In this document: piece by piece, positions 1 through 43,015 of the stretch | Numbering within the stretch: position 1 is the stretch's first letter | Layout: every line of letters starts with the position of its first letter | Assembly (NCBI GenBank): GCA_003194485.1 | Contig: PQXD01000015.1 | Span: 15,413 to 58,427 of the forward strand | Origin: Deltaproteobacteria bacterium | Lineage (GTDB): Bacteria > Desulfobacterota > Dissulfuribacteria > Dissulfuribacterales > UBA3076 | Direction: 5' to 3' | DNA: 43,015 nucleotides | The notes under the pieces: generated by a model | Told to the model about the DNA's origin: nothing | Seen by the model: the letters and a program-made list of their open reading frames with translations, nothing else | Databases searched by the model: none | Program-made: the position numbers and the translations under genes

Positions 1-1044
1 CCTGGCTATGGTGGTATTTTTACCCATAGCTTGAGAAAAGACGATCACAGCTTGCCTCTGAAGGCTCAAAAGAGCCTCCTGTGCTGCGTCACAAAATTCG
101 CCTGCGCTTATATGAAATATCCAGTGAAACCGGCAATAGGTGGATTCCTTACAGGTCTTATAGGCTATTTCATTCCTGCATCTTTATACACGGGTTATGG
201 CATACTCCAGCAGGCCCTGAACGGCGAACTCCTTGTGGGCTTTCTGCTGGCAGTAGCTGCTGCGAAGATCCTGACAACTGCTTTCAGCATTGCATCCGGC
301 GGAAGCGGCGGCGTATTCGGCCCTTCGGTGGTAATTGGAGGAGCCATTGGAGGGGCAACGGGCCTGTTCCTTGAGAAACTGTGGCCCAGTCTGGTACCAA
401 ATCCTGAGGCCTACATCATTGTGGGCATGGCCGGATTTTTTTCCTCTGCAGCCAGTACCCCCTTCTCCACGATAATAATGGTGAGCGAGATGACCGGGAA
501 CTACGGGCTCCTGCTCCCGGCGGTGTGGGTATCCACCCTTGCCTTTCTCCTTCGTGGCGAAAGAGGAATCTACGAGAAGCAGATCGCAACTCGATACGAC
601 TCCCCTGTACACCATGGAGACTTCATGCTGGGGGTCCTTGCCCGCCTGACGGTCCAAGAGGCCTTAAAGAGGTATAAGTCGTCTCAACCCGGATCTATAA
701 ACCAGGATACACCCATACCGGAGCTGATCAGGCATATTTCGGGATCTCCTCACTGTACCTTCCCGGTGGTGGACGACAAAGGCAGGTATCTGGGTGTAGT
801 AACTGATATCAAGATAAGGAATGTAATTGCAGCAAGAGGGCTTGCATCAGACATAAAGGCCTCTGACCTCATGGAATCGAGAGGAACTGTCTATTTATGG
901 GAATCACTCAGCACTGTCCTTACTCAAATGTCGGCCGAAGGATCGGACGAAGTGATAGTCCTTTCCGGCAACGGCGCCAAAAAGACTGTGGCGGGGGTAT
1001 TGAGCCGTTCGGACATCCTCAGGATCTATGACGAGGCAATATAG
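1..1044 (+). CDS. CLC-family chloride channel/transporter with C-terminal CBS pair, 5' end outside window
   Basis: This is the C-terminal part of a voltage-gated-type CLC chloride channel or Cl-/H+ antiporter. The frame is open from base 1, so the true start lies upstream; a TTG at 31 is in frame but is not a convincing start because CLC membrane helices are missing before it. The conserved CLC motif GSGGVFGP is seen around codons 101-108, followed by hydrophobic helices to about codon 185. Two CBS-like units follow, at about codons 225-285 and 290-345, as in many bacterial CLCs, where they bind adenine nucleotides or regulate gating. About 347 codons are visible. It is followed after 87 bases by the V-type ATPase genes on the same strand; ion transport is the only obvious link. 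The family call is firm, the ion specificity is not. Confidence 0.88.
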   Translation, partial: PGYGGIFTHSLRKDDHSLPLKAQKSLLCCVTKFACAYMKYPVKPAIGGFLTGLIGYFIPASLYTGYGILQQALNGELLVGFLLAVAAAKILTTAFSIASGGSGGVFGPSVVIGGAIGGATGLFLEKLWPSLVPNPEAYIIVGMAGFFSSAASTPFSTIIMVSEMTGNYGLLLPAVWVSTLAFLLRGERGIYEKQIATRYDSPVHHGDFMLGVLARLTVQEALKRYKSSQPGSINQDTPIPELIRHISGSPHCTFPVVDDKGRYLGVVTDIKIRNVIAARGLASDIKASDLMESRGTVYLWESLSTVLTQMSAEGSDEVIVLSGNGAKKTVAGVLSRSDILRIYDEAI

Positions 1045-1131
1045 GGGAGACGGCATAGAAATGCCGGGATCGGCAGCCGATTACAAATTGACATCCCGGC
1101 AACTGATTACTAATCTTTTTAAAAAAGTCTG

Positions 1132-1482
1132 ATGAAACCGGAGATCGATCAAATAATATCCTGTGATGAGGCAGCCAGGGCCGCTGTTGAAAGTGCCAAA
1201 AAAGAGGCAGAGGATCTGATAACAAAGGCGAAACAAGACGCCGATACCTTACAATCCGGGATTGAAGCGAGACTTGATGAAGTGAGAAAGAACGAGATCG
1301 CTCCCATTCTTGAAGAAAGCCGGATACAGGCACGGAAGACTATGGCACAAGCAGAGAGTTATATCCAGGGGCTTAAAGAACGGGTGGCCCTCGGAAGGGC
1401 TCGGATACTCGAAGATTTTATTTCAGAGGCCCTCGGAGAGGCGTGGTCCCAAAAACGGAAATCCCACAAACAGCAATTATGA
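1132..1482 (+). CDS. V-type ATP synthase peripheral-stalk subunit (G/H-like coiled coil)
   Basis: A 116-residue, highly charged, almost entirely helical protein rich in Ala, Glu, Lys and Arg, with the heptad character expected of the peripheral stalk of archaeal/V-type ATPases. Length fits the G/H subunit (about 100-120 residues) better than subunit E (about 190). It is the first gene of a tight V-type ATPase run: its TGA overlaps the ATG of subunit C in an ATGA arrangement. The G/H call rests on length, composition and position; coiled-coil proteins are hard to tell apart by eye, and a shortened E subunit is the main alternative. No strong ribosome binding site is seen before the ATG at 1132. 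Confidence 0.7.
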   Translation: MKPEIDQIISCDEAARAAVESAKKEAEDLITKAKQDADTLQSGIEARLDEVRKNEIAPILEESRIQARKTMAQAESYIQGLKERVALGRARILEDFISEALGEAWSQKRKSHKQQL

Positions 1483-2546
1483 TACTGGCCGCAGCCAGAT
1501 ATGCCTATCCGAACGCAAAAGTGAGGGCCCTTCGCAGCAAACAGCTTACTGCACAAGACCGCCACTTCCTTCTGGAGGCAAGAGATTTTTCTTCCTTCCT
1601 GGCATATCTTGCTACTACCCCGTATGGGCGTGAACTTCCAGACCTTGAAGATGAATTACCTGATCCAGGGGTGCTGGAGCGCCGACTGGCCCGGCCCCTT
1701 ATGGAGGACTATGCCAAGGTTGCAAGGGCCTTGCGCGGGAAAAGGGAGCGGGAATCAGTCCTTGCCCTCTTTTCAAGATTTGAGTCGGAAAACCTCAAGG
1801 TCCTCTTGCGTGCAGTGTTTTCCGGCCTCGGAAAACAGGCTGTTTCCCACCTCCTGTATCCGCTGGGAACCCTGAGCACCTTACCATGGGATAACCTCTG
1901 GGCATGTGACAATTCGGCGGAGGTTGCAGATATGTTGATCCGTACACCCTTTGGAACAGCACTTAAGCACGCTGTTCCACAGTTTGAGGCCCAGGGAAGA
2001 CTATTTCCCCTGGAAATGGCCCTGGACCTTTCCTGTTTTCAAAGACTCAAGCAGGCCGTCTCCGGCCTGAGGAGCAGATCTGACAGAAAAGCTGCAAAAG
2101 GGATCCTGGGACCCTATGTGGATATACTCAACATCTCGTGGACAATAAGACTCAAAATTCACTACGGGTTGAGTCCTGAAGAGACAGTCAACTACAGCCT
2201 CCCCGGAGGCGAGTTGCTCGGCCTTTCACAACTGCATCGCCTGGCACGGGCAGAGGACATCTCCTCATTTCTGGAACAGATTCCCCGTTCCCTTCAGAGA
2301 GAGATAGGAGAGGTCAGTGAGTGGGAGGATTTTCCCACGTATCTCGAGACGTGGTTTCTTCGTCTCCTTGCCCGACTCTTTATGGGACCATCATTTCATA
2401 TAGGCATAGAGATAGCCTTTCTCCTGGAAAAGGAAATGGAACTTACAGCTCTCATTACCTTGATTGAGGCAAAGGCACAGGGACTCTCCCTTGATAAGGC
2501 AGTAAAAAAGCTGCCCAGGCAGTTTTCCGGGGCTGCTCATGTTTAG
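1479..2546 (+). CDS. V-type ATP synthase subunit C (central-stalk socket)
   Basis: Subunit C (AtpC/NtpC, the eukaryotic d homologue) sits between the membrane ring and the central stalk. The 355-residue product has the usual length and helical, Leu/Arg-rich character, beginning with a typical segment reading ARYAYPNAKVRAL. I place the start at the ATG at 1479, which overlaps the upstream stop as ATGA. The longer frame from a GTG at 1443 would overlap the upstream gene by 40 bases with no gain in similarity. The 3' end overlaps subunit I by 8 bases, indicating translational coupling. Identification comes from sequence character plus context between a coiled-coil stalk subunit and subunit I. 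Confidence 0.85.
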   Translation: MILAAARYAYPNAKVRALRSKQLTAQDRHFLLEARDFSSFLAYLATTPYGRELPDLEDELPDPGVLERRLARPLMEDYAKVARALRGKRERESVLALFSRFESENLKVLLRAVFSGLGKQAVSHLLYPLGTLSTLPWDNLWACDNSAEVADMLIRTPFGTALKHAVPQFEAQGRLFPLEMALDLSCFQRLKQAVSGLRSRSDRKAAKGILGPYVDILNISWTIRLKIHYGLSPEETVNYSLPGGELLGLSQLHRLARAEDISSFLEQIPRSLQREIGEVSEWEDFPTYLETWFLRLLARLFMGPSFHIGIEIAFLLEKEMELTALITLIEAKAQGLSLDKAVKKLPRQFSGAAHV

Positions 2547-4515
2547 GCCCGTCAAGCTCACGAGGCTGACCATCCAGGCCCCTGAGGACCAGATCTCGGC
2601 AGTCATGGCCATCCTGGGAGACCTCCGCCTCCTTCACCTGATCAGGGTGGAAGAGACACACCTCGGTCACCTGGGTTATGTGGCCCATATTGATACACCT
2701 CTCCTTGAACACTATGACAGGCTGCTTGCCAGGGCAAACAGGCTGCTGAGAGATCTGGGGCCGGCAGGTCCTTCTCCAGGCATCAGAAAGGTCCCCCGAC
2801 CGGACAAGGCCGTCTTTCGACTGGAGGAGGAACTTGCGCTCATAGAAAAAGAGGCATTGGAGCCCCTGGAGCGGAAAAAAAAGGCAAAAAACGCCATTTC
2901 CGAACATGAAGCCCTGATTGCCAGGTTGCATCTCCTGGCACCTATAAAGATAGACCTTGACCGCCTGTATAACCTGAGATACGTGACATGGAGAGCCGGG
3001 CTGATCTCTGAAGAGAATCTCGATAAGTTGGAACAGAGCCTTGTGGATACGTACCACGCTCTCATCCCAATCGGCCGTAAGGAACGAAGGGTAGTCCTGC
3101 TGGCCGTATCTCTGAAAGAAGATGAAGAGGTGCTCTTACGGGCCCTTAAGAGCGCCTTCTGTGACCCCCTGGAGCTGCCTCCCGGAATTCACGGTACTAT
3201 AGAAAAGGTTCTGGATCGCTTATTCGCTGAGATCGAGTATTTAAAGACCGAGTTTGCCGGCCTTGATACCAAATGGGCAGAGCTTGCCCGGAAATACGGT
3301 ACAAGGCTCAAACGTCTGCGCGAGGAGATACTGCTTGCCCGGCAGCTACTTAAGGCACAGGCCAAATTCGGACAGATCGATCACACATATCTCCTTACCG
3401 GATGGATACCGGTTGCACTCTTTGAGGAATTAAGGAAACGGATCATCAAGGCCACATCCGGCAAAGTCCTGGTGGACCAGGTGGAGCCGGAGGACATAAA
3501 AGAAGTCCGGTCCGGTATCCTTAAGATACCCATTCTTTTCAATAACCCCCTGCTTATCCGTCCCTTTGAACGGCTGACTACCCTGTACGGCACCCCCTCC
3601 TATGAAGAGGTGGAGCCCACGGTCTTTCTCGCAGTGAGCTTCCTTCTCCTCTTCGGGATGATGTTCGGGGACGTGGGGCACGGGGCCATACTTTGCGGCA
3701 TAGGCTATTACGTATTCAGAAAGATGTACCGTTATACAGATTATGGAATTATACTCATGGAGTGTGGGGTGTCGTCCATGATTTTCGGTCTTCTTTACGG
3801 CAGTGTTTTTGGTATGGAAGACCTGATTCCTGCGCTCTGGATGCATCCCATGGAGGAGATCAACCGCTTTATGATGATGTCGGCCTTTCTTGGGATCGGT
3901 GTTATCAGCCTGGGACTGATCCTTAATCTCATAAACGTCATCCGTCAGCACCGTTACGGAGAACTCCTGTCGACATCCGGTCTGGCCGGCGCCTTGCTTT
4001 ACTGGCTGGGTGCGGGCCTTGTTGTACGCTACCTCCTGTCGGGAGGGCTTAGTCCCTTTGAATTGATATTTGCCAAGGTGGCAGCAGGGACGCTGATCAT
4101 CCTGATGATCCTCCAGAAGCCGATCAGGGCGGTGCTATTACGGTACCACAAGGACGAAAAATGGGGGCGCCTCCCGCCGGGTCTCGGGGGCACTATTTTG
4201 GAATCATTTATAGAAGTACTTGATGATCTTCTGAGATACCTTGCCAATACCGTTTCCTTTGTCCGTATCGCGGCCTTTGCCCTCACGCATGCAGGCCTCT
4301 TCATAGCGGTATTTTCCCTGGCGGACATGGTACAGAACGTCCGCGGCGGGGGTCTCTTCTACTGGGTGACCTTGATAATCGGCAACGTGTTCATAATAGC
4401 CCTTGAGGGCATGGTAGTATCCATACAGGCAATACGACTTGAGTACTATGAATTTTTCAGCAAATTTTTCCGGGGAGGGGGAAAGCCCTTCCGGCCCCTC
4501 CTTGAAAAGGAATGA
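2539..4515 (+). CDS. V-type ATP synthase subunit I (membrane a-subunit)
   Basis: Subunit I forms the ion half-channels beside the rotor ring. The 658-residue product has a soluble N-terminal half with long charged helices (to about residue 335) and a C-terminal half with seven or eight membrane segments. The family hallmark FGMMFGDVGHG lies at about residues 371-381, and VSFVRIAAFAL near 572-582 holds the conserved channel arginine (about R576). Length matches the family (about 640-700). It starts inside the last codons of subunit C and is followed by a repeat-filled gap before subunit K. Whether the ion is H+ or Na+ cannot be told from this subunit alone. Confidence 0.93.
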   Translation: MFRPVKLTRLTIQAPEDQISAVMAILGDLRLLHLIRVEETHLGHLGYVAHIDTPLLEHYDRLLARANRLLRDLGPAGPSPGIRKVPRPDKAVFRLEEELALIEKEALEPLERKKKAKNAISEHEALIARLHLLAPIKIDLDRLYNLRYVTWRAGLISEENLDKLEQSLVDTYHALIPIGRKERRVVLLAVSLKEDEEVLLRALKSAFCDPLELPPGIHGTIEKVLDRLFAEIEYLKTEFAGLDTKWAELARKYGTRLKRLREEILLARQLLKAQAKFGQIDHTYLLTGWIPVALFEELRKRIIKATSGKVLVDQVEPEDIKEVRSGILKIPILFNNPLLIRPFERLTTLYGTPSYEEVEPTVFLAVSFLLLFGMMFGDVGHGAILCGIGYYVFRKMYRYTDYGIILMECGVSSMIFGLLYGSVFGMEDLIPALWMHPMEEINRFMMMSAFLGIGVISLGLILNLINVIRQHRYGELLSTSGLAGALLYWLGAGLVVRYLLSGGLSPFELIFAKVAAGTLIILMILQKPIRAVLLRYHKDEKWGRLPPGLGGTILESFIEVLDDLLRYLANTVSFVRIAAFALTHAGLFIAVFSLADMVQNVRGGGLFYWVTLIIGNVFIIALEGMVVSIQAIRLEYYEFFSKFFRGGGKPFRPLLEKE

Positions 4516-4953
<438 letters not shown>

Positions 4954-5041
4954 GTGTCGAAACTGGAAACTCGAAATTAGGTAACGCATTTACATCATGG
5001 TATTTTTACCAATTTCGAATTTCGAGTTTCAAATTTTGACT
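4954..5041. repeat. Inverted repeat between subunits K and F
   Basis: GAAACTCGAAATT at about 4966-4978 is matched by its complement AATTTCGAGTTTC at about 5020-5032, extended on the outside by imperfect complementarity (GTCGAAACTG against CAAATTTTGAC). The hairpin begins at the stop codon of subunit K. There is no T-run typical of an intrinsic terminator, so it is listed as an extragenic palindrome; attenuation of the downstream subunit F is possible. Confidence 0.6.
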
Positions 5042-5073
5042 TGTCGTGAAGGATGTCTGAGAGTGTTTAGAAT

Positions 5074-5373
5074 ATGCACATCCTGGTTATAGCGGATCAT
5101 CTGACATGTATGGCCTTCTCTCTGGGAGGCATAGATACGCGGACGGTCAAGGCCAGGAAGGATGCCGTGGCTGCCTTGGAATACGCACAAAACAGCCCTG
5201 AGATCGGCCTGGTGTTGATCACCGAAAGGATAGCCGACTCCGTTCGCCCGGAGGTAAATGAGATAGTCTTCAAGCTCCACAAGCCCCTGGTGGTGGAGAT
5301 CCCGGATACTGAAGGCCCCTTACCGGATCGACCCTCTGCCAGAGAACTTATGGTCTCATTAATGAGGACCTAA
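5074..5373 (+). CDS. V-type ATP synthase subunit F (central-stalk regulatory subunit)
   Basis: A 99-residue protein with the compact CheY-like character of V-type subunit F (NtpG family), which binds the D shaft and helps regulate coupling. Recognisable family signatures are LVLITERIADSVRPEV in the middle and PLVVEIPDTEGPL near the C-terminus; length is typical. It is the last ATPase gene here: the next gene, 22 bases on, is rnr, where genes for A, B and D would normally follow. The ATG at 5074 has no strong ribosome binding site, but the product aligns end to end with the family pattern. Confidence 0.9.
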   Translation: MHILVIADHLTCMAFSLGGIDTRTVKARKDAVAALEYAQNSPEIGLVLITERIADSVRPEVNEIVFKLHKPLVVEIPDTEGPLPDRPSARELMVSLMRT

Positions 5374-5395
5374 AAGGGTTATTATAAGTCTCCAC

Positions 5396-10573
<5,178 letters not shown>

Positions 10574-10576
10574 GGA

Positions 10577-11233
10577 TTAAGGGCTCTCCTGCTTTCCCAA
10601 TCTGGCCTTCACAAAAGGAAGTTGATATTCATAAATATGGGCTCCCTGGCTTGCGGCTCTTAAGACTCCCACCCCAAATCCTATTTCCTCGGAGATATAT
10701 TCCATTAACAGTGCCAAACCTCCTAAATTGGTCGGCAGGCCGGCCCAAATGTCCCAACTGCGCCAAAAGGTTGCAACATCGAGACGGCCATCATGAACTT
10801 TCAGGTCTATCGCCCTGAGGCAGGCCGGGTCTTGAAGATCCAGATCCTCCGGCCGCCCGACAATGATGGAAGATTGATTCGTATTGGGAGTATCTTTGAG
10901 AATCTGTATAGCCTTGGCCAGCTGAACGTCTATCCGTGATGCATAGGTATAGGCCTCATTCTTTCCGGGCAGCTTGCCTCCCAGCAAATAGTCAATGAAA
11001 TACTCTTTCACATATTCCATGGTGTTCGGGGGAGGCGCGGAACATCCCGGAGGAATAATTGGTATCATATCCTGAAGAGGGTGCATGATCTCCAGAGACA
11101 GCCAGGGAATCTGAAGCCGGTAATGTTCTTTCTCAAAGGATCCCCTCTCGATATCCTGGCGGTAGGCCTCGGATTCAAAATTGTACAGGATCTGATACCA
11201 GGCATCCGAAATGGTGGTTGCTTGCAGATGCAT
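10577..11233 (-). CDS. Thymidylate synthase (ThyA superfamily, short archaeal-like form)
   Basis: A 218-residue protein whose C-terminal half carries the thymidylate synthase fingerprint. The nucleophile is in DPACLRA (C138), the phosphate-binding Arg and partners are in WRSWDIWAGLPTN (R158, S159, D161), the dUMP-selective Asn is N169, and the His/Tyr pair that binds the ribose is in AHIYEY (H199, Y201). These match E. coli C146, R166, S167, D169, N177, H207 and Y209. It is shorter than the E. coli enzyme (264) and closer in size to methanogen-type enzymes. Retention of Asn points to dUMP rather than dCMP. AAGGAAAC precedes the ATG. If functional it makes dTMP using a folate or pterin cofactor. 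Confidence 0.78.
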   Translation of the reverse strand: MHLQATTISDAWYQILYNFESEAYRQDIERGSFEKEHYRLQIPWLSLEIMHPLQDMIPIIPPGCSAPPPNTMEYVKEYFIDYLLGGKLPGKNEAYTYASRIDVQLAKAIQILKDTPNTNQSSIIVGRPEDLDLQDPACLRAIDLKVHDGRLDVATFWRSWDIWAGLPTNLGGLALLMEYISEEIGFGVGVLRAASQGAHIYEYQLPFVKARLGKQESP

Positions 11234-11580
11234 TATGTTTCCTTTTCCAAATCTATTTCACGCGGCGCAAGCGCTTGCGCTGCATGCAGGACTTTCAGCA
11301 GTAAATATTCGGTGAACCCGTTATATCCTGCCTTGAAGCGGTTACCTTTTTCCGGGTTTCAAAGCTCACTCATTGCAGACCGAAAGAGGCAGTGCAATCC
11401 GGCCCGCGATCGAAACCCTGCAAAAGGCAAACCGCTCCTGCGGCAGGGCACGGATGGCGACTTCCACAGTGGACCACGGGTTCACCGAATATTTACTTTC
11501 ATCAATATAATAATATTTTTCCTTTTTATCTACAAAAGCCGTCGTCCAGACGGTCTCTTTCGCGCCTGATCTCTGCGGTT
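11234..11580. other. Intergenic stretch with a 20-bp perfect inverted repeat; no convincing gene
   Basis: The sequence GTAAATATTCGGTGAACCCG at 11301-11320 recurs as an exact reverse complement at 11477-11496, enclosing 156 bases. A separate 16-bp perfect palindrome, GCGCAAGCGCTTGCGC, lies at 11265-11280. A 72-codon minus-strand frame (11366-11584, TTG start overlapping the purF stop) runs through the repeat; I recognise no family and do not call it a gene. The arrangement could be a degenerate insertion or a stable transcript hairpin downstream of purF. Confidence 0.55.
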
Positions 11581-13014
11581 TCAATCTCTATCGTGACTTT
11601 GGGCGTGTCCGGGTCTCTCAAGCCCGAGCTTTCCAACAGATTCATTTACAGGGATCGGGTATTCCCCATTAAAACATGCCAGGCAGAAGCGCCGGGAGTC
11701 TCCACCGGCGGCCTTCAGCATTGATTTAATGTCCAGGTAATGAAGCCCGTCCAGTTCGAGGAATTTGCGGATCTCTTCCACGGATTGCTTGGCGGCTATC
11801 AGCTCGTCCGTGGTGGGAAAATCAATGCCATAGTAACAGGGAAAACGGGTGGGCGGGCAACTGACGAGCAAGATTATCTCCTTGGCTCCGGCTTCTCTTA
11901 TCGCCTTGATCCTCGTCCTGGTAGTTGTACCCCTTATGACCGAATCCTCAATTATTACCACTTTTTTGCCCTTTATGGCCTCTTTTGCAGGATTCAGCTT
12001 GATCCTTACCTCGAAATCCCTCATGGACTGACTGGGCTGGATAAATGTGCGGCCGACATAGTGATTTCTTATTACGGCAAGCTCAAGAGGCAGTTTAGCG
12101 GCCTGGGCATAACCCACTGCAGCATAATTTCCGGAGTCCGGAAAGGGCATTACCAGGTCTGCATCTACCGTTGTCTCATCTTTAAGGGCGGCCCCAAGGG
12201 TCTTCCTGAACGTATAGACATTCTGCCCAAAGATGTTACTGTCAGGACGGGCGAAGTAGATAAACTCAAAGATGCAGTTTGCGCTCCTTTCCGCCTCAAC
12301 CCCCTGGAATGATCTAAGCCCGTTGGAGTCTATCATCACGATTTCACCAGGTGCCACATCCCTGAGGTATTCGGCCTGAATGAGGTCCAGCGCACAGGTC
12401 TCAGAGGCCAGAACGTAAGAGCTATTCAGTCTGCCGATACACAGAGGGCGAAAACCGAGGGGATCCCTGAAGCCGATTAATTTTTTCTCCGTAGCCATGA
12501 CAACTGAGTAGGCCCCCTTGATGAGCCTCATGGTGGTTGCTATGGCCTCATCCAGACCTCGATCCCTGGCCTTTGCCAACAAGTGAACGATTATCTCGCT
12601 GTCCATGGTGGTCTGGAAGATGGAACCGTGCCCTTCGAGCTCTTTCCGGATATAATAGGCATTCACAAGGTTTCCGTTGTGGGCCACGGCAAGAGTATGT
12701 CCGGCATGGTATACACAGAAGGGCTGGGCATTCTGCAAGACTGAAGAACCGGAAGTGGAATAGCGTACATGCCCTATGGCTATATGTCCTTTGAGATCCT
12801 TTAGCCTGGCCTCGTTGAATACTTCATTTACGAGGCCCATGGATTTATGCTCCTGCACTACTTTGCCGTCGGAGCAGAATATTCCGGCGCTTTCCTGCCC
12901 CCTGTGTTGCAGGGCATAGAGGCCGAAATATGTGAGCTTGGCTGCTTCGGGATGCCCGAACACCCCGAACACCCCGCATTCTTCACGCGGTGACCTTGAT
13001 GGCAGAATTATCAT
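11581..13014 (-). CDS. purF: Amidophosphoribosyltransferase PurF
   Basis: Catalyses the first committed step of purine synthesis, PRPP + glutamine to phosphoribosylamine. The 477-residue product has the Ntn-glutaminase domain, with the nucleophile in REECGVFG (C13, exposed after propeptide removal), and [12 protein letters not shown]. The phosphoribosyltransferase domain shows the PRPP motif [14 protein letters not shown]. Cysteines near the C-terminus may bind the Fe-S cluster of B. subtilis-type PurF. The start is the ATG at 13014, six bases after AAGGAG; the frame remains open upstream into the carB fragment but that part is not PurF. It is translationally adjacent to the truncated carB, whose stop overlaps this ATG. 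Confidence 0.96.
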
Positions 13015-13622
13015 ATCATGCTCCTTGGCAGGATGCCGGCTGCTAGGCAGGCAAGAGTCCCCCCCGGATTGACGCAAAGATTGCGAAAAAGAACCCTTTC
13101 CGGCCAGGAACTAGCCCTGATAATCAGGGGATAACCGATTCTTTCCGCAACATCTCTTGCCTGATCCATGTCCCTTGCGATGCCGTTCTCAGGCACACGC
13201 AGGCCGATATGGCTCATGGCGTCACGGAATTGCTCCCTCTCTTCGGCCTTGCGAATAACCGGAATTGAGGCACCTATCATCTCCACCCCCAATTTTTCCA
13301 GGAGTCCGGTCCCGGCAACTTTCACTGCCGTGTTGAGACCTGTCTGGCCCCCGAGGGTCGGGAGAATGGCATGGGGCCTTTCCCGTTCGATTATCTTTGC
13401 CACAATCTCAGGTGTAATGGGCTCAATATAGGTGCGGTGGGCCGTTTCAGGGTCCGTCATGATCGTGGCGGGATTACTGTTTACGAGCACGACCTCATAG
13501 CCTTCTTCCATCAGGGCCTTGCATGCCTGGGTCCCTGAATAATCAAACTCGCACGCCTGTCCGATAATGATAGGACCCGAGCCGATAATCAGGATCTTGT
13601 TTATGTCTGTACGTCTCGGCAT
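13011..13622 (-). pseudogene. Truncated carB (N-terminal fragment of carbamoyl-phosphate synthase large subunit)
   Basis: The first ~171 codons match the N-terminus of CarB very well ([48 protein letters not shown]). Just where the ATP-grasp glycine loop should follow (GGTGGG in the intact copy at 23421), similarity stops and about 32 unrelated codons run to a TGA overlapping the purF start. Only about one sixth of CarB remains, so it cannot be active. No good ribosome binding site is visible before the ATG. It differs clearly from the intact carB in this window, so it is not a recent partial duplicate of it. It appears to be a relic of an older carB that stood directly upstream of purF. Confidence 0.88.
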
Positions 13623-13652
13623 GATATGTGGGTTTGCGGGTTATAAAAATGG

Positions 13653-13700
13653 TGAACCCTGAACCTTTGAACCCCTGAACCCCTGAACCCCTGAACGGTT
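13653..13700. repeat. Tandem TGAACCCC repeat
   Basis: Six consecutive TGAACC-headed units, most of them TGAACCCC, end in TGAACGGTT. The stretch lies between the carB fragment and the DUF47 gene. It belongs to the same GAACGGTT-bearing group found elsewhere in the window. Units of 7-8 bases without spacers rule out a CRISPR array. Confidence 0.7.
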
Positions 13701-13706
13701 TACTTA

Positions 13707-14372
13707 TCATTTTGCAATCATGGCCCGCATGCGGTCAGAGGCATTCTGCGCATGATCGGCAATAGCGCCTATATGCTCAACCAGCCTGACCAGGTGATAT
13801 ACTACCAGGGCATCTTTGATGGTGGTGAAAATCTTGAATTTCAGTTCCCGCTCCAGATGGTCGGCCTCTCTTTCATATTGGCGAATGTCCCGTATAAGGC
13901 TCTTCATCCTGATCCTTTGCTTTTCGGACCTGCTCTTGAAATACTCTCTGGCAAGGGTTACCAGTTCGGGTAATTTTTCAATGGGCGGAATCACGGCTTC
14001 GACCAGGTCATGAATATCTGCAGCCAACTCGGCCGGAATACCTTCGGGCCGAAAGGATAACCAGAACAGGGCCTCTTCTACCTCATCCAGGACCTTATCC
14101 TGCTCCCTCAGGTAGTCAAAGAACTCAAACTTATCCACAGGCATGAGGATGCCCCTGGGCAGATGGTTGCGGATATTGCGCTTGATATCATCGGCCTCGC
14201 TTTCCAGACGGGCTACCTGTTCTGTCAGGAGGTCGAACCGTTTGCATTCCTGACCGATATGACAAACAACGGCTTCCCTGAAAAGCCGGGTGCATTCTTT
14301 GACCTTGTCGGCGTGCTTTTGCAGATCTTCAAAAGGAGATCTGTGAAACAGCGAGCTGATTAATAAGCGCAT
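13707..14372 (-). CDS. DUF47/PhoU-like phosphate transport accessory protein
   Basis: A 221-residue all-helical, charged protein of the DUF47 (TIGR00153) family, related to PhoU and routinely encoded beside PiT phosphate transporters. Family features are EADDIKRNIRNHLPRG (about residues 59-74) followed by MPVDKFEFFDYLREQD, and a C-terminal helix with ADHAQNASDRM. It probably modulates transport by the neighbouring Pit protein on the cytoplasmic side. A strong GGAGGAGGAA precedes the ATG. It follows pit by 41 bases and is surely in the same transcript. Together the pair separates the relics of carA and carB. Confidence 0.9.
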   Translation of the reverse strand: MRLLISSLFHRSPFEDLQKHADKVKECTRLFREAVVCHIGQECKRFDLLTEQVARLESEADDIKRNIRNHLPRGILMPVDKFEFFDYLREQDKVLDEVEEALFWLSFRPEGIPAELAADIHDLVEAVIPPIEKLPELVTLAREYFKSRSEKQRIRMKSLIRDIRQYEREADHLERELKFKIFTTIKDALVVYHLVRLVEHIGAIADHAQNASDRMRAMIAK

Positions 14373-14413
14373 AAAATATTCCTCCTCCAGGTACCCGTTT
14401 TACAATAATAGAT

Positions 14414-15670
14414 TCATAATAAAAAGAGGGCGAGCACCTTGTATATAAGCATGGCCAGGACCATCGTAAAAGGCAGGGTCACTACCCATGAAAATCCTAT
14501 GTTTTTCAGGATACGCAGATCGAGCGCCCCTATGCCCCGCATGAGCCCTACGCCCACCACTGATCCTACCAGCACGTGGGTGGTTGAAACCGGCAAACCA
14601 AGGCGGGAGCATATCAGAATGGTGGTGGCTGCTCCGAACTGGGCACAAAATCCCCGGATCGGCGTAATCTCCGTAATATTTTTTCCTATGGTCTCAAGGA
14701 CGCGGGTACCAAATACATAAAGCCCCCCGCCCACAGCGATGCCGCCTATAAAAAGCATCCAGAACGGCACCTCCACCTGCAGGGCCACTGACTTGGTCTC
14801 GACCACGGAAAAGATGGCCGCAAGCGGGCCGACGGCATTTGCCACATCGTTGGCTCCATGGGCAAAGGCGACATAACAGGCCGCCAGTACCTGAAGCTGG
14901 GCAAAGAAACATTCGGCAGGGGAGAACCCCTGGGGATTGGGCCCCAGCTCACACTTAACATGTACCTGCCAGCGTACCCATTTCCGGCCGAACATGGCCG
15001 CCAGGGCCGCGCAAGGGATAGTGAGCAACACCGTATAGAAAAAACCTACGTCGAGGTGGAGATTCTTGAGGCCCTTAAATATAAAGGAAAGGATGAGCAC
15101 CAACATCACAAAGAAGATCATGCCTGGTGCATAGTGAACCGCTGCTGCATATGGATCCCCGGCGGCCATGACCCTTTTTTCAAGAAAATAGTAAATGCCT
15201 CCTGCAATCAAGGCCCCTGCAACCGGTGAAATGACCCAACTGAGAGCAATACTGATGATCTTACCCCAGCTGACGGCGCCTGCGCCCACACTTATTATCC
15301 CAAAGCCGACCACAGCGCCCACGATGGCGTGTGTGGTGGAGACAGGCAGCCCAAAGTATGTAGCCAGATGCACCCAGAGACCGGCTGCGATGAGTGCGGC
15401 AAACATCCCGAGCATCAAATTGTTGGGCGCGTCCATCAGGAGACCCGGGTCAATGATTCCCTTGCTGATAGTGCCGGTTACATACCCGCCTGCAAGTGTA
15501 GCGCCGAGCACATTTGCAATTATCGAAATTATTACCGCCTGCCTCAGGGTCAACGCCCGGGAGCCGACCGCGGTCCCCATGGCGTTGGCAAGGTCATTGG
15601 CGCCGATATTGGCTGCCATGTAAAGACCGATCAGCGTGGCGATCGATAAGATGATGACATCAATGTTCAT
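14414..15670 (-). CDS. PiT-family inorganic phosphate transporter
   Basis: A 418-residue membrane protein with about ten hydrophobic segments and the two PiT signature repeats: GANDLANAMGTAVGSRAL near residues 23-40 and HGANDVANAVGPLAAIF near 265-280, each accompanied by a GLPVSTTHA/V motif (about 109-117 and 376-384). PiT carriers import phosphate (or metal-phosphate complexes) driven by H+ or Na+. The partner DUF47 gene lies immediately downstream. Upstream is an extragenic repeat and then the carA relic, so pit-DUF47 may have inserted into, or been left behind within, an old carA-carB-purF run. Confidence 0.94.
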   Translation of the reverse strand: MNIDVIILSIATLIGLYMAANIGANDLANAMGTAVGSRALTLRQAVIISIIANVLGATLAGGYVTGTISKGIIDPGLLMDAPNNLMLGMFAALIAAGLWVHLATYFGLPVSTTHAIVGAVVGFGIISVGAGAVSWGKIISIALSWVISPVAGALIAGGIYYFLEKRVMAAGDPYAAAVHYAPGMIFFVMLVLILSFIFKGLKNLHLDVGFFYTVLLTIPCAALAAMFGRKWVRWQVHVKCELGPNPQGFSPAECFFAQLQVLAACYVAFAHGANDVANAVGPLAAIFSVVETKSVALQVEVPFWMLFIGGIAVGGGLYVFGTRVLETIGKNITEITPIRGFCAQFGAATTILICSRLGLPVSTTHVLVGSVVGVGLMRGIGALDLRILKNIGFSWVVTLPFTMVLAMLIYKVLALFLL

Positions 15671-15680
15671 ATCTTATAGC

Positions 15681-16018
15681 TTATAACCGTTCACGGAACG
15701 CCGAAATTAGAAAATAGAAATTGGAAATTTGGCCATATCTGATAGCTCTTCTGTCAATTTGCATACATCCAGTTCGTAAACTCGTTTCACCTCTGAGGAT
15801 GGTGCGTCCCCTCTTTTCCGGGGATCGAAATATATTCAGCTTTACTCCGAAATCCATGGCCACTACACGCCACGAGCCAGGTTTGTCAGGCCACTGGAAT
15901 TGATCAAGATCCATGCCCGGATTGACCAGGCGCCCGTCCTGCCATTTGTCTCGCAACGGCCGGTAAAGGAACGGCCCCTGAATACCATTCCGTCTGCCAG
16001 GGCCAATAAGGCTTTCAT
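15681..16018 (-). pseudogene. Decayed carA (carbamoyl-phosphate synthase small subunit) with internal deletion and frameshift
   Basis: Beginning at an ATG at 16018, two bases after the hisF stop, the sequence reads MKALLALADGMVFRGRSFTG, a typical CarA N-terminus. Near 15955 the CarA match breaks. It resumes in another frame with a piece from the middle of CarA (FQWPDKPGSWRVVAMDFGVK, then LNIFRS), matching the segment that leads into the glutaminase domain. The glutaminase catalytic Cys, His and Glu are all absent, and the 3' end runs into repeat-like sequence. About 80-90 recognisable codons of about 370 remain. No intact carA is in the window; one should exist elsewhere if the intact carB is used. 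Confidence 0.82.
15684..15735. repeat. Extragenic repeat patch upstream of pit
   Basis: Contains AACCGTTCACGGAACG, a form of the GAACGGTT repeat, followed by AAATTAGAAAATAGAAATTGG, shortened here to its style of A/T-rich GAAATT units similar to those between ATPase subunits K and F. It forms the end of the carA relic frame, so the relic was probably eroded by repeat insertion or deletion here. Confidence 0.4.
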
Positions 16019-16020
16019 TT

Positions 16021-16800
16021 CTACCAGGTATTGCGGACCTTTATGCCGCGGGAGCGCAGTTCGTCCTTGATCTGTTTGATAGTATAGGTCCCATAGTGGA
16101 CAATAGATGCTATGAGTGCGGCATCTGCCTTGGCATACTTCAACACATCATACATGTGGTCTATGTTTCCGGCGCCGCCGGAGGCAATTACCGGGATATT
16201 CACGTTTCCGGAAATAAGCGACGTCAGCGCGATTTCATAACCCTGTTGCGTACCGTCTGCATCGATGGAGTTCAGGCATATTTCACCTGCCCCCGAATCC
16301 TCGGCCTTTCTGGCCCAGGCAAGTGCGTCAATGCCTGTATACGTCCTGCCGCCATGGATGACGATTTCATAACCTGACGGAGTTCTGCCGGAAGGCTCGA
16401 CCTTTTTGACGTCCATCCCGAGGACAATGCACTGGCTCCCAAAGGCCCTTGCCCCCTCGGAAATGATCTCGGGGTCCTTCACTGCTGCGGTATTGACACT
16501 CACTTTTTCCGCTCCGGCCAGGAGCACGGCGCGCATGTCCTCAATGGTCCTGATTCCACCGCCCACGGAAAAGGGTATGAAAATCTCCTCAGCCACACGG
16601 CGAACAACATCTATCATAATGTCACGCCTCTCACTGGAGGCGGTTATATCATAAAAGACGATCTCGTCCGCTCCCTCTTCATAATAGAACCTGGCCATTT
16701 CCACCGGGTCGCCGATATCCACATTCTCTTTAAATTTTATACCTTTTGTTGTCTTCCCGTCTCTCACATCAAGACAGGGTATGATCCTCTTACTCAGCAT
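16021..16800 (-). CDS. hisF: Imidazole glycerol phosphate synthase cyclase subunit HisF
   Basis: HisF takes ammonia from HisH to convert PRFAR into imidazole glycerol phosphate and AICAR, linking histidine and purine synthesis. The 259-residue (beta-alpha)8 barrel has the catalytic aspartates in PCLDVRDG (D11) and LGMDV (about D130), the phosphate-binding VGGGIRT and the C-terminal ASGGAGN loop. Length is standard. Its start overlaps the hisH stop by 11 bases, so the two subunits are translationally coupled. The carA relic begins two bases after its stop. Confidence 0.96.
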
Positions 16801-17428
16801 AATGACCGTTCCATGTACAGAAGTTTTTCAGGATTTTCAGACCAGGGGTTCCGCTCTTTTCAGGATGAAACTGCGTGGCGATCAGGTTCTTGCAGCCGAT
16901 AATGGACGGAAACTCTATTCCGTAATCAGTAGTCCCGATGACGCATTTGTCTGAAGCAGGCATTGGATAATAGGAATGGACAAAATAGAATTCGTCAGCC
17001 GGCTTAATCCCTTCCAGCACCGGATGCCTTTTGACTAAATGAACGCCGTTCCATCCCATATGGGGTATTTTAAGGCGCTCATTTTCCTTGGAAAAAAGGG
17101 GAGAGGGAAACATCTTCACATCTCCGCTGATTAATCCTAAGCACTGCGTACTGTTCTCTTCGCTTCTATCCAGTATGATCTGCGCACCCAGACATATTCC
17201 CAGGATCGGCTTGCCGGTCTCAAAGGCATGCCTCAAGACTTTGTCCAGACCAAGATGTCTCAGGTCGGCGATTGCCTGACCGGCCGCCCCCACTCCGGGA
17301 AAGATAATCCTTTCAGAGCCGAGTACTTCTTCCCTGTCTTGAGTAATACAACAGGGAAACCCCAGCTTCTTAAGAGCACGTTCCACACTCTTCAGGTTTC
17401 CGGCCTTGTAATCAATGATCGCAATCAA
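16790..17428 (-). CDS. hisH: Imidazole glycerol phosphate synthase glutaminase subunit HisH
   Basis: Class I glutamine amidotransferase that supplies ammonia to HisF. The 212-residue product has the nucleophile in ILGICLGAQ (C79) and the His-Glu pair in TQFHPEKSG. The oxyanion-strand motif [10 protein letters not shown] lies near residues 43-52. The start is a TTG at 17428, in a segment that also reads GAGGTATAATAAATAAATTG; the same bases offer a TATAAT -10-like box, so either initiation is weak or a promoter lies very close. No ATG fits. It heads the minus-strand his-car-pur run. Confidence 0.94.
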
Positions 17429-17487
17429 TTTATTTATTATACCTCAGTGATTCCGCTCAAAAAGCTATCATAGCCAACCTAACGTGG

Positions 17488-17641
17488 TTGTTTTGAAAGA
17501 TGAACATCGAACATCGAACGTCCAACATCCAACATCGAATAAAAAAACAAATACCCAATACCGAACCTTCAACAGCTATTTCTGTTTCTTCATCTTTTTC
17601 CATTCAACATTCGATGTTGGACGTTCGATGTTCGATGTTCA
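17488..17641. repeat. Large palindromic repeat of GAACATCGAACGTCC type
   Basis: Positions 17501-17529 and 17613-17641 are perfect reverse complements over 29 bases (core TGAACATCGAACATCG, then AACGTCCAACATC), enclosing about 83 bases that include CCAATACCGAACC. A second, near-identical copy of the left side, in the opposite orientation, lies at 29549-29627, sharing even the flanking TTGTTTTGAAAGATG and the ATACCCAATACCGAA-type segment. The element sits between hisH and the glutamate synthase fusion gene, so it may shape the 3' end of the latter's transcript. The 294 bases between the genes hold nothing else. Confidence 0.85.
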
Positions 17642-17722
17642 TTACTAAACTCTACCAACATGTGAATGTGCCCTCTTTCAGCTCCTATGCAACGCAGCAG
17701 ATGGGGTATTTCAGCGGAATCA

Positions 17723-20056
17723 TCAAATATTTTCCTCCATCTCCCACACCCCACAGGGGCAAATGGCTGCGCAGAAGCCGCACCCTATGCACTTGTCTTC
17801 GATAACTGTATACTCGAATTCTCCCCCCGGCCCCCCTAATCTCTTGATTGCCCCGTGATAGCATGCGGTCTCACACATGTGGCAATCCCTGCAGGCCCCG
17901 CAGGAGGCGCAGCGGTCGGCCTCCTGTTCCGGGACAAATTCCTCGCCATGGGAGACCTCGTAATAGACAAGCTTAATCCGGTCGCAGGGAATTGCAGGCC
18001 GCTTTTCAGGTTCGTAATCCGTGTGCATCATCATGGCATGGATTGCCTCTGCCGCCCTGCGTCCTGCACCAATGGCATGAGTGATCAATCCGGGCTGCGT
18101 GGCGTCACCCACGGCAAAGACCTTCACATCCGAGGTCTGGCCCATTTCGTTCACCACGATATAGCCTCGTTCGGTATGGATCTCCCGGGGAAGGAAATCC
18201 AGAATAGGGACCTCGCCAATGGAGATGATGACCGTATCGGCCTCAAGAGACGTACCGTCCTTGAAATATATTGTCCGTGCCGCCTTGTCATAGCGTTCCG
18301 TAATTTTGGGATAGAGGATCCGGGTCCCTCTTGACTTTGCCGCCTCCCGCTCCCTTCCGAAACTGGCAGGGGCCTGGATGTCCACTGCCGTAACCGACTC
18401 TGCTCCGCAGTTGTAGGCCTCGCAGGCGATGTCCATGCCCACATTTCCGGCGCCGATGATGACGACTTTCTGGCCCGTTAGGTCCGGCTTTTTACCCAGG
18501 TTAACGGCCTTTAAGAACTCGATGCCGGCCGTGACATCTTCGTTTCCAGGAAAGGGGATGGTGCGGGGCTGGTGTGCACCGCAGGCAATGATCACGACTT
18601 CATGATTCCGGTAAATCTCCCGGAATGCATTCAGGTCAATTCGCTGGCCAAGATGTACATGTACTCCGATCTCTGTGAAGCGGGAGATCTCCTTTTCCAG
18701 CACCTCATGGTTCAGGCGTTCTCTGGGGATACAGGATTCCACCTTGCCCCCGAGTTTTCCGGCCGCCTCATAGAGATCTACTTCATGCCCCCTGAGGGCC
18801 AGTTGCCAGGCCGCTGACATACCTCCGGGCCCGCCGCCGATGATACCAACTTTACGCCCGGTAGGGGATGCAGGTTTTGGGGCAGGCACATCCAGACTAA
18901 GCCGTCCCATAGCGGCGATGTCCACAGGTCTGTCAAATTGTGCGCGGGTACAGGCCTGCATGCAGAGATTCGGGCAGAGCTGGCCGCAGACCGTTGCCGG
19001 GAAAGGGCTGTATTTCAGGACGAGGGAAAGGGCCTCTTCCAGACGACCTTCCCTGATAAGGGCCGCGCGTTTATTCGAGGGTATCCCCGAAGGACATGCA
19101 GCTACGCATGGAGGGAGATATTTCTCGTTGTTCCAGACCGGTTTGAGCCGGCGGTCTGCGCCGGTCGTGATATAGGGAAGTACCGTCTGCGGGTGCTCGA
19201 TATATTCTCCGAAGATACCTCCCCGGCCCACATCCTTTTCCCAGACCTGGACATGAAATTCGCTGAGGGGCATCTTCAATCCCGGTCGCGCCGTGCGCTC
19301 TGCAGGGGTATAGGCAATTAGTTTTTTCCAGTGCGATGGGTCCTGGGCCAAAAGATCGTGGTACTCAGTCCGGTCTATCGCCTTTAGATACGGCTTTATG
19401 TTTTCAGTAAGCCACTCCCAGTCTTTGGAGGTAAGATCCGCAAGTCTGACATCCCTGGCGCTGTATCCCTTAATAGGGCCACGGAAGTAGATGGTACCGC
19501 CCACCATGCCCACACAGGGCCGATAGCCCAGAATGTTTTCAGGATTTCGGGGATTTACGCCGCAGACCACCGCAATGCCCCCTGCCTTGAATTCGGCAAA
19601 GGAATCACCCACGTCTCTGAAATACCAGGACTGGAGCGGTTCAAAGCGGGGATTCCTTTTAGTCATTGTATCACAACGGGCACCGCCGCCGCCCTGCACA
19701 TACAGAATCCCCTGTGCACCGGCATTATGTGCCCCATTGGTCACATCCCCCAGCACCGTGATCCTGGCACCGCAGTTGAGCCAGCCCACATCGTCTGAAC
19801 AGCTGCCTTCAACCACAATCTCCGTCCCGTACATGCCCATACTGCCCAGGCGCTGGCCCACCGGCCCGCGAACGGTTATGGAGACCTTCTCATTCCTGGG
19901 CCAGATCCGGCCGCCGATGCCATGTTGCCCCTGTGCCTCGACAACCAGTTGCCGGGCCCCGTCAGTGATGGCCTGCTGTATCCGCTCTTCCAGGGCCTTG
20001 GAGGAGACACGGCGGCCGCCGGGATTACCGTTAATTGTCACTTTTTCCGAAGTCAT
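17723..20056 (-). CDS. Glutamate synthase GXGXG-domain / GltD-like / ferredoxin fusion protein
   Basis: A 777-residue modular protein. Residues about 1-230 form the GXGXG beta-helix normally found at the C-terminus of GltB. Residues about 300-680 are a GltD-type NAD(P)H:FAD oxidoreductase, with an N-terminal Cys-rich Fe-S segment (CVAACPSGIP and VCGQLCPNLCMQACTR), an FAD site at VGIIGGGPGGMSAAWQLA and an NAD(P) site at VVIIGAGNVGMDIACEA. Residues about 715-777 add a ferredoxin tail with CASCGACRDCHMCETAC and CIGCGFCAAICPCG. It should pass electrons from NAD(P)H or ferredoxin to the FMN subunit encoded upstream. Together with the next two genes upstream it makes a split glutamate synthase. Confidence 0.93.
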   Translation of the reverse strand: MTSEKVTINGNPGGRRVSSKALEERIQQAITDGARQLVVEAQGQHGIGGRIWPRNEKVSITVRGPVGQRLGSMGMYGTEIVVEGSCSDDVGWLNCGARITVLGDVTNGAHNAGAQGILYVQGGGGARCDTMTKRNPRFEPLQSWYFRDVGDSFAEFKAGGIAVVCGVNPRNPENILGYRPCVGMVGGTIYFRGPIKGYSARDVRLADLTSKDWEWLTENIKPYLKAIDRTEYHDLLAQDPSHWKKLIAYTPAERTARPGLKMPLSEFHVQVWEKDVGRGGIFGEYIEHPQTVLPYITTGADRRLKPVWNNEKYLPPCVAACPSGIPSNKRAALIREGRLEEALSLVLKYSPFPATVCGQLCPNLCMQACTRAQFDRPVDIAAMGRLSLDVPAPKPASPTGRKVGIIGGGPGGMSAAWQLALRGHEVDLYEAAGKLGGKVESCIPRERLNHEVLEKEISRFTEIGVHVHLGQRIDLNAFREIYRNHEVVIIACGAHQPRTIPFPGNEDVTAGIEFLKAVNLGKKPDLTGQKVVIIGAGNVGMDIACEAYNCGAESVTAVDIQAPASFGREREAAKSRGTRILYPKITERYDKAARTIYFKDGTSLEADTVIISIGEVPILDFLPREIHTERGYIVVNEMGQTSDVKVFAVGDATQPGLITHAIGAGRRAAEAIHAMMMHTDYEPEKRPAIPCDRIKLVYYEVSHGEEFVPEQEADRCASCGACRDCHMCETACYHGAIKRLGGPGGEFEYTVIEDKCIGCGFCAAICPCGVWEMEENI

Positions 20057-20080
20057 AATTACTAATTATAATTGTTTTAA

Positions 20081-20116
20081 ACGTTCAGAGGTTCAGAGTT
20101 CACCGTTCAGGGTTAT
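20081..20116. repeat. GTTCAGAGGTTCAGAG-type repeat
   Basis: A run of GTTCAG/GTTCAC units (ACGTTCAGAGGTTCAGAG, then CACCGTTCAGGGTTA) just upstream of the fusion gene. It is the reverse-complement style of the TGAACCC tandem at 13653-13700. Confidence 0.5.
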
Positions 20117-20156
20117 CTTTCTTCAGTTTCTGATCCGGAAATGAGGAATTTTTCGC

Positions 20157-20302
20157 AAGAGCCGCTTGCAAAACTCAAGATTTTGTTCGAGGGCAAGGCG
20201 CGAGGAGGTGAAAAAGCGCAGTGTACTGGGTGTACATGAGCATTTTTCACCGACGAGCAACGCAGCCCTCGGGCAAAAGATGGGTTTTGTAAGTGGCTCT
20301 TT
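20157..20302. repeat. Long palindromic repeat (about 70-base arms)
   Basis: The left arm (20157-20227) and right arm (20232-20302) are imperfect reverse complements along their whole length. Matching blocks include AAGAGCC, CAAAAC, TTTTG, CGAGGGC, GGTGAAAAA and TGTAC, and the tip lies around GTACTGGGTGTAC. It begins at the stop codon of the FMN subunit gene. A partial copy of the left arm (CGCTTGCAAAACTCAGGATT) lies near 38693-38715. It looks like a non-autonomous mobile or REP-like element and could act as a transcript stabiliser between the two glutamate synthase genes. Confidence 0.8.
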
Positions 20303-21956
20303 AGCAGGCATAATCAATCTCTAGCCTCTCCGCTATAGCCTTGTCACCTACGCTGAGGCCGTCCGACATGCCGATTGGCAACTGCGTACTCCGGCCCATG
20401 GGGGCAAATATCTTTTTCAGCTCTGTCTCAGCGCTCTTGAAGACCTCTACCACACGTTCAGCCACTTTATCAGGGTCCAGCCGGCGGTAAAGCCTGGGGT
20501 TTTGAGTGGTAATGCCCCGTGGGCACTTGCCGGTGTTGCAAAGGTTACACCGGTTGTACTCGTCGCCCAGGCACCCGGCTGCGGCCTGCATGATATATTT
20601 CCCCATATCTACGGCGCTGGCCCCGAGCATGATCATGGCAGCGGCATTTGCTGCCAGGTTCCCTGTCTTGCCCATTCCACCGGCAGCGATGAGCGGAAGC
20701 TCGTTCTGTTTCCCCTGTCTGACCAGATCCAGATAGCAGTCTCTGATATTGGAAGCAATGGGATGCCCCATTTTGTCCATAGAAATATTATAGGCCGCTC
20801 CGGTCCCGCCGTCTTCACCATCAATGCACAAGGCAGCGGCATAAGGATTTCTGGCCAGGTTGTTAAGGACCGCCCGGGCGGTCCTGGTGCCGGAGATCTT
20901 GGGATAGACCGGCACACGGAAACCCCAGGCCATGGACATGGACTGGATCATCTTGGCCACTGCCTCCTCGATGGAGTATTTAGTCTGGTGTGTGGGGGGG
21001 GAGGCGAGATCGACGTACATAGGGACACCGCGGATTCCGGCAATAAGCTTCAGTACCTTGTAGGACATCAGAAGGCCGCCGTCCCCCGGCTTTGCACCCT
21101 GGCCGTACTTGATCTCGATGGCACACGGATCCTCAACCATATCCGGCAGGGCGTGAATGATCTCATCCCATCCGAAGTAGCCGGATGCGATCTGAGGTAT
21201 GAAATACTTCAGGAAGCGGGAGCGCAGGAGCCTGGGCGGCATGCCGCCTTCCCCGGAACACATAACCACCGGCATCCCCTCCACCTCATTGAGATAGGTG
21301 ATGCCCATTGCCAGGCCCTCCCACATGGGCGGGGAAACGGCGCCTATGGACATGCTCCCGATACGGATGGGGAATATCTCCCTCACAGGAGGGATGAAGG
21401 TATCGTCTCCTACTGTCAATAAGTTATCCTTCACCTTGAGGGGCAGCTTCTCAGGGGGCAGGATACGCCCTAAAAGGGTCCGGATATGGAACTCGTGCCT
21501 GCCTGCATCCAGGGCGGGGTCTGTCAGCATCGAGATGCGGGTGAACTTGAGCTTGTCCAGAGTGCTTGGGCTGGGATCATTGCGCCTCCCGCCGCGCTTA
21601 TACGGCGTTCCTCCAAGGTTCTTGTGAAACAGAAATTTGTGCCGCGGATTGTAATACGGGGCGATTGCCGCATTCGGACATACCAGGCTGCACATTCCGC
21701 AACCGGTGCAGTAACGTTCAATGTCATTAACCTGGCGGATCCCGTGGGTTATCTTTCGTATAGTGCTGGGCATCAGGGTCCCGGATTCAGAGTACACAAG
21801 GCGCCGGGCAAAGACAGCCGGCTCAATAGCCTGCTGCGGGCACACAGCAGTACAACGGCCGCAGCGGGTACAACGGTCTTCCCTCCATTGTATAATGTAA
21901 GGGAAGTCTTGCAGCGTCAATTGTCCATTGTGGTCTAGCCGTGAAGCTGGTTCCAT
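20301..21956 (-). CDS. Glutamate synthase FMN subunit with N-terminal ferredoxin domain
   Basis: The central synthase domain of GltB as a stand-alone 551-residue protein, preceded by a two-cluster ferredoxin domain (CTRCGRCTAVCPQQAIEP at about residues 32-49 and CTGCGMCSLVCPNAAI near 84-99). The synthase part carries the FMN-barrel motifs (IKYGQGAKPGDGG, IDGEDGGTGAAYN) and a Cys group (CNLCNTGKCPRGITTQ) corresponding to the [3Fe-4S] region of GltB. It makes glutamate from 2-oxoglutarate and ammonia channelled from the amidotransferase subunit. The start overlaps the end of the upstream amidotransferase gene by 22 bases. This archaeal/anaerobe-style split arrangement suggests ferredoxin can serve as donor. 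Confidence 0.94.
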   Translation of the reverse strand: MEPASRLDHNGQLTLQDFPYIIQWREDRCTRCGRCTAVCPQQAIEPAVFARRLVYSESGTLMPSTIRKITHGIRQVNDIERYCTGCGMCSLVCPNAAIAPYYNPRHKFLFHKNLGGTPYKRGGRRNDPSPSTLDKLKFTRISMLTDPALDAGRHEFHIRTLLGRILPPEKLPLKVKDNLLTVGDDTFIPPVREIFPIRIGSMSIGAVSPPMWEGLAMGITYLNEVEGMPVVMCSGEGGMPPRLLRSRFLKYFIPQIASGYFGWDEIIHALPDMVEDPCAIEIKYGQGAKPGDGGLLMSYKVLKLIAGIRGVPMYVDLASPPTHQTKYSIEEAVAKMIQSMSMAWGFRVPVYPKISGTRTARAVLNNLARNPYAAALCIDGEDGGTGAAYNISMDKMGHPIASNIRDCYLDLVRQGKQNELPLIAAGGMGKTGNLAANAAAMIMLGASAVDMGKYIMQAAAGCLGDEYNRCNLCNTGKCPRGITTQNPRLYRRLDPDKVAERVVEVFKSAETELKKIFAPMGRSTQLPIGMSDGLSVGDKAIAERLEIDYAC

Positions 21957-23050
21957 ACCTGGACCTCCCGGGCATTGGGTGTCACTATTGCCATGTCATA
22001 TTTTGAAGGAAAAATGTCAGCAGAGCGGTCACGCCGGGAGATCGCCCTGTCCAGCCCGCACATCTCGCTCATAAGTGCGTATTTTCCCTTGGCCCCGCCA
22101 ACAACCCCTGGCCTGAGCTTTTTGGAGTCCTGTACCATGAAGATTGTTCCATCAGGTATAAAACCGATGACCATGTTGGGACCGTCTATGCACAGAGGCC
22201 GAAGACTCTTTTTGAGCAGGCTGACGGCCTCGGCGTCCGCTCGCTCGCGGATCTCCTCGTCCTTCAAGGGGGTAATGACGTCCTTATAATATGTCAGGGG
22301 ATATTTTAGTTGCCGGTGGCTGAAGTGCAGGATATGAGTGAATACCTCGCTGTCGCTGTTGTAGCCCATGTAACCGGGGAATCCGCGGCTGGTCAGGTAC
22401 TCCCGGATAGGAACAAAGGCCGTGTTCTCGCCGTTAGTCATGGTGCAATAACCCTGAATAAAGAAGGGGTGGCAGGCATAGAGATAGATGGCGTAGTTTG
22501 TATTTTGCCGCCCCTGGGCCAGGATCACCTTGGCCTGCAGGGACGGATCATCCAGGCCGAAGAACTCCCCTAACTGCAACGGATCTCCCACTTCCTTCAA
22601 TGCGAGACAATCAGGATAGAAAGAAAATATAAATAGGGAGTGATCTTTTTCTCCCATACGCCTCAGGTCCAGCCTGGTCTCAAGCAGGAGTTGTTCCCAC
22701 TCAACCTGGGCCTTCGGCTCATATGGCGAAGGATACTGATAGGCCTTTGCGAAGTAGTGGTCACGGGGTCCTGTCTCCATGCCCGCGACATGCTTGATCT
22801 TCGGCTCCCAACTGTATTTGACCCGAAAGCCTGCTTTCTGCATGTAATCATCCAGCATCTCAAGGCCTTTATGGGTACAGCAGCCGGAAAGGATGGGATA
22901 GCTCTTGAGATCCTCAAATGGCCCGCCCAGATCCTTCATGACCAGGCCAAGACCGGAGCCGTCATGTCCTTCTTTCATGGTCTCCAGCGCCAGGATATTT
23001 TCCATTGGGGAAAAATATGAACTGGAGGTGATGGCGCTGAGTCGGCACAT
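21935..23050 (-). CDS. Glutamate synthase glutaminase (class II amidotransferase) subunit
   Basis: Ntn-type glutaminase that releases ammonia from glutamine for the FMN subunit. The start at 23050 (reading MCRLSAITSS) puts the catalytic cysteine at position 2, as required in this class, and is preceded by AAAGGAGGAAGC; the longer frame from 23077 would bury it. KEGHDGSGLGLVMKDLGG is the GltB-like segment following the nucleophile. The 371-residue length suits a free-standing GltB N-terminal domain. It is the first gene of the minus-strand set and lies divergent from carB across a 370-base gap, so the transcript probably begins there. Confidence 0.9.
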   Translation of the reverse strand: MCRLSAITSSSYFSPMENILALETMKEGHDGSGLGLVMKDLGGPFEDLKSYPILSGCCTHKGLEMLDDYMQKAGFRVKYSWEPKIKHVAGMETGPRDHYFAKAYQYPSPYEPKAQVEWEQLLLETRLDLRRMGEKDHSLFIFSFYPDCLALKEVGDPLQLGEFFGLDDPSLQAKVILAQGRQNTNYAIYLYACHPFFIQGYCTMTNGENTAFVPIREYLTSRGFPGYMGYNSDSEVFTHILHFSHRQLKYPLTYYKDVITPLKDEEIRERADAEAVSLLKKSLRPLCIDGPNMVIGFIPDGTIFMVQDSKKLRPGVVGGAKGKYALMSEMCGLDRAISRRDRSADIFPSKYDMAIVTPNAREVQVWNQLHG

Positions 23051-23420
23051 GCTTCCTCCTTTTGATTGTGATGACACTTCAGGCCGAAAGGGTTAAAATC
23101 TGTAATAGAGACTTAATGAATTCTGCCGGGCAATCGTTTTCCCAGCATATTATATTCTTACTTTAGTTCGTGGACATTTTCAATATAGGGGGGTTATTAT
23201 CAGTTTGGAAATTTTGTAAGCGTTCACAGGGCACAGCATCTGCTTTGTTGTCGGACACTTGAAGTACAGGAAGTACGTCTGCGTATCCTCCGCCTCGCAT
23301 CTGCAGCACCCTGTAAACGCTTACAGCTCGGTAGGTTGCGATAAAACTGGCGTTGTAACCCCGTGAACGGTTACGAAGTTTTGATGGTTGAATAATGATT
23401 TCTAATGAAAGGATAATTTA
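23051..23420. promoter_or_regulatory. Divergent intergenic region with an inverted repeat
   Basis: This gap separates the minus-strand glutamate synthase run from carB and must hold both promoters, but I see no clear -35/-10 pair or sigma-54 box. TGTAAGCGTTCACAGGG at 23215-23231 and CCCTGTAAACGCTTACA at 23309-23325 are inverted copies with one mismatch. GCATCTGC occurs as a direct repeat inside both arms (23236-23243 and 23297-23304). A GTGAACGGTTAC repeat unit lies at about 23363-23374. The palindrome could be a mobile repeat or a structured leader of carB. Confidence 0.45.
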
Positions 23421-26400
23421 ATGCCAAGACGTGATGACATCAAGAAAGTCATGATTATAAGCTCCGGGCCAATTATTATAGGCCAGGCTTGCGAGTTCGA
23501 CTATTCCGGCACCCAGGCCTGCAAGGCCCTTCGCAAACTCGGTTATGAGATAGTGCTGGTCAATTCCAACCCTGCAACCATTATGACAGACCCCGGAATG
23601 GCAGACGTGACCTATATCGAGCCTTTGAATCTCCAGGCCATGGAGGAAATCATAGAAGTGGAAAGGCCGGATGCCCTTCTTCCAAACCTGGGCGGCCAGA
23701 CCGGCCTGAACCTTTCTTCAGAGCTGGCCCGAACGGGCGTGCTGGATAAATACGGTGTCAAGATAATCGGCGTTGAGGTCGATGCCATCAAGCGCGGCGA
23801 GGACCGGATCGCATTCAAGGAGACCATGGACAGCCTCGGCATAGAGATGCCAAGGAGTAAACCGGCCTTCAGTGTAGAGGAGGCCGAGGAAATTGCCGCT
23901 GAACTCGACTACCCTGTGGTCATCAGGCCTGCCTATACCATGGGAGGAACGGGCGGCGGCCTCGTATATAACGTGGAAGAACTGCGAACCATTGCCAGCC
24001 GCGGTATCTCGGCGAGCATGGTGGGCCAGGTGCTGGTGGAGGAGTCTGTCCTGGGATGGGAGGAACTGGAACTGGAAGTCGTGCGCGACGCCAAGAACCA
24101 GATGATCACTGTCTGTTTTATCGAGAATGTGGACGCCATGGGCGTGCACACGGGCGATTCCTATTGTACGGCCCCCATGCTCACTATCGACCCGGAACTG
24201 CAAAAACAGCTTCAAAAATGGTCGTACGACATTGTCGAGGCCATAAAGGTCATAGGCGGCACCAACATCCAGTTTGCCCATGACCCCAAGACCGGCCGCG
24301 TGGTGGTGATCGAAATCAACCCCAGGACCTCCCGTTCCTCCGCCCTGGCTTCCAAGGCGACCGGTTTCCCCATCGCGCTTATTTCCGCCATGCTGGCAGG
24401 GGGCTTGACGCTGGACGAAATTCCTTACTGGCGAGAGGGGACCCTGGACAGGTACACACCCTGGGGTGACTATGTGGTAGTGAAGTTTGCCCGGTGGGCC
24501 TTTGAGAAGTTTGAGGGCTCTGAAGATAAGCTGGGCACACAGATGCGTGCCGTGGGCGAGGTCATGAGCATCGGCAAGAATTACAAGGAGGCCTTTCAGA
24601 AATCGATTCGCTCCCTGGAAAACGGCCGCTACGGACTCGGCTTTGCCAAGGACTTTAATGATAAATCGCTGGATGAATTGATGGAACTTCTGGTCGAGCC
24701 ATCGAGCGAGCGGCAGTTTATCATGTACGAGGCACTGCGAAAGGGAGCCGGCGTGGAAGCGCTCTATGAAAAGACCTTTATCAAGCCATGGTTTATTGAG
24801 CAGATGAAGGAATTGGTGGAGCTTGAGGAAAAGATCCTGCAATACAAGGGGACTGCAGTGCCCGACGATCTGCTGGAACAGGCCAAGAAAGACGGGTTTT
24901 CAGACCGGTACCTGTCTGAGATCCTTGAAATCCCTGAAAAAGATATCCGGCATCGGCGCACCTCTCTGGGCTTGACAGAGGCGTGGGAGCCTGTGCCGGT
25001 AAGCGGCGTCGAGGATGCAGCCTATTATTTCTCCACCTACAATGCCACTGACAAGGTGAAAACGAGCAACAGGCGCAAGATAATGGTATTGGGTGGCGGG
25101 CCTAACCGTATAGGGCAGGGGATCGAGTTTGACTACTGCTGTGTTCACGCTGCTTTTGCATTGCGTGACGGGGGATTTGAGTCGATTATGGTAAACTGCA
25201 ACCCAGAGACCGTCTCAACCGATTACGACACTTCAGACAAGCTCTACTTCGAGCCGCTTACGGTCGAAGACGTATTGAGCATCTACGAAAAGGAAAAACC
25301 CGAAGCGGTGATCGTCCAGTTTGGCGGGCAGACCCCTTTGAATATTGCCAATGAGCTGGCTGAGGCCGGTGTCAAAATCATCGGCACTTCACCTGAGACC
25401 ATAGACCTGGCCGAGGACCGGGACCGTTTCCGGAAGATGATGAGAAAGCTCGGTATTCCTGAGCCCGAATCGGGTATGGCCAGTACACTGGAAGAGGCTA
25501 TTGGCGTGGCTGAAAGAATCGGCTACCCCCTCATGGTCCGGCCCTCCTATGTGCTTGGGGGGCGGGGCATGGAGGTTGTCCATGACGAGGGGATGCTAAA
25601 GCATTATATGGCCGCAGCCGTGGATGTATCGCCGGAACGGCCGATCTTGATCGACAAGTTCCTTGAAAACGCCATTGAGGCTGAAGCAGATGCCATTTCC
25701 GACGGCACTGATGCCTTTGTGCCTGCTGTGATGGAACATATCGAGCTGGCAGGGGTCCACTCGGGTGACTCGGCCTGTGTGATACCGCCCATCAGTATTC
25801 CTGCCAGACACATTGATACCATCTGCGAATATACAAAAAGGATCGCAGTGGAACTCGGTGTGGTCGGCCTGATGAATATCCAGTACGCTATTGCCGGCGA
25901 TATGGTATACATACTTGAGGCCAATCCGCGCGCATCCAGGACCGTGCCTCTTGTTTCAAAGGTCTGCAACATTTCCATGGTCCGCCTGGCCACGCAGCTC
26001 ATGCTGGGCAAAAAGCTTGCAGACCTGAATATCAGGCCCGTATCGATCCCTCACTTTGGGGTCAAGGAGGCGGTTTTTCCCTTTAACATGTTCCCGGAGG
26101 TCGACCCGCTCCTCGGTCCTGAGATGCGATCCACAGGGGAGGTGCTGGGGCTGGCGGACTCTTTCGGCCTGGCCTTTTACAAGGCCCAGGAGGCGACTCA
26201 ACAAAGCCTTCCTTCTGAGGGGACCGTGCTTATCACAGTGTCAGAGAGAGACAAGCATGCTGCCCTGGAGGCGGCGAAGCAGTTTGACAGGCTTGGCTTT
26301 AAGATCAAGGCGACTGAAGGGACTCGCAGATTCCTGGCAGACCACGGAATTCAATCCGAGCTGATCCGCAAGATGCACGAAGGGCGCCCAAATATTGTTG

Positions 26401-26621
26401 ACGGGATAAAAAACAATGAGATTCAACTGATCATCAACACACCCAGCGGCAGACTGAGCAAGTACGACGATTCCTACATCCGAAAGGCGGCAATCAAATA
26501 TAAGGTACCGTATATAACCACTACGGCTGCGGCCGTTGCCGCCGCCAGGGGAATCGCAGCCTGCCGGAGGGGGCATGGTCGGGTGAAGTCGCTTCAGAGA
26601 TACCATGGGGATATCGGGTAG
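23421..26621 (+). CDS. carB: Carbamoyl-phosphate synthase large subunit CarB
   Basis: Makes carbamoyl phosphate from bicarbonate, ATP and glutamine-derived ammonia for pyrimidine and arginine synthesis. The 1066-residue product is full length (E. coli 1073) and has both ATP-grasp halves: N-terminal [19 protein letters not shown] with GGTGGGLVYN near residue 175, and a second half from MVLGGGPNRIGQGIEFDYC with GGRGMEVV. A C-terminal MGS-like allosteric domain follows from about residue 935 (VLITVSERDKHAALEAAKQF). It has a good AAAGGATAATTTA leader before the ATG. Its carA partner is not adjacent. Its N-terminus differs throughout from the truncated carB at 13011-13622, so the window contains two carB lineages. 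Confidence 0.96.
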   Translation: MPRRDDIKKVMIISSGPIIIGQACEFDYSGTQACKALRKLGYEIVLVNSNPATIMTDPGMADVTYIEPLNLQAMEEIIEVERPDALLPNLGGQTGLNLSSELARTGVLDKYGVKIIGVEVDAIKRGEDRIAFKETMDSLGIEMPRSKPAFSVEEAEEIAAELDYPVVIRPAYTMGGTGGGLVYNVEELRTIASRGISASMVGQVLVEESVLGWEELELEVVRDAKNQMITVCFIENVDAMGVHTGDSYCTAPMLTIDPELQKQLQKWSYDIVEAIKVIGGTNIQFAHDPKTGRVVVIEINPRTSRSSALASKATGFPIALISAMLAGGLTLDEIPYWREGTLDRYTPWGDYVVVKFARWAFEKFEGSEDKLGTQMRAVGEVMSIGKNYKEAFQKSIRSLENGRYGLGFAKDFNDKSLDELMELLVEPSSERQFIMYEALRKGAGVEALYEKTFIKPWFIEQMKELVELEEKILQYKGTAVPDDLLEQAKKDGFSDRYLSEILEIPEKDIRHRRTSLGLTEAWEPVPVSGVEDAAYYFSTYNATDKVKTSNRRKIMVLGGGPNRIGQGIEFDYCCVHAAFALRDGGFESIMVNCNPETVSTDYDTSDKLYFEPLTVEDVLSIYEKEKPEAVIVQFGGQTPLNIANELAEAGVKIIGTSPETIDLAEDRDRFRKMMRKLGIPEPESGMASTLEEAIGVAERIGYPLMVRPSYVLGGRGMEVVHDEGMLKHYMAAAVDVSPERPILIDKFLENAIEAEADAISDGTDAFVPAVMEHIELAGVHSGDSACVIPPISIPARHIDTICEYTKRIAVELGVVGLMNIQYAIAGDMVYILEANPRASRTVPLVSKVCNISMVRLATQLMLGKKLADLNIRPVSIPHFGVKEAVFPFNMFPEVDPLLGPEMRSTGEVLGLADSFGLAFYKAQEATQQSLPSEGTVLITVSERDKHAALEAAKQFDRLGFKIKATEGTRRFLADHGIQSELIRKMHEGRPNIVDGIKNNEIQLIINTPSGRLSKYDDSYIRKAAIKYKVPYITTTAAAVAAARGIAACRRGHGRVKSLQRYHGDIG

Positions 26622-26695
26622 ATATTACGATGAGAAGAACGACCTGCAGGATATTATCCTTTATGTTGAGATATTTCTAAAAAGCGGCATAACAA

Positions 26696-27409
26696 ATGGA
26701 AGAAAACAAACCTGAAACCTATGACAAATATATAAAAGCGCTCACGGATATCAGCCGTGCCATTACCTCAGCCCAGTATCTTGAAGATATTCTGAAGCTG
26801 ATCGTAATGGTAACGGCAAAGGTAACAGGTGTTGAGATCTGTTCGTTGTGGCTCATAGACGAAAGTGTCGATCCGAAAAAGATCCGGCTGAAAGCGACGC
26901 AGGCCATAGCCCCGGATTATCTGAAGGACAGATCTTTGACCATGGACGAAGGAGTGGTCGGTTTTGTGGCTACCCACAACCAACCACTTATTATCAGAGA
27001 CGTGTCAACAGATCCCAGGTTCAAGGAAAAGGAGATGGCCAAAAAGCTTGGCCTGGTATCCATGGTCAGCGTGCCGCTTCAGGTAAAGGATGAAAAGGTA
27101 ATCGGGGTGCTCAACTGCTTTACAGCAGAACCCTATGAATTTTCAGAAACAGAGGTAAACCTCATTACAGCAGTCGCCAATCAGGCGGCGGTCGCAATTC
27201 TCAACACAGAGCTCATGGTGAAAACCAAGGTGATCAGGGAGGAACTGGAGACCCGAAAGCTGGTGGAGCGGGCTAAGGAAATCCTTATGCGCAGACGCAA
27301 AATGGACGGGGATGAGGCTTTTCGCTGGATTCAAAAACGGAGCATGGACTCCCGCAAATCCATGCGGCATGTGGCAGAGGCAGTTCTGCTTTCGGAGGAA
27401 CTGGAGTAG
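26696..27409 (+). CDS. GAF-ANTAR domain antiterminator/regulator
   Basis: A 237-residue protein with an N-terminal GAF sensor domain (about residues 12-165) and a C-terminal ANTAR RNA-binding domain (about 178-235; KLVERAKEILMRRRKMDGDE followed by AFRWIQKRSM). ANTAR proteins bind twin hairpins in leader RNA and prevent terminator formation, and are often used to control nitrogen metabolism genes (for example NasR, AmiR). The neighbours are carB upstream and, 214 bases downstream, a glutamate-synthase-like gene whose leader holds an intrinsic-terminator hairpin. That leader is the obvious candidate target. The GAF ligand cannot be told from sequence. Confidence 0.9.
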   Translation: MEENKPETYDKYIKALTDISRAITSAQYLEDILKLIVMVTAKVTGVEICSLWLIDESVDPKKIRLKATQAIAPDYLKDRSLTMDEGVVGFVATHNQPLIIRDVSTDPRFKEKEMAKKLGLVSMVSVPLQVKDEKVIGVLNCFTAEPYEFSETEVNLITAVANQAAVAILNTELMVKTKVIREELETRKLVERAKEILMRRRKMDGDEAFRWIQKRSMDSRKSMRHVAEAVLLSEELE

Positions 27410-27456
27410 AAAGGTCTTGACAAGATGGATTAGTAGCCTTAAATATGTCCCGGTTG

Positions 27457-27470
27457 TTACAGATTTGTAA
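27457..27470 (+). promoter_or_regulatory. Small leader hairpin upstream of terminator
   Basis: TTACAGATTTGTAA forms a short perfect hairpin that can be drawn with a six-base loop AGATTT. The loop starts with A but lacks the G at position 4 expected of the canonical ANTAR target, so this is only a candidate half-site. It lies between the ANTAR gene and the terminator hairpin at 27523-27558. Confidence 0.3.
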
Positions 27471-27522
27471 GGTTTCGTACAAAGGCGTAGGAAGCCGTTT
27501 TAAAGCACATGGCTGACAAAGG

Positions 27523-27558
27523 CGTCCGCCTCCCTTATGGGTGGCGGACGTTTTTTTT
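27523..27558 (+). terminator. Intrinsic terminator-like hairpin in the leader of the second glutamate-synthase-like gene
   Basis: CGTCCGCC at 27523-27530 pairs with GGCGGACG at 27543-27550, with an inner CCC/GGG extension around a TTAT loop, followed directly by eight T residues (27551-27558). It may simply end the carB-ANTAR transcript. Its position 66 bases before the start at 27624, right after an ANTAR gene, makes it a candidate for regulated termination of the downstream gene. Confidence 0.85.
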
Positions 27559-27623
27559 GCAGCGGAAACTACAGTTCTGCTTAAACTCTACAGTCAATTT
27601 CTAAATTAGGAGGATTTTCTGTT

Positions 27624-29189
27624 ATGTCATTTAGCAAACCCAATTACAGTGCTGCCACGCTGACAACAACACGTATGACACCGGCTCCCATATCAGGGAT
27701 CTGCGTGACCTGTGTTGACGGTTGCGAGGGGCCTTGCGAGATAGGCAGGTCCGCCCTTAAAGGAAGGGAAGTCATCTACCCGACACCCTTTGGTACGATC
27801 ACGGCTGGTTCTGAAAAGGATTACCCTGTAGATTTCTCCCATTTCAACATTCAGGGGACGGCCGTAGGTGCGGTCGGCATTGAAGCCGATTCGGATAAAG
27901 CCACATTTCCGGCCGTAGATACTACTACGGCTGTCGGCGCTGATGGCAGTATCAAGCTGAACTTCCCTGTCTTTACCGGCGCGGTGGGGTCAACTGATAT
28001 TGCCCGCATTAATTGGGAAGACGTGGCCATAGGTGCGGCCATATCCGGGGTAATAGTCGTAGCTGGCGAAAATATCTGCGGTATGGATTCGAAGGCGGAA
28101 TTCCAAAATGGAAAGATTTCCAGGTCGCCGGAGATGGAACGCCGCATCAATGCCTTCAATCAGTGGTATGACGGTACCGGAGGCATCATTATTCAGGCGA
28201 ATGTGGAAGATACCAGATTGGGCGTGCCTGAATATGTAATTGAAAAATTGGGAATTGAGATTTTTGAGCTTAAATGGGGCCAGGGCGCCAAGGATATCGG
28301 GGGCGAGGTCAAGCTGCATTCGATCGAGAGGGCCACGGAACTCAAAAACAGGGGTTATATCGTGTTGCCGGATCCGACCAATCCGGCTGTGCAGGAAGCC
28401 TTCAGGGCAGGTGGCATCACAGAGTTTGAACGTCACTCACGCCTCGGCATGGTGGAAGAAGAGGCCTTTCACAATTCGGTTAATCACCTGCGTTCAGTAG
28501 GCGCAAAATATGTGACTCTCAAGACAGGTGCATATCGTCCTGCCGACCTGGCCAGGGCCATAAAATATTCCTCGGATGCAAAGATCGATCTCCTTACCAT
28601 AGACGGGGCAGGAGGTGGAACCGGCATGAGCCCCTGGCGCATGATGAATGAATGGGGCATCCCGACAGTACAACTGGAATGCCTGGCCTATCAGATGTGC
28701 CAACGGTTGGCTTCCAAAGGGGCCTATATCCCGCCGATCGCCATTGCCGGCGGCCTGTCCCTGGAAGACCATATCTTTAAGGCCATTGCCCTTGGGGCAC
28801 CCTATGTAAAGGCCATCTGCCTTGGCCGGGCCATTTTCACTGCCGCCATGGTAGGCAAGACTCATGGGAAACTGATGGCTGAAAAAATGGAACTGGAAGG
28901 GGAGGATATCGAAGACGGCTATATGCGTCTCTTTGCAGTTGGCGCCCAATTAAAGGAGCGCTTCGGGAAAGATTTTGGCAAGCTCCCTGCCGGGGCCATC
29001 GGCATGTATTCTTACATCGACAGGTTGAAACAGGGCCTTCAGCAGCTTATGGCAGGGGCAAGGAAATTCGCCGTCCAGTATATTGACCGTAACGATCTGA
29101 TGGCCCTGACCAAAGAATCTGCGGAAGTTTCCGGGATTTCCCATGTCATGGACGCAGATGCAGAAGAGGTAGACAAGATTCTGGGATAG
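27624..29189 (+). CDS. FMN-binding glutamate synthase-like protein (second copy, ferredoxin-type)
   Basis: A 521-residue protein of the GltS FMN-domain family. An N-terminal Cys-rich segment (GICVTCVDGCEGPCEIGRSA, about residues 26-45) is followed by the barrel with KWGQGAKDIGGEVKL, TIDGAGGGTGMSP and a late IAIAGGLSLEDHIFKAIALG. It lacks the GltB [3Fe-4S] Cys pattern of the minus-strand FMN subunit and is only distantly related to it. A perfect TTAGGAGGA precedes the ATG. A small ferredoxin gene follows. Family members of this form are often annotated as glutamate synthase, but substrate and role are uncertain; the terminator in its leader suggests control by the upstream ANTAR protein. Confidence 0.85.
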   Translation: MSFSKPNYSAATLTTTRMTPAPISGICVTCVDGCEGPCEIGRSALKGREVIYPTPFGTITAGSEKDYPVDFSHFNIQGTAVGAVGIEADSDKATFPAVDTTTAVGADGSIKLNFPVFTGAVGSTDIARINWEDVAIGAAISGVIVVAGENICGMDSKAEFQNGKISRSPEMERRINAFNQWYDGTGGIIIQANVEDTRLGVPEYVIEKLGIEIFELKWGQGAKDIGGEVKLHSIERATELKNRGYIVLPDPTNPAVQEAFRAGGITEFERHSRLGMVEEEAFHNSVNHLRSVGAKYVTLKTGAYRPADLARAIKYSSDAKIDLLTIDGAGGGTGMSPWRMMNEWGIPTVQLECLAYQMCQRLASKGAYIPPIAIAGGLSLEDHIFKAIALGAPYVKAICLGRAIFTAAMVGKTHGKLMAEKMELEGEDIEDGYMRLFAVGAQLKERFGKDFGKLPAGAIGMYSYIDRLKQGLQQLMAGARKFAVQYIDRNDLMALTKESAEVSGISHVMDADAEEVDKILG

Positions 29190-29253
29190 TATCCATTCGT
29201 AATTTACACGATTGATATGCATGATCATACTTGTTAAAGGGGGTCAATAAATC

Positions 29254-29463
29254 ATGATTAATTCGATATGTAAGCATAACTGCGCATCCTGCTTTGCGTT
29301 GCCGGTATGCGCGCTAGGTGCAATAATTGATCAGCAAGGCTCTATTTATGTAGATACTGACAAGTGCATCGGCTGTGGTTGTTGCCGGACAGTGTGCATC
29401 ACATTTTCTCGTGATGAAGCACTGAAAGACAAGACCGTAGAGTGGCTCAAGGGCGAGGCATAA
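29254..29463 (+). CDS. Small Cys-rich ferredoxin-like protein
   Basis: A 69-residue protein with two cysteine groups: CKHNCASCFALPVC at residues 6-19 and CIGCGCCRTVC at residues 38-48, the second being a classical [4Fe-4S] ferredoxin motif with an extra Cys. It follows the FMN protein by 64 bases and has AAAGGGGG upstream, so it probably serves that enzyme as an electron carrier or small subunit. The first group departs from the usual CxxCxxCxxxC spacing, so the number of clusters is uncertain. Confidence 0.82.
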   Translation: MINSICKHNCASCFALPVCALGAIIDQQGSIYVDTDKCIGCGCCRTVCITFSRDEALKDKTVEWLKGEA

Positions 29464-29548
29464 TGTATAAGTGTACAGAAAAGCAGGCATGAGGGGCATA
29501 AGCGCCAAGTTATTTTCACCGGATGGGCTTACTAAAAAATGTGTAAAT

Positions 29549-29627
29549 ATTCGGTATTGGATATTTGTTTTTCATTCGATGTTGGATGTTGGACGTTCGA
29601 TGTTCGACGTTCATCTTTCAAAACAAC
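29549..29627. repeat. Second copy of the GAACATCGAACGTCC repeat
   Basis: From TCGGTATTGGATATTTG through GATGTTGGACGTTCGATG to TCATCTTTCAAAACAA, the segment matches the reverse complement of 17488-17567 with only a few differences. It holds only one side of the palindrome, so it would not form the long hairpin on its own. It lies in the 264-base gap between the small ferredoxin and the AOR gene; the rest of that gap holds no recognised feature. Confidence 0.8.
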
Positions 29628-29727
29628 TTAGCGCTTATAAGGAGGCAAACAGAGTCCCTGCGGTCAACCATGCCTGCTTGTGGGCGCTTGGCGGTCTCAT
29701 ACAATGGCAAAGCCGGGAGAATAGGAA

Positions 29728-31548
29728 ATGGATGGATGTATCGGTCGTTGTCTGAGGGTGAATCTGACCAAGGGAAAACATAGTATAGAGGAGATCGATC
29801 CGAGACTCCTTAAGAAATTTTTGGGCGGACGCGGTCTCGGAGTAAAGGTCTTTACAGATGAGGTCGATCCTCGGACAGACCCTCTTTCTCCGGACAACAA
29901 GCTCATTTTTTCCTCGGGTCCACTGGTCGGAACAGGGGCCATAACAGGGGCATCCTGCAATGTCATAACCAGGTCTTCATTAACCGGGACCCTGGCCTGC
30001 GCCAAGATCCGCGGGCATTTCGGCGCTGAGCTCAAGTTCGCCGGATTCGACATGGTCATTATAGAGGGCAAGGCAGAAACTCCGGTCATTCTCTCAATTA
30101 TTGACGACAAAGTCAGAATACTTCCTGCTCTGGAATACTGGGGACGTTCTACTGCCGAGACTGAAGACCTGTTTAAAAAGAACCTTGGTGATCAATGGAT
30201 CGCGCGGGAGACATTTCTGATATCGATCGGCCCTGCAGGCGAACGGTTACTCCCATTGGCCAATGTTGTTAACGACCGTTTTCTCTCTGCAGGAGGAGCC
30301 GGTACAGGCGCGGTTATGGGATCCAAGAATCTCAAGGCCGTAGCCGTGAAAGGCCGGCATTCCCTGTACGTGGCAGACGGCAGTCGGTTTGTGAAGGTAG
30401 TCAATACCCTGATCAACAAGCTGAATAGCGCACCTTTTGTCTCTCAATCCATGTCCCAGTGGGGAACCGCTTTTCTGGTGGGCTTGAGTTATCAAAAGGG
30501 GATGCTGCCCCAAAACAATTTCCGCTGGGCGGCCCTTTCGTTGAAAAACATAGGTACAGAGGCGTTAAACAGCGCTTTTATCCTGAAAAGTCGCGGGTGT
30601 TTTGCGTGTCCTGTTGCATGTATTAAGAAATCAGTTGTCAAGCACCCTATGTATCGAGGAAAGGGTATGGTGCCCAGCTATCTGGCAATCGGTGCCCTCG
30701 GGGTAAACTGCGGGATCAGCGATCTCCCGGCAATCGGTATGGCGAGCATGCTGTGTGCTGAAATGGGCCTCGATCCGGTCGCAACAGGAGGAGCCCTTGC
30801 CACTGCCATGGAATTGGTGGAAAAGAAGGTGCTTTCACCGGAGGAACTCAAGATTGATCTCGGGTTTGGTAATGCCGAGACGCTGATACAGGCGCTTCGC
30901 TTGATCGCCACGAAAAAAGGGTATGCCAGACGCCTGGGACAGGGCGGGAAGGCCCTGGCCGAATCATCCGGGAGGCCGGATCTTTTTATGGGCGTAAAGG
31001 GCCTTTCTCTGGCACCGTTTGATCCTCGCGCCATTCAGGGAATGGGACTCCATTTTGCCACGAGCAACTATGGACCTCATTACCTATACGCCTATACCTA
31101 TATTGATGAGCTGCTCAACGTACACGAGAACTCAGATCCGTGGGAAATTGAGGGAAAGCCGGCATTGGTCAAACTGCATCAGGACACGACTGCCGTCATG
31201 GATTCCCTGGGCCTGTGCAGCAAGCTTTTGAAGGGACTGAAATTAAATAATTATGTCCCACTTGTAAACAGTTGTCTTGGAACAAGTTACAAGGCAGAGG
31301 ATCTGCTCCTTATCGGGGAGAGGATATGGAACCTGGAAAGGCTGTTTAATCTGAGCGCAGGATTCAACAGCTCACACGATACCCTCCCTGACAGGTTCAC
31401 CAAAGAACCCATTTCCGACGGGCCTGCTGAAGGACAGATCAGCCGGATAAGCGAAATGATTCCGGAATATTATCATCTTAGAGGGTGGAACGAGAAAGGC
31501 GAGCCCCCGCCGGAGACCCTGAAGGCATTGGAACTGGAGGATGAGTAA
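29728..31548 (+). CDS. Aldehyde:ferredoxin oxidoreductase family tungsten enzyme (BamB-like position)
   Basis: A 606-residue member of the AOR family, whose enzymes use a tungsten (or molybdenum) bis-pyranopterin cofactor and one [4Fe-4S] cluster. Visible features are the N-terminal MDGCIGRCLRVNL and GGRGLGVKVF, pterin-site GPLVGTGAITGA, and the cluster motif GCFACPVAC (about C291, C294, C298) with a fourth Cys probably in SLGLCSKL (about 496). Length is that of classical AOR (about 605). It heads an eight-gene run with Hdr/Mvh and Nuo-like genes, as BamB does in class II benzoyl-CoA reductase. No other aromatic-degradation gene is in the window, so the substrate may be an aldehyde, a carboxylic acid or an aryl-CoA. 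Confidence 0.9.
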   Translation: MDGCIGRCLRVNLTKGKHSIEEIDPRLLKKFLGGRGLGVKVFTDEVDPRTDPLSPDNKLIFSSGPLVGTGAITGASCNVITRSSLTGTLACAKIRGHFGAELKFAGFDMVIIEGKAETPVILSIIDDKVRILPALEYWGRSTAETEDLFKKNLGDQWIARETFLISIGPAGERLLPLANVVNDRFLSAGGAGTGAVMGSKNLKAVAVKGRHSLYVADGSRFVKVVNTLINKLNSAPFVSQSMSQWGTAFLVGLSYQKGMLPQNNFRWAALSLKNIGTEALNSAFILKSRGCFACPVACIKKSVVKHPMYRGKGMVPSYLAIGALGVNCGISDLPAIGMASMLCAEMGLDPVATGGALATAMELVEKKVLSPEELKIDLGFGNAETLIQALRLIATKKGYARRLGQGGKALAESSGRPDLFMGVKGLSLAPFDPRAIQGMGLHFATSNYGPHYLYAYTYIDELLNVHENSDPWEIEGKPALVKLHQDTTAVMDSLGLCSKLLKGLKLNNYVPLVNSCLGTSYKAEDLLLIGERIWNLERLFNLSAGFNSSHDTLPDRFTKEPISDGPAEGQISRISEMIPEYYHLRGWNEKGEPPPETLKALELEDE

Positions 31549-31922
31549 TGCCGAGGATAAAAATTGATCATACCAAGTGCACCGGCTGCAGGCATTGTGA
31601 GACCGCGTGCTCCCTGAATCATGTAGCAAATACCGTGAATCCAAGGCGCGCCCGCATACGGGTGATGAAAGAAGGGGATCAGTATTTTCCTGTGATAGCA
31701 GGTCCTTTTGTAGATGCTGCCTGTACGTCAAAACAGACCATAGTAATAGGTGACCAGACCTATGACATGTGCGCTTTGTGCAGGGCATCGTGTCCGCAGA
31801 AACCCTATTTCATAGAGGCCGAGACCGGTATTCCCTTGAAATGTGATTTTTGCGGCATACCGCCGAACCCGTCGTGTGTGCGCTGGTGCAACACCGGTGC
31901 ACTGGAACTGGTGGAAGATTAG
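31548..31922 (+). CDS. Ferredoxin-type electron-transfer subunit paired with AOR (BamC-like position)
   Basis: A 124-residue protein with clustered cysteines: CTGCRHCETAC near residues 11-21, CALCRASCPQ near 75-84 and CDFCGIPPNPSC to WC near 99-114, enough for three or four [4Fe-4S] clusters of the HycB/BamC type. The ATG overlaps the last base of the AOR stop, which implies coupled translation and a stoichiometric complex. It should carry electrons between the tungsten subunit and the Hdr-type subunits encoded next. Confidence 0.9.
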   Translation: MPRIKIDHTKCTGCRHCETACSLNHVANTVNPRRARIRVMKEGDQYFPVIAGPFVDAACTSKQTIVIGDQTYDMCALCRASCPQKPYFIEAETGIPLKCDFCGIPPNPSCVRWCNTGALELVED

Positions 31923-31936
31923 GAGAGAGTATTCCA

Positions 31937-34900
31937 ATGAAAATTGATGCCTCCAGGGAGGATCTGGTCGGCGCTGCAATGGTTGTCGGAGGCGGAATCG
32001 CCGGAATCCAGGCTGCCATGGACCTGGCTGATGCCGGGTTTTATGTCTACCTGATCGAAAGGTCATCAGCCATAGGCGGTATCATGGCGGGCCTGGACAA
32101 GACCTTTCCAACCAACGACTGTGCCATCTGAATTCTGGCGCCCAAGCTGGTAGAGGCCGGTCGGTCTCCTAATATAGAAATCATTACAAACGCCGATATT
32201 CAGGAAATCTCGGGCACCGCCGGGAATTTCAGTGTCAAGGTGTTGCGACGCCCCCGTTATGTGGATGAAGCCAAATGTACCGGTTGCGGGGTCTGCTCGC
32301 AATACTGCCCGGTTACCCTGCCCGATCCCCATAACCAGTACTTATCCCCCAAAAAGGCTATTGATATCCTTTATACGCAAGCCATACCTTCCAAATATTT
32401 CGTTAATCCTGATTATTGTCTGTTCCTGAACAGACAGGAGTGTAAGCAATGTACCCGTGCCTGTCAGACAGGGGCCATTGATTTTGACCAGAAGCCGGAG
32501 GTCGCCGTATACCATGTCGGTGCGGTTATCCTGTCTGCCGGCTTCAAGCAGTCCGACCCGGCCCGCATAAAGGCCTACCGATGCAAGGACTCTCCCAATA
32601 TCGTTACAGGTCTGGAATTTGAGCGCATATCAAGCGCTTCCGGTCCCTATATGGGGAAAATCCTGAGACCTTCGGATTCGGAAAAACCCGGGAGAATCGC
32701 CTTTATTCAATGTGCAGGTTCCCGTGGCAGTGCATCAGGCAACAGTTATTGCTCGTCCGTGTGTTGCAAATATGCTGTTAAAGACGCCATTGTGGCCCTG
32801 GAGCATGAGCCTGATCTGGACATCACGATATTTTTCATGGATATGCGGATGCACGGCAAGGGACTGGAGAGTTTCTATGAACGTGCAAAGGAATCGGGAA
32901 TACATTTTATCCGGTCCAGGGTCTCCGAGGTAAGACGTGATCCACAAACAGAAGACCTGATCCTGAAGTATGTCACTGAGGACGGCTCCTTGCACCAGGA
33001 CATATTTAATCTGGTTGTGCTCCCCATGGGTCTGGAGGCCCCTGAAGGCAATTTTACCCTGGCAAAGGCCGCAGCCGTAGAACTTAACCACCATGGTTTT
33101 TGCCGGACAGGGCTGTTTGATCCGCTTTTTACGTCAAGAGAAGGGATCTATGTTGCAGGTGGATTCCGGGGACCGATGCCCCTTCCTGACAGTGTCATGC
33201 AGGCCAGCGGGACCGCTGCGTGCGTGACCGAGCTCCTTGCCCCGGCCCGCGGTACACTCATATCTGAAAAGACCTTTATTGAAGAACGTCCTGTGAAACA
33301 GGAGCCTTTGAGGATCGGCGTGTTTGTGTGCAATTGCGGCAAGAATATAGCAGGTGTAGTGGACGTGGAGGATGTAAAAAAGTATGCTGCCACTCTCCCC
33401 GATGTGGTTGTCAGCACTGACAACCTCTATTCATGTTCTGAAGATACACAGGTCTTGATCAAGGAAACCGTTGTCAATGAAAAGCTCAACCGGGTTGTTG
33501 TGGCTGCATGCACTCCCAGGACCCATGAGCCGCTGTTTCAGGAAACCATCAGAGAGGCTGGACTGAACAGGTGCCTCGTGGAAATGGTAAATATCCGCGA
33601 CCAGTGTTCATGGGTGCATGCCCATGAAAAAGAGGAGGCCACACAAAAGTCAAAAGACCTGATTCGCATGGCTGTTGCAAAGGCCAGGTTGATCCGGTCT
33701 TTGGATGAACCGGTCATAGACGTTATTCCAAGGGGCCTGGTTATCGGCGGCGGACTTGCCGGTATGACCGCCGCGCTGTCACTGGCCGGGCAGGGGCTTG
33801 AATGTTACCTGGTTGAAAAAACAGCCAAGCTGGGGGGCAATCTCCATAATATCCATTACACCCTGGAGGGAGAAAATCCGCAGGACTATCTTAAAACGAT
33901 TGTTGATCGGGTCAGAAACCACGGGCTTATTCATGTCTTTATGGAAGCTGAGATAGAGAGTGTCAATGGATTTGTGGGCAATTTTCAGACAGTGGTAAAA
34001 TCCGGGCGGGGTCCTGAAAAAAAGACCGTAGAGCTTCAACACGGGGCCATCATTCTGGCCACCGGTGCTATGGCCTTCAGGCCGGATGAATATCTCTACG
34101 GGAAAAGCGGGCACGTAATATTGCAGCATGAATTGGAAGAAAGACTGGCCTCCGGCAGTTTTGTTCCAACCGGGGATGATACGATTGTAATGATTCAATG
34201 TGTCGGCTCCAGGGATGACAGCCATATGTATTGCAGCAGTATCTGCTGCAGCATGGCAATCAAGAACGCGCTGAAGATAAAGGAAATCAATCCTTCTGCC
34301 AATGTGTATGTCCTTTACCGGGATATGGGGACATATGGATTTCATGAAGCATATTACACACGGGCCAGGGAGCAGGGGGTTGTATTCATCCGGTATGACA
34401 GGGACAAAAAGCCTGAAGTTGCCGAAGTTGATGGAAGGTTGCGCATAACCATCAAGGACCTGCTCATTGACAATGATGTCGTAATTCATGCCGATCTGCT
34501 GGCTTTAAGCACGGCGATCGTTCCACAGCGGGACGATACCTTGGAGCGTGTACTGGCAATGCCGCGCTCAGCAGACGGATTTTTATTAGAGTCACACGTC
34601 CAGTTGAAGCCTGTGGATTCATACATTGACGGGATCTTCATATGCGGCATGGCGCATTTTCCTAAGCCGATCGACGAATCTATTGCCCAGGCCAAGGCAG
34701 CGGCGTCCAAAGCGGGTATACTGCTGGCAAGGGGCCATGTCAGGGTTGAGCCGATAGTATCGTCCTGTGATCCGGATAAGTGTATCGGCTGCGGTATCTG
34801 TGAGTATTTCTGCCCTTACAATGCGATCAAGATGACAAAGAAGGGCAAGCTCAAAAAAGCCGAGGTCATCGTTGCCGCTTGCAAGGGATGCGGGGTCTGT

Positions 34901-34990
34901 GCTTCCTATTGTCCGGCCAGGGCCATCAGCATGGGGAGGTTTACAGATGAGCAGATTCTTGCCCAAATCGAGGCGTTTGGGAGGAATTGA
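31937..34990 (+). CDS. Double-length HdrA-like flavoprotein, selenoprotein (Sec65 at in-frame TGA 32129-32131)
   Basis: Reading through one TGA gives a 1017-residue protein. The N-terminal unit (about 1-440) has an FAD site [16 protein letters not shown], then [10 protein letters not shown][13 protein letters not shown] where HdrA proteins normally have Cys, then ferredoxin motifs [12 protein letters not shown] and CKQCTRAC. The C-terminal unit (about 455-1017) repeats an HdrA plan: [12 protein letters not shown], a second FAD site [16 protein letters not shown] near 602, and two terminal clusters [12 protein letters not shown] and [12 protein letters not shown]. It should be the flavin hub that splits or merges electrons between NAD(H), ferredoxin and the AOR branch. 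AGGAGAG precedes the ATG at 31937. Sec is known at this position in some methanogen HdrA proteins. Both parts share one frame, so no frameshift is needed. Confidence 0.88.
32129..32168 (+). promoter_or_regulatory. Bacterial SECIS element for HdrA Sec65
   Basis: The TGA at 32129-32131 is followed by GAGGCC (32153-32158), loop GGTC (32159-32162) and GGTCTC (32163-32168), a six-pair stem with one G-U. The loop starts 27 bases after the TGA, inside the usual bacterial range of about 16-37, and has G in its first positions and the GGUC sequence typical of SelB-binding loops. Confidence 0.75.
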
Positions 34991-35001
34991 GGGACGATAT
35001 T

Positions 35002-35763
35002 ATGGCGAGTAAACCAAGAATTCTCGGGTTTTTGTGCCACTGGTGTTGCTATGCTGCGGCAGATGCGGCAGGCGTGGCCCGGTTCCAATATCCGCCTCAT
35101 ATCAGGGTAATCAGAGTGATGTGCACCGGCAGGATAGATCCTCTGTTTATCCTGGAGGGATTTCTCCATGGGGCGGACGGAATATTCGTCGGCGGGTGAC
35201 ACCTCGGAGAGTGTCATTACCGGTCCGGTAATTATGAAGCCATAAACAAAATCGCCTTTATCAAGATGATTCTGGAAAACCTCGGAATCGAGACGGACAG
35301 ATGCGCCCTGGAATGGGTCTCTGCTGCCGAGGCCCCTCGTTTCGTACAGGTGATAACGGAATTTGATGCACGTATCCGGGATCTTGGCCCCATAGGACAC
35401 AGCGAGGGTCTGGATCGCCAGACCTTGATGCACAAGATAAGGGCAGCCAAAATCGCTCTGGAAGGAAGAAAGGTGCGGATGGCCCTTGCAAGGGAGTCAA
35501 AGAAGATGAAAAAGCACGGGACGTATGGCGAGTTCCCTTCGAGAGAAAAACTGTCAACCACTATACAGGATGAAACAACCCTGTATGAGACGCTGTTGTA
35601 TTTACAGGAAAGGGAACGTCCTGCTTCGGAACTGGCGGAACTGCTGGGCGTTTCTGTAGATCAAGCCGCGTCCTGCGTAGAGACCCTGAGAAAGAAAAAG
35701 ATGTGGCAACCGTTCGCGGGTTCAGAGTTCAGGGGTTCAAGGTTAGAGAGCGATGAAAATTGA
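35002..35763 (+). CDS. MvhD-like delta subunit, selenoprotein (Sec66 at in-frame TGA 35197-35199)
   Basis: Reading through the TGA gives 253 residues. Residues 1-140 are an MvhD/VhuD domain: [24 protein letters not shown] and GIFVGG-Sec-HLGECHY, where the family has Cys or Sec. These residues bind the [2Fe-2S] cluster linking electron donors to HdrA. The remaining ~110 residues are charged and helical, ending in a helix-turn-helix-like stretch ([19 protein letters not shown]) not usual in stand-alone MvhD. GAGGGA stands 7 bases before the ATG at 35002; a TTG at 34987 is less likely. The last ~15 codons come from an extragenic repeat, so the natural C-terminus may once have been elsewhere. Confidence 0.88.
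35197..35232 (+). promoter_or_regulatory. Bacterial SECIS element for MvhD Sec66
   Basis: After the TGA at 35197-35199, ATTACC (35216-35221), loop GGTCC (35222-35226) and GGTAAT (35227-35232) form a perfect six-pair stem whose loop begins with GGUC. The loop lies 22 bases after the TGA. A second small stem, TGACAC (35197-35202, including the TGA) with GTGTCA (35211-35216), stacks below it. The loop sequence matches that of the HdrA element. Confidence 0.82.
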
Positions 35764-35868
35764 ACGGTTTGAAGATATTGAAGCATGGCAGTTGGCCCGA
35801 GACCTAACTCGCAAGGTCAACGGAAGAAGGGTAACCCTGAACCTGTGAACCTGTGAACGCTCACAAGA
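35706..35868 (+). repeat. Inverted GTTCA-type repeats enclosing a four-helix-bundle (IVS-type) protein remnant
   Basis: The left repeat (about 35708-35742, units of GTTCGCGGGTTCAGAGTTC) and right repeat (about 35831-35865, units of CCTGAACCTGTGAACG) are mutually complementary. Between them an ATG at 35753 opens a 31-codon frame to 35848 reading [20 protein letters not shown], the typical N-terminus of the S23/23S rRNA intervening-sequence four-helix-bundle proteins (normally about 115-125 residues). Everything after about residue 22 is lost. It overlaps the end of the MvhD gene by 11 bases and interrupts the gap before hdrC. I read it as a decayed, formerly mobile small element. Confidence 0.7.
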
Positions 35869-35886
35869 TGTGGAATGGAGATCTCC

Positions 35887-36354
35887 ATGGAGACCGTCTT
35901 TTTAGATAAGGCAGATCCCAACTTCAAACACGAGATAGCTGAAAAAATAGGCCTGGAGGTAATTAATCCCTGCTATTCCTGTGGTTCATGCACAGGTGTA
36001 TGTCCGGTGCACGAGGTCATAGACGATTTTGATCCGCGGCGTATCATACACATGATCGTCCTGGGATTGAGGGAGCAGGTCCTTTCATCCGACCTGATCT
36101 GGTTCTGCTGTCTCTGCAACTCCTGTTACTTTGTCTGCCCCCAGGGAATACGATTCAGCAGGGTAGCCACTGAGCTACGTAAATTGGCTCTGGCCGAGGG
36201 ATTTGTAAGCCAGGACTTTCTGAAAGGGCTGGAGCCTGTAAATGATTTTTTACAGGATTTGTGCCGCAGGACAATGTTTCAAAAGGTAAAAGAGGGCCTG
36301 ATGGATACACATACAATGCCCTGCTGGCGGAAGTATACAATAAGTAAGGGCTGA
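35887..36354 (+). CDS. HdrC-like iron-sulfur subunit
   Basis: A 155-residue two-cluster protein of the HdrC type: CYSCGSCTGVCPVHEVIDDF near residues 32-51 and CCLCNSCYFVCPQGIRFSRV near 75-95. HdrC normally passes electrons between HdrA and the CCG-domain subunit HdrB. No HdrB or CCG-domain gene is present in this run, so the partner must differ. I prefer the ATG at 35887, six bases after GGAG, over the ATG at 35875, which has no site. It is placed between the MvhD and NuoE-like genes. Confidence 0.9.
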   Translation: METVFLDKADPNFKHEIAEKIGLEVINPCYSCGSCTGVCPVHEVIDDFDPRRIIHMIVLGLREQVLSSDLIWFCCLCNSCYFVCPQGIRFSRVATELRKLALAEGFVSQDFLKGLEPVNDFLQDLCRRTMFQKVKEGLMDTHTMPCWRKYTISKG

Positions 36355-36356
36355 CC

Positions 36357-36842
36357 ATGGATCTTAAGAAAGTTGATAGCATATTAAAAAAGCATGAATA
36401 CAGGCATTCTGAAATAATCGGCATCATGCAGGATGTGCAGGATATTGAGAACTATCTGCCTGAGGAGATCCTTCGCTATATTTCCGAAAAGCTTGAACTG
36501 AGCCTTACCAGGATCTTTGATATCGCCACCTTTTACAAGGCCTTCAGCCTGGTGCCAAGAGGGCGTCACATAATCAAGGTCTGCTGCGGAACGGCATGCC
36601 ATCTTGCCGGAGCAATGCAGAATCTGGAGCAGATTAAGAGGACTCTGCATGTCAGGGAAGGAGAGACGACAGAGGACCGCACGTTCTCTCTCGAGACAGT
36701 CAACTGTCTGGGGACCTGTGCTCTCGCGCCTGTGGTGCAGGTGGATGAAGATTATCACGACGCGGTGATTCCCGGGAAAATAGATAAAATCCTGGCTATT
36801 TATAGCTCAAAAGATGAGAGGCAAGAGGTTGCAGCAGATTAG
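36357..36842 (+). CDS. NuoE/HndA-like [2Fe-2S] subunit
   Basis: A 161-residue thioredoxin-fold ferredoxin of the 24-kDa Complex I family. The helical N-terminus (HSEIIGIMQDVQDIENYLP) is followed by the four-Cys [2Fe-2S] site, made of KVCCGTACHLAGA and VNCLGTCALAP. It starts three bases after hdrC. In bifurcating hydrogenases and in BamGHI this subunit works with the NuoF-like flavoprotein in NAD(H) oxidation or reduction. The gene overlaps the next by 29 bases. Confidence 0.93.
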   Translation: MDLKKVDSILKKHEYRHSEIIGIMQDVQDIENYLPEEILRYISEKLELSLTRIFDIATFYKAFSLVPRGRHIIKVCCGTACHLAGAMQNLEQIKRTLHVREGETTEDRTFSLETVNCLGTCALAPVVQVDEDYHDAVIPGKIDKILAIYSSKDERQEVAAD

Positions 36843-38679
36843 GACCACAGCAGACTTGGAGAGGTTAAGGGGATCTCTTCTTCAGAAGGGAGATCCCGGA
36901 AAGATTTTAATTCGAATCTGCAACACTGGTTGCCGGGCAAGGAAGTCTGCGAAGGTTATCGAGGCCTTTGAGAACGAGGTCAGAGAGCAGGGCCTTCAGG
37001 ATAAGGTGGAAATAAAGAAGACAGGCTGCCATGGTTTTTGTGAAATGGGCCCGATCGTGGTTATTGAGCCGGAGAATATCTTCTATTGCCGCGTAAAACC
37101 CGAAGATACCGGGGATATCGTTTCCGAGACCATTTTAAATGGTGGTGTTGTAGAGCGATTGTTGTGGAAGGATCCGGACACCAAAAAATTTATCAAGTGT
37201 GAAAAAGATATTCCCTTTTACAAAAAACAAAAAAAGAGTATTTCCTTTAATTGCGGCAGGATCGATCCGACTGATATTGAGGACTATATTGCCGGTGGCG
37301 GATATTCCGCCCTCGGTAAGGCCTTAACCACCATGACCCCGGCAGAAGTTGTAGAGATGGTTGTGGCCTCCGGGCTGAGGGGACGGGGCGGAGGCGGATT
37401 TCCGGCCGGGATAAAATGGAGGCTCTGCAGCGCTGCTCCAGGTAACATCAAATACATAATTGCCAATGGCGATGAAGGTGATCCGGGCGCCTTTATGGAT
37501 CGCAGCCTCATGGAAGGAGACCCTCACAGCATTATTGAGGGGATGATTATAGGCGCCTTTGCAATCGGGGCGCGTCATGGATTTATCTATGTAAGGCAGG
37601 AATATCCCATAGCAATCGAACACTTGTCTATCGCCATTCAACAGGCGGAGGAGTGTGGCCTCCTCGGCAAGGATATCCTGGGCACAGGCCTTGATTTCAC
37701 CATAAAGATAGACAGAGGCGCCGGTGCCTTTGTATGTGGTGAAGAGACCGCTCTCATGATTTCAATTGAAGGCAGAAGCGGCACGCCGAGATCCAGGCCT
37801 CCATACCCTGCCATTGAAGGATTATGGGGCAAGCCAACGGTCCTGAACAATGTGGAGACCTTTGGCAATATAACCAAGATATTTTCAAAAGGCGCTGACT
37901 GGTATTCCAGTATCGGAACGGACAACAGCAAGGGAACAAAGATATTCTCACTTGTCGGCAAGGTAAAGAATACGGGTCTGGTCGAAGTGGAGATGGGGAC
38001 CACGCTTCGAGAGATCATTTTTGGCATAGGAGGCGGGATCAGAAAGGGCAAGCGTTTCAAGGCGGTCCAGACAGGGGGGCCATCCGGGGGCTGTATTCCC
38101 ATCAGCAGGATAGATATGCCGGTTGATTATGACAGCCTGAGAGAGGCCGGCGCCATCATGGGGTCCGGCGGCATGATAGTAATGGATGAATCGTCATGCA
38201 TGGTGGATCTTGCCAGGTATTTCATACAGTTCCTGCTTTTCGAGTCTTGCGGAAAGTGCATACCCTGCAGGGAAGGGCTGAAGCAGATGCATCACATCCT
38301 GACAAATATCTGCGAGGGCCGTGGAGAACATGGAGACATTGAGACACTGACCGAACTGGGCCGTTTCATGACAACGACATCCCTGTGCGGGCTTGGCGGG
38401 ACCGCCTCAAACCCGGTGTTGAGCACTATCCGCTATTTCCGTGATGAATATGAGGCGCATATATACGACAAGAAATGCCGTGCGGGTGTATGTAAGAACC
38501 TGTTTGAATATTATATCGACGAAGAACTGTGCAACGGTTGCACTCTCTGTAAAGTAAAATGCCCGGAAGGGGCCATCACGGGCAGGAAAAAGAAGCCGCA
38601 CATGATAGACCCCCAGAAGTGTATCAAGTGCGGTATCTGTTACAGCCTGTGCAAGCTGGAGGCGGTTCGAGTCAGGTAG
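36814..38679 (+). CDS. NuoF/HndC-like NADH-binding FMN subunit with extra ferredoxin domains
   Basis: A 621-residue flavoprotein. An N-terminal thioredoxin-like [2Fe-2S] domain (CNTGCRARKS near 36 and GCHGFCEMGP near 73) precedes the NuoF core with the NADH/FMN loop LRGRGGGGFPAGIKW near 186-200 and GDEGDPGAFMDRSLMEGDPH. The [4Fe-4S] site is SCGKCIPCREG near 476-486 plus a Cys near 521. A C-terminal two-cluster ferredoxin follows (CNGCTLCKVKCPEG and CIKCGICYSLCK). This layout is the one used in Hnd-type bifurcating hydrogenases and in BamH, and it is the probable NAD(H) entry point of the complex. The ATG at 36814 has no strong ribosome binding site and overlaps the upstream gene, so coupled translation is likely. 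Confidence 0.94.
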   Translation: MRGKRLQQIRTTADLERLRGSLLQKGDPGKILIRICNTGCRARKSAKVIEAFENEVREQGLQDKVEIKKTGCHGFCEMGPIVVIEPENIFYCRVKPEDTGDIVSETILNGGVVERLLWKDPDTKKFIKCEKDIPFYKKQKKSISFNCGRIDPTDIEDYIAGGGYSALGKALTTMTPAEVVEMVVASGLRGRGGGGFPAGIKWRLCSAAPGNIKYIIANGDEGDPGAFMDRSLMEGDPHSIIEGMIIGAFAIGARHGFIYVRQEYPIAIEHLSIAIQQAEECGLLGKDILGTGLDFTIKIDRGAGAFVCGEETALMISIEGRSGTPRSRPPYPAIEGLWGKPTVLNNVETFGNITKIFSKGADWYSSIGTDNSKGTKIFSLVGKVKNTGLVEVEMGTTLREIIFGIGGGIRKGKRFKAVQTGGPSGGCIPISRIDMPVDYDSLREAGAIMGSGGMIVMDESSCMVDLARYFIQFLLFESCGKCIPCREGLKQMHHILTNICEGRGEHGDIETLTELGRFMTTTSLCGLGGTASNPVLSTIRYFRDEYEAHIYDKKCRAGVCKNLFEYYIDEELCNGCTLCKVKCPEGAITGRKKKPHMIDPQKCIKCGICYSLCKLEAVRVR

Positions 38680-38689
38680 GCAATCTGGA

Positions 38690-38718
38690 GAGACGCTTGC
38701 AAAACTCAGGATTTTGCA
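38690..38718. repeat. Partial copy of the long palindromic repeat arm
   Basis: GACGCTTGCAAAACTCAGGA and the following TTTTGC match the left arm of the palindrome at 20157-20302 (there GCCGCTTGCAAAACTCAAGA). Only this fragment is present, filling the short gap between the NuoF- and NuoG-like genes. Confidence 0.65.
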
Positions 38719-38739
38719 GGCAGCTCAGGAGAGCAAGTA

Positions 38740-39465
38740 GTGAAAGTACCTATTATAGTTGACGGGCTGAGGGTCGAGATCGACCGGGGGACGCCGATCA
38801 TCAATGCGGCCAGGAAGGCCGGTGTCTTTATTCCCACACTCTGCTATCACGAAGCCCTCAAGCCATACGGATCCTGTCGCCTCTGTATGGTTGAAGTCGT
38901 TCATAATAAGCAGCGACGTCTGGTGACATCCTGTAATTTTCCCGCAGAAGGAGGCATGGAGGTCTTTACCGATACTCCAAGGGTCAGGCAGATCAGAAGG
39001 ATGATTTTGGAACTGTTGCTTGCCAGGTGTCCTGAAGTCCCGATGATCCGGACCATGGCGAAACAGATGGGCATCGAGTCCCCCATGTTCAAGAAGAGGG
39101 AAGCAAACGAGTGCATCCTGTGCGGTCTCTGCGTCCGCTTCTGCGAGGAGGTCGTCGGAGTTGGTGCAATAGGGCTTGCTAATAGGGGCATCGATCGCGA
39201 GGTGGCCACTCCCTTTAAAGTAGCATCGGATATATGTATAGGCTGCGGTGCCTGCAGCTACATTTGCCCCACAGGCTGTATTGAAATGGTGCCTGATGAA
39301 AAGAACCCGCGGCTGCGTCGCATGAAAATGGGTAGTCGCTCCCTGGTTTCCTGTCCAAATAACTACCAGTGTGAATCATGCCCTACGGAAGAGAATTTTC
39401 TTGCAGAAATGAAAACCGCGATTACCAAATTTCAAAGCACGTTCAGAAAAGCCTCTTCACGGTGA
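38740..39465 (+). CDS. NuoG/HndD N-terminal-like iron-sulfur subunit (BamI-like position)
   Basis: A 241-residue protein equal to the N-terminal Fe-S part of NuoG or of [FeFe]-hydrogenase HndD, without any catalytic domain. It has a [2Fe-2S] plant-type site (CYHEALKPYGSCRLCMVEVV, then SC), a middle Cys region, and ferredoxin clusters CILCGLCVRFC near 126-136 and CIGCGACSYICPTGC near 166-180. Start is a GTG with AGGAGAGCAAGTA upstream. It is the last gene of the AOR-Hdr-Nuo run; 57 bases on, the convergent glnA ends. It should transfer electrons between the NuoEF-like module and the Hdr module. Confidence 0.9.
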   Translation: MKVPIIVDGLRVEIDRGTPIINAARKAGVFIPTLCYHEALKPYGSCRLCMVEVVHNKQRRLVTSCNFPAEGGMEVFTDTPRVRQIRRMILELLLARCPEVPMIRTMAKQMGIESPMFKKREANECILCGLCVRFCEEVVGVGAIGLANRGIDREVATPFKVASDICIGCGACSYICPTGCIEMVPDEKNPRLRRMKMGSRSLVSCPNNYQCESCPTEENFLAEMKTAITKFQSTFRKASSR

Positions 39466-39522
39466 AGGCCACACATCCCTTAAAGAGCTATGGCCCTCAG
39501 AATTGTATATCGCATATTATGA

Positions 39523-40935
39523 TTAAATATCGAAGTACAAGAAGAACTCATACGGATGGGGACGCAGCTTGACCGTGTTAACCTCTTTTTCCGTCTTGTA
39601 GTCGATCCACATGTCAATGACGTCCTGGGTGAAGACACCGCCCTTTAACAGGAATTCCTGGTCTTCCTTGAGTGCTGCCAGGGCCTTATCCAGAGAACCC
39701 GGGGCTGAGGGGATATCGGCCAGTTCCTCAGGGGGCAGGCCATAAATGTTCTTGTCCAGGGGCTCACCAGGATCTATTCTGTTTTCAATGCCGTCAAGGA
39801 CCGCCATCAGCATCGCAGAGAAGGCCAGGTAGCCGTTGCAGGAAGGGTCCGGGGTCCTGAATTCGATCCTCTTGGCCTTGGGAGAATCTGAGTACATGGG
39901 GATACGGACTGCGGCGCTCCTGTTGCGGCTTGAATAGGCCAGGTTAACCGGGGCCTCAAAACCAGGCACAAGGCGCTTGTAGGAATTGGTTGAGGGATTG
40001 GTAAAGGCGCACAGGGCACGGCAGTGCTTAAGAATGCCGCCTATAGCGTACATGGCGATGTCAGAAACCCCGGCATACTTGTCGCCTGCAAAGGTGGGCC
40101 GGCCGTCCTTCCATATGCTGATATGGGTATGCATGCCTGTGCCGTTATCACCATAGAGCGGCTTGGGCATAAAGGTGACAGTACGGCCGTGGCGGTAGGC
40201 AACATTCTTGAGCACATACTTGAACCACATGAGCTGATCACCCATCTGGAGCAAAGGTTTGAATCGCATATCGATTTCCGCCTGTCCTGCAGTGGCTACC
40301 TCATGGTGCTGGCATTCGGCTTCAATGCCGACCTGCTCCAGTGTAAGCAGCATCTCGGTCCTCAGATCCTGAAACTTGTCCATTGGAGGAACAGGGAAGT
40401 AACCCTCTTTATGGCGGGGCTTGTATCCCAGGTTGGGGCATTCGTCCCGGCCCGTGTTCCAGGTGCCTTCTATTGAATCCACCTCGTAGAAGCAGCCGTT
40501 GCTGACATTGTCGTAGCGAACATCGTCAAAAATGAAGAATTCGGCCTCAGGCCCGAAGTATGCAGTGTCGCCAATGCCCGTGCCCCTGAGATACGCCTCG
40601 GCCTTTTTGGCTATGTTCCTGGGGTCCCTGGAATACGGCTCCCGGGTCACAGGGTCTACGATATCCCCGATCACGGCCAATGTAGGCTCTGCCAGGAACG
40701 GATCTAACCGGGCAGTGGTGGAATCAGGGACGACGAGCATGTCGCTTGCATGAATCGGCTGCCATCCGCGGATGCTCGAGCCGTCAAAGCCGAAGCCGTC
40801 TTCAAAGCTGGTCTCATCCAGCTCGCTTACAGGCACCGTGAAGTGCTGCCACAATCCGAGAAAGTCAAGGAAGCGAAGGTCAACTACCCTGATACCCTTC
40901 TCTTTAACCATGCCCAATACCTGTTTTGGTGTCAT
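39523..40935 (-). CDS. glnA: Glutamine synthetase type I
   Basis: Condenses ammonia and glutamate to glutamine, the entry point of nitrogen assimilation. The 470-residue product has the GSI hallmarks: [57 protein letters not shown] and the C-terminal adenylylation site in NIYGLPPEE, which indicates the GSI-beta type controlled by GlnE. AAAGGAGAGATATCTT precedes the ATG. It follows glnK on the minus strand, separated by a gap with a large inverted repeat, and supplies glutamine to the glutamate synthase, CarB and PurF encoded in the window. Confidence 0.97.
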
Positions 40936-40965
40936 AAGATATCTCTCCTTTTGTATAGTTATTTG

Positions 40966-41060
40966 AGTTTGAAGTGCCTAAAGTTATGGTGCGCGCTTTC
41001 AGCGCGGTTAATATAAACAGATAGAGCGAAGCGATACCTTAACTTTAGGCACTTCAAACT
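40966..41060. repeat. Perfect 21-bp inverted repeat between glnK and glnA
   Basis: The arms at 40966-40986 (core GTTTGAAGTGCCTAAAGTTA) and 41040-41060 are exact reverse complements, enclosing 53 bases that contain GCGCGCTTTCAGCGCGGTT. On the minus strand the hairpin would fall in the glnK-glnA intercistronic RNA or the glnA leader, close to the glnA ribosome binding site. It has no T-run. It may be a mobile extragenic palindrome or an RNA element that sets the glnK:glnA ratio. Confidence 0.85.
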
Positions 41061-41125
41061 TTAGTTCATTTAAGGCACTGTTCCGGCTTGTCCTGATTAG
41101 GTCATGGACAATCAGCATATTAAGG

Positions 41126-41539
<414 letters not shown>

Positions 41540-41707
41540 TTAGAGCTTCAACCACATCAAGTGTCCAATTTTTATGCAAACCATATAAATTCAAATAATA
41601 ATAACCACTGAACTAATCAACTACTGAACCATTTAACGAGGTCTGTAATCAGGTACATAGGGACGAACATAATATGCCATGCATTTTCTGTCGTCCTGAG
41701 GGCTTAT

Positions 41708-42307
41708 TTATAGAGAATACCCGATTTCACTGTGCTGTGTGAGATCCAGGCCCTGGACCTCTTCTTCTGTGGTTACCCTAAGGCCTACTGTCACATCAAT
41801 AATCTTGAGAATTATTAGACTGCCGATAAACGAATATGCCATGGTTGCTCCAACCCCTGTTGCCTGGATCACAAACTGGTGAGGATTTCCAAAGAACAGA
41901 CCGTTCGCACCGCCAGGATTCACGGCAATTGAGGCGAAGAGTCCTGTGGCCAATGCACCCCATATTCCTCCAATACCATGTATTCCTGCCACGTCAAGTG
42001 CGTCATCGTAACCAAGCCTGGATTTTGCCGGCACAGCCAGATAACACAGCACACCGGCTACGAGGCCGATAATTACGGCCGATACCGGGCTTACAAACCC
42101 TGCAGCAGGGGTAATGGCAACCAATCCTGCCACTGCACCGGAGGCGGCCCCAAGGGTTGTGGGCTTTTCCTGGAGTATCCATTCAGCAATGATCCATGAG
42201 AGGGCGGCCGCTCCTGTTGCCACCTGCGTATTAAAGAAGGCCAATGCAGCGGTTCCATCGGCTGCAAGGGCACTGCCTGCGTTAAACCCAAACCAGCCAA
42301 ACCACAA
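41708..42307 (-). pseudogene. N-terminally truncated ammonium transporter (amt)
   Basis: About 200 codons match the C-terminal half of Amt/MEP/Rh channels: [60 protein letters not shown] with the second pore histidine in GIHG, and a cytoplasmic end QHSEIGY. The first half (about 200 residues: signal-like first helix, Phe gates, first pore His) is missing. The frame upstream of LLWFGW reads [10 protein letters not shown] and soon meets a stop, with no Amt similarity and no ATG. The gene is therefore broken by deletion or rearrangement near 42310. Downstream order amt-glnK-glnA is conserved in many bacteria. Confidence 0.85.
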
Positions 42308-43015
42308 TAGGCTTTCGGGGTCTCTGCGTCTGCCATTTCCAAGACAATTACAAGGAAAACGAAATAGTAGGTCAAGCTAGTCAATAACGTCGCGCAATTC
42401 CGCATAGGTGAGAGTTCCGCCGGACCTTTTGCAGGAGCTGCTAAAGCCCTAACAGGGAACCTGTGCTTTATAGCCATCTAAATATTCAACTAGCTGTTTT
42501 TTAAAAAGAAATTATTTAGCTTGACAGGGGTAAGATAGGATGTCCCCCCTTTGCGTCAAATTTCAAATTTCACTCCCCTTTTCTGACCTTTGACAACAAC
42601 AATTTTATCCGCAGGGCCAAGGGCCTTTCCAACTGCAGCGTCAGGTGTCCCTGAGGCGATTAATAGCCAACCTCAACCTACGCCTTTTACGAAATTTCCC
42701 GGCACGGTTCCGTAACCGTGGCAAACAGGGCGTATCTTGCGCTCGTCATGTTTGCGGGGCATAGTTTCCATATATCACAAATGCAGAAAAAAATAATTTC
42801 ATGGACATCCCCCAAATCACCTCATCCCCCTAGCTTGTTTCGTAGAAATTCATAAAATAACATTCTGATCTTATTATCGTTCTTGTATCTTTTGAGCGTG
42901 TCCCGTAAATCATATCAGCCGAAGATTTCGATTCGGCCAAATTTTGGCCTTATGCCCCTCTGGACTTTCTGGAAATGCTGATTATTGAGATTCATTGTCA
43001 TAAGAGCCTTATTCC
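42308..43015. other. Window end without a recognised gene
   Basis: This 700-base stretch follows the break point of amt. I see no convincing coding region, tRNA, repeat pair or promoter on either strand; the available frames are short and unlike any family known to me. Base composition is more A/T-rich than in the neighbouring genes. Confidence 0.5.

Follow-up and report, generated by a model that had tools for sequence, protein, structure and literature searches.

Gene content of the locus

The window, meaning the whole analysed stretch of 43,015 nucleotides from a Deltaproteobacteria bacterium, carries a GAF-ANTAR gene at 26696-27409 (+), followed by a glutamate-synthase-like gene at 27624-29189 (+). 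The former encodes a protein of 237 aa with a GAF domain at residues 29-168 (Pfam, 1e-21) and an ANTAR domain at residues 181-231 (PF03861, 4.6e-21), both above their cut-offs with 78.3 against 22.4 and 74.8 against 27.3 bits, respectively. The latter encodes a protein of 521 aa with a Glu_synthase domain (Pfam PF01645, 54.6 bits, 1.3e-14). The 214 nt between them (27410-27623) hold a promoter-like element at 27417-27445 (+), with TTGACA at 27417-27422, a spacer of 16-17 nt and TTAAAT/TAAATA at 27439-27445, two hairpins termed P1 (27471-27496, +) and P2 (27511-27530, +), an intrinsic terminator at 27518-27558 (+), and the ribosome binding site AGGAGG at 27608-27613 (+), which was read from the sequence and lies 10 nt before the ATG at 27624. 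The original prediction had placed an ANTAR gene next to a 214-base leader with a very strong terminator with eight T residues and a perfect ribosome binding site, in front of a glutamate-synthase-like gene. All of these were recovered; the small hairpin that it had put forward as a possible ANTAR target was not.

The glutamate-synthase-like gene is followed by genes at 29254-38679 (+), annotated with Pfam and NCBIfam, a run that is possibly co-transcribed with it. A 4Fe-4S protein (29254-29463, +) comes first, and after it an AFOR-type oxidoreductase, an Fe-S protein, HdrA-like, HdrA/VhuD-tail-like, HdrC-like, NuoE-like, and NuoF-like proteins. An AFOR gene follows the glutamate-synthase-like gene in the related loci L098 and L111 too, in the latter by reading of the ORF start. 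The whole run of 27624-38679, with its AFOR, HdrA, HdrC, NuoE, and NuoF-like products, looks like an electron-bifurcating complex. Upstream of the ANTAR gene lies a full-length carB (23421-26621). Apart from it, the stretch 11581-13622 (-) holds a short carB-like ORF of 203 aa, with a preATP-grasp domain and the start of an ATP-grasp domain, which is overlapped by an amidotransferase/phosphoribosyltransferase-like gene.

The match of the target protein to PF01645 covers only profile positions 185-302 of 369. Cysteines occur near its N terminus, and none of 177635 sequences of solved structures matched it. Its own genome holds two other PF01645 matches. One of them is a fuller FMN glutamate synthase subunit encoded at 20301-21956 (-), with 4Fe-4S and Glu_synthase domains and profile positions 41-367 matched; it adjoins a GXGXG/GltD-like fusion (17723-20056, -) and an amidotransferase-like protein (21935-23077, -). 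The N terminus of the last reads like a class II amidotransferase by eye; the protein had no Pfam, NCBIfam or PDB match, and GATase_2 had no match in the genome. This split GOGAT-like cluster (17723-23077, -) ends 3.6 kb before the ANTAR gene, beyond carB. BLASTP related the target to this fuller FMN subunit with an E value of 0.003, which suggests that any kinship of the two is distant, and the glutamate synthase role of the target is putative.

Hairpins and terminator of the leader

When 27410-27640 was searched for hairpins whose loop is an AnnGnn hexaloop and whose stem has 3 or more pairs, exactly two were returned, with the inner hairpins TAC[AAAGGC]GTA at 27478-27489 and GAC[AAAGGC]GTC at 27515-27526. 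The leader thus holds the two hairpins of at least 3 bp, with hexaloops bearing A1 and G4, that characterize an ANTAR target, a dual-hexaloop motif defined in PMC3369931. Extended, P1 reads GGUUUC-G-UAC[AAAGGC]GUA-G-GAAGCC (hexaloop 27481-27486) and P2 reads GGC-U-GAC[AAAGGC]GUC-C-GCC (hexaloop 27518-27523), with one mismatch each. The original prediction had pointed to a single small hairpin, most likely the one at 27457-27470, and had suggested a variant target. The loop of that hairpin is AGATTT, with T in place of G at position 4, and the hairpin is missing in 4 of 6 relatives by eye in the alignment of leaders. P1 and P2 lie 3' of it, and because both of their hexaloops are the canonical AAAGGC and fit the consensus, no variant target is needed.

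Folded alone, P1 reached -10.7 kcal/mol (z -4.2, 0 of 200 shuffles as stable), P2 -6.9 kcal/mol (z -1.6, 15 of 200 shuffles equally stable), and the terminator stem at 27518-27555 -28.1 kcal/mol (z -7.1, 0 of 200). The 5' arm of the terminator occupies 27518-27530 and its 3' arm 27543-27555, with eight T at 27551-27558. A simple consensus terminator scan of the window did not list it, probably because of a mismatch inside its stem. P2 overlaps the terminator in such a way that its loop and 3' arm are the terminator 5' arm, and the two are therefore mutually exclusive. In the RNA 27449-27535, which ends before the terminator 3' arm, both P1 and P2 were formed, with a total energy on par with shuffles (z -0.43, 61 of 200 as stable). 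As the 3' end was extended, the pair probability of P1 stayed at 0.89 or above throughout, that of P2 was 0.52-0.55 for transcripts ending at 27536-27544 and 0.00 from 27548, and that of the terminator was 1.00 from 27548 on. This is the geometry of ANTAR antitermination.

The linker between P1 and P2 measures 14 nt between the extended stems and 25 nt between the inner 3-bp stems, and 11-29 nt in relatives by the pattern measure, which allows 8-40 nt. This speaks against the assignment, since the linkers of the E. faecalis eut leaders measure 5-12 nt and one of 14 nt cut induction strongly there.

Covariance model and covariation

In total, 280 ANTAR relatives were found, and the analysis was carried out on the best 80 of the 280 loci, of which the nearest are labelled Deltaproteobacteria and Desulfobacteraceae or Desulfobacterales. 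A search pattern was drawn from a first hairpin scan behind each ANTAR gene and then run on both strands of the 80 loci and the window, so it was shaped by the same loci and was not chosen blindly. It matched 30 of the 80 loci, L096 in two registers, as well as the window. The 30 pattern-matched loci, without the window, made up the covariance model R1 of 57 positions. A covariance search for the dual-hexaloop motif, the check proposed with the original prediction, gave R1 a score of 33.2 bits (E 4.1e-7) at 27470-27530; the runner-up in the window had an E value of 0.69, and the split GOGAT-like cluster gave no R1 match within the window. Across the genome of 2.55 Mb, the site was the only match under E 0.05 (E 2.4e-5; 150 of 699 first-look candidates scored). 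Three further matches in the genome (E 0.09-0.66) were considered as a second target and judged to be chance, the best of them (L113, E 0.09) lying over a long coding frame.

Across the 30 rows, 89.2% of cells were paired and 8 of 13 pairs showed double changes. None of 500 shuffles, which take no account of row kinship, was as high on any of five measures. With the 3' partners slid by +1, the number of pairs with double changes was again 8, but the share of paired cells dropped to 36.2% and the covariation score from 0.327 to 0.148. The inner pairs are uninformative on covariation because the pattern fixes them, and all six outer P1 pairs that it leaves free showed double changes. The paired hairpins are thus conserved in related genomes. 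The 57-position two-hairpin model could seed an RNA family.

Features were also followed over 35 sites, namely the window, the 30 loci and four congeneric genomes. Terminator pairing, folded from the P2 loop to the first T run, was computed to begin inside loop 2 in 33 of the 35; L071 and L116 went unscored because the script ended at an earlier T run. This overlap bears on whether an ANTAR protein might bind the dual hairpin and act mainly on translation or RNA stability, an effect on translation having been suggested for some ANTAR targets (PMC3369931, PMC8164766). Such an action is highly improbable here, given a terminator that starts inside loop 2 in nearly every site and a ribosome binding site 77 nt 3' of P2, outside both folds.

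Promoter-like element

CTTGACA was invariant in 7 of 7 aligned leaders. In 31 of the 35 sites, a perfect TTGACA precedes the inner P1 stem by 41-97 nt (by 50-69 nt in 28 of these 31), and the remaining four sites matched it at 5 of 6 positions. In 700 shuffled upstream stretches, a perfect TTGACA occurred in 2%. A strict consensus promoter scan did not list the element at 27417-27422, probably because of its second hexamer. An RNA start near 27451 is inferred. Between 27558 and 27624, where a promoter would speak against attenuation, the promoter scan listed none, the same scan that also misses the TTGACA.

Linkage of motif, ANTAR gene and target gene

A same-strand glutamate-synthase-like gene lay no more than 2.5 kb downstream in 34 of the best 80 of 280 loci, and the motif was present in all 34, in 26 by pattern, which were themselves rows of the model, and in 8 by the model. 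In two loci (L036 and L037), the gene is convergent and sits behind another gene without a leader, and no motif matched. Among the 44 loci without the gene in the 2.5 kb, 4 carried the motif: before a glutamate dehydrogenase gene (L110), before FlpD-MetV-MetF and a glutamate-synthase-like gene (L096), before an ORF that starts like a glutamate-synthase-like gene by eye and whose 133 residues were blank in Pfam (L094), and close to a contig end (L088). The other 42 loci, i.e., 40 of the 44 together with L036 and L037, gave no R1 match up to E 1 in a search of 50 loci.

The ANTAR domain matched once in the genome (assembly 97.4% complete), in the gene that adjoins the leader. Among the 11 genomes of the family, the motif was found at E 0.1 in 5, and precisely these 5 hold an ANTAR homologue of high identity (86-100%); in the remaining 6 no motif was found, and their best ANTAR-protein matches reached at most 30% identity. 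The family motif always precedes a gene 87-100% identical to that of the window. In the four congeneric genomes, this gene is 87-88% identical (in G004 cut at residue 454), and the ANTAR gene and the motif lie on different contigs. One of the 80 loci, L034, is from such a genome (G007, identical match place), and no glutamate-synthase-like gene was found in the 2.5 kb searched after its ANTAR gene; the ORFs listed as far as 4 kb run on the opposite strand. An ANTAR-less congener (G009, an assembly of about 220 contigs) holds a 79-residue end piece of the gene with 89% identity, and no motif was found in it.

These arrangements can be set against a simpler account, in which the terminator merely ends the ANTAR transcript and a separate promoter, located after the terminator, serves the target gene. 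Terminators commonly follow genes, and the T tract is 65 nt away from the ATG. In L098 and L111, the corresponding distance in the leader alignment is only about 35-40 nt with the ribosome binding site counted in. The conserved TTGACA sits before P1 and not after the terminator, the block from TTGACA to terminator stays with the gene in four congeners whose ANTAR gene is on another contig, and a plain terminator leaves both the two A1/G4 hexaloops and the P1 covariation unexplained. A separate promoter is accordingly given very little credence, and the leader is read on as an attenuator.

At the level of the order, 25 of 35 genomes held an ANTAR domain, the order and class searches having given the same 35 genomes. 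The five ANTAR genomes of the genus had a strong R1 match, and 19 of the 20 outside the genus had none at E 0.01, so R1 describes the target of this ANTAR clade and not that of all ANTAR proteins. The remaining genome (G023) gave a doubtful match (E 0.0076), and its 3 kb stretch (L120) neither matched the pattern nor held a homologue of any gene of the window. Of the 28 genomes behind the chosen ANTAR loci (28 of the 80), 24 had an R1 match at E 0.05; G039, G051, G053, and G063 had none at this threshold, and the G063 locus (L109) scored 21.3 bits when searched among the loci.

Genes behind the motif in relatives

Genes behind the motif could be assigned for 30 of 33 matches in the genomes of the chosen ANTAR loci. 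The glutamate-synthase-like gene was the most frequent target with 22 of 30 (L149 and L160 being two motifs before one gene). An FlpD gene with MetV and MetF after it stood behind the motif in 6, and glutamate dehydrogenase (gdhA) and glutamine synthetase (glnA, L156) in one each. In all four FlpD stretches that are long enough (L096, L175, L178, and L176), a glutamate-synthase-like gene occurs further on, backed by Pfam in L178 and L175. The stretches L175, L178, and L176 hold the motif loci L157, L159, and L156, respectively. In L176, the motif is followed in turn by glnA, FlpD, MetV, and the glutamate-synthase-like gene, with no MetF match, and the stretches L153, L155, L158, and L161 stop before genes beyond could be read. 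Judged by this gene order, every target that is readable far enough includes glutamate or glutamine synthesis.

The same assignments bear on the PyrR type. Rfam 15 gave no match in the window at gathering thresholds, and the best weak match on the leader, searched up to E 10, was PyrR (RF00515), so that another type of attenuator, with the ANTAR gene a neighbour by chance, might be considered, the more so with carB next door upstream. The score of 27 bits is half of the gathering cut-off of 54, a pyrimidine gene stands behind the motif in 0 of the 30 assigned loci, and the motif of the relatives is associated with the ANTAR gene and genes for glutamate or glutamine synthesis. We regard another type of attenuator, such as a PyrR-like element, as extremely improbable and retain the ANTAR assignment.

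FlpD-MetV(-MetF) and glutamate-synthase-like genes lie together behind the motif in L178 (660-5703), L175, L176, and L096, an arrangement in which electrons for glutamate synthesis may come from MetVF-like subunits. Tandem dual hairpins before one gene occur in L175 (- strand, 1598 and 1776) and L149/L160, and in L091 more than 100 nt with an insert separate P1 from P2.

The GAF-ANTAR protein

The AlphaFold2 model of the protein (mean pLDDT 81.9) shows a long helix at 151-201, followed by helices at 205-219 and 223-236. The ANTAR domain matched 1s8n, NasR (4akk), and the response regulator 6wsh, of which we take 1s8n to be Rv1626 and 6wsh to be EutV. The residues of 6wsh fit the EutV numbering of PMC8934654 after a shift by 2, and of 11 RNA-contact residues of EutV listed there, 5 are identical, 3 similar and 3 different in the GAF-ANTAR protein. 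The identical contacts R142, K143, K149, M172, and R175 are invariant in 31 of 31 aligned proteins. K147 is replaced by R in 29 of them and kept in 2; Y164 is F in the window protein and Y in 19, F in 9 and H in 3 overall; N173 is mostly D. The contacts that differ in the window protein are E160G, R168Q, and R177S.

The GAF part resembles the GAF domains of NifA, PtsP and phosphodiesterases, and the NifA GAF domain binds 2-oxoglutarate. Foldseek of the AlphaFold model returned generic GAF matches only, so no ligand could be named. All 31 aligned proteins keep the GAF cysteines C49 and C141, which may serve in redox sensing.

Proposed attenuation and known systems

The leader from about 27451 to 27623 is very probably an ANTAR-responsive transcription attenuator of the glutamate-synthase-like gene. 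ANTAR control of a terminator-bearing leader, as put forward in the original prediction, is supported by the leader's match to a covariance model from which the window was left out, the presence of the motif in all 34 same-strand-gene loci (best 80 of 280 relatives), the co-occurrence of ANTAR gene, motif and gene in the family, even on different contigs, and the mutually exclusive folds of P2 and terminator. From the computed motif, conservation, covariation, linkage and exclusive folds, we infer promoter use, termination, a signal and binding by a dimer. RNA polymerase would start near 27451, and P1 would fold once transcribed, with P2 partly formed until the terminator 3' arm emerges. Without protein, the terminator from 27518 would displace P2 and transcription would end at the T tract. 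A signal-activated GAF-ANTAR protein would bind the A1/G4 hexaloops of P1 and P2, hold P2 and keep the terminator 5' arm away, so that the polymerase reads into the glutamate-synthase-like gene, and read-through would probably extend to the genes behind it. The GAF domain probably senses nitrogen or reductant status.

A similar arrangement is described for EutV and the eutP leader of Enterococcus faecalis, where two A1/G4 hexaloop hairpins are likewise present and the second overlaps an intrinsic terminator (PMC3369931, PMC8934654); EutV is also the protein with which 5 of 11 RNA contacts are shared. In contrast, EutV as presented there is a REC-ANTAR protein switched by phosphorylation, whereas the protein described here has a GAF sensor and no receiver domain, and linker and stems are longer here than in the eutP leader. 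NasR of Klebsiella oxytoca, with its nasF leader, is likewise a one-component sensor-ANTAR fusion with a nitrogen assimilation target, but its sensor is a NIT nitrate sensor instead of GAF (PMC7496416). The same paper (2020) counts two characterised members in its one-component subclass, NasR and the PAS/LOV protein PAL, and PMC3369931 (2012) states that GAF- or PAS-domain ANTAR proteins had not been characterised by then.

The kind of switch and even the target function were already known, because PMC3369931 gave the definition of the motif together with a set of predicted ANTAR substrates. In Desulfotomaculum reducens these lie at glutamate synthase genes, in D. acetoxidans in the nitrogen regulon, and in Pelobacter carbinolicus at nitrogenase units, and some precede genes that serve to make glutamate, glutamine and arginine. 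These predictions share the RNA motif with the leader described here, and that for D. reducens shares the glutamate synthase target; both sets are known from sequence alone. They differ in that a GAF-ANTAR clade of deltaproteobacterial genomes is involved here, with one detectable target in the genome of the window. Apart from the predictions for Desulfotomaculum and Pelobacter, GAF-ANTAR control of glutamate synthesis in sulfate reducers was not found among the literature matches listed, subscription journals being mostly outside the search. So far as this search shows, three features are new: a clade whose GAF-ANTAR protein is paired with a single target, a promoter element common to its leaders, and the FlpD-MetV-MetF-glutamate-synthase target.

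A wider and rather doubtful proposal is that the GAF-ANTAR one-component antiterminator family of deltaproteobacterial genomes might run a small regulon for reductant-linked ammonium assimilation, comprising the FMN glutamate-synthase-like gene, glnA, gdhA, and the FlpD/MetV/MetF-like plus glutamate-synthase-like operons, with the GAF cysteines hinting that redox, and not nitrogen alone, may be the signal. The clear target lies about 60 nt behind the stop codon of the sole GAF-ANTAR gene, and because this one genome combines one such gene with one clear target, the sensor ligand could be sought by a simple in vitro antitermination assay.
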